Assembly: GCA_963971225.1 (NCBI GenBank)
Contig: OZ020270.1
Span: forward strand, 21,835,689 to 21,899,688
Reading direction: 5' to 3'
From: Melieria omissa
Taxonomy: Eukaryota > Arthropoda > Insecta > Diptera > Ulidiidae
Length of the DNA: 64,000 bases
Shown here: positions 1 to 64,000 of the stretch, piece after piece
Numbering within the stretch: position 1 is the first letter of the stretch
How the letters are laid out: every line of letters starts with the position of its first letter
Position numbers and translations under genes: made by a program
Notes under the pieces: generated by a model
What the model was told of the DNA's origin: nothing
What the model saw: the letters and a program-made list of their open reading frames with translations, nothing else
Databases searched by the model: none

Positions 1-1222
1 GTGGACGCCATTTTAAAATGTTTATATTTTTTCCAGAAAGGAATTTTATCACGTCTTTTGCTGTGTGAATAGGTGCATTGTCCTGTTGAAATACGAAATC
101 TGGGCTGATCAACCGATTTCCTTCAGGTATGGCAGTCTCTTTCAGAATTTTCATGTACACACCTGCATTCACCTTGCCTTCCAAAACTACTACTGCACCA
201 GTGCCATAAGCACTGATGCACCCCCACACCATTAAACCCCTCTCCACCGACTTGACAGTTGGTAATGTACATTTGTATGACAGGGCTTCTCCCGCCTTGC
301 GCCAAACATGAACCATACCATGCGAATATTTGAGCCTTACCATGGACTCATCGGTCCATAGTACGTTATTCCAAAATTGTTTAGGTTTTAATACATGTTC
401 CTCGTAAAATTGCATTCGTTTCCTCATATTTACTTTGCTAACGTACGGAACTTTGCGTGCCACGCGTCCATGTTTACTGCTCGCTCGGAGCCTATTGCGT
501 ATGGTGTATACAGAGGGGGGGTCCTTGCCTTCGATTAATAATTGAGAATGAATTTTTGGCACCGACGTTAATGGGCTAGCCTCTGATATTGCCAAAATTC
601 GTCTATCGAGTTTTTCGGATGTAATTTTAGGGCACCCTGGTCGTTTTATTCTATGAACTCTGTGCTCGTTCTTATAGGCGACAATCACTTTACGAATTGA
701 TGTGTGGGATTTACCAAATTTTTCGGCAATGTATCGCAACGTATGACCATCTTTATGAAGACTTACAATTGCTTTACGCTCTTCATTAGTCAATTGCTTG
801 AAACGCCCCATATTTTCACTGCTTTTGATTCCTCTGTAGTAAAAAAATGGACGTTGTCAATATTACACTTTAAAAGCAAAACTTCAATACAAATGCGAGC
901 TATTTACCTCAATTTGGTTATATTGAAGTGAATTTATTAACAAAAAATTTATATTGAGAAAAAATCGTTCACTCCGTTGAAATAATTGCCACTTATTTGC
1001 GTTGGAAACTTACTTTTTCAACGCTCGCGTGACCCAATAACAGAAAGTTAATAGTACCGTTAGTTTAATTTTACAGTTATACCTTTCCAAATTCTCTCAT
1101 ATGATCCCCTATGTGAGTACTTTAAAAAATGAGAGTGACAAAAATCACGTGTAATATACAGGGTGAATACAAGTCTTCAATGTAAAACTATACAATTGGA
1201 AACTTATTTTTTCCACATACTG
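1..1222 (-). mobile_element. Tc1-like transposon, 5' half (runs off left edge)
   Basis: The element reads leftwards and its 5' end lies at 1222, next to a TA at 1223-1224. Its terminal region is of the IR/DR type: a 20-bp motif TTGGAAACTTATTTTTTCCA at 1196-1215 recurs as a close variant at 1002-1022, about 195 bp inside, as expected for paired transposase-binding sites. It carries an open transposase frame (2-811). The insertion splits a mariner-like pseudogene inside its first catalytic motif, so it is younger than that remnant. The other end lies outside the window. Confidence 0.82.
2..811 (-). CDS. Tc1-family transposase, N-terminal 270 residues (cut by window edge)
   Basis: This is the DDE transposase that would excise and reinsert the Tc1 element in the nucleus. 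The frame is open from the ATG at 811 to the window edge with no stop. It begins MGRFKQLTNEERKAIV, a helix-turn-helix region (LRYIAEKFGKSHTSI follows), then a second DNA-binding part (KRPGCPKIT). The first catalytic Asp is D154 in VLWTDES and the second is D244 in FQQDNAPIHT, the normal spacing for the family. A DD34E third residue would fall at about 279, nine residues beyond the edge, so full integrity cannot be judged. Typical Tc1 transposases have about 340 residues. I see no frameshift or stop, unlike almost every other transposase here. Confidence 0.85.
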   Translation of the reverse strand, partial: MGRFKQLTNEERKAIVSLHKDGHTLRYIAEKFGKSHTSIRKVIVAYKNEHRVHRIKRPGCPKITSEKLDRRILAISEASPLTSVPKIHSQLLIEGKDPPSVYTIRNRLRASSKHGRVARKVPYVSKVNMRKRMQFYEEHVLKPKQFWNNVLWTDESMVRLKYSHGMVHVWRKAGEALSYKCTLPTVKSVERGLMVWGCISAYGTGAVVVLEGKVNAGVYMKILKETAIPEGNRLISPDFVFQQDNAPIHTAKDVIKFLSGKNINILKWRP

Positions 1223-1678
1223 TATGTCTCATTATCCATAATGATGCACGAAACTCTTTCTTTGCAGAGACGGGTGTATAGTTTTCTGCATCGCGTTTTG
1301 CCAGCCACTTTTTGTTTTTCGTTTTTTTTTTGGTATTTTTTGTTTTTTATATGTTTTTAAGTTATTCCTCTGCTTCACTCTTTGCACCATCGCCACACTC
1401 GTTCTAGCTCGTTTAGCTAAATCCCTGATGGACATGCACTTGTTTTCGTTAATTAATTGTTTCACTTTTTCCTCCATTTTTGGGTCTTTAGGACCCTTTA
1501 TACGGCCATTTTTTGGTAGGTCGTTGATAGTGCAATGTTCACCATACTTAACAATAATCTTTTTAACGGCGTTTATGGACACGCGATGTCGTTTGGCTAA
1601 TTTTCTATACTAAGCACCTGTTTCAGTGCACCAACTGTACACAATTTTTTTGCGGACGTCTAACTCGATACGCGTCAT
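1223..1678 (-). pseudogene. Mariner-like transposase remnant, N-terminal part
   Basis: The start codon at 1678 opens MTRIELDVRKKIVYSW, and an in-frame TAG (1610-1612) interrupts the frame. It continues as YRKLAKRHRVSINAVKKI and KGPKDPKMEEKVKQLI, a paired helix-turn-helix N-terminus of the Tc1/mariner superfamily. A frameshift near 1285-1300 separates this from the first catalytic motif, IIMDNETY, which is cut inside its Tyr codon by the Tc1 insertion at 1222/1223. The subfamily is uncertain; a maT-like group would fit the MDxETY motif. It is dead: a stop, a frameshift and an insertion. Its missing C-terminal half should lie left of the window beyond the Tc1 element. Confidence 0.75.
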
Positions 1679-1739
1679 TTTCGTAATAGAAAAATATATG
1701 AGACAAAATTTGTGTGAAATGAGTATTTCAAGGCCTACT

Positions 1740-4193
1740 CTATTTAACGGCATTTTTAGATTAAAAAAAAATGTATGCTGCGAGAAAATTACGTTACAAA
1801 GTGTGTACTTTCTTTTCGATACAGTCCTTAATTTAAGACCCTCAAATATTAAAAAAAATGAACTATCCACTGTGAGCAATACAGAAGTTAGTTTAGGTAG
1901 CTTAGGTGCAGATATTATTGTGCTAGGTGTGGAAGATTTTGTTCCACAAGAGATTTCATCCGAAAATGAACTAAAAGCGAGCGTAATCTCTTCAGAAGAG
2001 TTTGCTTCCTCGGACGGGTCTCTTAATTTAGAGGAATGCAAAGGCACTTCCTGTAATTTAGATTCTCTTCCTTCGGTTTCACAACGAAGAAAAGAGAATT
2101 CAGTTTCATCTTGCGGTGTGCATAGTCAAACCGCAAGATATTTAAGTGAAGGGACCCCTAGGAAAAGAAAATTGTTAGCAGAAGTTAGGTACTTGCGCAA
2201 TGAGGTGAAACGATTAAAGAAAAAGAATCAGTTGCAGGATATAGAGTTGCGGGAATGTAGGGAATTACTTGATTTGTCTGTCCGAAGTGATTATACACAA
2301 AATTCCGATGAATATCTAAATGAGCTATGTAGTTAACTTCCTTCACATGTTGCGTTGTGTTTAAGGAATTCGCTAAGAAATAATAAGCGCCTTGTTAGGG
2401 GTTGTCGATACGACAACAATGTAAAAACCATAGCTCTGGGGGTATATATTCTATCACTCATTGCGTATAGGAGCTTAAAAATGTCCTTGAATTGGCCTAG
2501 CGAACGAACTTTGTAAAAGTTCGTTTCAGGTTGGCCCCATTCCCCTGGCTGCAATTCTAGCAGCATTAAGGCTTTGCAATTCAGAAGTCGTGGCTTCACT
2601 GAATTGCAAAAATTCGTCTCAATTTCATGTAACGAAATGTCCTTAAAGACGCACCTGCAGTACATTAGAAGTACAGACTGCATTGTCGGGCTGGAAGACT
2701 TCGGCGATGAAAACCGCACTTCCAGAACGGCAAACAGTGTCATGACAATTATGATTCAAGGCATTGGTGGGGAGCCTTGGTCTCAACCACTAGCGTAGTT
2801 CTTTGGACTTGGCACTTGCAAGGCGCAACTTTTGAAAAAGTACATTTTTGAAGCCATTACGCAACTTCAAAAAATTGGCCTTCATCCTTGCCATTTCGTC
2901 TGCGATCAGGGGAGAAATTTTGTTAATTTTGCTAACCTGATAGGAGTTTCCCCTGATCGACCATATTTTTTGGTTAACAATGAAGAAATCGTGTTCTTTT
3001 GCGATTCTCCTCATCTTCTTAAAAGTGCGCGAAATTGCCTTGAGAACAGTAAAAATGTTATTTCATTTCATAACCGCAAAGTGAGTTGGGACGATATTGT
3101 CCATCTGCGCGTTGGCTCGTATAGAAAAAAAAAAAAAAATAACGCAGATGCGGTAATTGATTTGAAATGCGTACCTAAATTAACTCCTCAACATATTAGG
3201 CCTACAGTTTTTGAAAAGATGCGTGTGCGATTAGCTGCTCAGGTGTTCAGTAACACTGTAGCCTCAGCAATGTTCGCACTCAATAGCTCTGGTAAAGTTC
3301 CTCCTTCCAGAGCTGCTTCTTTCCTAAACACGGCCGAATATGCGTTATTTTTCAATGACTTATTTGATATCTTCAATAGTAGTAGCATTGTTTGTACCCC
3401 GGTTTTGCGAAGTGCATATTATGGTTGTATGGACCAAATAAATTTTTTGAACCAAGCCGAAGCTTTACTAAAATCCATTAAAATTTGTGATAGAGAAGGT
3501 AAAATTATTACGAATACCTTCTCTTACATTAATGGATGGCTTCAAAATATAAGTGGCTTGCGACGATTGTGGCGCACATTGTCACAGAAAGGATTCTCCG
3601 GACTGATGACGAGGAAACTTTGTCAAGACGTACTGGAACATTTTTTTGGGACGATAAGAAGAGGGGGTGGAAACAGCAAACGTTTGGGTCTGCAATACAT
3701 AAATTTAGTTAAAAAGGGGAATTGTGAGCCATCACCAATAACATCCACTAGTTTGTCCGCAAATGCAGTGCAAAACGTATGCAGCGACGTTTTGGTCCAG
3801 GATAGCTCTTGGCAAACTTTTCAATGCTTGTCAAGACCTGGAAATTCAGTTTTTGAAAATATACAAGCTGATATACATTTAGACTCATCCATTTTTTTGA
3901 AAAAAAATGCTCTTTCGTATGTATGTGGCTATATATATTTAAAATTTTATAGACTCCATAATTGTTTGGAGCCATTGCCCTACTTTGGAGATGAAGTAGT
4001 CAATGATGACTTTTTGTTTTGCATTGAAAAGCAATACGATAAGTGTTGTCTTGTGCGGCCCCCAACACAATTCGTAACCTTCATTTCCAATTTAAATAAT
4101 CGCTTTTGTGAGCACTTCGACTCTCTGTGTCACTTAATTGGTTTAAGTGAAGCTCTTTTGGGCAAAATGGGGGATATAAAGCCCTCTTCATAA
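1740..4193 (+). pseudogene. P-element/THAP9-like transposase, broken by three stops
   Basis: All recognisable parts are in one frame from about 1740 to the stop at 4193, interrupted only by TAA 2334-2336, TAA 2514-2516 and TAG 2796-2798. In order: an acidic/Ser-rich region, a basic coiled coil (RKRKLLAEVRYLRNEVKRLK, about 2160-2220), and the catalytic region. The motif around the first acidic residue reads CNEMSLKTHLQY with Asn (2631-2633) where P transposases have Asp. The second acidic site is intact in HFVCDQGRN (Asp at 2904-2906), and the Glu is intact in QDVLEHFFGTIRRGGGN (Glu at 3636-3638). P/THAP9 transposases bind GTP and cut at 8-bp targets. The N-terminal THAP zinc finger is absent here but its first exon is present in copy 2. 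Some stops could lie in unrecognised introns, but the homology reads straight through them. Confidence 0.82.
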
Positions 4194-4563
4194 GGATCAG
4201 GACATATTTTTCAATAAAAACTTTTAATAAGGAAGTGAATGTAAAGAAATTTACAACACTCAAGTGCCGTAAACTTTTACGTGTTACACACGTCTAAGAT
4301 GAGATGCACTTCCTTTTGGGGCGTCCGTCTGTTGTCCGCTATTGTCTGCTAGTTAGGATTTCGAATATCAGCTTGTATATCATTTAAAACTATTTTTATT
4401 CAATAGTGTCGGTCCGACGTTCTTAAAATTCAGGGTGCCAACATTGTTACTACTAATTAATTTCATTTGCTAATTTTCCAATTAATTTGCTTATTATAAC
4501 TTTCTCAGGACAATTTCAAAACACAAAAAATTTTATTTTTTCCTTTCCCACCACTTTGTTGTC
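4194..4563 (+). other. 3' region of P-like transposase with poly(A) signal
   Basis: An AATAAA at 4213-4218 follows the stop codon by about 20 bp and is a likely poly(A) signal. The stretch from about 3836 to 4563 is repeated in inverted orientation at 17506-18245 (copy 2). The two diverge exactly after CCACCACTTTGTTG at 4563. Confidence 0.7.
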
Positions 4564-4636
4564 TAGATTTATATATGCTTAAATGGATAAGTTAACTTAA
4601 CTGTATATATCTTTTTTATCTAATATATAAATTATA

Positions 4637-6361
4637 TCACTACATAGTATAAAGCAAAGTCGCTGTCTGTCCCTATGTATGCTTAAATCTTGCAACGGTT
4701 ATTTAAGCGTTTTTTTTAATTGGATAGAGTGATTCAAGAGGAAGGTTTATATGTATAATACATGTTTGTACGGCAGGTGGGCGTGGCACCTCCCATACAA
4801 CCTAAATTTTTAATATGGTATATCTTCGGAATTAAAAGTCGAACAGCATTGAAATTTAGTACAGTGTCATGGTGTAGGCGTTTCTTTTCATCGGTAAAAT
4901 TTAATGGGCGTTGGACAAGGGGGAGTGGCACCGCTCATACAACTCAATTCTTTAATATGGAATAGCTCCGAAATTATAAGTTGCTCAGCATTGAAATTTG
5001 GTACAGTGTCATGGCGTAAGCGTAACATTCCACCGGTAAAATTTAGTGGGCGTTGGATAAGGGGCGTGGCACTTTTTAAATCAAGGTGTAACTTTTGAAC
5101 TATAGCATTCACATCAACGACACTCAGTATAAACTAAGGATTTGGTCGTGTCCTTCGGCAGGGGGAATAAGGTGAATTTTGGACAAGGGGGCGTGGCGCC
5201 GTCCATACAACCCAACTTTTTGATATGGAATATCTTCGGAATTATAAGTCGCTCAGCATTGAAATTTTGTACAGCGTCATGGCGTAAACGTGTTCCACAA
5301 ATAAAATTTAATGGGCGTTGGAAAGGGGCGTGGCACTTTTTAAATCAAGGTGTAACTTTTGAACTATAGCATTCACATCAACGACACTCAGTATAAACTA
5401 AGGATTTGGTCGTGTCCTTCGGCAGGGGGAATAAGGTGGATTTTAGACAAGGGGGCGTGGCACCGCCCATACAACCCAAATTTTTGATTAGAAATATCTT
5501 CAGAATTATAGGTCGCTCAGTATTGAAATTTGGAACAGTGTCATTATGTAAGCGTGTCATTCGACTGGTAAAATTTAATGGGCGTTGGACAGGGGGCGTG
5601 GAACTTTTTAAATTCCGGTGTTACTTTTGAACTATAGCATTCACATCAACGACACTTGGTACAAAGTAACGATTTGGTCATATCCTTCGGCATGGGAAAT
5701 AGGGTGTATTTTGGACAAGGAGGCGTGGCACCGCCCATACAACCCAACTTTTTGATATGGAATATCTTCGGAATTATAAGTCGCTCAGCATTGAAATTTG
5801 GAACAGTGTCATGGCGTAAACGTGTCGTTCCACAAATAAAATTTAATGGGCGTTGGAAAGGGGCGTGGCACTTTTTAAACTCCGGTGTAGCTTTTGAACT
5901 ATAGCATTCACATCAGTGAAACTCGGTATAAACTTATTATTTAGTTGTGCCCTTCGGCAGTGGGAATAGGGTGGATTTTGGACAAGGGGGCGGGGCACCA
6001 CTCATGCAACTCAAATTTTTAATATGGAATAATTTCGGAATTATAAGTCATACAACACTAAAATTTAGTACCCTGTTATCTCATACATGAGTCATTCTAA
6101 TGACACGATTTGATGGGCGTCAGACAAGGGGCGTGGCGCATTGTTTGTGACCCAAATATTTTGCTGAACTTTAAGTAGCACAGCAATGAAACTAAGTACG
6201 AACCTACCATTTTCCCTTCCGACGGACGGGATGGTGCGTGTATTGAACAAGGGGGCTTGGCACCGCCCATATAACTTAAATCTATATATATATACAAGAA
6301 AGTGACTGTATCACACTCAAACGGACCGTTTGGGCGAGGCGAAGTTTGCCGGGTCAGCTAG
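4637..6361 (+). mobile_element. Non-autonomous Helitron
   Basis: The 5' end is TCACTACATAGTATAAAGCA and the 3' end is CAGCTAG, matching the TC...CTRR rule. The element sits between A (4636) and T (6362) with no target duplication, as Helitrons do. Near the 3' end a CAAACGG-A-CCGTTTG palindrome (6318-6332) and a short GGC...GCC stem could form the terminator hairpin. There is no Rep/helicase coding capacity; the body is almost entirely tandem repeats. It lies inside P-superfamily copy 1. Confidence 0.72.
4775..6290 (+). repeat. 265-bp tandem repeats inside the Helitron
   Basis: The landmark GGGCGTGGCACCGCCCATAC and variants recur near 4779, 4920, 5188, 5452, 5721, 5987 and 6251, giving a unit of 264-269 bp with a shortened first unit of about 141 bp. 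Each unit also holds AACTTTTGAACTATAGCATT and GTGTCATGGCGTAAGCGT-like blocks. Units 3-5 are the most alike, suggesting recent expansion in the middle. Small open frames through the array are a by-product of the repeats. Confidence 0.88.
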
Positions 6362-6694
6362 TATATATATATTTATTTATTATATATATTTATTTATTAT
6401 ATTATAAAAAATATTGTAAGGGTGAAAATATGCCTACAGGGGAACCGAGCACCCAAAAAACATCGGTAACGCGCCATTTTGCATACCCCTTGGGTGGTGT
6501 GGAAAAAGCAAACACATTTTCAGATCTAGACGCTGCTAGCAGTAGGATGCCGCCTGCCGATAGTTGTTATGGTTGTTGATTCGATGTCTGGTTTTGCGTT
6601 TGGCTGAATTAGAAAAGGGGTTTAATACAATTTAATACGACTTATGTGTGTATTGATGCTGTTCAATTGAACCAATCAAACTTTCGATTGCGTT
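6362..6694. other. AT-rich tract and likely 3' flank of the passenger gene
   Basis: Positions 6362-6412 are TATATTTATT repeats directly after the Helitron end. From 6420 the sequence is ordinary AT-rich DNA that would be the 3' untranslated region of the minus-strand gene ending at 6695. I see no convincing AATAAA on that strand and no gene of its own. Confidence 0.4.
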
Positions 6695-7528
6695 TCAATA
6701 GGGTGACACCGGTGCACCATAATGATCCTTGGCCGGCCGCCAGTGTACATGCCACTGCTGCATAGAGTAGTCAACGCGTTTACTGGTGCTGTAGTCGTTG
6801 AGCACACGTTTTGACGACGTGGACGATGAAATGTAGTCGCTAGTACTGCGTTTGCTGTAGTCATCGGTGCTTCGCTTTGCCGGCGCTGTAGTGTAATCAT
6901 CAATAGCTGGCCGCTTTGAGCTGCTGCTTGTGTTATCGTCGCGCTTGGAATAGTCCAGGCGTTTCGTGGCCGTTGTGTAGCCGTCAATGCCACGCTTGCT
7001 GGAAGTTGAGCTGCCATAATCGTCACGCTTCTTATCGTAACTGCCGAATAAAACCAACACGCAAATAGATTAATAGAATATTTTCAGAATATTTTTTTTC
7101 GGCCTAGGGAGAACAAGAGAATAGAATGTAAAACGTACCTTCTGGATGACACTAGACTTGCATCAAAACGCGGCGGTGGAGGTGCCCCGAAACGACTGTC
7201 AGTGCCTGCCGGTCGCTTGCGATCTGCCACATCCACATATCGTTTATCGCTGGGGCGTTTCGCCAAACGCTTAAGTGGATCTTCCCGTGCTTGTATAATC
7301 CTTCAATTGGTCGACGACAAGACAGAGATCCAGGCAAAGTGGTGGGGAAAAAGAAATTAAAGCGACGTATTAGATATGTCTTCATTAAATTCAGACTTAC
7401 TTACATTACAGTTCGCACATTGCATTTCGATGGAGCAAACCGAGGAATATGCTCCTGCTCCTGGATATAATGGCTACCCGGCGAATTGAATTTCCGCGAC
7501 TTGCTTCTGCAACTCGAGCGCAATATGG
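6695..7528 (-). CDS. Passenger gene of the P-like element: Ser/Tyr/Lys/Arg-rich protein, three exons
   Basis: Three exons are supported by matching splice sites and phases: 7528-7405 (donor GTAAGT), 7300-7139 (acceptor TTGAAG, donor GTACGT) and 7040-6695 (acceptor TTCGGCAG, stop TGA at 6695). Introns are 104 and 98 bp. A further upstream donor at 7581 (GTGAGT) would leave a 52-bp intron. The frame stays open through all three exons. The last two exons plus an ATG formed across the 7405/7300 junction give 169 residues; no earlier ATG is visible, so the true 5' end is unresolved. The product is basic and low-complexity: KRPSDKRYVDVADRKRPAG, then APPPPRFDAS, then repeated DDY/KR blocks such as KRSTDDYSKRSTSDY. 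This resembles tails of nuclear RNA-binding proteins but I recognise no domain and assign no function. Exon 1 and part of exon 2 recur in copy 2 at 16131-16404. It may be a captured host gene fragment or a second gene of the element. Confidence 0.6.
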
Positions 7529-8955
7529 CTACTTAAAAGAGAAAATACAATTTAAAAAAGTACGATTGATAGATACTCACCAGGTTTCACTTCTGCACTT
7601 ACCTTGTAGTTATAGGAATTATATTAATTTTTTATATTTAATTATATTAATTTTTAATGTGTTTCGTTGCGATATTTTGTTCCTTTTGAAAAATTTAATC
7701 AAAAATGACATTTCATTTCTGCATTGGAGGTGAAATTTGCACATTTTGGGGTAAAAGTGGTAAAATTATTATAAGACAGGGTTGAAATTTTTGCTATCAA
7801 TGGTGAATATAAAAATATATTTAAATAGAAAATGTTTGTAATGGTTATGATTTCATTTAAATTATTTCAGTTTATGCAGTCGCTTCATAGAAAATGAATA
7901 ATGAATGCAAAAACGTTCTCCTGAACACATTCATCATGTTTTGATTAAATCGTCATGTCGTGCGTTTGTAAATGAATAAAAACATATTTTTAATACTTAT
8001 TATGATTTATAAAGATGCACAAAATTACTATTACGTAAAATTTTTGCGGTAATTTAACAAAATAAACTTTGTTCTGGGCTTTTTACCTTGTACAAGAAGA
8101 TAATTACATTAATATTGATTCGGAAAGTTTATTGTTTTCATTATAAAATTATTTGTACGCAGGCAAAATCGAAATTAGTATTCAAATGTTCTCTATTTTA
8201 GTGAATTATAATAACAAGTACAGTGGACGTCCAGTATAACGAACTTCCCATTTAACGAATTTTCGATTTAACGTATGGCCAAATTTTTCCATTGATGGTT
8301 CTATATTACGACCAAAAGTGAAATTCGCTATTCGATATAACGAATATTTATGTTGTATTTGTTGTTTGTTGTTTTTATTCACATTCTTTACAATAACAAT
8401 GAATATTTGGTTTCGTCAAGTGAACAGTACCTCAATTGTTTTTGGTTTTGTTACGTTAAAACTTTCAAATTTACGTCACATTACCAACATTTTCAAATTC
8501 TGTTTTTTTTAGGGCTGTAAGCGCGATTAACGGTAAATAACACAAGTAGACGACCGCTCAACCGTTTTTAATTCCGCCTGGGCTCTAGTAGACCCCAAGG
8601 AACAGGCAGAAGGTTCGAAACTGAATATGTGAGACTTATATCTTTAAGAAGGATGGTTTAAAACAAAAACAAAAATCGTTCGGTTTAACGAATTTTTCGA
8701 TTTAACAAATTGGGGTTACAATATAAGATTCGTTATATTGGACGTCTACTGTATTGTATTTTTACAGTAATTGCCGAGTTATCTTAGGATATTTGATCTT
8801 CCAAATATTTTTTTAATACTTGATTGACATAGCAATCAGAAAAATAGGCATACATTTTGCTACCTAAACCAACAGAAAATGACGTTGGGGTAACACTACC
8901 ACATTCTGTACTTTGCGGCAACACTGCCACATTCTGTACCACTGACAGCTCGAAA
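7529..8955 (-). other. 5' region of the passenger gene, up to the element terminus
   Basis: This stretch holds the 52-bp candidate intron (7529-7580), a possible short upstream exon ending at 7581, and about 600 bp of AT-rich DNA before the pogo-like MITE (8221-8751). It then continues to the element's inverted repeat. It is repeated, inverted and without the MITE, at 15275-16054. A promoter for the passenger gene would have to lie here or in the terminal repeat; I see no clear TATA box. Confidence 0.45.
8221..8751. mobile_element. Pogo/Tigger-like MITE, copy 1
   Basis: The ends are CAGTGGACGTCCAGTATAAC and, inverted, CAGTAGACGTCCAATATAAC, flanked by TA on both sides (8219-8220 and 8752-8753). 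The terminal region repeats TTTAACGAATTTTCGATTTA motifs. It has no coding capacity. It lies within P-superfamily copy 1: the matching segment of copy 2 lacks it, giving an empty site. Confidence 0.82.
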
Positions 8956-8985
8956 AAAGAGTGGCGCTACTTAGGATTTACTTTG
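8956..8985 (-). repeat. 30-bp terminal inverted repeat of P-like copy 1 (right end)
   Basis: Read inwards on the minus strand it starts CAAAGTAAATCCTAAGTAGC and ends GCCACTCTTT. It is identical to both ends of copy 2 (15245-15274 and 19694-19723). Its length is close to the 31-bp inverted repeat of the Drosophila P element. Confidence 0.88.
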
Positions 8986-9284
8986 GTTATAGCCTCCCCG
9001 CAACACCAAAAACCACATGTATTTTGTTGGTAGGATCGTTTATCGCTACTGTCAAAATCAGCTGATATTTTCCGACGAAAGAGGGAGAAACTGAAAACAA
9101 ACAAAACTGATTGTTGCCAGATGGTGCTGTATTTGAGTGAAAAAACGGGAAAAGTGCTCAGGTCAGTTGTTTTCAGTCAGGTATTTTCATTTCAACCGAT
9201 GCGGCAACACAGCACACCTACGATTTTGACAAAAGCGATAAACGATCACCCGGTGGCTTGCTACAACCTTGTAGTTCAGCCATG
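8986..9284. mobile_element. CATGG-type MITE, copy 1 (interrupted by P-like copy 1)
   Basis: It is nearly identical to 12010-12313, including the internal 26-bp inverted pair beginning GATCGTTTATCGCTACTGTC, and it ends TTCAGCCATG at 9284. Its left part is missing because the P-like element begins at 8985. The remaining 5' part is expected beyond the left window edge. Confidence 0.72.
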
Positions 9285-9478
9285 GTTGAAATTGTAAAAC
9301 GATTTATATTTTCTGGCTGGCTTTTGTTCTTCTTCTATAAGCCTGCACGGCGTCGCATATTGCTCCTGAACTCACTGCCGACTGTAGTGTGCGCAAAATC
9401 ATAGAAAAGAAAATAAAATATGGCTGGCATGGCGACCTATATGATCACTACAGGCAATCAAAAAATAAATAATAAGTA
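9285..9478. other. Short interval, nothing recognised
   Basis: About 190 bp of unique-looking sequence between two MITEs. I see no coding frame, RNA gene or repeat. Confidence 0.4.
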
Positions 9479-10451
9479 AGGGAATTCTTGTAAGGTGCCA
9501 CCCCATAGCTTTTTTGCGCATAACTCGTTAGAAAATTAACGTATCGCCAATGTTAATATACCGTTGGAAAGAGAGTTAAAAGAGCTATGATCCAAGGTAA
9601 CACTTCATTTGAATTTTTTGTAAATGTGAATTTTACAGCCAATTTCCCATTTTACCGATATAGTACCACAAAACAATGAAAGAAGGGGGGAGGCACCTTA
9701 CAAAGAAAAAAAGGTGGCACTTTACATTTTTACGCCATTTTGGAAATCATTGTATAATTTTTTTCCTTTTACGATATGCTCGGATATCATTTCGGATTAT
9801 GAAAAAACCATTAAAAATTAAGTCCTACACTGATATTTACCTTAGTTTTTTACAAGTTTTTGGTTACTTTTTCACCGTAAGAAAAACCTTCAGTTTTTAT
9901 TTTTATGTTTTTTCTTAACCAAATTTGACACTTTTATTTACCCAGACCGTGTTATTGCGTCTGTTCCCTCAAAAACCACATTCAAATTGATGCTGACATA
10001 TATGTTATACCTTAAGTGACAATAGGAATTTTTTTTCTTGGATTGCCCCAACTCCAGTCGACTATTCTTTGTTAGCACCATTAGATTATGGAATTCGTTG
10101 CCCATACATCTTAAATCAATTACCAATAGACGCCACTTTAAGCATTATATCTTCAAACACTTTTCTTAACTCTGTCCTTCTCTACTTTTCGCACTATTCT
10201 GTTTTCCTTTTCTATCTTCTCTTTTAAATATTTAGATTGGATTCAAATATACTGTTAATAATCAATTTTTGTTAATCAATTGTATTTGTTGAGCTAATCA
10301 ATTGTTAATTAATAAGTATCAACTTGTGGCATGCAAAAGATGCAATTCTTAAATGCCGATGTTTTATAATTAATTAAATAAATAAATATAAACGTCGAAA
10401 TCGAGCAGGGGTGGCACCTTACAAAGAGTGGCACCTTACAAAGAATTCCTC
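9479..10451. mobile_element. MITE with GTAAGGTGCCACC ends
   Basis: The inverted ends read (A/G)(A/G)GGAATTCTT(T)GTAAGGTGCC on each side, flanked by TA (9477-9478 and 10452-10453). The motif GTGGCACCTTACAAAG recurs near both ends and again at about 9687-9725, so there are internal copies of the terminal motif. There is no transposase; the short open frame at 9676-9918 has no recognisable content. The TA flanks suggest Tc1/mariner mobilisation, but the family is not certain. Confidence 0.65.
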
Positions 10452-11976
10452 TAATCAATAAAAATGGAATTGGAAAGAAAAGAAAACGTTTTTATTACCC
10501 GTAATAATTTTCCGTCTCGTTCTTTGGAACTTTTCTTACGGCCCACATATAATGCTTGTTTAAAAGAACTAAAATAAGAAAATCTAATATTGTAAACTTA
10601 TGATCACATCATGCGCCATGGAATCATTCAGGTGTAGAACATTTAAACTATTTTTAAACGTAGGCATGCCGAAATAACATTTTTCTTATGACAAAATACT
10701 TGTCTTATTATTTCTTTATTTAGTGCTTTAGTAGTGCTTTCGCCCTATTGAAAGTCAATAGACCTATTAAATTATATTTTTCCATACAATCTTCTAACCC
10801 TCCGTTAGATGTCGATTAAAAAAAAAACAAAATTGAAACACGCATCTAATTATTTTTAATTTCAAGTGTTTCACGAATTTTGAAGTCCATATGCCTATCA
10901 GTTCATCTTTTTCGTAGTTTTCCCATATTCTCAAAATTGTAATCAAGCATGTGAAAATATAAACAAATAATTTTACTTCGAACTCGCCACGTAAAAATAT
11001 TTGCAAAAATTTTAAATTGGGATCAACCACCAAATTTTTAAATTAATCAAAGCATTGGCCAGCAAAAAGCCATACACCACAAAGATTCGATTGATGGTGA
11101 CATTGCAGCAATTTTTTCAGCAAAACCAATCGCAACACAAAAAAGCATACACACAATAAACGACAACACCAAAAACATTAGCGAATACCGAATCATCTTC
11201 GTTGAAACGACGACTTCGTTGCGCTTCGACGAAAAAGATCGCAAACTGTTGAGCGCGAGCAAATTTCGCAACCTATGCCTCCGCTCATCTCTTCCCGCCC
11301 GCATCAAAAAACACGCTTGACAAATTTTTGAAGATGCGTATTCTTTATATTGTATATTCTTTGGTCAGGCTCAGAGAGCAGTCAAAATAAGGGGTTGGCC
11401 CTTAGAGTTGCTTTTTTGTATTTGATCCTCAAACTGTAAAAACTGCTTTTGTGTAGGACAAATGTTATAATTAGAAGAAAATTCCTGTTTGTAGCAACAT
11501 ATAGTTTTATTAGAATACCACAAAGATAATTTGGTATTGATTGTTATAGTGTTGCTGAATGTCTTATAAATGTTTTGCCCATTCAAAAATAAAAATATAA
11601 TGTTAATTTCTATGGAAGAGTTTTTGATAATTTTTTATTTACGTAAAATCTTTTTCTAAATTGTTTTTGTTTTAAATTTTTGTTTAAGTTCCTTATTCTA
11701 AAATACATGCTACATTAAAATAAAGTTGTTTTATTTCTTCAGCACGCTGAACAGAATTAGAAAAAGAACATACAATTTCGCACAAATTGCTAACACATAA
11801 AATTTTCTATTTCAATTTATTTCATTCTTTCATTTGTATTCATTCCACAATATATATTATTGCGTATCATTCGGGTGTCATGGGCTATATTTTGCGTATA
11901 GGTATTTTACAATGTTACCCAAATCTGTACGCAAAAGTATAGTTGTACAAACAATATCAACACTAATAGTAGGTTC
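10452..11976. other. 1.5-kb interval without a confirmed gene
   Basis: AT-rich, no recognised repeat or RNA gene. The only unusual part is the GC-richer island at 11047-11330, open on both strands and listed separately. Confidence 0.4.
11047..11307 (-). CDS. Hypothetical small protein with one membrane segment (weak)
   Basis: An 86-codon frame starts with two Met codons and a basic stretch (RAGRDERRHRLRN). A hydrophobic segment of about 22 residues follows (YSLMFLVLSFIVCMLFCVAI), then a short tail. The layout would suit the cytosolic end and anchor of a type II membrane protein. The opposite strand is also open over nearly the same span (about 11048-11318), so one of the two is a shadow. I recognise neither protein, and there is no splice or expression evidence. 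Confidence 0.2.
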   Translation of the reverse strand: MMRAGRDERRHRLRNLLALNSLRSFSSKRNEVVVSTKMIRYSLMFLVLSFIVCMLFCVAIGFAEKIAAMSPSIESLWCMAFCWPML

Positions 11977-12313
11977 CATGGTTCAATAATAAGGTTATAC
12001 CAGCATCGTATCGTATCATAGCATCCCCGCAACACCAAAAACCACATGTATTTTGTTGGTAGGATAGTTTATCGCTACTGTCAAAATCAGCTGATATTTT
12101 CCGACGAAAGAGGGAGAAACTGAAAACAAACAAGAGTGAGTGTTGCCAGACGGTGCTGTATTTGAGTGAAAAAACGGGAAAAGTGTTCATGTCACTTCTT
12201 TTCAGTCAGGTATTTTCATTTCAACCGATGCGGCAGCACAGCACACCGACGGTTTTGACAAAAGCGATAAACGATCAGCCGGTGTCTTGCTACAACCTTA
12301 TAGTTGAACCATG
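11977..12313. mobile_element. CATGG-type MITE, copy 2 (complete, 337 bp)
   Basis: The ends are CATGGTTCAATAATAAGGTT and, inverted, CATGGTTCAACTATAAGGTT. The 8-bp target duplication GTAGGTTC is perfect (11969-11976 and 12314-12321). An internal inverted pair (GATAGTTTATCGCTACTGTC and its partner) lies about 80 bp in. The 8-bp duplication fits P or hAT mobilisation; the CATG start leans towards P. Confidence 0.82.
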
Positions 12314-12714
12314 GTAGGTTCTTTATTCTCCAAAAAGAGCAACCGTTCACAAATAAGAGGGTGAAGAGAGACATTTAAAGCTGCCGCTCCCAGCCTGGCG
12401 TACCTCGTTAATATACCTCCTCCACAAAAATTTCAAACCCTCTGTGGTAGATGTGGTAGAAACTTGATTTTAGTGTGTCTTACAGTCAAACCTAAATTGG
12501 AGCGTTGAGCTTTGCGTTTTCTGACGCAACGCTCTCGCTCAGTGCGGCATACCGAAATTGAAGCGTTGCGTTGGAATTGTCAAAATCATGAAATGCAAAC
12601 AAATGTCAAAAAAATATCTGCTTAGTTGCCGAAAAACCAACAAACTATTATTATTTTGCAAAACTTAGCTCTTATTTGAATAAATTCCTCACAATTTAAA
12701 TCAAATCAAATATA

Positions 12715-13314
12715 GGGTGTTTTTTTTAGAGGTATATAACTTCGAATTGAAATAAAACACAAGAAAATCGTTTTAATGTCCATCAATGTGGCTTTATTGG
12801 AAGGATAATTTTATGCCATTAATGTTTAAATATGATTTCGGGCATGTGGCCGCCGCGGCTGGCTCGAATAAAGCCAATTCTACAGGTCCAATTTTCAGTT
12901 GATGGACAAAGCTCCAATTGCTGTGCACGGTGGCGAATCGATTCATTCGGGTCCTCTTCAACATTTTGCTCTACAGCGGCAATTGTTTCTTCGGTGCGCA
13001 CTGTTCGACGTCTCTGCGGATGCGTATTATCACATAGAGTAAACGTAGTGCGAAAACGACCCATGGTTAACCGAATTAATTGCTCTGATGGACGATGTCG
13101 ACCATAAAATGGACGGAGCTTGCGGTAAACTTCGCGAACTGAACCATTATTTTCGAAATAAATTTGCACGATTTGCAAGCGTTGTTCTTTTGTCAACCTG
13201 TTCATGATGAAATGGCAAACCAAACTGAACATAAATGACATTAGAGTTGCCAGATTTGACCACAAAATGCCAGTTTTATCTCTATTCGAAAAACAAACCT
13301 CTAAAAAAACACCC
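12715..13314 (-). mobile_element. Mariner-like internal deletion derivative
   Basis: The inverted ends GGGTGTTTTTTTTAGAGGT and its partner are flanked by TATA. The element keeps the first and last parts of a transposase gene and has lost the catalytic middle. This is a typical path from an autonomous element to a MITE. Confidence 0.83.
12819..13205 (-). pseudogene. Mariner-like transposase with catalytic core deleted
   Basis: The 128-residue frame starts MNRLTKEQRLQIVQIYFEN, the helix-turn-helix N-terminus of a widespread insect mariner-like family. It continues through RRTVRTEETIAAVEQNV to about residue 103. It then jumps to the family's extreme C-terminus (NWTCRIGFIRASRGGHMPEI). The whole DDD/E domain is missing, removed by an in-frame deletion, so the product could bind DNA at most. 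The frame is otherwise clean. Confidence 0.8.
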
Positions 13315-14591
13315 TATATAAATCACAGGCGTTTTTGTTTCTCGCAGCCAACTTCAACTGCTAACGCACTGTCAAAATTGGAAATTCAAATAGCTCAGCG
13401 TTAGAGTGTTTCAATTGCGGTTGGCCCCATACAATTTGTATGGGCATGAAGCAATTTTGACAGTTGCTTGCCGCTGACGCTCCAATTTAGGTTTGACTGT
13501 TATGCGGCCCATACACGTGCAATTTGTTGTACAACTGGACTCGGTTGTACACATAATCGCAACGTGTGTAGCACAGTTGTTCGTGTCGCACAACCGGTTG
13601 GATGAAAATCAAAATACAGTGGACGTCCAGTATAACGAACTTCCCATTTAACGAATTCTCGATTTAACGTACGGCCAAATGTTTTCCATTGATTGTTCTA
13701 TATTACGACCATAAGTGAAATTCGCTATTGGATATAACGAATATTTATGTTGTTTGTTGTTTTATTCATATTCTTTACAATTACAATGAATATTTGGTTT
13801 CGTCAAGTGAACGGTACCTCAATTGTTTTTGTTTTTGTTACGTTAAAACTATCAAATTTACGTCAAGTTACCAACATTTTTAAATTCTGTTTGTATGCAT
13901 TGCTGATAATTTTCACAGGATTTGTTTTGCGTTCGGTCGAATTTTTTCTTTTAAAAATTTAAATTTCAATAATCAATCAAGAGGAATTGCCAAATAGAAA
14001 AGTTTCCTTGCGGTAAAGAGGCAATCGCGCATCGAAGACTTTTTCACTGTACACACATAGCCATATTTGTATTTTGGAAATGCCTTTAACCTTTTGTTTG
14101 TCCTTTGCTCAAAATTGCGATCGCTGTCTTTTGGGGTTAGGATGACCCCAATCAAACGCTTATATAATTTAATGGCAAAACATGAAGAAATGTTACATAT
14201 ATTATAAATCACAAAAGAAAAGGGGAAAGCTCCGAAAAGTGTTTTTCTCGATTTGTTATTGGGTTGTAAGCACGATTAACACTAAATAACACAAGTAGAC
14301 GACCGCTCAGCCATTTTTAATTCCGTCTGGGGTCAAACAGACCCCAAGAGACAGGCAGAAGCAGTGATGTTAACTTTTTTTTTTAAATCCCTACGCGACT
14401 TGAAAAAAATCCCTACGCTTTCCAGCAATTTTTCCTACGAAACTCCCTACACTTATTTTCCAAGTATTTTTAATTTTTTTAATTTTTTGTTAATAAAAGT
14501 CGCAAAAGTAAAAACCATAACATTTATGAATTCTTTTAATTAATTTGCAACATGAAAACAATAAAACAAAGTTGTGCTTTGTACTGAGATA

Positions 14592-15082
14592 GAGCCTATT
14601 TACACGAGGGCTTTTCCCCCTGCGTTAAAAGTCATGCGTGACGAGTTTGTTGGCGAGAAGTGGTGAGAAGTCAGCGGGGTAGGCAAACACGCACGGTCAG
14701 CGAATTCCAGGGTTTTTTTTGACATTTGCTTTGCTGTTTTTCGCACTTTTCTTCAAATTTCAAACCGACCGGACGCTTCGCTAACAATTATATTTACATC
14801 TTCCCTATTATTTAAATTTGAGCAGTTAATAGCTATTTCAGTGACTTCTAAAATATTTTCAATAATTTCTTCTTTGTTTTAATCCATTTTTCTTTTAGTA
14901 ATGAGAATATCAAAAACTACGCGAAAATGTGAATGAAAGAAGATTGGCCGCTTAAACGTCCAAAAAGCCAAGCAAAGTTGCAAGTAAAAAGTCTTCATGT
15001 AAATGCATGAAGATTTACGCAGCAACTTCCAAAGAGAGTTGCAAAAAACGCAGGGGGAAAAAGCCTTCGTGTAAATAGGCTC
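14592..15082. mobile_element. MITE with GAGCCTATTTACACGA ends
   Basis: The 491-bp element has inverted ends GAGCCTATTTACACGAGGGC and GAGCCTATTTACACGAAGGC, followed by CTTTTCCCCCTGCG-like sequence on both sides. It is flanked by ATA (left) and ATA (right), a possible 3-bp duplication. No coding content. Confidence 0.75.
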
Positions 15083-15244
15083 ATACTATTTAAAATATGG
15101 AAACATGGAAACATAAAATAAAAAAATTGTGCTTTGCACTGAGATACAATTTCATCATATTAAAAAAATCAGTACAAAAATTACACAAAGACTAATTATT
15201 TATGGTCATACTACTCACTGTATGCCATTTTCTTAAAGTGCTGT

Positions 15245-15274
15245 CAAAGTAAATCCTAAGTAGCGCCACTCTTT
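15245..15274 (+). repeat. Terminal inverted repeat, P-like copy 2, 3' end
   Basis: It begins CAAAGTAAATCCTAAGTAGC and is preceded by the 7-bp target duplication GTGCTGT (15238-15244). Confidence 0.88.
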
Positions 15275-16404
15275 TTTGGCCGGACACTATTGGCAGTGTT
15301 GCCGCACAAGCAGTGCTACCCCATAACGATTTTCTGTTGGTTTTGGGAGTAAATTGTATGCCTAATTTTCTGACTGCTCTTTTCAATCAAGAAATAAAGA
15401 AATGTTTGAAAGATTAAATATCTTAACAAAACTGTAAAATTACTGGAGAAATACAATAGTTATTACCACAATTGATTAAAATAGACAACATTTGAATAAA
15501 ACTTTCAATTTTTCTTTCCTAAAAATAATTTCATGATAAAAACATAAAACAATCTGAATCAATATCAAGGTAATTTTGTTATTGTACAAGGTAAAATGCG
15601 AACGACAAAGTTTCTTGCAATAAATTATTTCAAAATTTGTGTGTTATAGTAATGTCGTGCATCTTCAGAGCTCTTAATACGTACTAAAAATATGTTTTTA
15701 TACATTTTGATTGGTAATATAAACTCACAACACGATAATTTAATCAAAAGATGATGAATGTGTTCAGAAGAACATTTTCGTATTCATTATTAAATTTCTT
15801 TGATGCGACTGAACTGAATGAAATAATTTTAATGAAATCATAATCATTACAAACATTTCCCATCTTAATACATTTCTATATTCACCATCGATAACAAAAA
15901 TTTCAACCGTGTCTTATAATAATTTGACCACTTTCACCACAAAATGTGCAAATTTCACCTCCAATGCAGAAATGAAATGTCATTTTTGATTACATTGTTC
16001 AAAAGGAACAAAATATCGCAACGAAACACATTCAAAATTAATATAATTAAATTTAATAAAGTGCAGAAGTGAAACCTGGTGAGTATCTATCAATCGTACT
16101 TTTTTAAATTGTATTTTCTCTTTTAGGTAGCCATATTGCTCTCGAGTTGCAGAAGCAAGTCGCGGAAATGCAATTCGCCGGGTAGCCATTATATCCAGGA
16201 GCAGGAGCATATTCCTCGGTTTGCTCCATCGAAATGCAATGTGCGAATTGTAATGTAAGTCTGAATTAAATGAAGACATATCTAATACGTCGCTTTAATT
16301 TCTTTTTCCCCACCACTTTGCCTGGATCTCTGTCTTGTCGTCGACCAATTGAAGGATTATACAAGCACGGGAAGATCCACTTAAGCGTTTGGCGAAACGC
16401 CCCA
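15275..16404. repeat. Inverted duplicate of 7252-8955 (terminal part of the P-like element)
   Basis: This segment matches the right-hand part of copy 1 in reverse orientation, without the pogo-like MITE found there. Similarity is high over the passenger-gene exons (nearly identical from 16060 to 16404) and lower towards the element end, with many small indels. The match stops at 16404, inside exon 2 of the passenger gene. Confidence 0.85.
16131..16404 (+). pseudogene. Truncated copy of the passenger gene
   Basis: The first shared exon (about 16131-16254, donor GTAAGT) and the start of the next (16355-16404, after TTGAAG) are preserved with the same phase as at 7528-7252. Exon 2 breaks off after LAKRP; the rest of it and the third exon are gone. 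A difference near the acceptor (TTTTAGGTAG here, TTTTAAGTAG in copy 1) allows an alternative acceptor here. Confidence 0.7.
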
Positions 16405-16547
16405 CAGTGACAGTGAAATATAAAACATTCAAAAACTATGTTATTTCGCTTTTATATTTTAATTTAAGTTGAGGTAAAAGCACCTGTTTACCGTATTGAT
16501 ATGGCGCTTATGAAGGTTTTGCTTAAGAGCGATATTCTGCAATGAAA
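16405..16547. other. Junction sequence before the satellite
   Basis: About 140 bp with no match elsewhere in the window, joining the broken passenger gene to the 143-bp satellite. Confidence 0.4.
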
Positions 16548-17505
16548 GGATTTGAACAAAAAATACTGTGCACATCTTACAGTTGCCTCATGTGGTGGTA
16601 ACTCCCATGAGGGTTATTTCTTTAGCGCCCGGCCGAAGGCCGGCCACCTGGGGAAAACTTAATGCCAAGAAAACTATGGCTTGGAACTATGGATTTAAAC
16701 AAAAAATACTGTGCACATCTTACTGTTGCCTCATGTGGTGGTAACTCCCATGAGGGTTATTTTTTTAGCTCCCGGCCGAAGGCCGGCCACCTGGGGAAAA
16801 CTTAATGCCAAGAAAACTATGGCTTGGAACTATGGATTTAAACAAAAAATACTGTGCACATCTTACTGTTGCCTCATGTGGTGGTAACTCCCATGAGGGT
16901 TATTTTTTTAGCGCCCGGCCGAAGGCCGGCCACCTGGGGAAAACTTAATGCCAAGAAAACTATGGCTTGGAACTATGGATTTAAACAAAAAATACTGTGC
17001 ACATCTTACTGTTGCCTCATGTGGTGGTAACTCCCATGAGGGTTATTTTTTTAGCGCCCGGCCGAAGTCCGGCCACCTGGGGAAAACTTAATGCCAAGAA
17101 AACTATGGCTTGGAACTATGGATTTAAACAAAAAATACTGTGCACATCTTACTGTTGCCTCATGTGGTGGTAATCCCATGAGGGTAATTTTTTTAGCTCC
17201 CGGCCGAAGGCCGGCCACCTGGGGAAAACTTAATGCCAAGAAAACTATGGCTTGGAACTATGGATTTAAACAAAAAATACTGTGCACATCTTACTGTTGC
17301 CTCATGTGGTGGTAACTCCCATGAGGGTTATTTTTTTAGCGCCCGGCCGAAGGCCGGCCACCTGGGGAAAACTTAATGCCAAGAAAACTATGGCTTGGAA
17401 CTATGGATTTAAACAAAACATACTGTGCACATCTTACTGTTGCCTCATGTGGTGGTAACTCCCATGAGGGTTATTTTTTTAGCGCCCGGCCGAAGGCAAC
17501 AAAGT
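16548..17505 (+). repeat. 143-bp satellite, about 6.7 copies
   Basis: The landmark CGGCCACCTGGGGAAAACTT recurs at 16641, 16784, 16927, 17070, 17212 and 17355, a spacing of 142-143 bp. Each unit has a GC-rich palindromic core (GGCCGAAGGCCGGCC) and an AT-rich remainder. Units differ by a few point changes. Its right edge (ending GGCCGAAGGC) joins directly to the 3' end of the P-like transposase region. Short open frames here are repeat artefacts. Confidence 0.93.
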
Positions 17506-18245
17506 GGTGGGGAAAGGAAAAAATAAATTTTTTTGTGTTTTGAAATTGCCCTGAGAAAGTTATAATAAACAAATTAATTGGAAAATTAGCAAATTAAATT
17601 AATTAGTAGTAACAATGTTGGCACCCTGAATTTTAAGAACGTCGGACCGACACTATTGAATAAAAATAGTTTTAAATGATATACAAGCTGATATTCGAAA
17701 TCCTAACTAGCAGACAATAGCGGACAACAGACGGACGCCCCAAAAGGAAGTGCATCTCATCTTAGACGTGTGTAACACGTAAAAGTTTACGGCACTTGAG
17801 TGTTGTAAATTTCTTTACATTCACTTCCTTATTAAAAGTTTTTATTGAAAAATATGTCCTGATCCTTATGAAGAGGGCTTTATATCCCCCATTTTGCCCA
17901 AAAGAGCTTCACTTAAACCAATTAAGTGACACAGAGAGTCGAAGTGCTCACAAAAGCGATTATTTAAATTGGAAATGAAGGTTACGAATTGTGTTGGGGG
18001 CCGCACAAGACAACACTTATCGTATTGCTTTTCAATGCAAAACAAAAAGTCATCATTGACTACTTCATCTCCAAAGTAGGGCAATGGCTCCAAACAATTG
18101 TGGAGTCTATAAAATTTTAAATATATATAGCCACATACATACGAAAGAGCATTTCTTTTCACAAAAATGGATGAGTCTAAATGTATATCAGCTTGTATAT
18201 TTTCAAAAACTGAATTTCCAGGTCTTGGCAAGCATTGAAAAGTTT
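17506..18245 (-). pseudogene. P-like transposase, C-terminal fragment (copy 2)
   Basis: The fragment encodes the last 120 or so residues (from RPGNSVFENIQADIHL to GKMGDIKPSS) and the same 3' region as 3836-4563, at very high identity. A few substitutions separate the copies, for example FVKRNALS here and FLKKNALS in copy 1. The catalytic part is missing: sequence of another origin begins at 18246. Confidence 0.85.
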
Positions 18246-18348
18246 CCTTCTGCCTTTCTTTATGGAAATGGAGTCTTTATTACCTAATGACTAACTCTTT
18301 GCCTTAAATTGTGCCAAATCTTTCGTTGAGTACTATCCCTGGTATAAC

Positions 18349-18654
18349 ATGCCTACGACTGTTCATAAATATTTAATTAATGGACCATAGGTCATAGCTC
18401 ACGCCTTGTTGCGAATCGGTGAATTATTTGAAGAAGCGAGGGAAGCGAGAAATAAAGATTTTAAGGCTTTCAGGAAATATTTTTCTCGAAAAAGTAGCCG
18501 AGAAAAAACCAACGAAGACGTTCTAAAAAGACTGCTTATAAATTCTGATCGCATTATATCGACAGAAATGAAGTTGCCTCATAAAGCAGTTACGCGCATG
18601 CCAAGGGAACCATTGGATTTGTTGATAATTGCGGAAGAAGAACGCGAATTATGA
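18349..18654 (+). pseudogene. Remnant of an unidentified insect repeat protein
   Basis: Reading from ATG 18349, MPTTVHKYLINGP is followed by TAG (18388-18390) and then an open run, VIAHALLRIGELFEEAREAR, NKDFKAFRKYFSRKSSR and so on to 18654. This has the feel of a conserved segment that recurs in uncharacterised transposon-like insect proteins (vHKyLIxG, IGxLxEEAxEARNKD, RKxSR), but I cannot name the family. It sits in copy 2 of the P-like element, on the opposite strand to the transposase, where the catalytic core should be. Confidence 0.4.
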
Positions 18655-19148
18655 TGATGATGATAACAATGGATGCGAAGGTGAAAGAGTGAATACGATG
18701 ATGATTCCGATAGTAATTAATAAATAAGCGAGGAATTCTGTATAATACCCTTTTGTAATTTTGCATTTTTGGTCATAAATAAAAAAAAATCCACTAAAGT
18801 ATGTTCAAATACATTTATTTTCTACTTCTTTATCTATAATTAACTAAACCTAATACTTTTTTCATGTCTTAGTAGTCCGGGTGAATTAATCGCCAAAATC
18901 GGCATGAATTACCCCAGTGTGGCACGGCGTAAATACGCTGTCGAAATACGTTCAGACGTTGCCTTGCTCACAATTCTAGCACAATAGGAATAGGAATATA
19001 TTTGTTTATAGCACTGGTAGTACTAAGAACTCGCGACATAGCAAACCGTTTGGCACTACGGATTTAAAAACACAACACAACAAAACAGCCTCCGGCGTTG
19101 GGCTAAATTAATTTAAAAAACATTTCAAATTACAAACAAATTACTTAC
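18655..19148. other. Interval between remnant and THAP exon
   Basis: It starts with a GATGATGATG run and continues as AT-rich DNA. The part next to 19148 would be the first intron of the P-like transposase (GTAAGT donor on the minus strand). No further coding match is seen. Confidence 0.4.
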
Positions 19149-19219
19149 AGCGTGGCCTCCCGCGGAAATCGATGAACACTTTCAGCTCCCTTGCAGCCGC
19201 AAACACACTTTCTAGTCAT
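19149..19219 (-). CDS. THAP-domain first exon of the P-like transposase
   Basis: The ATG at 19219 opens MTRKCVCGCKGAESVHRFPR, which fits the start of a C2CH THAP zinc finger: the Cys pair followed about ten residues later by the HRFP motif. It ends at a canonical donor, GTAAGT (19148-19143), so the rest of the finger was in a following exon now lost from this copy. THAP fingers are the DNA-binding domain of P-element transposases. The exon lies about 0.5 kb inside the element's 5' end and on the same strand as the C-terminal fragment, which supports its identity. Confidence 0.68.
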
Positions 19220-19693
19220 GATGCTGAAAAAAATATAAAAATACATGAAAATTTCTTTATAAAAACTTAAAAGTTGCCCATACTTACAAAAATTGCGTTT
19301 CGCCTTTGGAAATTCAAACAAGAATACCATTTGAATTTCACTACCAACTGACATTGACTTGTGGTGAATATATATAAGAAAGGCAGAGTTGCTGTTGAAT
19401 AAAAAACGAAATAATTTAAATTTGTTCATAAATTTTGGTAAAAACCAAATAATTTATGAGAATTTTAGTTAGCTTTCTTTTCTCTGGTTATACCAACATA
19501 AAAAGTAAGCGATTCCTTTATAAAATCGTCTTAAATTACGTTTAAGAAATTCATAGAAACCGCAATTTTTTCAGTATTTTTCACGTACACGCAATCCTGC
19601 CACTAGTGTCCGGCCATCGTGGTGAGCTCAGTTTTACACGTGAACAACAACAATTTGACAGTTCTTGTCATACAGAATCGACGCCTGGTTGTC
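19220..19693 (-). promoter_or_regulatory. 5' region of P-like copy 2
   Basis: About 470 bp between the inverted repeat and the THAP exon, expected to hold promoter and transposase-binding sites. The subterminal motif GGCCGGACACTAGTGGCAG lies at 19605-19617 and nearby, the inverse of the one at about 15281-15299. Nothing more specific can be defined. Confidence 0.45.
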
Positions 19694-19723
19694 AAAGAGT
19701 GGCGCTACTTAGGATTTACTTTG
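19694..19723 (-). repeat. Terminal inverted repeat, P-like copy 2, 5' end
   Basis: Exact inverse of 15245-15274 over 30 bp, followed by the target duplication GTGCTGT (19724-19730). Confidence 0.88.
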
Positions 19724-19981
19724 GTGCTGTTCTTTACATTGAAAATTTACACAGGTGATATCTTCGTCTTGTAAGTAAGAGCGCATTATACAAATTGAAG
19801 TCAAATTAGAATGTGGTAGTGCCGAAACATATTTGGCCAACTTTGTCATTTTTTCCCTACGCAAACAATTTTCGCTAAAATTCCCTACATGTAGGGAATT
19901 TTCCCTATAGTTAACATCACTGGGCAGAAGGTTAAAAACTGAATACGTGAGACTTATTTCATTAAGAAGGATGGTCTAAAA

Positions 19982-20592
19982 CATGATGAAATAAACAAGG
20001 TGAAGCGAGTAGATGACATACCCTTATTTTGACAAGAGAGCTTTTGAAAAACTGACGTTTTCAAAATAAATTCTCTGAAAACATGAAAGTCTTCTTCTTT
20101 CTTCGCATTAACCCACTTAAGCCTGGTGTATCAAAAAATCAATTTCATTATTATTGTAGTGCGTTGTAGGTAAGATTATGCCGATTCGTTGCCGTGGTGG
20201 CAGGTCCCCAAGCTGCATAATTATTGGTATTGAATAATAACGAAATATGAAACCAAAAATAAATATGTATGTCGTAGCACAACGTAACATGCTTTACTAA
20301 AAAACGATTAACATTTATGTAAAACATGTAAAAAAACATAACAATATAACAAATTCATTTACAGAAAGAAAATTAAAACTCTTGACTCTCTTACTTTAGA
20401 AGAAGAAGTTAAACGCGTATTTTACAAATGAAAATTTTTAAACACAATATTTTCGATTTTACATTTTGATTGGGGTTAAAAATCTTCTCTCAATGTCAAA
20501 GCAAAATTGGTTGTCAATTGCTATGTTTCAAAATAAGGGTATGGGTTGACAAAACTGTCAGCTACTCGCTTCACCTTGTTTATTTCATCATG
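19982..20592. mobile_element. P-type MITE with perfect 31-bp inverted repeats
   Basis: Both ends start CATGATGAAATAAACAAGGT and stay identical for 31 bp (through GAAGCGAGTAG), with a perfect 8-bp target duplication GTCTAAAA (19974-19981, 20593-20600). The Drosophila melanogaster P element also has 31-bp ends starting CATGATGAAATAA and makes 8-bp duplications. A second inverted motif, ATACCCTTATTTTGA, follows on both sides. At 611 bp it encodes nothing and must rely on a P transposase supplied elsewhere. Perfect ends suggest recent activity. Confidence 0.9.
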
Positions 20593-20613
20593 GTCTAAAA
20601 CACTGATGGGCAC

Positions 20614-22117
20614 CAGTGTTGCCAGATGCCTGAAATGACTTCTCCTAAATCTTAAAAAAATATTGAAATTTTCTCCCAAAAGTTAAAAAAATCTCCTAAA
20701 ATTGTTGTCATTTTTTAAAGGAATTAATCTTCTCGTACAAAATAAAAATATTTCAACTTCAGCTTAACAACAAAAACTTAACAAAACCAAAACTGTTATA
20801 TGTTTTTGTATAAAATAAATAAACAAATAAAAAGTGTAATTTTTGACCAGATTTCATTGTGACAGCAACAAGTGAGAACTATATAGAATGAGCCAACATT
20901 TTCTAAGCTTAAACATGTTTAACACAATACACAGTGATTCGACTCCATACAACTGCGGGACAAAATTAGAAGTAGTGGTCCGTTCTTCATGAAATTTGGT
21001 ATACCAGTTAATCATGGTCTTCTAAATTGAAATCTCCATTTTGTTTTTCTTAAACTGTTGTAGTTTGGCAATGCCTGAGACTTAAATTTTCAAATTTTGT
21101 CATTTTTGGAGAGCTACCAAGTGTGTCGGCTAGATTTTTTAGATTTTACATTTAATCGGTAACGTCAACATTGATAATTCCAAAGAGTAACAGAAATTGT
21201 CACAGGACCCTCTGGATTTGCAATAGAAACGATAATAATAGATGTATGTTCTGCATTTTTGCAGATTTTATCATTTTTCGTGCTGATTGCATACTTTTAG
21301 GCATAAATAAAATAAATTTTGTCGAAGAATACGTGTTTAGACCACTTTTCAAATTGAATTATTTTCTGAGATCGGAAGATATCGGAGGATGTAATTACAT
21401 TGTCCGACAAAGAACGAATGCTTCTTAAAATAAAAAACAATCCAGGAACATACTTTCACATACTTTTTAGATATTTTCCTCTAAGTTTTGCCAATTTTCA
21501 GATTTTTAATTTAGAAAAATATTTTGAATTAAAAGTGAAGTAAAAGCCTACGCTTTGCAAATTTTGAGAAAACGTTAAAAACGAAAATGGCCACATCATT
21601 TTTTATACTATATTGAAAGTTTAAGCAACTTCTTGGTAACCATGTATTTTTAAAATTGTTTTTACTCAATAGACTAAAAAACAGAAAATTTTAGTTTAAA
21701 TTTTTTTGAGAAAAATGTTTCAACTTTGAGCCGCTTTTGCACAGACACTAATTGATTTTTTGCACAGATTTTTTGGGGTTTTCTTAGTTAGAGTTTTTTA
21801 TTTCAAATGACATCAAAATCGTTAAATTTTGAGACCATAAATTTTCGGAATTTTGTCTATGGAACGAATCACTGTGCAATAGGATGCTTTCACTATTAAA
21901 ATAGTTGCCAAAATACGTTATGTTGCCAGTGTTCCCAACACATCATACTTCGTCATCCAAAAATCTCCCAAAAATCCACTAAGGATCCGAAAAATCCCCT
22001 AATATAAAATATAAATCTCCCAAACTTTCTCCTAAACAATTTTTCCTCCTAAAAATTCTCCTAAATGGTCAAGAATCTCCTAAATCTAGAAGGAAATCTC
22101 CTGATCTGGCAATACTG
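20614..22117. mobile_element. Non-autonomous hAT with CAGTGTTGCCAGAT ends
   Basis: The ends are CAGTGTTGCCAGATG and, inverted, CAGTATTGCCAGATC, with a perfect 8-bp duplication ATGGGCAC (20606-20613, 22118-22125). Subterminal TCTCCTAAA repeats occur at both ends. The middle holds another inserted element (20930-21876). Its right part, from 21562 on, is included in every unit of the tandem array. Confidence 0.87.
20930..21876. mobile_element. Element nested in the hAT, ends CACAGTGATTCG
   Basis: A 12-bp inverted pair CACAGTGATTCG is followed on both sides by a CCATA-containing block and flanked by CAATA (20925-20929, 21877-21881). The 947-bp body is AT-rich and non-coding. The family is uncertain. 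The left border of the tandem array falls inside it at 21562. Confidence 0.6.
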
Positions 22118-22204
22118 ATGGGCACGCTGCTACTCGAAAGTGGCAGCGACGCCTACTCGCGTATACGAATACAAAGCAGCGAAGTTCCGAGCGCAGCTTC
22201 AGTG
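22118..22204. other. Older flank between two hATs
   Basis: This stretch holds the second target duplication of the hAT (22118-22125) and ends with the left target duplication CTTCAGTG (22197-22204) of the outer hAT. Before the insertions it was continuous with 29207 onwards. No function seen. Confidence 0.5.
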
Positions 22205-22225
22205 TAGGGATGCGCACATAAAAAA

Positions 22226-22330
22226 CACATTGATGTTTTTTCCGATGCAATGCATCGTGAAGTCACATCGATATTTTGCGATGTATCGCTAAAAAAATAC
22301 ATCGATGTTTCGATGCATCGTATTCCCTAT
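22226..22330. repeat. Left subterminal CATCGATG-rich repeats of the outer hAT
   Basis: Motifs such as CGATGCAATGCATCG, ACATCGATATTTTGCGATG and TTTCGATGCATCG are crowded within 130 bp of the element end. In units 2-5 a 72-bp block is duplicated here (for example 30390-30560). Such subterminal arrays are common in hAT elements as transposase-binding sites; that role is inferred. Confidence 0.75.
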
Positions 22331-22347
22331 AATTGCAAAAAAACTTA

Positions 22348-23125
22348 TGGCCAAACTCCATAAAGCGCGCTTCAGGCGTATCGTGGTTTTTGGCGTTTCT
22401 CGTGTTTCGAGAAAAAGTTGAATCAGTGTATTTGTATGAAGCAAACTCCATGACTACGCCCGAAACGCGGCAAAAGTTGAACTATTTTCAACTTTCTCTC
22501 GCGTTTCTCGCTAAACGACGTCAAACAGCTGACAGAGCTCCTAAAGATGCCATACATTATGTGGTTAAATGGTAATGCCGATAACAAACTTGTGTAATCG
22601 CAAAAGTCGAATGCATTTATTTTACACGAAAGCTATTAAATACATTTAAGAAACATTTGAAATCCAATATTTTAACATAAAATGTGGATAAATTCCTAAT
22701 AATTAGCATAATTCTTTGACAGACGAAACTTAGTCTTCGCTGTATTGGAAATTTGATAGCTTATTCGTTGTCGATCGAATTTTGCTCATCCCTATGAAAT
22801 AAATTGCTACAAATTGAATTCAACTGAATCTTTTTTTTATTTTTTGCAATGTTCGATATGCATTTAATATGTTTAAAATGAAATCAGTAAATTCTATAAA
22901 GTCTATAACGTCGTATAGCAATTTCATTTCGTTGTTTTTCACAATTCACAACGAAATCAATCAGCAGTTTGCCAATTAAAAATTAGCATCAACTGACGTA
23001 AGAAGAAGAAGCTGACGCGTGAAACGCGCTTTATGGAGTTTGACCATTTGCAACGCGAATAACGCGAGAAACGCCATAACCCGACAAACCCGGACGCCAG
23101 AAACGCGCTTTATGGAGTTTGGCCA
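22348..23125. mobile_element. PIF/Harbinger-like MITE A (unit 1)
   Basis: The inverted ends TGGCCAAACTCCATAAAGCG are flanked by TTA (22345-22347, 23126-23128). An inverted partial copy of the end (CGCGCTTTATGGAGTTTGAC) recurs about 100 bp inside the right end. It is about 85-90% like MITE B. Other copies: 30588-31365, 43093-43870, 51363-52138, 59625-60402. Confidence 0.82.
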
Positions 23126-23139
23126 TTAATGAAATTGAA

Positions 23140-23444
23140 GAAAACAGTAAGGGTGCAATGTACTGGTTCTAGTTCTAGTGGGCTAGTACGTATCTCTGGA
23201 TTGCGCAATTTTAAATAAACAAAACACACTTAGTTTCTCAAACGCAGTCAATGAAAACCAACAATCACTTTATTTCACCAATTTCACACTTTACTGTCTT
23301 TACACTTCATTATTTGCTTAATTACTCCGTGTGGCACCTTCACTTGTCCAAAGCAAGACTGACTGCTGCGCCGTACCCGGCTGCCTTTTATACCTGTCCG
23401 GTTATCGCGCAGATCGTTCTCGCACAATCCAGAGTTCTCATGAT
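23140..23444 (-). mobile_element. Solo-LTR-like fragment (part 1)
   Basis: On the minus strand there is a TATA box (TATAAAAGG, 23392-23384) with an initiator-like TCAGTC about 30 bp downstream. An AATAAA (23274-23269) follows about 120 bp after the TATA box, the layout of a retrotransposon LTR. The inner hAT interrupts it; it resumes at 26897-26937, where TGTTAGTCCAACC on the minus strand could be its 5' end. I found no retrotransposon genes and could not fix the target duplication, so the call is tentative. Confidence 0.5.
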
Positions 23445-23449
23445 CAGTG

Positions 23450-24629
23450 TTGCCGTTTTCGTAGAAATTTGGTTGATTTTATTTCAAATTTTTAGTTTTG
23501 GTAGAATGGTAGAATTGTTTTCGATTTGGTAGATTTTCCAGAGGAAAATTGTTAAAACACATTCATTCCACAAAATCCTGAAAAAAAAGTCTGGCAAGCC
23601 TTGAAAATGAACCGTCTGGCATTACTGCTTTTGTATGAGAATTGTACTATAAGTGGGAACGCAACAAACAGATTTACACATTATAGCGTGAGATCACTTA
23701 TACCCAATTACAAAATGCGAGTAAGTGAGATAGCAAGAGTGTATGTACTTCGAAATTCCCGCCAAATTTCATCATCCTTTCGAATTTGATTCATTATATT
23801 GTTGTGCGCGTTGGAGTTAGGCACAGTCAACGATTAAGCGATGTGAAACTGGGAGAGCCGGTAGAAATACATGCACAGAATTACACTAATATTATTGCAA
23901 AATTGCAACCTTGGGGCCTACTAGTAGGGCCCAAGCTTGATCAGGAAGGTACTTTTTCCTCCATATAAATTTCTAAAACGGGGTTGTTGTTCTAGTTGAT
24001 TTCAAATTGCCAGTGTAGCTGGTGTGAGTCATTTTTTGTGACCAAAGAAATTTGTATTTTTATTTGTATATTTTTGGTGCCATTTTGTAATACGTTTGTA
24101 TAAAATTGACTAGAAAAATATATTATTGCCCAAAAGCGTCAAAATAATCTTTGGGTATGACTTTAATTCAATTAAATTAAGATTTTATAAGCTGCATTCA
24201 AAAAAACAACCCTGCGGTCAAACTACAGCATTTAGGAAAAAAAGCATACCTGATCGTTAGAGATTCGCTAAGTGAAGAAATGCGAAATACAAAGGACGGC
24301 AATTGACCCTGTCATATTCAATGCATTTAGCTTTGTGTTCTTTGGTATATTTTTCATTAATATTTACATAATTAAACCAAAAAAGTTTATGTGTTGGCAT
24401 TTAATTCAGAAAATTAATGAGAACATACTTTAAAAAGCAAATAATTGTAAGGAATCCCTAATCCCTAATATCGGGAAAAGAGCAGACACAGTGAAGAGCT
24501 GATCACTGCCAGCACACACGGACTGTGTACGTGAATTGCAAAAAACGCACAAAAATCGGCTTACTCTCCCAGTTTCACATCGCTTTATCGCTGGCACAGT
24601 TCTGTTCTGTGGTTCTGTGATTTGTAAAA
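23450..24629. other. 5' non-coding part of the inner hAT
   Basis: It holds short open frames (23601-23789, 23786-23968) conserved in all units only because the units are recent copies. They have no recognisable domains. The promoter of the transposase should lie here. A CCTAATCCCTAATATCGGGA block is present near 24455-24478. Confidence 0.45.
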
Positions 24630-26180
24630 ATGGATAGGTAAGAGCTGCAGCATTTATTTTAAGTAAAATAAAGTTTCTTTTCACCATTTTCGCAATGCAG
24701 CACTCCATTAGGCAGCAGGAAATTCCGGCCGGAATGGATACAAGAATTTCCGTGGCTCCAAGAAATTGAGGGGGCGCGCCTATTGTGCGGCCTGCGAAAA
24801 GACCTTAATAAATCACTTAACGCATCTAAGGAAACATGCAACCAACAACACTCACAAACAAAATTTAATCCACAAGAAATCACAATTGAAACTGGATACA
24901 TTTTTAACTAACGAAAAACGTGGCATACAACAGCAAGTATATTTAGCAGAATTAACAATGGTAATGTTCTGCATTCAACATAAACTACAATTTTTGTTAA
25001 TGGACTTCTTGCCTAAACTGCTGGCTGAATGCTGTCCGGACTCTGCGATTGCCAAAGCGCTTAAATGCGCGCGCACTAAGTCTACAGAAGTCGCCGAAGT
25101 TCTAGGTACGAAAGCTTTGGCACAAATCGCTTCATCGCTGAGATCCAGTAAATTGTCGCTTATAGTGGATGAGACCACAGACATCGCATCAAAGAAGTCG
25201 CTTGTACTAGTCGTACGGTATGTGGATACACAATCTCGCATTGTTCGCGACCGATTTTTAAGTTTGTTGGAATTAAGCAAGTGCGATTCTACTACAATTT
25301 TTGAGACAATTAAAAGTTTTTTTTTTGAAATATGAGATACCTATTACGAACTTAATTGGCCTCGCTACTGATGGAGCTAGTGTAATGGTTTAAAAACAAA
25401 GCTTAAGAACGAAGTTGATTTATTTTACATAAAATGCACATGCCATTCATTGCATTTATGTTCTGCGTATGCGTGCAAAAAGCTACCTCTTGAGGTTGAA
25501 AAGTTGTGTAGAAATATATATACCTTTTTTGCACATAGCTCTAATCGAATTAATAGTTTTAAAGAATTCCAAGAATACTGTAATGTTAAGCCTCATAAAA
25601 TACTAGGTATATCGCAAACCAGATGGCTTTCTTTAGAGCTGGAAATCAATAGAATAATTGAGCAGTGGGATAGTTTACAGCTGTACTTTATTTGTGCTAC
25701 ATAGAAGTTGGGGGAATTTGTACTCCTGACTTGGCGAATTCAATGAATGCTGAAACAAAAGCTTATTTTCTCTTCCTTTCATATATTTTAAATATTATCA
25801 ATAATTTGAACAAAGAGTTCCAGTCGGAAAAGGTCCGATTGCCATAATTATATTCTCGTATTGAAACAAATTTCAAATTAATTATGAGCCATTTTTTAAA
25901 AACGACTTCGTGAGAAATATAAATTGTTTATCGCAAGCGAATCCTGATGATGAAAGTAACTATTGAAGATATATTTGTTGTACAAAGCCGAAAACTATTT
26001 AAAAAGCGCAGATATAACAAAATCACAAAAGCTTAAAATAAAATCTGATGTCTTATTTTTTTATCGTGAGTTGCTGAAGCAAATTAATTCAAGATTTGAT
26101 TTTGCGAGCGATGATTTAAAATTGTTATCGATCTTTTGCTCTATCCACATAGAATTTCATTTCAGCCTTTTAGTTACGTA
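24630..26180 (+). pseudogene. hAT transposase, N-terminal and catalytic part (unit 1)
   Basis: Exon 1 is ATGGATAG (24630-24637), followed by a 63-bp intron (GTAAGA...GCAG) and exon 2 from 24701. The start matches a BED-finger transposase: RKFRPEWIQEFPWLQEIEG, then, after a one-base shift in a run of five G, RAYCAACEKTLINHLTHL with the finger's Cys and His. Catalytic motifs follow: the first Asp in SLIVDETTDIASKKSL and the second in NLIGLATDGASVMV. The frame then stops at TAA and resumes shifted as CTCHSLHLCSAYACKKLP and ISQTRWLSLELEINRI. The last plus-strand part is FYRELLKQINSRFDFASDDL. Further stops follow near 25700 and 25860-25960. It resembles the vertebrate ZBED5/SCAND3-type hAT group. 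All units share the G-run shift and the TAA, so it was dead before amplification. Confidence 0.83.
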
Positions 26181-26201
26181 AATTGTAATTCAGAAAAAAT
26201 A

Positions 26202-26640
26202 TTAAAAGTAACTGCTCGCAGACCAGATTGTCTTACTTTTTGTACTATTTAGCTCTGCGCCCAGCATTACATTGTTAATTGTACGAAAGTCTAGCTTATT
26301 TCTTTTTTTTGTTTTAATTAAAGCCAATTCCGAAAACATTCGCTCAGCAGCAGCGGAGCTATGAGGTAAACTCAAAAGATTAAAAAAAAATTCACATAAG
26401 TCTTTAAAACAACTTTCATTCATACCGTTTTTAATGTCACAAACTTTTCCCCAACAACTATTTATATGCATTTCACTCGACAGATTTGTATGAGATAATC
26501 TTAAAATACTCCACTGTGTCACTATTTTCTCTGGGTCGCAGTTCACTAAAAATGAATATTTATTTACAAGCGGATGAATATTTATTTCGGAACTGGATAT
26601 TACTTTCTGTGGAGTTATGCGTGATAAAAATGTTCCTTAT
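26202..26640 (-). pseudogene. hAT transposase C-terminal domain, inverted (unit 1)
   Basis: This is the hAT dimerisation domain, reading opposite to the rest of the transposase: about 30 residues of lead-in (ISSSEINIHPLVNKYSFLVN), then WSILRLSHTNLSSEMHIN. The hallmark LLSLPHSSAAAERMFSEL follows, with ALIKTKKRNKL after it. It would normally continue directly from FDFASDDLKLLS on the plus strand. Both element ends and the target duplication are intact around it, so an internal inversion of about 0.45 kb is the simplest explanation. Two opposed hAT fragments are an alternative. Units 1 and 3 read on through RTINN; units 2, 4 and 5 share a 15-bp deletion there. Confidence 0.85.
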
Positions 26641-26896
26641 TTATTCTACGTTTAGTATATAATGCGTACATGTACCTAATGGTAACTAACATATGAACAA
26701 ACATATGCACGTTTCAAAGATAATTTTTTTTTATTATTAATTGCCTAATGAATTTTTTATTTTTTTGCAATGAATGTATATGTTAAACTATGTAAATAAA
26801 CAAATGTTGATCTCAGAATTTGAAAATTATTTTGGTAGAATTTTTAAAGGATTTTGGTAGATAATAATTTTTTGGAACGGCAACACTGCTCATGAT

Positions 26897-26937
26897 GATC
26901 GCGAGCCATCATTGCCAGGTTGGACTAACAGTTCCCC
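26897..26937 (-). mobile_element. Solo-LTR-like fragment (part 2)
   Basis: Continuation of 23140-23444 beyond the inner hAT, up to the TTA before MITE B. A 40-bp block CCATCATTGCCAGGTTGGAC occurs here, again at 27696 and once more, shortened, at 27732, so it forms a small tandem repeat split by MITE B. Confidence 0.45.
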
Positions 26938-26940
26938 TTA

Positions 26941-27683
26941 TGGTCAAACTCCATAAAGCGCGTTTCAAGCGTATCGTCGTTTTTCGCGTTTCCCGTGTTT
27001 CGAGAAAAAGTATAATCAGTGTATTTGTATGAAGCAAACTCCATGACTTGACGTCGATACGCCCGAAACGTGTCAAAAGTTGAACTATTTTCAACTTTCT
27101 CCCGCGTTTCGCGCTTAACGACGTCAAACAGCTGACAGAGCTCCTAAAGATGGCATAAATTATGTGGTTAAATGGTAATGCCGATAACAAACTTGTGTTA
27201 TCGCAAAAGCCGAATGCATTTATTTTACACGAAAGCTAATAAATACATTTAAGAAACATTTGAAATTCAATATTTTAACATAAAATGTGGAGAAATTCCT
27301 AAAAATTAGCATAATTCTTTGACAGACGAAACTTAGTCTTCGCTGTATTGGAAATTCGATAGCTTATTCGTTGTTTTGACTGAATCTTTTTTTTTATTTT
27401 TTGCAATGTTCGATATGCATTTATTGTGTTTAAAATGAAATCAGTAAATTCTATAAAGTCTTTAACGTCGTATAGCAATTTCATTTCGTTGTTTTTCACA
27501 ATTCACAACGAAATCAATCAGCAGTTTGCCAATTAAAAATTAGCATCAGCTGACGTAAGAAGAAGAAGCTGACGCGTGAAACGCGTGTTATGGAGTATAC
27601 AACATTGCAACGCGAATAACGCGAGACACGCCATAACACGGCAAACCCTGAACGCCTGAAACGTGCTATATGGAGTTTGACCA
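26941..27683. mobile_element. PIF/Harbinger-like MITE B (unit 1)
   Basis: The ends TGGTCAAACTCCATAAAGCG are flanked by TTA on both sides (26938-26940, 27684-27686). It is the same family as MITE A and in the same orientation, so the two form a direct repeat around the inner hAT. Other copies: 36147-36890, 47679-48421, 55938-56680. Confidence 0.82.
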
Positions 27684-27857
27684 TTATTATCGCAGCCATC
27701 ATTGCCAGGTTGGACTAACAGTATCCCTTATTATCGCGGCCGCCATCATTGCCAGGTTGAATTATAGCACGGCGCGTAGTGACAGGGTTGCTTTGCACAG
27801 GGACAGACTGTCCTATCGTTACATTATTAATGTATTAATTAACACGTTTGATATTTA

Positions 27858-28523
27858 GGGCCACTTTTTCAGTGCAAGTTTAAACCCAGTTCAAAAGTAG
27901 TTTGCTTGAACTTGGTTTAAACGACAAGCAGTACGTTTTCTCTGTTTTGATTGTCATTCGTAAATGAATTCTTTGCGCTCAAAAAATTTACTTCATCAAT
28001 AATGTTCAAAATACGCAAACGCAGCAAAAATTTTCCGTCTTGGGATTAGGAAAGGCTTCTTGTACTTATGGAAGAAAATAAACAAGTGTAGGATGCCTTA
28101 TATGAGGACCGATGAGCTGTAAAATATTATAAACAGAAGCTTTGCTCATGTGCCAGCGATCGTAAAAGTAATTGTCGCCCAAATAAATGGAAGTGGTCCG
28201 GCCGCATTCTCAAAATTTCTAATCTTCTCATCACCGTCATGAGACATCAAACATTTCGGCATCGTCAGAAGAACCACTCAATACTATTGTTGGTCGAATT
28301 ATATTTATTTTATACCGAATTATATATACTTTTGCGCTTTTAAAATTTCCAAAATAAATGAACTGTCAAACGCTGTTGACAGTTTAAACTTAGTTTATCC
28401 GTGTAGGGTCGGGCGTTTAAACTGAGTTTAAACTCCAGTCAAATATGACTGAAAAATTCGAGTTTGCGTTTAAACTAAGTTTAAACTAGAAACTGAGTTA
28501 AACTCGCACTGAAAAATTGGCCC
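27858..28523. mobile_element. PIF/Harbinger-like MITE C (unit 1)
   Basis: The inverted ends GGGCCA(C/A)TTTTTCAGTGC are flanked by TTA (27855-27857, 28524-28526). Inside, AGTTTAAAC motifs are repeated at both ends. Other copies: 37068-37750, 48599-49281, 56858-57540. No coding content. Confidence 0.82.
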
Positions 28524-28526
28524 TTA

Positions 28527-28990
28527 TTGTGATATTTGGATCGCGATTCATATTGATAGATTGATACATCGTGCTCAATACTGATCGCGTCAGTATTTAC
28601 AAAATTTTAATTCGAAGCTGTTCGATGCTCCGATTTTACTAGCAGCACATACTCGCTTTCAATATCCTGTTTCATTATATAACCACATACACAAAACTTA
28701 AATGAAATATTTTAGTGTTTGCTTTCTCTACTTTATTTTTCCACTACGTACTGTAGCATCGCGAACTGATATCTCAAAATATGCTAAAAGACATTAATTG
28801 ACAGGTCGGCGATCCGCGATCCGTATTTCAAGACATTCAAATATTTTGCGATATGAATTGTGATTCATCAATACTGCAAACTACACGCTCAATAAATATC
28901 GCGTTACTGGATCGCGGTTAATATATGTACATTTCTTGAACTTGTAGTAGGCTCCTAAAGTTGTAAAACTCTTTAAACTGCAAGTTCGGG
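28527..28990. other. Non-coding part of the outer hAT
   Basis: AT-rich sequence with several ATCGCGA/GATCGCG words but no clear inverted pair or coding frame. Confidence 0.4.
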
Positions 28991-28994
28991 TTTT

Positions 28995-29200
28995 CGATGC
29001 ATCGAATAAAATACATCGATGCATCGAATACAATCACATTAACAGATACATCGGAATTTTTTTCATCGAATACAATCGCATTAATGATACATCGGAATTT
29101 TTTGCATCGAATACAATCGCATTAATCGATACATCGAAATTTTTTCGATGCATCGAATTGGCAACATCGATGTTTCCGATGCATCGCTTAACATCGCGCA
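28995..29200. repeat. Right subterminal minisatellite of the outer hAT
   Basis: About three copies of a 41-bp block (CATCGAATACAATCGCATTA, then ATGATACATCGGAATTTTTT) plus palindromes CGATGCATCG. The number of blocks varies between units: unit 2 has fewer (38219-38370), unit 3 has a shortened one (49751-49955), and unit 4 resembles unit 1 (58012-58215). Confidence 0.8.
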
Positions 29201-29206
29201 TCCCTA

Positions 29207-29760
29207 CTTCAGTGTCGGCAGCGATAAGCGATTGGAAACTGGGAGGAGAAGTGTGAAAAAATCGACAATACACACATAAAATGCACCAATACTCTCACAT
29301 AACAGCTGATACTCTCGCCCCACAGCTGATACTCCGGCCCCACAGCTGATATTCCTGACTCCATACAAACTGAAAATGGAGGGTTGTTGTGTTGGTCAAT
29401 TCCAAAATAGAGGGTTGTTGTGCTGGTCAATTTTCATGTGTGAGGGTTATCGTTGTGGTTCATTTTTAATTGCATAGAATATTTATTTATTTTTTGCACA
29501 GAATTCTGTGATAGGTTTATAGAAAAATGAATATAAAATTCTATTATTGCTAAAACATGTAATAAAATTGTTTGAATATGTCTGTAACATGTCATTATTT
29601 AAGTTTTCATTGACTTATTACAAAAAATCACCCTTGTGTCTAGAACAGTGCATTTTACACCAAAAGCATCTCTGAACTCCGATGATTTGGTTTTTAATTT
29701 GCAAAACGCAAATCGGGTTGACCCTGCATGGCTGCCAAATGTGCAGCTGCACACAATAAA
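29207..29760. other. Spacer at the right end of each unit
   Basis: It starts with the second CTTCAGTG and contains three CACAGCTGATA words and a duplicated GGAGGGTTGTTGTG block (about 29378 and 29413). The minus-strand open frame 29599-29868 shows no domain and is probably chance. The spacer ends at the unit junction. Confidence 0.5.
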
Positions 29761-32700
29761 TTTTGAGAAAACGTTAAAAGCGAAAATGGCCACATCATTT
29801 TTTATACTATATTGAAAGTTTAAGCAACTTCTTGGTAACCATGTATTTTTAAAATTGTTTTTACTCAATAGACTAAAAAACAGAAAATTTTAGTTTCAAT
29901 TTTTTTGAGAAAAATGTTTCAACTTTGAGCCGCTTTTGCACAGACACTAATTGATTTTTTGCACAGATTTTTTGGGGTTTTCTTAGTTAGAGTTTTTTAT
30001 TTCAAATGACATCAAAATCGTTAAATTTTGAGACCATAAATTTTCGGAATTTTGTCAATAGGATGCTTTCACTATTAAAATAGTTGCCAAAATACGTTAT
30101 GTTGCCAGTGTTCCCAACACATCATACTTCGTCATCCAAAAATCCACTAAGGATCCGAAAAATCCCCTAATATACAATATAAATCTCCCAAACTTTCTCC
30201 TAAACAATTTTTCCTCCTAAAAATTCTCCTAAATGGTCAAGAATCTCCTAAATCTAGAAGGAAATCTCCTGATCTGGCAACACTGATGGGCACGCTGCTA
30301 CTCGAGAGTGGCAGCGACGCCTACTCGCGTATACGAATACAAAGCAGCGAAGTTCCGAGCGCAGCTTCAGTGTAGGGATGCGCACATAAAAAACACATTG
30401 ATGTTTTTTCCGATGCAATGCATCGTGAAGTCACATCGATGTTTTGCGATGTATCGCTTAAAAAATACATCGATGTTTTTTCCGATGCAATGCATCGTGA
30501 AGTCACATCGATATTTTGCGATGTATCGCTAAAAAAATACATCGATGTTTCGATGCATCGTATTCCCTATAATTGCAAAAAAACTTATGGCCAAACTCCA
30601 TAAAGCGCGCTTCAGGCGTATCGTGGTTTTTGGCGTTTCTCGTGTTTCGAGAAACAGTTGAATCAGTGTATTTGTATGAAGCAAACTCCATGACTACGCC
30701 CGAAACGCGGCAAAAGTTGAACTATTTTCAACTTTCTCTCGCGTTTCTCGCTAAACGACGTCAAACAGCTGACAGAGCTCCTAAAGATGCCATACATTAT
30801 GTGGTTAAATGGTAATGCCGATAACAAACTTGTGTAATCGCAAAAGTCGAATGCATTTATTTTACACGAAAGCTATTAAATACATTTAAGAAACATTTGA
30901 AATCCAATATTTTAACATAAAATGTGGATAAATTCCTAATAATTAGCATAATTCTTTGACAGACGAAACTTAGTCTTCGCTGTATTGGAAATTTGATAGC
31001 TTATTCGTTGTCGATCGAATTTTGCTCATCCCTATGAAATAAATTGCTACAAATTGAATTCAACTGAATCTTTTTTTTATTTTTTGCAATGTTCGATATG
31101 CATTTAATGTGTTTAAAATGAAATCAGTAAATTCTATAAAGTCTATAACGTCGTATAGCAATTTCATTTCGTTGTTTTTCACAATTCACAACGAAATCAA
31201 TCAGCAGTTTGCCAATTAAAAATTAGCATCAACTGACGTAAGAAGAAGAAGCTGACGCGTGAAACGCGCTTTATGGAGTTTGACCATTTGCAACGCGAAT
31301 AACGCGAGAAACGCCATAACCCGACAAACCCGGACGCCAGAAACGCGCTTTATGGAGTTTGGCCATTAATGAAATTGAAGAAAACAGTAAGGGTGCAATG
31401 TACTGGTTCTAGTTCTAGTGGGCTAGTACGTATCTCTGGATTGCGCAATTTTAAATAAACAAAACATACTTAGTTTCTCAAACGCAGTCAATGAAAACCA
31501 ACAATCACTTTATTTCACCAATTTCACACTTTACTGTCTTTACACTTCATTATTTGCTTAATTACTCCGTGTGGCACCTTCACTTGTCCAAAGCAAGACT
31601 GACTGCTGCGCCGTACCCGGCTGCCTTTTATACCTGTCCGGTTATCGCGCAGATCGTTCTCGCACAATCCAGAGTTCTCATGATCAGTGTTGCCGTTTTC
31701 GTAGAAATTTGGTTGATTTTATTTCAAATTTTTAGTTTTGGTAGAATGGTAGAATTGTTTTCGATTTGGTAGATTTTCCAGAGGAAAATTGTTAAAACAC
31801 ATTCATTCCACAAAATCCTGAAAAAAGTCTGGCAAGCCTTGAAAATGAACCGTCTGGCATTACTGCTTTTGTATGAGAATTGTACTATAAGTGGGAACGC
31901 AACAAACAGATTTACACATTATAGCGTGAGATCACTTATACCCAATTACAAAATGCGAGTAAGTGAGATAGCAAGAGTGTATGTACTTCGAAATTCCCGC
32001 CAAATTTCATCATCCTTTCGAATTTGATTCATTATATTGTTGTGCGCGTTGGAGTTAGGCACAGTCAACGATTAAGCGATGTGAAACTGGGAGAGCCGGT
32101 AGAAATACATGCACAGAATTACACTAATATTATTGCAAAATTGCAACCTTGGGGCCTACTAGTAGGGCCCAAGCTTGATCAGGAAGGTACTTTTTCCTCC
32201 ATATAAATTTCTAAAACGGGGTTGTTGTTCTAGTTGATTTCAAATTGCCAGTGTAGCTGGTGTGAGTCATTTTTTGTGACCAAAGAAATTTGTATTTTTA
32301 TTTGTATATTTTTGGTGCCATTTTGTAATACGTTTGTATAAAATTGACTAGAAAAATATATTATTGCCCAAAAGCGTCAAAATAATCTTTGGGTATGACT
32401 TTAATTCAATTAAATTAAGATTTTATAAGCTGCATTCAAAAAAACAACCCTGCGGTCAAACTACAGCATTTAGGAAAAAAAAGCATACATAGCAGTTAGA
32501 GATTCGCTAAATGAAGAAATGCGAAATACAAAGGACGGCAATTGACCCTGTCATATTCAATGCATTTAGCTTTGTGTTCTTTGGTATATTTTTCATTAAT
32601 ATTTACATAATTAAACCAAAAAAGTTTATGTGTTGGCATTTAATTCAGAAAATTAATGAGAACATACTTTAAAAAGCAAATAATTGTAAGGAATCCCTAA

Positions 32701-33515
32701 TCCCTAATATCGGGAAAAGAGCAGACACAGTGAAGAGCTGATCACTGCCAGCACACACGGACTGTGTACGTGAATTGCAAAAAACGCACAAAAATCGGCT
32801 TACTCTCCCAGTTTCACATCGCTTTATCGCTGGCACAGTTCTGTTCTGTGGTTCTGTGATTTGTAAAAATGGATAGGTAAGAGCTGCAGCATTTATTTTA
32901 AGTAAAATAAAGTTTCTTTTCACCATTTTCGCAATGCAGCACTCCATTAGGCAGCAGGAAATTCCGGCCGGAATGGATACAAGAATTTCCGTGGCTCCAA
33001 GAAATTGAGGGGGCGCGCCTATTGTGCGGCCTGCGAAAAGACCTTAATAAATCACTTAACGCATCTAAGGAAACATGCAACCAACAACACTTACAAACAA
33101 AATTTAATCCACAAGAAATCACAATTGAAACTGGATACATTTTTAACTAACGAAAAACGTGGCATACAACAGCAAGTATATTTAGCAGAATTAACAATGG
33201 TAATGTTCTGCATTCAACATAAACTACCATTTTTGTTAATGGACTTCTTGCCTAAACTGCTGGCTGAATGCTGTCCGGACTCTGCGATTGCCAAAGCGCT
33301 TAAATGCGCGCGCACTAAGTCTACAGAAGTCGCCGAAGTTCTAGGTACGAAAGCTTTGGCACAAATCGCTTCATCGCTGAGATCCAGTAAATTGTCGCTT
33401 ATAGTGGATGAGACCACAGACATCGCATCAAAGAAGTCGCTTGTACTAGTCGTACGGTATGTGGATACACAATCTCGCATTGTTCGCGACCGATTTTTAA
33501 GTTTGTTGGAATTAA

Positions 33516-34493
33516 CACTCCGATGCCCAACAAGGTCCGTAGGGACCTATGGCGTTTTAAAAGATGCGGCATGTCAATACGGGGGGAGTGATGAGCTTGA
33601 GACTTTATGACTTCTATAAATGGAATGTTTAGAAGCTGTTAAAATAGATTTCGGCAAGATTGCATGTATTTTACTACCATAACTATTGCATTGAAGTCAT
33701 TTAGGGCGTCGATGACCGACAAGGTCCGCAGGGACCTTGTAGGTAGCTCCATGTAATTTGATTTTATTTTTTGTTAGTAAGTATAAATAGTTAGTGCTAA
33801 ATATTTATAGCAGCACAATTTCAAATAAATCATTGAAATTAAAATACGTACGGTGATTGGGATCAAATTGATATGCCGCCGTACGCGCTTTCATAACTGA
33901 GCATGAGTGAACAACAAGCAGTAATGCAGACTTTGGTTAGATATTTGGAAAACAATGAAGAACCTTATTCATTCACCGAGGAGACAAATTACAAAGATTT
34001 CTTGCCATACAATGAAACATATGATGCTGAAGTTGAACTGAATGTCACTCTGGCGGTTGAAGCTGACTCCGACGACGATGATCAAACTCCATTATTAATT
34101 TGATAATGGCTGAAGGTATTGCCTAAGTATATACACAAATAATGAAAAACTGAATAAAAATAAAAATAAATATATATAAAAACCCATTACTCTAAAAAAA
34201 AATGCCATACTTGCAGCGGCATAAATGCATGAACAGCTAAAGCAAAGTTAGGCAACTAAATGCAATTATTTTGTATTGTATACGTTTTTACCTATCTGCC
34301 TGTAGTAACAAATACACATGTGTTTACAAAAAAATATACACGAAGCAAAACTTTTTGGCTCTCCAAACACATCTAGACACATTCTGTAACCCTACATTAT
34401 AAAATTACACATCTTATATGCAATATTACAAAAAAGGTCCCTGGGGACCTTGTTGGGCTTTGACCGTGTAAAAAATTATCGGTTATCGGAGTG
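33516..34493 (+). mobile_element. piggyBac-type element, TTAA target site
   Basis: The ends CACTCCGAT are inverted and flanked by TTAA (33512-33515, 34494-34497), the signature of piggyBac insertion. Just inside each end lies CCCAACAAGGTCC. A palindromic AAGGTCCNNNGGGACCTT word occurs at about 33535, 33720 and 34435. At 978 bp it has no transposase but carries one short ATG-initiated frame. It is present only in unit 2; the other units have the empty site with a single TTAA. Confidence 0.87.
33903..34103 (+). CDS. 66-residue acidic protein in the piggyBac-type element
   Basis: ATG 33903 opens MSEQQAVMQTLVRYLENNEE, followed by a region rich in Glu/Asp/Tyr (NYKDFLPYNETYDAEVELN) and an acidic end (EADSDDDDQTPLLI). 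AATAAA words follow at about 34150. Acidic N-terminal regions are common in piggyBac transposases, so this could be the relic of one; it may also be chance. No domain is recognised. Confidence 0.35.
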   Translation: MSEQQAVMQTLVRYLENNEEPYSFTEETNYKDFLPYNETYDAEVELNVTLAVEADSDDDDQTPLLI

Positions 34494-35464
34494 TTAAGCA
34501 AGTGCGATTCTACTACAATTTTTGAGACAATTAAAAGTTTTTTTTTGAAATATGAGATACCTATTACGAACTTAATTGGCCTCGCTACTGATGGAGCTAG
34601 TGTAATGGTTTAAAAACAAAGCTTAAGAACGAAGTTGATTTATTTTACATAAAATGCACATGCCATTCATTGCATTTATGTTCTGCGTATGCGTGCAAAA
34701 AGCTACCTCTTGAGGTTGAAAAGTTGTGTAGAAATATATATACCTTTTTTGCACATAGCTCTAATCGAATTAATAGTTTTAAAGAATTCCAAGAATACTG
34801 TAATGTTAAGCCTCATAAAATACTAGGTATATCGCAAACCAGATGGCTTTCTTTAGAGCTGGAAATCAATAGAATAATTGAGCAGTGGGATAGTTTACAG
34901 CTGTACTTTATTTGTGCTACATAGAAGTTGGGGGAATTTGTACTCCTGACTTGGCGAATTCAATGAATGCTGAAACAAAAGCTTATTTTCTCTTCCTTTC
35001 ATATATTTTATATATTATCAATAATTTGAACAAAGAGTTCCAGTCGGAAAAGGTCCGATTGCCATAATTATATTCTCGTATTGAAACAAATTTCAAATTA
35101 ATTATGAGCCATTTTTTAAAAACGACTTCGTGAGAAATATAAATTGTTTATCGCAAGCGAATCCTGATGATGAAAGTAACTATTGAAGATATATTTGTTG
35201 TACAAAGCCGAAAACTATTTAAAAAGCGCAGATATAACAAAATCACAAAAGCTTAAAATAAAATCTGATGTCTTATTTTTTTATCGTGAGTTGCTGAAGC
35301 AAATTAATTCAAGATTTGATTTTGCGAGCGATGATTTAAAATTGTTATCGATCTTTTGCTCTATCCACATAGAATTTCATTTCAGCCTTTTAGTTACGTA
35401 AATTGTAATTCAGAAAAAATATTAAAAGTAACTGCTCGCAGACCAGATTGTCTTACTTTTTGTA

Positions 35465-35840
35465 CTATTTAGCTCTGCGGCCAGCATTACAAAAGTCTAG
35501 CTTATTTCTTTTTTTTGTTTTAATTAAAGCCAATTCCGAAAACATTCGCTCAGCAGCAGCGGAGCTATGAGGTAAACTCAAAAGATTAAAAAAAAATTCA
35601 CATAAGTCTTTAAAACAACTTTCATTCATACCGTTTTTAATGTCACAAACTTTTCCCCAACAACTATTTATATGCATTTCACTCGACAGATTTGTATGAG
35701 ATAATCTTAAAATACTCCACTGTGTCACTATTTTCTCTGGGTCGCAGTTCACTAAAAATGAAAATTTATTTACAAGCGGATGAATATTTATTTCGGAACT
35801 GGATATTACTTTCTGTGGAGTTATGCGTGATAAAAATGTT
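35465..35840 (-). pseudogene. Inverted hAT C-terminal domain, unit 2
   Basis: Same as 26202-26640 with the 15-bp deletion that removes RTINN and shifts the end to CNAGRRAK. Confidence 0.83.
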
Positions 35841-38800
35841 CCTTATTTATTCTACGTTTAGTATATAATGCGTACATGTACCTAATGGTAACTAACATAT
35901 GAACAAACATATGCACGTTTCAAAGATAATTTTTTTTTATTATTAATTGCCTAATGAATTTTTTATTTTTTTGCAATGAATGTATATGTTAAACTATGTA
36001 AATAAACAAATGTTGATCTCAGAATTTGAAAATTATTTTGGTAGAATTTTTAAAGGATTTTGGTAGATAATAATTTTTTGGAACGGCAACACTGCTCATG
36101 ATGATCGCGAGCCATCATTGCCAGGTTGGACTAACAGTTCCCCTTATGGTCAAACTCCATAAAACGCGTTTCAAGCGTATCGTCGTTTTTCGCGTTTCCC
36201 GTGTTTCGAGAAAAAGTATAATCAGTGTATTTGTATGAAGCAAACTCCATGACTTGACGTCGATACGCCCGAAACGTGTCAAAAGTTGAACTATTTTCAA
36301 CTTTCTCCCGCGTTTCGCGCTTAACGACGTCAAACAGCTGACAGAGCTCCTAAAGATGGCATAAATTATGTGGTTAAATGGTAATGCCGATAACAAACTT
36401 GTGTTATCGCAAAAGCCGAATGCATTTATTTTACACGAAAGCTAATAAATACATTTAAGAAACATTTGAAATTCAATATTTTAACATAAAATGTGGAGAA
36501 ATTCCTAAAAATTAGCATAATTCTTTGACAGACGAAACTTAGTCTTCGCTGTATTGGAAATTCGATAGCTTATTCGTTGTTTTGACTGAATCTTTTTTTT
36601 TTATTTTTTGCAATGTTCGATATGCATTTATTGTGTTTAAAATGAAATCAGTAAATTCTATAAAGTCTTTAACGTCGTATAGCAATTTCATTTCGTTGTT
36701 TTTCACAATTCACAACGAAATCAATCAGCAGTTTGCCAATTAAAAATTAGCATCAGCTGACGTAAGAAGAAGAAGCTGACGCGTGAAACGCGTGTTATGG
36801 AGTATACAACATTGCAACGCGAATAACGCGAGACACGCCATAACACGGCAAACCCTGAACGCCTGAAACGTGCTTTATGGAGTTTGACCATTATTATCGC
36901 AGCTATCATTGCCAGGTTGGACTAACAGTATCCCTTATTATCGCGGCCGCCATCATTGCCAGGTTGAATTATAGCACGGCGCGTAGTGACAGGGTTGCTT
37001 TGCACAGGGACAGACTGTCCTATCGTTACATTATTAATGTATTAATTAACTACACGTTTGATATTTAGGGCCACTTTTTCAGTGCAAGTTTAAACCCAGT
37101 TCAAAAGTAGTTTGCTTGAACTTGGTTTACATTTAAACTTAGTTTAAACGACAAGCAGTACGTTTTCTCTGTTTTGATTGTCATTCGTAAATGAATTCTT
37201 TGCGCTCAAAAAATGTACTTCATCAATAATGTTCAAAATACGCAAACGCAGCAAAAATTTTCCGTCTTGGGATTAGGAAAGGCTTCTTGTACTTATGGAA
37301 GAAAATAAACAAGTGTAGCATGCCTTATATGAGGACCGATGAGCTGTAAAATATTATAAACAGAAGCTTTGCTCATGTGCCAGCGATCGTAAAAGTAATT
37401 GTCGCCCAAATAAATGGAAGTGGTCCGGCCGCATTCTCAAAATTTCTAATCTTCTCATCACCGTCATGAGACATCAAACATTTCGGCATCGTCAGAAGAA
37501 CCACTCAATGCTATTGTTGGTCGAATTATATTTATTTTATACCGAATTATATATACTTTTGCGCTTTTAAAATTTCCAAAATAAATGAACTGTCAAACGC
37601 TGTTGACAGTTTAAACTTAGTTTATCCGTGTAGGGTCGGGCGTTTAAACTGAGTTTAAACTCCAGTCAAATATGACTGAAAAATTCGAGTTTGCGTTTAA
37701 ACTAAGTTTAAACTAGAAACTGAGTTAAACTCGCACTGAAAAATTGGCCCTTATTGTGATATTTGGATCGCGATTCATATTGATAGATTGATAGATCGTG
37801 CTCAATACTGATCGCGTCAGTATTTACAAAATTTTAATTCGAAGCTGTTCGATGCTCCGATTTTATTAGCAGCACATACTCGCTTTCAATATCCTGTTCC
37901 ATTATATAACCACATACACAAAACTTAAATGAAATATTTTAGTGTTTGCTTTCTCTACTTTATTTTTCCACTACGTACTGTAGCATCGCGAACTGATATC
38001 TCAAAATATGCTAAAAGACATTAATTGACAGGTCTGCGATCCGCGATCCGTATTTCAAGACATTCAAATATTTTGCGATATGAATTGTGATTCATCAATA
38101 CTGCAAACTACACGCTCAATAAATATCGCGTTACTGGATCGCGGTTAATATCTGTACATTTCTTGAACTTGTAGTAGGCTGCTAAAGTTGTAAAACTCTT
38201 TAAACTGCAAGTTCGGGTTTTCGATGCATCGAATAAAATACATCGCATTAATGATACATCGGAATTTTTTGCATCGAATACAATCGCATTAATCGATACA
38301 TCGAAATTTTTTCGATGCATCGAATTGGCAACATCGATGTTTCCGATGCATCGCTTAACATCGCGCATCCCTACTTCAGTGTCGGCAGCGATAAGCGATT
38401 GGAAACTGGGAGGAGAAGTGTGAAAAAATCGACAATACACATATAAAATGCACCAATACTCTCACATAACAGCTGATACTCTCGCCCCACAGCTGATACT
38501 CCGGCCCCACAGCTGATATTCCTGACTCCATACAAACTGAAAATGGAGGGTTGTTGTGTTGGTCAATTCCAAAATGGAGGGTTGTTGTGCTGGTCAATTT
38601 TCATGTGTGAGGGTTATCGTTGTGGTTCATTTTTAATTGCATAGAATATTTATTTATTTTTTGCACAGAATTCTGTGATAGGTTTATAGAAAAATGAATA
38701 TAAAATTCTATTATTGCTAAAACATGTAATAAAATTGTTTGAATATGTCTGTAACATGTCATTATTTAAGTTTTCATTGACTTATTACAAAAAATCACCC

Positions 38801-39616
38801 TTGTGTCTAGAACAGTGCATTTTACACCAAAAGCATCTCTGAACTCCGATGATTTGGTTTTTAATTTGCAAAACGCAAATCGGGTTGACCCTGCATGGCT
38901 GCCAAATGTGCAGCTGCACACAATAAATTTTGAGAAAACGTTAAAAGCGAAAATGGCCACATCATTTTTTATACTATATTGAAAGTTTAAGCAACTTCTT
39001 GGTAACCATGTATTTTTAAAATTGTTTTTACTCAATAGACTAAAAAACAGAAAATTTGAGTTTCAATTTTTTTGAGAAAAATGTTTCAACTTTGAGCCGC
39101 TTTTGCACAGACACTAATTGATTTTTTGCACAGATTTTTTGGGGTTTTCTTAGTTAGAGTTTTTTATTTCAAATGACATCAAAATCGTTAAATTTTGAGA
39201 CCATAAATTTTCGGAATTTTGTCAATGGAACGAATCACTGTGCAATAGGATACTTTCACTATTAAAATAGTTGCCAAAATACGTTATGTTGCCAGTGTTC
39301 CCAACACATCATACTTCGTCATCCAAAAATCCACTAAGGATCCGAAAAATCCCCTAATATACAATATAAATCTCCCAAACTTTCTCCTAAACAATTTTTC
39401 CTCCTAAAAATTCTCCTAAATGGTCAAGAATCTCCTAAATCTAGAAGGAAATCTCCTGATCTGGCAACACTGATGGGCACGCTGCTACTCGAGAGTGGCA
39501 GCGACGCCTACTCGCGTATACGAATACAAAGCAGCGAAGTTCCGAGCGCAGCTTCAGTGTAGGGATGCGCACATAAAAAACACATTGATGTTTTTTCCGA
39601 TGCAATGCATCGTGAA

Positions 39617-39690
39617 GGAAGGGAGCGGACATACAAGGGAAGGAAGGGAGCGGACATACAAGGGAAGGAAGGGAGCGGACATACAAGGTA
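39617..39690 (+). repeat. 25-bp tandem repeats at the 5' end of the RTE element
   Basis: Three copies of GGAAGGGAGCGGACATACAA plus five bases, spaced 25 bp (GAGCGGAC at 39623, 39648, 39673). Tandem 5' units are common in LINEs and may act as promoter units. Confidence 0.85.
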
Positions 39691-42600
39691 AAGTCTCTGA
39701 TTGCGTTCAACCTGGCGAACGCCAGAACGATCCTTGTCCCTGTCCAATCCAAGCTGATGCACAGCCTCCGCGCGGCCCTTCTGGATAGCTATTTGGCATC
39801 CGCTGAATAGTGAACTAATGTGTGCAGCGAGTCCTATCCCCAGGACTTAAAATTTGGGTTGTGCGCAGGGTTTGGTGCCCGCCACGGAAAACCAAATACC
39901 AATGAAAGCCAAAAAGCAAGCCTCGGAAGGAACCCACAAAGTTGACGACCACAGCAAACGATTCAAGGACCATGATTTGAGGATATGCACCTGGAATGTC
40001 CGGACCCTCTATAGGGAAGGTGCCTCTATCCAACTGGCGGAAGCCCTCACGAAATGTAAGGCTGACATCACCGCCATCCAGGAAATGCGATGGACAGGAC
40101 AAGGTTGCTCCAAGCGAGCAGACTGCGATATCTACTACAGCTGCCATGCGGAGAAGCGCGAATTTGGCTGCGGATTTGTGGTCAGCAAGAGACTTCGCCA
40201 CCACGTCTCTCGGTTCACTCCGGTGAACGAACGGCTGGCTTCGATCCGCATCAAAGCTAGATACTTTAGCATCAGCCTGATTTGCGCGCACGCCCCGACG
40301 GAAGAGAAGGACGATGCGACCAAGGATGCCTTCTATGCGAAGCTCGAGGACGTCTACGACAGGTGCCCGGCCCATGACGTCAAAATTGTCCTCGGGGACT
40401 TCAACGCAAAGGTCGGGCGAGAAGGCATCTTTGGCCCCACAGTCGGGCAGTTCAGCCTCCATAGGACCACTTCGAACAACGGTCTGAGGCTGATCGATTT
40501 CGCCGCGGCACGAAACATGGTAGTTAGTAGCACCAGATTCCAGCACCTCGATATCCACAAGGCCACCTGGTTATCCCCCGATCAATCCACCCGCAACCAG
40601 ATTGATCACATTGTGATTGATGGAAGGCATGCTTCTAGCATTCTAGATGTGCGCACGTTCCGAGGACCCAACATCGACTCGGACCACTACCTTGTTGCAG
40701 CCAAGGTACGCATGCGTCTTTGCGCAGCGAAGACCGCACAACCTAGTTTGCGAAGAAAGCTGGACATCAGTAAGCTGCGATCACAAGGGGTAGCCGAAGC
40801 CTACTCCGCTCAACTCTCCAACCAGCTCGGTCGCTCCCCCTCTCCACCTGATGACATCGGCGGATTATGGGCTCACTTATCCCACTCTATGCGCGCCGCC
40901 GCAGAAAATGTCCTTGGTTTTCGACGCCCACCACCAAAAAACCAGTGGTACGATGAAGAGTGTCGCGCAGCCACTGCAGTGAAGAATGCTGCATACAAGA
41001 AGACCCTGCAGTCGGCCGCCACGCGAGCCATGACAGAAAAATACCGGGAGGAGAGGAAGAAAGAGAGGTGCCTTTTTAGACGCAAGAAACGGGAGCAAGA
41101 AAGGCGCGAGCGTGAGGAAATCGAGGAGTGCAGGAGCAGGAATGACGCCCGAAAATTCTTCCAAAAAGTTAAGCGTCTTACGGAAGGATTTAAGCCTGGG
41201 GCATCTTCTTGCAGAGACGAAAACGGGGATCTGGTTACGGATGCGCAGGGTGTGCTGAGGTTGTGGAAGGAGCACTTCACCAAGCTGCTCGCAGGCGACG
41301 AAAGGAACAATACCGCCAGTGGTGAAGATGTCCAGATGGCACCAATCGACGACGACGGTGTGGATGTGCCACCGCCCAGCCATGACGAGGTCCGGGTCGC
41401 TATCCAGCGACTCAAGAACAACAAAGCTGCAGGGCCGGATGGGCTACCAGCTGAATTGTTCAAGGCCGGCGGCGGTGAGCTGATTGGGTGCATGCATCAG
41501 CTCATTTGCAAAATATGGCTGGAGGAACGAATGCCCAACGATTGGAACCTCAGTGCCCTTTGTCCTGTGCTGAAGAAAGGCGACCCAACAATATGCGCCA
41601 ACTACAGGGGTATCAGCCTACTTCCCATTGCATACAAGGTCCTGACGAGCGTATTATGTGAAAGACTAAAGCCACTCGCCAAGGCGCTGATTGGACCTTA
41701 TCAGTGCGGCTTTAGACCTGGTAAGTCCACCATCGACCAGATATTCACTCTACGCCAAATCCTGGAGAAGACCCATGAGAATCAAATCGATACACACCAT
41801 CTCTTCATCGATTACAAGGCAGCATTCGATAGCCCGATAAGGGATCGCCTATATGCCGCATTGTCTGAACTTGGTATCCCTGCAAAGCTCGTTAGACTTT
41901 GCAGAGCGACGTTGAGCAATACGCGCAGCTCCGTCAAGGTTGGAAGTGACCTCTCCGACCCCTTTGATACCGTTCGAGGTTTCAGACAGGGTGATCCTTT
42001 GTCCTGCGACCTCTTCAACTTCACCATGGAGAGTGTTCTGCGCAAGGCCGGTGTACATCGTAATGGCACAATCTTCAACAAAAGTGTCCAGCTCCTTGCT
42101 TACGCTGATGATATTGATGTCATCGGACGTAACAAGCGAGATGTCACCGCTGCCTTTGCGGCTATCGAAAGAGAATCTGCCAAAATGGGTCTGGTGGTAA
42201 ATGAGGGCAAGACGAAGTATATGCTGTCTACACGCAGGGACTCGCAGCGGCTAGGGTCTCACGTCGAGGCCGACAGGTATGCTTTTGAAGTTGTCAAGGA
42301 ATTCGTCTACCTTGGCACCGCCATCAACAGCAGCAATGATGTCAGTCTGGAGATAAAGCGAAGGATAACTCTTGCCAACAGGTGCTACTACGGTCTCGGT
42401 AGGCAATTGAGAAGTAGAGACCTCTCTCGACCGACAAAACTTTCACTCTATAGGACGCTTATCTTGCCCGTGCTCCTCTATGGCGCTGAAGCATGGACAA
42501 TGACACGAAACGACATAGCGGCCCTTGGAGTGTTCGAGAGGAAGGTGCTTCGCAAAATCTTCGGCCCTGTTCGGGTTGGTGACGACTATCGCATACGAAC

Positions 42601-42921
42601 CAATAACGAGCTGTATGAGCTGTATAAGGACATGGACGTAGCGCAGCGAATTAACATCCAGCGGCTACGCTGGCTCGGTCATGTCTGCCGCATGGACGAC
42701 GAAGCTCCGGCGAAAAAGGTATTCGATGCGATGGTTGGAGGTCGACGGCGAAGAGGGAGGCCGTGTCTCCGGTGGAAGGACCAAGTGGAAGAGGCCCTGG
42801 TATCTCTTGGTGTGACCAACTGGAGAAGGCGCGCGCGAAGCAGAGGCGCCTGGAGAGAAGTTTTGCGGCAGGCCGTAACCCGATAACGGGTTGTTATGGC
42901 CAGTTAAGTAAGTAAGTAAGT
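39618..42921 (+). mobile_element. Full-length RTE-clade LINE
   Basis: The 3.3-kb non-LTR retrotransposon has a 14-bp target duplication AATGCATCGTGAAG (39604-39617, 42922-42935). It has one long ORF, a 3' untranslated region of about 35 bp and a (TAAG)n tail instead of poly(A). All of this is typical of RTE elements. It inserted in the left subterminal repeat of the outer hAT in unit 3 only, so it postdates the founding of the array. Confidence 0.9.
39902..42886 (+). CDS. RTE polyprotein: endonuclease and reverse transcriptase, 994 aa
   Basis: The enzyme nicks target DNA and copies its own RNA into it. From the first ATG (39902) the product is 994 residues, and the frame is also open upstream to a TTG at 39854. 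The APE-type endonuclease starts at residue 31 (WNVRTL) with AIQEMRW and GDFNAKVG following, and ends with the catalytic SDH at 260-262. A Lys/Arg/Glu-rich linker covers roughly 370-450. The reverse transcriptase begins near 494 with NKAAGPDGLPAELF, has GFRQGDPLS, and carries the active-site YADD at about 734. The C-terminal region has the family's LILPVLLYGAEAW and IQRLRWLGHVCRMDDEAPA. I find no stop or missing catalytic residue, so it may be active. Its GC-richer codon use contrasts with the AT-rich surroundings. Confidence 0.93.
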   Translation: MKAKKQASEGTHKVDDHSKRFKDHDLRICTWNVRTLYREGASIQLAEALTKCKADITAIQEMRWTGQGCSKRADCDIYYSCHAEKREFGCGFVVSKRLRHHVSRFTPVNERLASIRIKARYFSISLICAHAPTEEKDDATKDAFYAKLEDVYDRCPAHDVKIVLGDFNAKVGREGIFGPTVGQFSLHRTTSNNGLRLIDFAAARNMVVSSTRFQHLDIHKATWLSPDQSTRNQIDHIVIDGRHASSILDVRTFRGPNIDSDHYLVAAKVRMRLCAAKTAQPSLRRKLDISKLRSQGVAEAYSAQLSNQLGRSPSPPDDIGGLWAHLSHSMRAAAENVLGFRRPPPKNQWYDEECRAATAVKNAAYKKTLQSAATRAMTEKYREERKKERCLFRRKKREQERREREEIEECRSRNDARKFFQKVKRLTEGFKPGASSCRDENGDLVTDAQGVLRLWKEHFTKLLAGDERNNTASGEDVQMAPIDDDGVDVPPPSHDEVRVAIQRLKNNKAAGPDGLPAELFKAGGGELIGCMHQLICKIWLEERMPNDWNLSALCPVLKKGDPTICANYRGISLLPIAYKVLTSVLCERLKPLAKALIGPYQCGFRPGKSTIDQIFTLRQILEKTHENQIDTHHLFIDYKAAFDSPIRDRLYAALSELGIPAKLVRLCRATLSNTRSSVKVGSDLSDPFDTVRGFRQGDPLSCDLFNFTMESVLRKAGVHRNGTIFNKSVQLLAYADDIDVIGRNKRDVTAAFAAIERESAKMGLVVNEGKTKYMLSTRRDSQRLGSHVEADRYAFEVVKEFVYLGTAINSSNDVSLEIKRRITLANRCYYGLGRQLRSRDLSRPTKLSLYRTLILPVLLYGAEAWTMTRNDIAALGVFERKVLRKIFGPVRVGDDYRIRTNNELYELYKDMDVAQRINIQRLRWLGHVCRMDDEAPAKKVFDAMVGGRRRRGRPCLRWKDQVEEALVSLGVTNWRRRARSRGAWREVLRQAVTR

Positions 42922-45373
42922 AATGCATCGTGAAGTCACATCGATGTTTTGCGATGTATCGCTTAAAAAATACATCGATGTTTTTTCCGATGCAATGCAT
43001 CGTGAAGTCACATCGATATTTTGCGATGTATCGCTAAAAGAATACATCGATGTTTCGATGCATCGTATTCCCTATAATTGCAAAAAAACTTATGGCCAAA
43101 CTCCATAAAGCGCGCTTCAGGCGTATCGTGGTTTTTGGCGTTTCTCGTGTTTCGAGAAACAGTTGAATCAGTGTATTTGTATGAAGCAAACTCCATGACT
43201 ACGCCCGAAACGCGGCAAAAGTTGAACTATTTTCAACTTTCTCTCGCGTTTCTCGCTAAACGACGTCAAACAGCTGACAGAGCTCCTAAAGATGCCATAC
43301 ATTATGTGGTTAAATGGTAATGCCGATAACAAACTTGTGTAATCGCAAAAGTCGAATGCATTTATTTTACACGAAAGCTATTAAATACATTTAAGAAACA
43401 TTTGAAATCCAATATTTTAACATAAAATGTGGATAAATTCCTAATAATTAGCATAATTCTTTGACAGACGAAACTTAGTCTTCGCTGTATTGGAAATTTG
43501 ATAGCTTATTCGTTGTCGATCGAATTTTGCTCATCCCTATGAAATAAATTGCTACAAATTGAATTCAACTGAATCTTTTTTTTATTTTTTGCAATGTTCG
43601 ATATGCATTTAATGTGTTTAAAATGAAATCAGTAAATTCTATAAAGTCTATAACGTCGTATAGCAATTTCATTTCGTTGTTTTTCACAATTCACAACGAA
43701 ATCAATCAGCAGTTTGCCAATTAAAAATTAGCATCAACTGACGTAAGAAGAAGAAGCTGACGCGTGAAACGCGCTTTATGGAGTTTGACCATTTGCAACG
43801 CGAATAACGCGAGAAACGCCATAACCCGACAAACCCGGACGCCAGAAACGCGCTTTATGGAGTTTGGCCATTAATGAAATTGAAGAAAACAGTAAGGGTG
43901 CAATGTACTGGTTCTAGTTCTAGTGGGCTAGTACGTATCTCTGGATTGCGCAATTTTAAATAAACAAAACACACTTAGTTTCTCAAACGCAGTCAATGAA
44001 AACCAACAATCACTTTATTTCACCAATTTCACACTTTACTGTCTTTACACTTCATTATTTGCTTAATTACTTCGTGTGGCACCTTCACTTGTCCAAAGCA
44101 AGACTGACTGCTGCGCCGTACCCGGCTGCCTTTTATACCTGACCGGTTATCGCGCAGATCGTTCTCGCACAATCCAGAGTTCTCATGATCAGTGTTGCCG
44201 TTTTCGTAGAAATTTGGTTGATTTTATTTCAAATTTTTAGTTTTGGTAGAATGGTAGAATTGTTTTCGATTTGGTAGATTTTCCAGAGGAAAATTGTTAA
44301 AACACATTCATTCCACAAAATCCTGAAAAAAGTCTGGCAAGCCTTGAAAATGAACCGTCTGGCATTACTGCTTTTGTATGAGAATTGTACTATAAGTGGG
44401 AACGCAACAAACAGATTTACACATTATAGCGTGAGATCACTTATACCCAATTACAAAATGCGAGTAAGTGAGATAGCAAGAGTGTATGTACTTCGAAATT
44501 CCCGCCAAATTTCATCATCCTTTCGAATTTGATTCATTATATTGTTGTGCGCGTTGGAGTTAGGCACAGTCAACGATTAAGCGATGTGAAACTGGGAGAG
44601 CCGGTAGAAATACATGCACAGAATTACACTAATATTATTGCAAAATTGCAACCTTGGGGCCTACTAGTAGGGCCCAAGCTTGATCAGGAAGGTACTTTTT
44701 CCTCCATATAAATTTCTAAAACGGGGTTGTTGTTCTAGTTGATTTCAAATTGCCAGTGTAGCTGGTGTGAGTCATTTTTTGTGACCAAAGAAATTTGTAT
44801 TTTTATTTGTATATTTTTGGTGCCATTTTGTAATACGTTTGTATAAAATTGACTAGAAAAATATATTATTGCCCAAAAGCGTCAAAATAATCTTTGGGTA
44901 TGACTTTAATTCAATTAAATTAAGATTTTATAAGCTGCATTCAAAAAAAACAACCCTGCGGTCAAACTACAGCATTTAGGAAAAAAAGCATACATAGCAG
45001 TTAGAGATTCGCTAAATGAAGAAATGCGAAATACAAAGGACGGCAATTGACCCTGTCATATTCAATGCATTTAGCTTTGTATTCTTTGGTATATTTTTCA
45101 TTAATATTTACATAATTAAACCAAAAAAGTTTATGTGTTGGCATTTAATTCAGAAAATTAATGAGAACATACTTTAAAAAGCAAATAATTGTAAGGAATC
45201 CCTAATCCCTAATATCGGGAAAAGAGCAGACACAGTGAAGAGCTGATCACTGCCAGCACACACGGACTGTGTACGTGAATTGCAAAAAACGCACAAAAAT
45301 CGGCTTACTCTCCCAGTTTCACATCGCTTTATCGCTGGCACAGTTCTGTTCTGTGGTTCTGTGATTTGTAAAA

Positions 45374-46922
45374 ATGGATAGGTAAGAGCTGCAGCATTTA
45401 TTTTAAGTAAAATAAAGTTTCTTTTCACCATTTTCGCAATGCAGCACTCCATTAGGCAGCAGGAAATTCCGGCCGGAATGGATACAAGAATTTCCGTGGC
45501 TCCAAGAAATTGAGGGGGCGCGCCTATTGTGCGGCCTGCGAAAAGACCTTAATAAATCACTTAACGCATCTAAGGAAACATGCAACCAACAACACTTACA
45601 AACAAAATTTAATCCACAAGAAATCACAATTGAAACTGGATACATTTTTAACTAACGAAAAACGTGGCATACAACAGCAAGTATATTTAGCAGAATTAAC
45701 AATGGTAATGTTCTGCATTCAACATAAACTACCATTTTTGTTAATGGACTTCTTGCCTAAACTGCTGGCTGAATGCTGTCCGGACTCTGCGATTGCCAAA
45801 GCGCTTAAATGCGCGCGCACTAAGTCTACAGAAGTCGCCGAAGTTCTAGGTACGAAAGCTTTGGCACAAATCGCTTCATCGCTGAGATCCAGTAAATTGT
45901 CGCTTATAGTGGATGAGACCACAGACATCGCATCAAAGAAGTCGCTTGTACTAGTCGTACGGTATGTGGATACACAATCTCGCATTGTTCGCGACCGATT
46001 TTTAAGTTTGTTGGAATTAAGCAAGTGCGATTCTACTACAATTTTTGAGACAATTAAAAGTTTTTTTTTGAAATATGAGATACCTATTACGAACTTAATT
46101 GGCCTCGCTACTGATGGAGCTAGTGTAATGGTTTAAAAACAAAGCTTAAGAACGAAGTTGATTTATTTTACATAAAATGCACATGCCATTCATTGCATTT
46201 ATGTTCTGCGTATGCGTGCAAAAAGCTACCTCTTGAGGTTGAAAAGTTGTGTAGAAATATATATACCTTTTTTGCACATAGCTCTAATCGAATTAATAGT
46301 TTTAAAGAATTCCAAGAATACTGTAATGTTAAGCCTCATAAAATACTAGGTATATCGCAAACCAGATGGCTTTCTTTAGAGCTGGAAATCAATAGAATAA
46401 TTGAGCAGTGGGATAGTTTACAGCTGTACTTTATTTGTGCTACATAGAAGTTGGGGGAATTTGTACTCCTGACTTGGCGAATTCAATGAATGCTGAAACA
46501 AAAGCTTATTTTCTCTTCCTTTCATATATTTTAAATATTATCAATAATTTGAACAAAGAGTTCCAGTCGGAAAAGGTCCGATTGCCATAATTATATTCTC
46601 GTATTGAAACAAATTTCAAATTAATTATGAGCCATTTTTTAAAAACGACTTCGTGAGAAATATAAATTGTTTATCGCAAGCGAATCCTGATGATGAAAGT
46701 AACTATTGAAGATATATTTGTTGTACAAAGCCGAAAACTATTTAAAAAGCGCAGATATAACAAAATCACAAAAGCTTAAAATAAAATCTGATGTCTTATT
46801 TTTTATCGTGAGTTGCTGAAGCAAATTAATTCAAGATTTGATTTTGCGAGCGATGATTTAAAATTGTTATCGATCTTTTGCTCTATCCACATAGAATTTC
46901 ATTTCAGCCTTTTAGTTACGTA
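45374..46922 (+). pseudogene. hAT transposase, unit 3 copy
   Basis: As in unit 1 with the nine-T run, so the frame stays open through the second catalytic motif (45510-46136) until the shared TAA. P and Y variants as in unit 2. One T is missing near 46800, shifting the FYRELLKQ segment. Confidence 0.82.
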
Positions 46923-47037
46923 AATTGTAATTCAGAAAAAATATTAAAAGTAACTGCTCGCAGACCAGATTGTCTTACTTTTTGTACTATTTAGCTCTGC
47001 GGCCAGCATTACATTGTTAATTGTACGAAAGTCTAGC

Positions 47038-47380
47038 TTATTTCTTTTTTTTTGTTTTAATTAAAGCCAATTCCGAAAACATTCGCTCAGCAGCAGCGGA
47101 GCTATGAGGTAAACTCAAAAGATTAAAAAAAAATTCACATAAGTCTTTAAAACAACTTTCATTCATACCGTTTTTAATGTCACAAACTTTTCCCCAACAA
47201 CTATTTATATGCATTTCACTCGACAGATTTGTATGAGATGATCTTAAAATACTCCACTGTGTCACTATTTTCTCTGGGTCGCAGTTCACTAAAAATGAAA
47301 ATTTATTTACAAGCGGATGAATATTTATTTCGGAACTGGATATTACTTTCTGTGGAGTTATGCGTGATAAAAATGTTCCT
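47038..47380 (-). pseudogene. Inverted hAT C-terminal domain, unit 3
   Basis: As in unit 1 but with an extra T in the poly-T run at about 47042, which ends the frame at KTKKKK. One substitution, SILRSS in place of SILRLS. Confidence 0.82.
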
Positions 47381-50300
47381 TATTTATTCTACGTTTAGTA
47401 TATAATGCGTACATGTACCTAATGGTAACTAACATATGAACAAACATATGCACGTTTCAAAGATAATTTTTTTTTATTATTAATTGCCTAATGAATTTTT
47501 TATTTTTTTGCAATGAATGTATATGTTAAACTATGTAAATAAACAAATGTTGATCTCAGAATTTGAAAATTATTTTGGTAAAATTTTTAAAGGATTTTGG
47601 TAGATAATAATTTTTTGAAACGGCAACACTGCTCATGATGATCGCGAGCCATCATTGCCAGACTAACAGTTCCCCTTATGGTCAAACTCCATAAAACGTG
47701 TTTCAAGCGTATCGTCGTTTTTCGCGTTTCCCGTGTTTCGAGAAAAAGTATAATCAGTGTATTTGTATGAAGCAAACTCCATGACTTGACGTCGATACGC
47801 CCGAAACGTGTCAAAAGTTGAACTATTTTCAACTTTCTCCCGCGTTTCGCGCTTAACGACGTCAAACAGCTGACAGAGCTCCTAAAGATGGCATAAATTA
47901 TGTGGTTAAATGGTAATGCCGATAACAAACTTGTGTTATCGCAAAAGCCGAATGCATTTATTTTACACGAAAGCTAATAAATACATTTAAGAAACATTTG
48001 AAATTCAATATTTTAACATAAAATGTGGAGAAATTCCTAAAAATTAGCATAATTCTTTGACAGACGAAACTTAGTCTTCGCTGTATTGGAAATTCGATAG
48101 CTTATTCGTTGTTTTGACTGAATCTTTTTTTTTATTTTTTGCAATGTTCGATATGCATTTATTGTGTTTAAAATGAAATCAGTAAATTCTATAAAGTCTT
48201 TAACGTCGTATAGCAATTTCATTTCGTTGTTTTTCACAATTCACAACGAAATCAATCAGCAGTTTGCCAATTAAAAATTAGCATCAACTGACGTAAGAAG
48301 AAGAAGCTGACGCGTGAAACGCGTGTTATGGAGTATACAACATTGCAACGCGAATAACGCGAGACACGCCATAACACGGCAAACCCTGAACGCCTGAAAC
48401 GTGCTTTATGGAGTTTGACCATTATTATCGCAGCCATCATTGCCAGGTTGGACTAACAGTATCCCTTATTATCGCGGCCGCCATCATTGCCAGGTTAAAT
48501 TATAGCACGGCGCGTAGCGACAGGGTTGCTTTGCACAGGGACAGACTGTCCTATCGTTACATTATTAATGTATTAATTAACTACACGTTTGATATTTAGG
48601 GCCACTTTTTCAGTGCAAGTTTAAACCCAGTTCAAAAGTAGTTTGCTTGAACTTGGTTTACATTTAAACTTAGTTTAAACGACAAGCAGTACGTTTTCTC
48701 TGTTTTGATTGTCATTCGTAAATGAATTCTTTGCGCTCAAAAAATGTACTTCATCAATAATGTTCAAAATACGCAAACGCAGCAAAAATTTTCCGTCTTG
48801 GGATTAGGAAAGGCTTCTTGTACTTATGGAAGAAAATAAACAAGTGTAGCATGCCTTATATGAGGACCGATGAGCTGTAAAATATTATAAACAGAAGCTT
48901 TGCTCATGTGCCAGCGATCGTAAAAGTAATTGTCGCCCAAATAAATGGAAGTGGTCCGGCCGCATTCTCAAAATTTCTAATCTTCTCATCACCGTCATGA
49001 GACATCAAACATTTCGGCATCGTCAGAAGAACCACTCAATGCTATTGTTGGTCGAATTATATTTATTTTATACCGAATTATATATACTTTTGCGCTTTTA
49101 AAATTTCCAAAATAAATGAACTGTCAAACGCTGTTGACAGTTTAAACTTAGTTTATCCGTGTAGGGTCGGGCGTTTAAACTGAGTTTAAACTCCAGTCAA
49201 ATATGACTGAAAAATTCGAGTTTGCGTTTAAACTAAGTTTAAACTAGAAACTGAGTTAAACTCGCACTGAAAAATTGGCCCTTATTGTGATATTTGGATC
49301 GCGATTCATATTGATAGATTGATAGATCGTGCTCAATACTGATCGCGTCAGTATTTACAAAATTTTAATTCGAAGCTGTTCGATGCTCCGATTTTACTAG
49401 CAGCACATACTCGCTTTCAATATCCTGTTCCATTATATAACCACATACACAAAACTTAAATGAAATATTTTAGTGTTTGCTTTCTCTACTTTATTTTTCC
49501 ACTACGTACTGTAGCATCGCGAACTGATATCTCAAAATATGCTAAAAGACATTAATTGACAGGTCTGCGATCCGCGATCCGTATTTCAAGACATTCAAAT
49601 ATTTTGCGATATGAATTGTGATTCATCAATACTGCAAACTACACGCTCAATAAATATCGCGTTACTGGATCGCGGTTAATATCTGTACATTTCTTGAACT
49701 TGTAGTAGGCTGCTAAAGTTGTAAAACTCTTTAAACTGCAAGTTCGGGTTTTCGATGCATCGAATAAAATACATCGATGCATCGAATACAATCACATTAA
49801 CAGATACATCGGATTTCATCGAATACAATCGCATTAATGATACATCGGAATTTTTTGCATCGAATACAATAATACATTAATCGATACATCGAAATTTTTT
49901 CGATGCATCGAATTGGCAACATCGATGTTTCCGATGCATCGCTTAACATCGCGCATCCCTACTTCAGTGTCGGCAGCGATAAGCGATTGGAAACTGGGAG
50001 GAGAAGTGTGAAAAAATCGACAATACACACATAAAATGCACCAATACTCTCACATAACAGCTGATACTCTCGCCCCACAGCTGATACTCCGGCCCCACAG
50101 CTGATATTCCTGACTCCATACAAACTGAAAATGGAGGGTTGTTGTGTTGGTCAATTCCAAAATGGAGGGTTGTTGTGCTGGTCAATTTTCATGTGTGAGG
50201 GTTATCGTTGTGGTTCATTTTTAATTGCATAGAATATTTATTTATTTTTTGCACAGAATTCTGTGATAGGTTTATAGAAAAATGAATATAAAATTCTATT

Positions 50301-53300
50301 ATTGCTAAAACATGTAATAAAATTGTTTGAATATGTCTGTAACATGTCATTATTTAAGTTTTCATTGACTTATTACAAAAAATCACCCTTGTGTCTAGAA
50401 CAGTGCATTTTACACCAAAAGCATCTCTGAACTCCGATGATTTGGTTTTTAATTTGCAAAACGCAAATCGGGTTGACCCTGCATGGCTGCCAAATGTGCA
50501 GCTGCACACAATAAATTTTGAGAAAACGTTAAAAGCGAAAATGGCCACATCATTTTTTATACTATATTGAAAGTTTAAGCAACTTCTTGGTAACCATGTA
50601 TTTTTAAAATTGTTTTTACTCAATAGACTAAAAAACAGAAAATTTTAGTTTAAATTTTTTTGAGAAAAATGTTTCAACTTTGAGCCGCTTTTGCACAGAC
50701 ACTAATTGATTTTTTGCACAGATTTTTTGGGGTTTTCTTAGTTAGAGTTTTTTATTTCAAATGACATCAAAATCGTTAAATTTTGAGACCATAAATTTTC
50801 GGAATTTTGTCAATGGAACGAATCACTGTGCAATAGGATGCTTTCACTATTAAAATAGTTGCCAAAATACGTTATGTTGCCAGTGTTCCCAACACATCAT
50901 ACTTCGTCATCCAAAAATCCACTAAGGATCCGAAAAATCCCCTAATATACAATATAAATCTCCCAAACTTTCTCCTAAACAATTTTTCCTCCTAAAAATT
51001 CTCCTAAATGGTCAAGAATCTCCTAAATCTAGAAGGAAATCTCCTGATCTGGCAACACTGATGGGCACGCTGCTACTCGAGAGTGGCAGCGACGCCTACT
51101 CGCGTATACGAATACAAAGCAGCGAAGTTCCGAGCGCAGCTTCAGTGTAGGGATGCGCACATAAAAAACACATTGATGTTTTTTCCGATGCAATGCATCG
51201 TGAAGTCACATCGATGTTTTGCGATGTATCGCTTAAAAAATACATCGATGTTTTTTCCGATGCAATGCATCGTGAAGTCACATCGATATTTTGCGATGTA
51301 TCGCTAAAAAAATACATCGATGTTTCGATGCATCGTATTCCCTATAATTGCAAAAAAACTTATGGCCAAACTCCATAAAGCGCGCTTCAGGCGTATCGTG
51401 GTTTTTGGCGTTTCTCGTGTTTCGAGAAACAGTTGAATCAGTGTATTTGTATGAAGCAAACTCCATGACTACGCCCGAAACGCGGCAAAAGTTGAACTAT
51501 TTTCAACTTTCTCGCGTTTCTCGCTAAACGACGTCAAACAGCTGACAGAGCTCCTAAAGATGCCATACATTATGTGGTTAAATGGTAATGCCGATAACAA
51601 ACTTGTGTAATCGCAAAAGTCGAATGCATTTATTTTACACGAAAGCTATTAAATACATTTAAGAAACATTTGAAATCCAATATTTTAACATAAAATGTGG
51701 ATAAATTCCTAATAATTAGCATAATTCTTTGACAGACGAAACTTAGTCTTCGCTGTATTGGAAATTTGATAGCTTATTCGTTGTCGATCGAATTTTGCTC
51801 ATCCCTATGAAATAAATTGCTACAAATTGAATTCAACTGAATCTTTTTTTTATTTTTTGCAATGTTCGATATGCATTTAATGTGTTTAAAATGAAATCAG
51901 TAAATTCTATAAAGTCTATAACGTCGTATAGCAATTTCATTTCGTTGTTTTTCACAATTCACAACGAAATCAATCAGCAGTTTGCCAATTAAAAATTAGC
52001 ATCAACTGACGTAAGAAGAAGAAGCTGACGCGTGAAACGCGCTTTATGGAGTTTGACCATTTGCAACGCGAATAACGCGAGAAACGCCATAACCCGACAA
52101 ACCCGGACGCCAGAAACGCGCTTTATGGAGTTTGGCCATTAATGAAATTGAAGAAAACAGTAAGGGTGCAATGTACTGGTTCTAGTTCTAGTGGGCTAGT
52201 ACGTATCTCTGGATTGCGCAATTTTAAATAAACAAAACACACTTAGTTTCTCAAACGCAGTCAATGAAAACCAACAATCACTTTATTTCACCAATTTCAC
52301 ACTTTACTGTCTTTACACTTCATTATTTGCTTAATTACTCCGTGTGGCACCTTCACTTGTCCAAAGCAAGACTGACTGCTGCGCCGTACCCGGCTGCCTT
52401 TTATACCTGTCCGGTTATCGCGCAGATCGTTCTCGCACAATCCAGAGTTCTCATGATCAGTGTTGCCGTTTTCGTAGAAATTTGGTTGATTTTATTTCAA
52501 ATTTTTAGTTTTGGTAGAATGGTAGAATTGTTTTCGATTTGGTAGATTTTCCAGAGGAAAATTGTTAAAACACATTCATTCCACAAAATCCTGAAAAAAG
52601 TCTGGCAAGCCTTGAAAATGAACCGTCTGGCATTACTGCTTTTGTATGAGAATTGTACTATAAGTGGGAACGCAACAAACAGATTTACACATTATAGCGT
52701 GAGATCACTTATACCCAACTACAAAATGCGAGTAAGTGAGATAGCAAGAGTGTATGTACTTCGAAATTCCCGCCAAATTTCATCATCCTTTCGAATTTGA
52801 TTCATTATATTGTTGTGCGCGTTGGAGTTAGGCACAGTCAACGATTAAGCGATGTGAAACTGGGAGAGCCGGTAGAAATACATGCACAGAATTACACTAA
52901 TATTATTGCAAAATTGCAACCTTGGGGCCTACTAGTAGGGCCCAAGCTTGATCAGGAAGGTACTTTTTCCTCCATATAAATTTCTAAAACGGGGTTGTTG
53001 TTCTAGTTGATTTCAAATTGCCAGTGTAGCTGGTGTGAGTCATTTTTTGTGACCAAAGAAATTTGTATTTTTATTTGTATATTTTTGGTGCCATTTTGTA
53101 ATACGTTTGTATAAAATTGACTAGAAAAATATATTATTGCCCAAAAGCGTCAAAATAATCTTTGGGTATGACTTTAATTCAATTAAATTAAGATTTTATA
53201 AGCTGCATTCAAAAAAAACAACCCTGCGGTCAAACTACAGCATTTAGGAAAAAAAGCATACCTGATCGTTAGAGATTCGCTAAATGAAGAAATGCGAAAT

Positions 53301-53641
53301 ACAAAGGACGGCAATTGACCCTGTCATATTCAATGCATTTAGCTTTGTGTTCTTTGGTATATTTTTCATTAATATTTACATAATTAAACCAAAAAAGTTT
53401 ATGTGTTGGCATTTAATTCAGAAAATTAATGAGAACATACTTTAAAAAGCAAATAATTGTAAGGAATCCCTAATCCCTAATATCGGGAAAAGAGCAGACA
53501 CAGTGAAGAGCTGATCACTGCCAGCACACACGGACTGTGTACGTGAATTGCAAAAAACGCACAAAAATCGGCTTACTCTCCCAGTTTCACATCGCTTTAT
53601 CGCTGGCACAGTTCTGTTCTGTGGTTCTGTGATTTGTAAAA

Positions 53642-55191
53642 ATGGATAGGTAAGAGCTGCAGCATTTATTTTAAGTAAAATAAAGTTTCTTTTCACCATT
53701 TTCGCAATGCAGCACTCCATTAGGCAGCAGGAAATTCCGGCCGGAATGGATACAAGAATTTCCGTGGCTCCAAGAAATTGAGGGGGCGCGCCTATTGTGC
53801 GGCCTGCGAAAAGACCTTAATAAATCACTTAACGCATCTAAGGAAACGTGCAACCAACAACACTCACAAACAAAATTTAATCCACAAGAAATCACAATTG
53901 AAACTGGATACATTTTTAACTAACGAAAAACGTGGCATACAACAGCAAGTATATTTAGCAGAATTAACAATGGTAATGTTCTGCATTCAACATAAACTAC
54001 AATTTTTGTTAATGGACTTCTTGCCTAAACTGCTGGCTGAATGCTGTCCGGACTCTGCGATTGCCAAAGCGCTTAAATGCGCGCGCACTAAGTCTACAGA
54101 AGTCGCCGAAGTTCTAGGTACGAAAGCTTTGGCACAAATCGCTTCATCGCTGAGATGCAGTAAATTGTCGCTTATAGTGGATGAGACCACAGACATCGCA
54201 TCAAAGAAGTCGCTTGTACTAGTCGTACGGTATGTGGATACACAATCTCGCATTGTTCGCGACCGATTTTTAAGTTTGTTGGAATTAAGCAAGTGCGATT
54301 CTACTACAATTTTTGAGACAATTAAAAGTTTTTTTTTGAAATATGAGATACCTATTACGAACTTAATTGGCCTCGCTACTGATGGAGCTAGTGTAATGGT
54401 TTAAAAACAAAGCTTAAGAACGAAGTTGATTTATTTTACATAAAATGCACATGCCATTCATTGCATTTATGTTCTGCGTATGCGTGCAAAAAGCTACCTC
54501 TTGAGGTTGAAAAGTTGTGTAGAAATATATATACCTTTTTTGCACATAGCTCTAATCGAATTAATAGTTTTAAAGAATTCCAAGAATACTGTAATGTTAA
54601 GCCTCATAAAATACTAGGTATATCGCAAACCAGATGGCTTTCTTTAGAGCTGGAAATCAATAGAATAATTGAGCAGTGGGATAGTTTACAGCTGTACTTT
54701 ATTTGTGCTACATAGAAGTTGGGGGAATTTGTACTCCTGACTTGGCGAATTCAATGAATGCTGAAACAAAAGCTTATTTTCTCTTCCTTTCATATATTTT
54801 ATATATTATCAATAATTTGAACAAAGAGTTCCAGTCGGAAAAGGTCCGATTGCCATAATTATATTCTCGTATTGAAACAAATTTCAAATTAATTATGAGC
54901 CATTTTTTAAAAACGACTTCGTGAGAAATATAAATTGTTTATCGCAAGCGAATCCTGATGATGAAAGTAACTATTGAAGATATATTTGTTGTACAAAGCC
55001 GAAAACTATTTAAAAAGCGCAGATATAACAAAATCACAAAAGCTTAAAATAAAATCTGATGTCTTATTTTTTTATCGTGAGTTGCTGAAGCAAATTAATT
55101 CAAGATTTGATTTTGCGAGCGATGATTTAAAATTGTTATCGATCTTTTGCTCTATCCACATAGAATTTCATTTCAGCCTTTTAGTTACGTA
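53642..55191 (+). pseudogene. hAT transposase, unit 4 copy
   Basis: Same structure as unit 3 with unit-1-like variants (NNTHKQNL, KLQFLL) and two private changes (RKRAT, SLRCSK). Confidence 0.82.
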
Positions 55192-55255
55192 AATTGTAAT
55201 TCAGAAAAAATATTAAAAGTAACTGCTCGCAGACCAGATTGTCTTACTTTTTGTA

Positions 55256-55630
55256 CTATTTAGCTCTGCGGCCAGCATTACAAAAGTCTAGCTTATTTCT
55301 TTTTTTTGTTTTAATTAAAGCCAATTCCGAAAACATTCGCTCAGCAGCAGCGGAGCTATGAGGTAAACTCAAAAGATTAAAAAAAAATTCACATAAGTCT
55401 TTAAAACAACTTTCATTCATACCGTTTTTAATGTCACAAACTTTTCCCCAACAACTATTTATATGCATTTCACTCGACAGATTTGTATGAGATAATCTTA
55501 AAATACTCCACTGTGTCACTATTTTCTCTGGGTCGCAGTTCACTAAAAATGAAAATTTATTTACAAGCGGATGAATATTTATTTCGGAACTGGATATTAC
55601 TTTCTGTGGAGTTATGCGTGATAAAAATGT
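55256..55630 (-). pseudogene. Inverted hAT C-terminal domain, unit 4
   Basis: Carries the 15-bp deletion; otherwise as in unit 1. Confidence 0.83.
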
Positions 55631-58600
55631 TCCTTATTTATTCTACGTTTAGTATATAATGCGTACATGTACCTAATGGTAACTAACATATGAACAAACA
55701 TATGCACGTTTCAAAGATAATTTTTTTTTATTATTAATTGCCTAATGAATTTTTTATTTTTTTGCAATGAATGTATATGTTAAACTATGTAAATAAACAA
55801 ATGTTGATCTCAGAATTTGAAAATTATTTTGGTAGAATTTTTAAAGGATTTTGGTAGATAATAATTTTTTGGAACGGCAACACTGCTCATGATGATCGCG
55901 AGCCATCATTGCCAGGTTGGACTAACAGTTCCCCTTATGGTCAAACTCCATAAAACGCGTTTCAAGCGTATCGTCGTTTTTCGCGTTTCCCGTGTTTCGA
56001 GAAAAAGTATAATCAGTGTATTTGTATGAAGCAAACTCCATGACTTGACGTCGATACGCCCGAAACGTGTCAAAAGTTGAACTATTTTCAACTTTCTCCC
56101 GCGTTTCGCGCTTAACGACGTCAAACAGCTGACAGAGCTCCTAAAGATGGCATAAATTATGTGGTTAAATGGTAATGCCGATAACAAACTTGTGTTATCG
56201 CAAAAGCCGAATGCATTTATTTTACACGAAAGCTAATAAATACATTTAAGAAACATTTGAAATTCAATATTTTAACATAAAATGTGGAGAAATTCCTAAA
56301 AATTAGCATAATTCTTTGACAGACGAAACTTAGTCTTCGCTGTATTGGAAATTCGATAGCTTATTCGTTGTTTTGACTGAATCTTTTTTTTTTATTTTTT
56401 GCAATGTTCGATATGCATTTATTGTGTTTAAAATGAAATCAGTAAATTCTATAAAGTCTTTAACGTCGTATAGCAATTTCATTTCGTTGTTTTTCACAAT
56501 TCACAACGAAATCAATCAGCAGTTTGCCAATTAAAAATTAGCATCAGCTGACGTAAGAAGAAGAAGCTGACGCGTGAAACGCGTGTTATGGAGTATACAA
56601 CATTGCAACGCGAATAACGCGAGAAACGCCATAACACGGCAAACCCTGAAAGCCGAAACGTGCTTTATGGAGTTTGACCATTATTATCGCAGCCATCATT
56701 GCCAGGTTGGACTAACAGTATCCCTTATTATCGCGGCCGCCATCATTGCCAGGTTGAATTATAGCACGGCGCGTAGCGACAGGGTTGCTTTGCACAGGGA
56801 CAGACTGTCCTATCGTTACATTATTAATGTATTAATTAACTACACGTTTGATATTTAGGGCCACTTTTTCAGTGCGAGTTTAAACCCAGTTCAAAAGTAG
56901 TTTGCTTGAATTTGGTTTACATTTAAACTTAGTTTAAACGACAAGCAGTACGTTTTCTCTGTTTTGATTGTCATTCGTAAATGAATTCTTTGCGCTCAAA
57001 AAATGTACTTCATCAATAATGTTCAAAATACGCAAACGCAGCAAAAATTTTCCGTCTTGGGATTAGGAAAGGCTTCTTGTACTTATGGAAGAAAATAAAC
57101 AAGTGTAGCATGCCTTATATGAGGACCGATGAGCTGTAAAATATTATAAACAGAAGCTTTGCTCATGTGCCAGCGATCGTAAAAGTAATTGTCGCCCAAA
57201 TAAATGGAAGTGGTCCGGCCGCATTCTCAAAATTTCTAATCTTCTCATCACCGTCATGAGACATCAAACATTTCGGCATCGTCAGAAGAACCACTCAATG
57301 CTATTGTTGGTCGAATTATATTTATTTTATACCGAATTATATATACTTTTGCGCTTTTAAAATTTCCAAAATAAATGAACTGTCAAACGCTGTTGACAGT
57401 TTAAACTTAGTTTATCCGTGTAGGGTCGGGCGTTTAAACTGAGTTTAAACTCCAGTCAAATATGACTGAAAAATTCGAGTTTGCGTTTAAACTAAGTTTA
57501 AACTAGAAACTGAGTTAAACTCGCACTGAAAAATTGGCCCTTATTGTGATATTTGGATCGCGATTCATATTGATAGATTGATAGATCGTGCTCAATACTG
57601 ATCGCGTCAGTATTTACAAAATTTTAATTCGAAGCTGTTCGATGCTCCGATTTTACTAGCAGCACATACTCGCTTTCAATATCCTGTTCCATTATATAAC
57701 CACATACACAAAACTTAAATGAAATATTTTAGTGTTTGCTTTCTCTACTTTATTTTTCCACTACGTACTGTAGCATCGCGAACTGATATCTCAAAATATG
57801 CTAAAAGACATTAATTGACAGGTCTGCGATCCGCGATCCGTATTTCAAGACATTCAAATATTTTGCGATATGAATTGTGATTCATCAATACTGCAAACTA
57901 CACGCTCAATAAATATCGCGTTACTGGATCGCGGTTAATATCTGTACATTTCTTGAACTTGTAGTAGGCTGCTAAAGTTGTAAAACTCTTTAAACTGCAA
58001 GTTCGGGTTTTCGATGCATCGAATAAAATACATCGATGCATCGAATACAATCACATTAACAGATACATCGGAATTTTTTTCATCGAATACAATCGCATTA
58101 ATGATACATCGGAATTTTTTGCATCGAATACAATCGCATTAATCGATACATCGAAATTTTTTCGATGCATCGAATTGGCAACATCGATGTTTTCGATGCA
58201 TCGCTTAACATCGCGCATCCCTACTTCAGTGTCGGCAGCGATAAGCGATTGGAAACTGGGAGGAGAAGTGTGAAAAAATCGACAATACACATATAAAATG
58301 CACCAATACTCTCACATAACAGCTGATACTCTCGCCCCACAGCTGATACTCCGGCCCCACAGCTGATATTCCTGACTCCATACAAACTGAAAATGGAGGG
58401 TTGTTGTGTTGGTCAATTCCAAAATGGAGGGTTGTTGTGCTGGTCAATTTTCATGTGTGAGGGTTATCGTTGTGGTTCATTTTTAATTGCATAGAATATT
58501 TATTTATTTTTTGCACAGAATTCTGTGATAGGTTTATAGAAAAATGAATATAAAATTCTATTATTGCTAAAACATGTAATAAAATTGTTTGAATATGTCT

Positions 58601-61600
58601 GTAACATGTCATTATTTAAGTTTTCATTGACTTATTACAAAAAATCACCCTTGTGTCTAGAACAGTGCATTTTACACCAAAAGCATCTCTGAACTCCGAT
58701 GATTTGGTTTTTAATTTGCAAAACGCAAATCGGGTTGACCCTGCATGGCTGCCAAATGTGCAGCTGCACACAATAAATTTTGAGAAAACGTTAAAAGCGA
58801 AAATGGCCACATCATTTTTTATACTATATTGAAAGTTTAAGCAACTTCTTGGTAACCATGTATTTTTAAAATTGTTTTTACTCAATAGACTAAAAAACAG
58901 AAAATTTTAGTTTAAATTTTTTTGAGAAAAATGTTTCAACTTTGAGCCGCTTTTGCACAGACACTAATTGATTTTTTGCACAGATTTTTTGGGGTTTTCT
59001 TAGTTAGAGTTTTTTATTTCAAATGACATCAAAATCGTTAAATTTTGAGACCATAAATTTTCGGAATTTTGTCAATGGAACGAATCACTGTGCAATAGGA
59101 TACTTTCACTATTAAAATAGTTGCCAAAATACGTTATGTTGCCAGTGTTCCCAACACATCATACTTCGTCATCCAAAAATCCACTAAGGATCCGAAAAAT
59201 CCCCTAATATACAATATAAATCTCCCAAACTTTCTCCTAAACAATTTTTCCTCCTAAAAATTCTCCTAAATGGTCAAGAATCTCCTAAATCTAGAAGGAA
59301 ATCTCCTGATCTGGCAACACTGATGGGCACGCTGCTACTCGAGAGTGGCAGCGACGCCTACTCGCGTATACGAATACAAAGCAGCGAAGTTCCGAGCGCA
59401 GCTTCAGTGTAGGGATGCGCACATAAAAAACACATTGATGTTTTTTCCGATGCAATGCATCGTGAAGTCACATCGATGTTTTGCGATGTATCGCTTAAAA
59501 AATACATCGATGTTTTTTCCGATGCAATGCATCGTGAAGTCACATCGATATTTTGCGATGTATCGCTAAAAGAATACATCGATGTTTCGATGCATCGTAT
59601 TCCCTATAATTGCAAAAAAACTTATGGCCAAACTCCATAAAGCGCGCTTCAGGCGTATCGTGGTTTTTGGCGTTTCTCGTGTTTCGAGAAACAGTTGAAT
59701 CAGTGTATTTGTATGAAGCAAACTCCATGACTACGCCCGAAACGCGGCAAAAGTTGAACTATTTTCAACTTTCTCTCGCGTTTCTCGCTAAACGACGTCA
59801 AACAGCTGACAGAGCTCCTAAAGATGCCATACATTATGTGGTTAAATGGTAATGCCGATAACAAACTTGTGTAATCGCAAAAGTCGAATGCATTTATTTT
59901 ACACGAAAGCTATTAAATACATTTAAGAAACATTTGAAATCCAATATTTTAACATAAAATGTGGATAAATTTCTAATAATTAGCATAATTCTTTGACAGA
60001 CGAAACTTAGTCTTCGCTGTATTGGAAATTTGATAGCTTATTCGTTGTCGATCGAATTTTGCTCATCCCTATGAAATAAATTGCTACAAATTGAATTCAA
60101 CTGAATCTTTTTTTTATTTTTTGCAATGTTCGATATGCATTTAATGTGTTTAAAATGAAATCAGTAAATTCTATAAAGTCTATAACGTCGTATAGCAATT
60201 TCATTTCGTTGTTTTTCACAATTCACAACGAAATCAATCAGCAGTTTGCCAATTAAAAATTAGCATCAACTGACGTAAGAAGAAGAAGCTGACGCGTGAA
60301 ACGCGCTTTATGGAGTTTGACCATTTGCAACGCGAATAACGCGAGAAACGCCATAACCCGACAAACCCGGACGCCAGAAACGCGCTTTATGGAGTTTGGC
60401 CATTAATGAAATTGAAGAAAACAGTAAGGGTGCAATGTACTGGTTCTAGTTCTAGTGGGCTAGTACGTATCTCTGGATTGCGCAATTTTAAATAAACAAA
60501 ACACACTTAGTTTCTCAAACGCAGTCAATGAAAACCAACAATCACTTTATTTCACCAATTTCACACTTTACTGTCTTTACACTTCATTATTTGCTTAATT
60601 ACTTCGTGTGGCACCTTCACTTGTCCAAAGCAAGACTGACTGCTGCGCCGTACCCGGCTGCCTTTTATACCTGTCCGGTTATCGCGCAGATCGTTCTCGC
60701 ACAATCCAGAGTTCTCATGATCAGTGTTGCCGTTTTCGTAGAAATTTGGTTGATTTTATTTCAAATTTTTAGTTTTGGTAGAATGGTAGAATTGTTTTCG
60801 ATTTGGTAGATTTTCCAGAGGAAAATTGTTAAAACACATTCATTCCACAAAATCCTGAAAAAAGTCTGGCAAGCCTTGAAAATGAACCGTCTGGCATTAC
60901 TGCTTTTGTATGAGAATTGTACTATAAGTGGGAACGCAACAAACAGATTTACACATTATAGCGTGAGATCACTTATACCCAATTACAAAATGCGAGTAAG
61001 TGAGATAGCAAGAGTGTATGTACTTCGAAATTCCCGCCAAATTTCATCATCCTTTCGAATTTGATTCATTATATTGTTGTGCGCGTTGGAGTTAGGCACA
61101 GTCAACGATTAAGCGATGTGAAACTGGGAGAGCCGGTAGAAATACATGCACAGAATTACACTAATATTATTGCAAAATTGCAACCTTGGGGCCTACTAGT
61201 AGGGCCCAAGCTTGATCAGGAAGGTACTTTTTCCTCCATATAAATTTCTAAAACGGGGTTGTTGTTCTAGTTGATTTCAAATTGCCAGTGTAGCTGGTGT
61301 GAGTCATTTTTTGTGACCAAAGAAATTTGTATTTTTATTTGTATATTTTTGGTGCCATTTTGTAATACGTTTGTATAAAATTGACTAGAAAAATATATTA
61401 TTGCCCAAAAGCGTCAAAATAATCTTTGGGTATGACTTTAATTCAATTAAATTAAGATTTTATAAGCTGCATTCAAAAAAAACAACCCTGCGGTCAAACT
61501 ACAGCATTTAGGAAAAAAAGCATACATAGCAGTTAGAGATTCGCTAAATGAAGAAATGCGAAATACAAAGGACGGCAATTGACCCTGTCATATTCAATGC

Positions 61601-61905
61601 ATTTAGCTTTGTATTCTTTGGTATATTTTTCATTAATATTTACATAATTAAACCAAAAAAGTTTATGTGTTGGCATTTAATTCAGAAAATTAATGAGAAC
61701 ATACTTTAAAAAGCAAATAATTGTAAGGAATCCCTAATCCCTAATATCGGGAAAAGAGCAGACACAGTGAAGAGCTGATCACTGCCAGCACACACGGACT
61801 GTGTACGTGAATTGCAAAAAACGCACAAAAATCGGCTTACTCTCCCAGTTTCACATCGCTTTATCGCTGGCACAGTTCTGTTCTGTGGTTCTGTGATTTG
61901 TAAAA

Positions 61906-63429
61906 ATGGATAGGTAAGAGCTGCAGCATTTATTTTAAGTAAAATAAAGTTTCTTTTCACCATTTTCGCAATGCAGCACTCCATTAGGCAGCAGGAAATT
62001 CCGGCCGGAATGGATACAAGAATTTCCGTGGCTCCAAGAAATTGAGGGGGCGCGCCTATTGTGCGGCCTGCGAAAAGACCTTAATAAATCACTTAACGCA
62101 TCTAAGGAAACATGCAACCAACAACACTTACAAACAAAATTTAATCCACAAGAAATCACAATTGAAACTGGATACATTTTTAACTAACGAAAAACGTGGC
62201 ATACAACAGCAAGTATATTTAGCAGAATTAACAATGGTAATGTTCTGCATTCAACATAAACTACCATTTTTGTTAATGGACTTCTTGCCTAAACTGCTGG
62301 CTGAATGCTGTCCGGACTCTGCGATTGCCAAAGCGCTTAAATGCGCGCGCACTAAGTCTACAGAAGTCGCCGAAGTTCTAGGTACGAAAGCTTTGGCACA
62401 AATCGCTTCATCGCTGAGATCCAGTAAATTGTCGCTTATAGTGGATGAGACCACAGACATCGCATCAAAGAAGTCGCTTGTACTAGTCGTACGGTATGTG
62501 GATACACAATCTCGCATTGTTCGCGACCGATTTTTAAGTTTGTTGGAATTAAGCAAGTGCGATTCTACTACAATTTTTGAGACAATTAAAAGTTTTTTTT
62601 TGAAATATGAGATACCTATTACGAACTTAATTGGCCTCGCTACTGATGGAGCTAGTGTAATGGTTTAAAAACAAAGCTTAAGAACGAAGTTGATTTATTT
62701 TACATAAAATGCACATGCCATTCATTGCATTTATGTTCTGCGTATGCGTGCAAAAAGCTACCTCTTGAGGTTGAAAAGTTGTGTAGAAATATATATACCT
62801 TTTTTGCACATAGCTCTAATCGAATTAATAGTTTTAAAGAATTCCAAGAATACTGTAATGTTAAGCCTCATAAAATACTAGGTATATCGCAAACCAGATG
62901 GCTTTCTTTAGAGCTGGAAATCAATAGAATAATTGAGCAGTGGGATAGTTTACAGCTGTACTTTATTTGTGCTACATAGAAGTTGGGGGAATTTGTACTC
63001 CTGACTTGGCGAATTCAATGAATGCTGAAACAAAAGCTTATTTTCTCTTCCTTTCATATATTTTAAATATTATCAATAATTTGAACAAAGAGTTCCAGTC
63101 GGAAAAGGTCCGATTGCCATAATTATATTCTCGTATTGAAACAAATTTCAAATTAATTATGAGCCATTTTTTAAAAACGACTTCGTGAGAAATATAAATT
63201 GTTTATCGCAAGCGAATCCTGATGATGAAAGTAACTATTGAAGATATATTTGCTGTACAAAGCCGAAAACTATTTAAAAAGCGCAGATATAACAAAATCA
63301 CAAAAGCTTAAAATAAAATCTGATGTCTTATTTTTTTATCGTGAGTTGCTGAAGCAAATTAATTCAAGATTTGATTTTGCGAGCGATGATTTAAAATTGT
63401 TATCGATCTTTTGCTCTATCCACATATAA
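61906..63429 (+). pseudogene. hAT transposase, unit 5 copy
   Basis: As in unit 3, with P and Y variants. A private A-to-T change makes a stop at 63427-63429 after FCSIHI. Confidence 0.82.
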
Positions 63430-63519
63430 TTTCATTTCAGCCTTTTAGTTACGTAAATTGTAATTCAGAAAAAATATTAAAAGTAACTGCTCGCAGGCCA
63501 GATTGTCTTACTTTTTGTA

Positions 63520-63900
63520 CTATTTAGCTCTGCGGCCAGCATTACAAAAGTCTAGCTTATTTCTTTTTTTTGTTTTAATTAAAGCCAATTCCGAAAACAT
63601 TCGCTCAGCAGCAGCGGAGCTATGAGGTAAACTCAAAAGATTAAAAAAAAATTCACATAAGTCTTTAAAACAACTTTCATTCATACCGTTTTTAATGTCA
63701 CAAACTTTTCCCCAACAACTATTTATATGCATTTCACTCGACAGATTTGTATGAGATAATCTTAAAATACTCCACTGTGTCACTATTTTCTCTGGGTCGC
63801 AGTTCACTAAAAATGAAAATTTATTTACAAGCGGATGAATATTTATTTCGGAACTGGATATTACTTTCTGTGGAGTTATGCGTGATAAAAATGTTCCTTA
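63520..63900 (-). pseudogene. Inverted hAT C-terminal domain, unit 5
   Basis: Carries the 15-bp deletion shared with units 2 and 4. Confidence 0.83.
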
Positions 63901-64000
63901 TTTATTCTACGTTTAGTATATAATGCGTACATGTACCTAATGGTAACTAACATATGAACAAACATATGCACGTTTCAAAGATAATTTTTTTTTATTATTA

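Follow-up and report, generated by a model that had tools for sequence, protein, structure and literature searches.

A multicopy transposon family assigned to the P superfamily carries part of the host gene Saf-B in the fly Melieria omissa

In the genome of Melieria omissa, a family of DNA transposons that belongs, judging from its sequence, to the P superfamily carries part of the host gene Saf-B (SAFB-like transcription modulator). With host gene DNA enclosed by its inverted repeats and the parent gene elsewhere in the genome, the family is an animal Pack-TIR, and one that has been amplified to an unusual extent. In all likelihood, an ancestor from this superfamily copied the Saf-B piece inside itself and the piece then spread in the family, most likely passively. 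The cargo is oriented opposite to the transposase and is placed past the 3' end of the latter and before the 3' inverted repeat; this confirms the order (transposase, 3' region, passenger gene reading back) given in a preliminary description of the stretch of 64,000 nucleotides analysed here (the window), where two copies are found (Table 1).

Table 1. Features of the two copies in the window (positions count from its first nucleotide).
Feature	Position	Strand	Remarks
Copy 1, P transposase gene	1867-4193	+	5' side truncated
3' noncoding sequence behind the transposase	4194-4562	+	common to copies 1 and 2
Copy 1, Helitron-like insert	4619-6358		~268-bp tandem repeats
Copy 1, Saf-B piece	6607-7398	-	sequence match to the parent gene
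Copy 1, exon-like block	7399-7602	-	counterpart of copy 2 16060-16256, 98% identical
Copy 1, 3' subterminal region, divergent type	7603-8955		nested short element inside (~8217-8758)
Copy 1, terminal repeat, 3' end, 30 bp	8956-8985	-	
Copy 2, complete repeat-bounded P-superfamily element	15245-19723	-	transposase remnants on - strand
Copy 2, terminal repeat, 3' end of element, 30 bp	15245-15274	+	
Copy 2, 3' subterminal region	15275-16059		96-99% identity to younger copies, ~82% to copy 1
Copy 2, exon-like block, not Saf-B	16060-16256	+	
Copy 2, Saf-B remnant	16257-16404	+	intron part, then first 50 bp of exon A (16355-16404)
Copy 2, filler	16405-17497		~140 bp of other sequence, then 143-bp satellite array
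Copy 2, P transposase gene 3' end	17866-18245	-	99% to copy 1 3814-4193
Copy 2, foreign ORF, possibly Transib/RAG1-like	18391-18654	+	E 0.03, below cut-off
Copy 2, THAP-like first exon start, MTRKCVCGCKGAESVHRFPREAT	19147-19219	-	motif by eye; 30-residue piece without Pfam hit
Copy 2, terminal repeat, 5' end of element, 30 bp	19694-19723	-	

A protein search with the passenger returned 14 hits, 11 of them named SAFB-like transcription modulator (best 4.4e-45), and the parent Saf-B resides in the same genome (at C1), with the intron between exons A and B in the same place as in the passenger. On C1 the assembly shows two identical Saf-B loci, at 63.71 and 121.40 Mb. Of the two origins that the preliminary description had considered, capture of a host gene is thus the one that holds. 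An accessory nuclear protein of the transposon lineage is not supported, the passenger being a truncated Saf-B tail without clear coding constraint, and an accessory gene of an unfamiliar kind was rejected on the names of the protein hits. P elements are described as single-gene elements in that preliminary account.

One part of the captured DNA, 649 bp long, runs from within an intron through exon A and the next intron into exon B; the other, of 166 bp, is last exon and 3'UTR. Copies with the whole piece are 90-91% identical to the parent over the 649 bp and 89-96% over the 166 bp. A comparison of 30 copies with the parent excluded 13 partial or mixed-match loci (L003 and L005 being one place) and six further duplicates. 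The identities for copy 1 are 91.2% and 89.2%, and the remnant in copy 2 reaches 95.9% over 148 bp. In copy 1 the piece consists of an intron part (7398-7301), exon A (7300-7139), an intron (7138-7041) and a fused exon B/last exon (7040-6695, including the stop), followed by part of the 3'UTR. Since the A/B intron is still in the piece, together with intron parts, Saf-B was captured as DNA, as had been proposed from the introns. The first intron proposed for copy 1 (7404-7301) is not borne out as such: it combines an acceptor side from Saf-B with a donor side that is not Saf-B. In the Saf-B protein of Anastrepha the SAP domain occupies residues 8-42 and the RRM residues 290-359; the captured exons correspond to the part from about residue 600 onward, and a domain search of the captured fragment found neither SAP nor RRM.

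The assignment to the P superfamily is based on the + strand of copy 1 up to 4193, which matches the P-transposase profile PF21788 (1.4e-16, 61.4 bits, cut-off 24.8), and a search with the P transposase gave 75 homologues. A P/THAP9-type transposase with its GTP-binding insertion domain is recognised in copy 1, in L026 and in fragments; the halves of the RNase H domain, PF21787 and PF21789, gave only matches below the cut-off (0.0036 and 0.0037, respectively). Other traits of the superfamily are present as well: short inverted repeats of 30 bp, target duplications of 8 bp or (Galileo-like) 7 bp, and internally deleted copies. Neither the 30-bp repeat nor the transposase was found in the viral contigs searched.

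As previously described, copy 2 is bounded by perfect 30-bp inverted repeats, which reach no further than 30 bp, and by a 7-bp target duplication (GTGCTGT, at 15238-15244 and 19724-19730). With up to 3 mismatches allowed, the window contains three occurrences of the 30-mer, compared with 0.00 expected from 100 shuffles, the third occurrence being the same end that had been noticed in copy 1. No 5' repeat of copy 1 was found within the window by this search, so that its passenger is not seen enclosed by repeats as had been claimed, and its transposase has three in-frame stops (at 2334, 2514 and 2796). Its insert has TC...CTAG ends, which we take to be a Helitron-like motif. Nor does copy 2 hold the whole passenger: beyond the 50 bp of exon A come filler and satellite (an array of 6.7 units at 16548-17497), and the 169-residue protein is absent. 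A complete passenger enclosed by repeats is therefore not seen in the window alone, but elsewhere in the genome 17 elements have the longer Saf-B piece inside their two repeats, although the one at C4:8152180 has just about 500 bp of it. The exon-like block of copy 2 has splice sites assigned by eye (donors at 16079 and 16255, acceptor at 16126 or 16130) and a zinc-knuckle match of E 0.01, below its cut-off and not relied on.

At the level of the genome, 42 element places were examined, selected for their resemblance to copy 2 or Saf-B and not a census. Saf-B DNA is present in 41 of them. At 19 places, in all 19 complete elements, Saf-B is enclosed by the two 30-bp repeats, and the passenger thus lies inside repeat-bounded elements and not only beside them. 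Exact target duplications flank 17 of these 19 elements (8 bp in nine, 7 bp in eight; two have none), and because they differ from one another the Saf-B-bearing elements moved as units. Internal deletion is the rule, 16 of the 19 measuring 2.4-3.6 kb. The transposase body is kept in none of the 19, an element that is complete and also has an intact transposase was not seen, and transposase DNA stands beside Saf-B only where the two ends are not both present (copy 1, L026, L038 and L055). Two pairs of places look alike (L039/L040 and L045/L046).

As regards the origin of the cargo, repair or replication at an element would have switched template to the Saf-B locus, a step for which the sole basis is one 4-bp overlap, and 582 bp of Saf-B would have been deleted during or after the capture. 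In the elements compared, the capture junctions are visible from one side only. The cargo may then have been multiplied through cut-and-paste transposition and gap repair; since the transposase body was lost, the cargo-bearing elements must presumably have moved in trans. The interior with Saf-B would also have recombined onto divergent 3' ends. An unlikely alternative is that Saf-B was taken up as flanking DNA, when an element in or near the gene used a far end, with no internal template switch. Such bypass of an end, with capture of flanking DNA, is on record for a P element in the laboratory (Tsubota and Huong 1991, as cited in PMC8277862). However, Saf-B is internal here, with the transposase 3' end on one side and roughly 1 kb of non-Saf-B 3' terminal sequence on the other, and uptake from the flank would therefore need an extra, later internal step.

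After its capture the Saf-B piece is probably a passive hitchhiker, as its pattern of substitutions suggests. Between copies, the coding part of the passenger has diverged to about the same degree as the passenger's introns and UTR, and a function is therefore not shown. Among coding differences 28 of 45 are nonsynonymous over six disjoint pairs, against an expected proportion of 0.739 (P 0.09), and 22 of 33 when the copy 1 pair is removed (P 0.33); the six pairs were hand-picked from 13 computed, after the tree was seen. Less in keeping with a passive role are the open frames of exons A and B in most copies, and some pairs lean to constraint, for instance L022-L026 with six synonymous and four nonsynonymous differences. 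Copies 1 and 2 share the segment 7251-8985 / 16404-15245, with 94-100% identity per 60 columns in 7251-7602 and 72-95% from there onward to the repeat. This contrast had suggested strong constraint on the passenger, a reading that was rejected because 3' ends are the part that varies between lineages; the noncoding DNA past the passenger shows about the same similarity as the passenger does.

It is quite improbable that the cargo acts on the host and that the capture was kept because Saf-B is weakened, either by its truncated tail or by small RNAs of matching sequence. Such counter-defence, by way of a chimeric spliced transcript encoding a truncated decoy protein or through small RNAs against Saf-B, might aid the spread of the family, and SAFB proteins do suppress transposons in mammals and flies (PMC10901741). 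Besides, exons A and B are open frames with splice sites in most copies, the exon-like block located upstream has the same orientation and connects to exon A with the frame kept (by hand), and in a typical copy 118 of 530 25-mers are exact matches to exonic Saf-B sequence. On the other hand, apart from the equal divergence of coding and noncoding parts, the frame past the deletion is lost in older copies, and 8 of 21 aligned elements (an alignment without copy 2, L003, L004, L028 and duplicates of places already included) do not reach the Saf-B-like end. Besides lacking SAP and RRM, the fragment is much like what chance capture of any host gene would be expected to give. The link between the Saf-B cargo and transposon suppression is suggestive only.

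Horizontal transfer of the element together with the cargo, out of a different fly species, is still less probable. Transfer of P elements between species is known, and the passenger DNA is about 9% different from the resident gene; yet copies with the longer piece have 11-15 nonsynonymous differences over 145 codons from the resident Saf-B, whereas for Saf-B of 11 other flies the identity is only 51-73%, and a distant fly was accordingly rejected as the source. Segmental duplication of a single locus, to which L015 and L019 (common flanks, no target duplication) and the two look-alike pairs could point, was rejected as the main cause on the mutually different target duplications and deserves hardly any credence. 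The similarity of copies 1 and 2 in 7252-8985 stops at the repeat and does not extend into a larger duplicated segment.

Gene capture by cut-and-paste transposons is familiar in plants and sparsely documented in animals. Pack-MULEs and Helitrons capture gene fragments and spread them, but their transposases are unrelated to that of the Melieria family, and Helitrons also transpose differently. The P superfamily is a longtime model for the chemistry of cut-and-paste transposition, and a multicopy P family with a host gene provides a natural system for the study of how elements acquire, trim, recombine and spread host DNA. Related to this, Saf-B as cargo, together with the suppression of transposons by SAFB, makes a transposon-host conflict testable. 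No case of natural host gene capture in the P superfamily appeared in the open-access literature searched, at the level of listings. The animal Pack-TIR elements of Tan et al. (2021; PMC8277862) are likewise cut-and-paste elements with host gene DNA between inverted repeats. As described there, 370 were identified in 100 animals, 87.2% of them hAT and TcMariner, four were multicopy (three copies in the worked example), none came from insect reference genomes, and Ssk-FB4 of Drosophila populations is assigned to MULEs; here, in contrast, the family is of the P superfamily, the host is a fly and 19 complete elements were checked. The Drosophila P element, as presented in PMC7776569, also has a transposase with a GTP-binding domain, terminal repeats of about 30 bp and 8-bp target duplications, and internally deleted copies are common to the zebrafish P-like elements of that article and to the Melieria family. 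Unlike the Drosophila P element, the Melieria family contains host gene DNA and makes both 7- and 8-bp duplications. Galileo and 1360/Hoppel/ProtoP are also placed in the P superfamily in PMC4168063, where Galileo is described with mostly 7-bp duplications (8 in three copies) and with ends that include pieces of other transposons; its repeats are long and made of subrepeats, whereas those of the Melieria family have 30 bp and the DNA acquired is that of a host gene.

The preliminary description held that the passenger gene, on the strand opposite to the transposase, travels inside the transposon, and this is borne out by genome-wide similarity searches. The search with copy 2 gave at least 83 matches (40 candidates were scored); 26 of the matches listed stop exactly at query position 1160, where the filler of copy 2 starts, and 21 of these begin at the repeat (query positions 1-3). 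Twenty places were retrieved after this search and, together with other loci from the copy 2 and Saf-B genome searches, they form a set of 42 distinct places, both window copies included, which were picked by similarity to copy 2 or Saf-B and are not a census of P elements; the Saf-B search gave further places outside the set. Saf-B DNA is present in 41 of the 42; only L004, a 5' half, is without it. Both repeats, with no more than 3 mismatches per end, are found in 19 distinct elements, all of which carry Saf-B DNA between them, and exact target duplications flank 17 of the 19. In L015 and L019 no target duplication was found, and their flanks are common to both. The Saf-B piece is only partly left in copy 2 and C4:8152180.

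Most complete elements (16 of 19) are 2.4-3.6 kb long, and a search for the transposase body (1680-3813) inside the 19 gave no match in any, so that all of them appear to be non-autonomous. Transposase DNA was seen beside Saf-B in copy 1, L026, L038 and L055; L026, in which no ends can be recognised, has a long reading frame whose main part is interrupted by a single in-frame stop.

As a protein query, the 169-residue passenger peptide gave three short matches without a name. When it was padded with X, by which longer proteins enter the candidate set, 14 matches were obtained (best 4.4e-45), 11 of them named SAFB-like transcription modulator, one 'hypothetical' and two nameless; where the species is stated, they belong to tephritid flies, a stalk-eyed fly and Drosophila. 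The passenger is Saf-B. Its parent gene lies in the same assembly, along with a second locus identical to it in all five locus pairs compared, which either was duplicated in the assembly or arose by duplication very recently. A single SAFB gene is described for invertebrates in the part of PMC10901741 drawn on here.

In copies keeping the whole piece, the match to parent DNA consists of two stretches. The first, of 649 bp (90-91%), runs from 98 intron bases through exon A and the A/B intron into exon B; the second, of 166 bp (89-96%), comprises the last exon's end plus 93 aligned 3'UTR bases. The 582 bp of parent DNA between them, B/C intron included, are absent from the passenger, and the AATAAA of the parent lies beyond the end of the captured piece. 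Because an intron is retained, the source of the capture was genomic DNA and not mRNA. Divergence from the parent is uneven: in the A/B intron 21-24% of the 98 aligned sites differ, as against about 3-11% for exons, UTR and first intron. At the Saf-B intron, the junction in its older form reads GTAAGTAAGTCTGAATT (copy 1, L051) versus TTAGAAGTCTGAATT in the parent, with an AAGT overlap that is compatible with template switching without being proof of it.

The younger subfamily has an additional deletion within the fused exon. Among lineages the 3' terminal regions vary most (copy 1 differs from the others by 20-27% over most of the region), whereas the exon-like block next to the Saf-B piece, the piece itself and the noncoding DNA beyond differ mostly by 1-5%, rising to about 11% near the deletion of the younger subfamily. 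Because the 3' ends are far more divergent than the interior, it seems that the Saf-B-bearing interior recombined onto different P ends.

The two window copies belong to one family and lie in mutually opposite orientation. The 5' repeat of copy 1 was sought within the 64-kb window and not found; comparison with L026 traces its P sequence back to about 1867, where DNA that looks Tc1-type by eye adjoins it. The copy 1 transposase is of P type, with in-frame stops at 2334, 2514 and 2796; its ORF 2799-4193 gives a match to PF21788, the GTP-binding domain of P/THAP9 transposases (1.4e-16), and 75 homologues in the protein search. In copy 2 the only transposase remnants are the 3' end of the gene and, from 19219, what by eye is a THAP-like first exon, with foreign DNA between the two; on the other side of the gene 3' end there is a 143-bp satellite array. 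DNA resembling this satellite also occurs near L025. Within the window CCCACCACTTTG is present only at 4547, 7335, 16309 and 17500, as one inverted pair per transposon copy, and one member of each pair sits where the shared post-transposase stretch ends.

Features of the transposon family and the Saf-B loci
Feature	Position or members	Remarks
Copy 2	15245-19723	exact 30-bp inverted repeats; target duplication GTGCTGT
Copy 2, transposase gene 3' end	17866-18245	part of gene retained
Copy 2, 143-bp satellite	16548-17497	6.7 units, 98% alike
Copy 1, 30-bp end	8956-8985	same repeat as copy 2
Copy 1, Helitron-like insert	4619-6358	
Short repeated element	~8217-8758; 13612-14361	first nested in copy 1; ends like CAGTGGACGTCCAGTATAACGAA
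Older copies	L038, L042-L047, L049, L051, copy 1	longer Saf-B piece
Exact 8-bp target duplication	L009, L010, L011, L013, L016, L018, L022, L025, L027	
Exact 7-bp target duplication	copy 2, C4:8152180, C4:72932526, L020, L021, L024, L049, L051	
Parent Saf-B gene	C1:121398342-121404301	same assembly
Second Saf-B locus	C1:63708868-63714827	opposite direction, 58 Mb from parent

Elsewhere in the window (21559-63900), long near-identical units recur at intervals of ~8.2 kb (for example 8238, 8268 and 8264, and once 12505). Every unit contains an ORF that resembles DUF4371/hAT transposases weakly (E 0.00018, which is below the cut-off). The sole widened interval holds a non-LTR retrotransposon-like open frame of 1011 residues (39851-42886) that has an endonuclease domain (PF03372) and a reverse transcriptase domain (PF00078).

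Regarding the coding capacity of the passenger, 13 of the 21 elements in the first alignment have both exons open as far as VSPY, the Saf-B-like end, which the other eight fail to reach (frameshift, stop or truncation). Exons A and B are open in eight of the nine older copies besides copy 1, and in these eight the frame after the deletion differs from that of Saf-B. Six disjoint pairs picked from the tree (copy1-L042, L043-L049, L045-L051, L009-L012, L018-L014 and L016-L017) hold 45 coding differences, 28 of them nonsynonymous and 17 synonymous, where a nonsynonymous fraction of 0.739 would be expected without constraint (P = 0.09); minus the copy 1 pair the counts are 22 and 11 (P = 0.33). 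In the same six pairs 36 of 2162 noncoding sites differ (~1.7%), and 45 of ~2500 coding sites (~1.8%, calculated by hand). Others of the listed pairs go both ways (L022-L026, 6 synonymous and 4 nonsynonymous; L038-L047, 2 and 7), and the dN/dS of 0.23-0.41 between passenger and parent takes in the parent's own constrained branch. Neither SAP nor RRM is present in the captured fragment. The passenger is most likely a passive hitchhiker, on which weak constraint may act.

The cargo is intriguing, as a piece of a gene whose proteins suppress transposons. According to the part of PMC10901741 used here, SAFB proteins bind A-rich transposon RNA, restrain L1 and keep transposons from being exonized; the suppressed elements include Tigger DNA transposons, and Saf-B depletion in fly cells raised L1 and LTR elements. 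A transposon with a Saf-B piece could interfere with Saf-B. Upstream of the Saf-B exons and in the same direction lies the exon-like block, which contains an intron of ~50 bp (48 or 52, there being two candidate acceptors) and has a good donor. Reading by hand shows one open frame of the block, 16127-16254, to continue in frame into exon A. Of 530 exact 25-mers, a typical copy has 118 in common with Saf-B exonic sequence (range 81-147). None of these observations demonstrates function. The block (16060-16256 in copy 2, 7399-7602 in copy 1), which lies between the Saf-B piece and the P 3' end, gave no match that counts in Pfam or PDB; its splice sites are oriented like those of Saf-B, and it may represent a second captured gene.

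By anatomy the family is a Pack-TIR, that is, a cut-and-paste element enclosing host gene DNA. In searches of an open-access library, no natural case of host-gene capture by the P superfamily was listed. The animal survey of Pack-TIRs (PMC8277862), in the portion considered, reports 370, of which 87.2% are in hAT and TcMariner and four are multicopy, with none from insect reference genomes; it describes Ssk-FB4 of Drosophila populations alongside them and cites a capture by a P element in the laboratory. This family shares short duplications, and copies that are deleted or rearranged, with P elements and Galileo as described in the parts drawn on of PMC7776569 and PMC4168063, respectively. P and Galileo mostly have one target-duplication length each, whereas the present family mixes two, with nine elements having exact duplications of 8 bp and eight of 7 bp.
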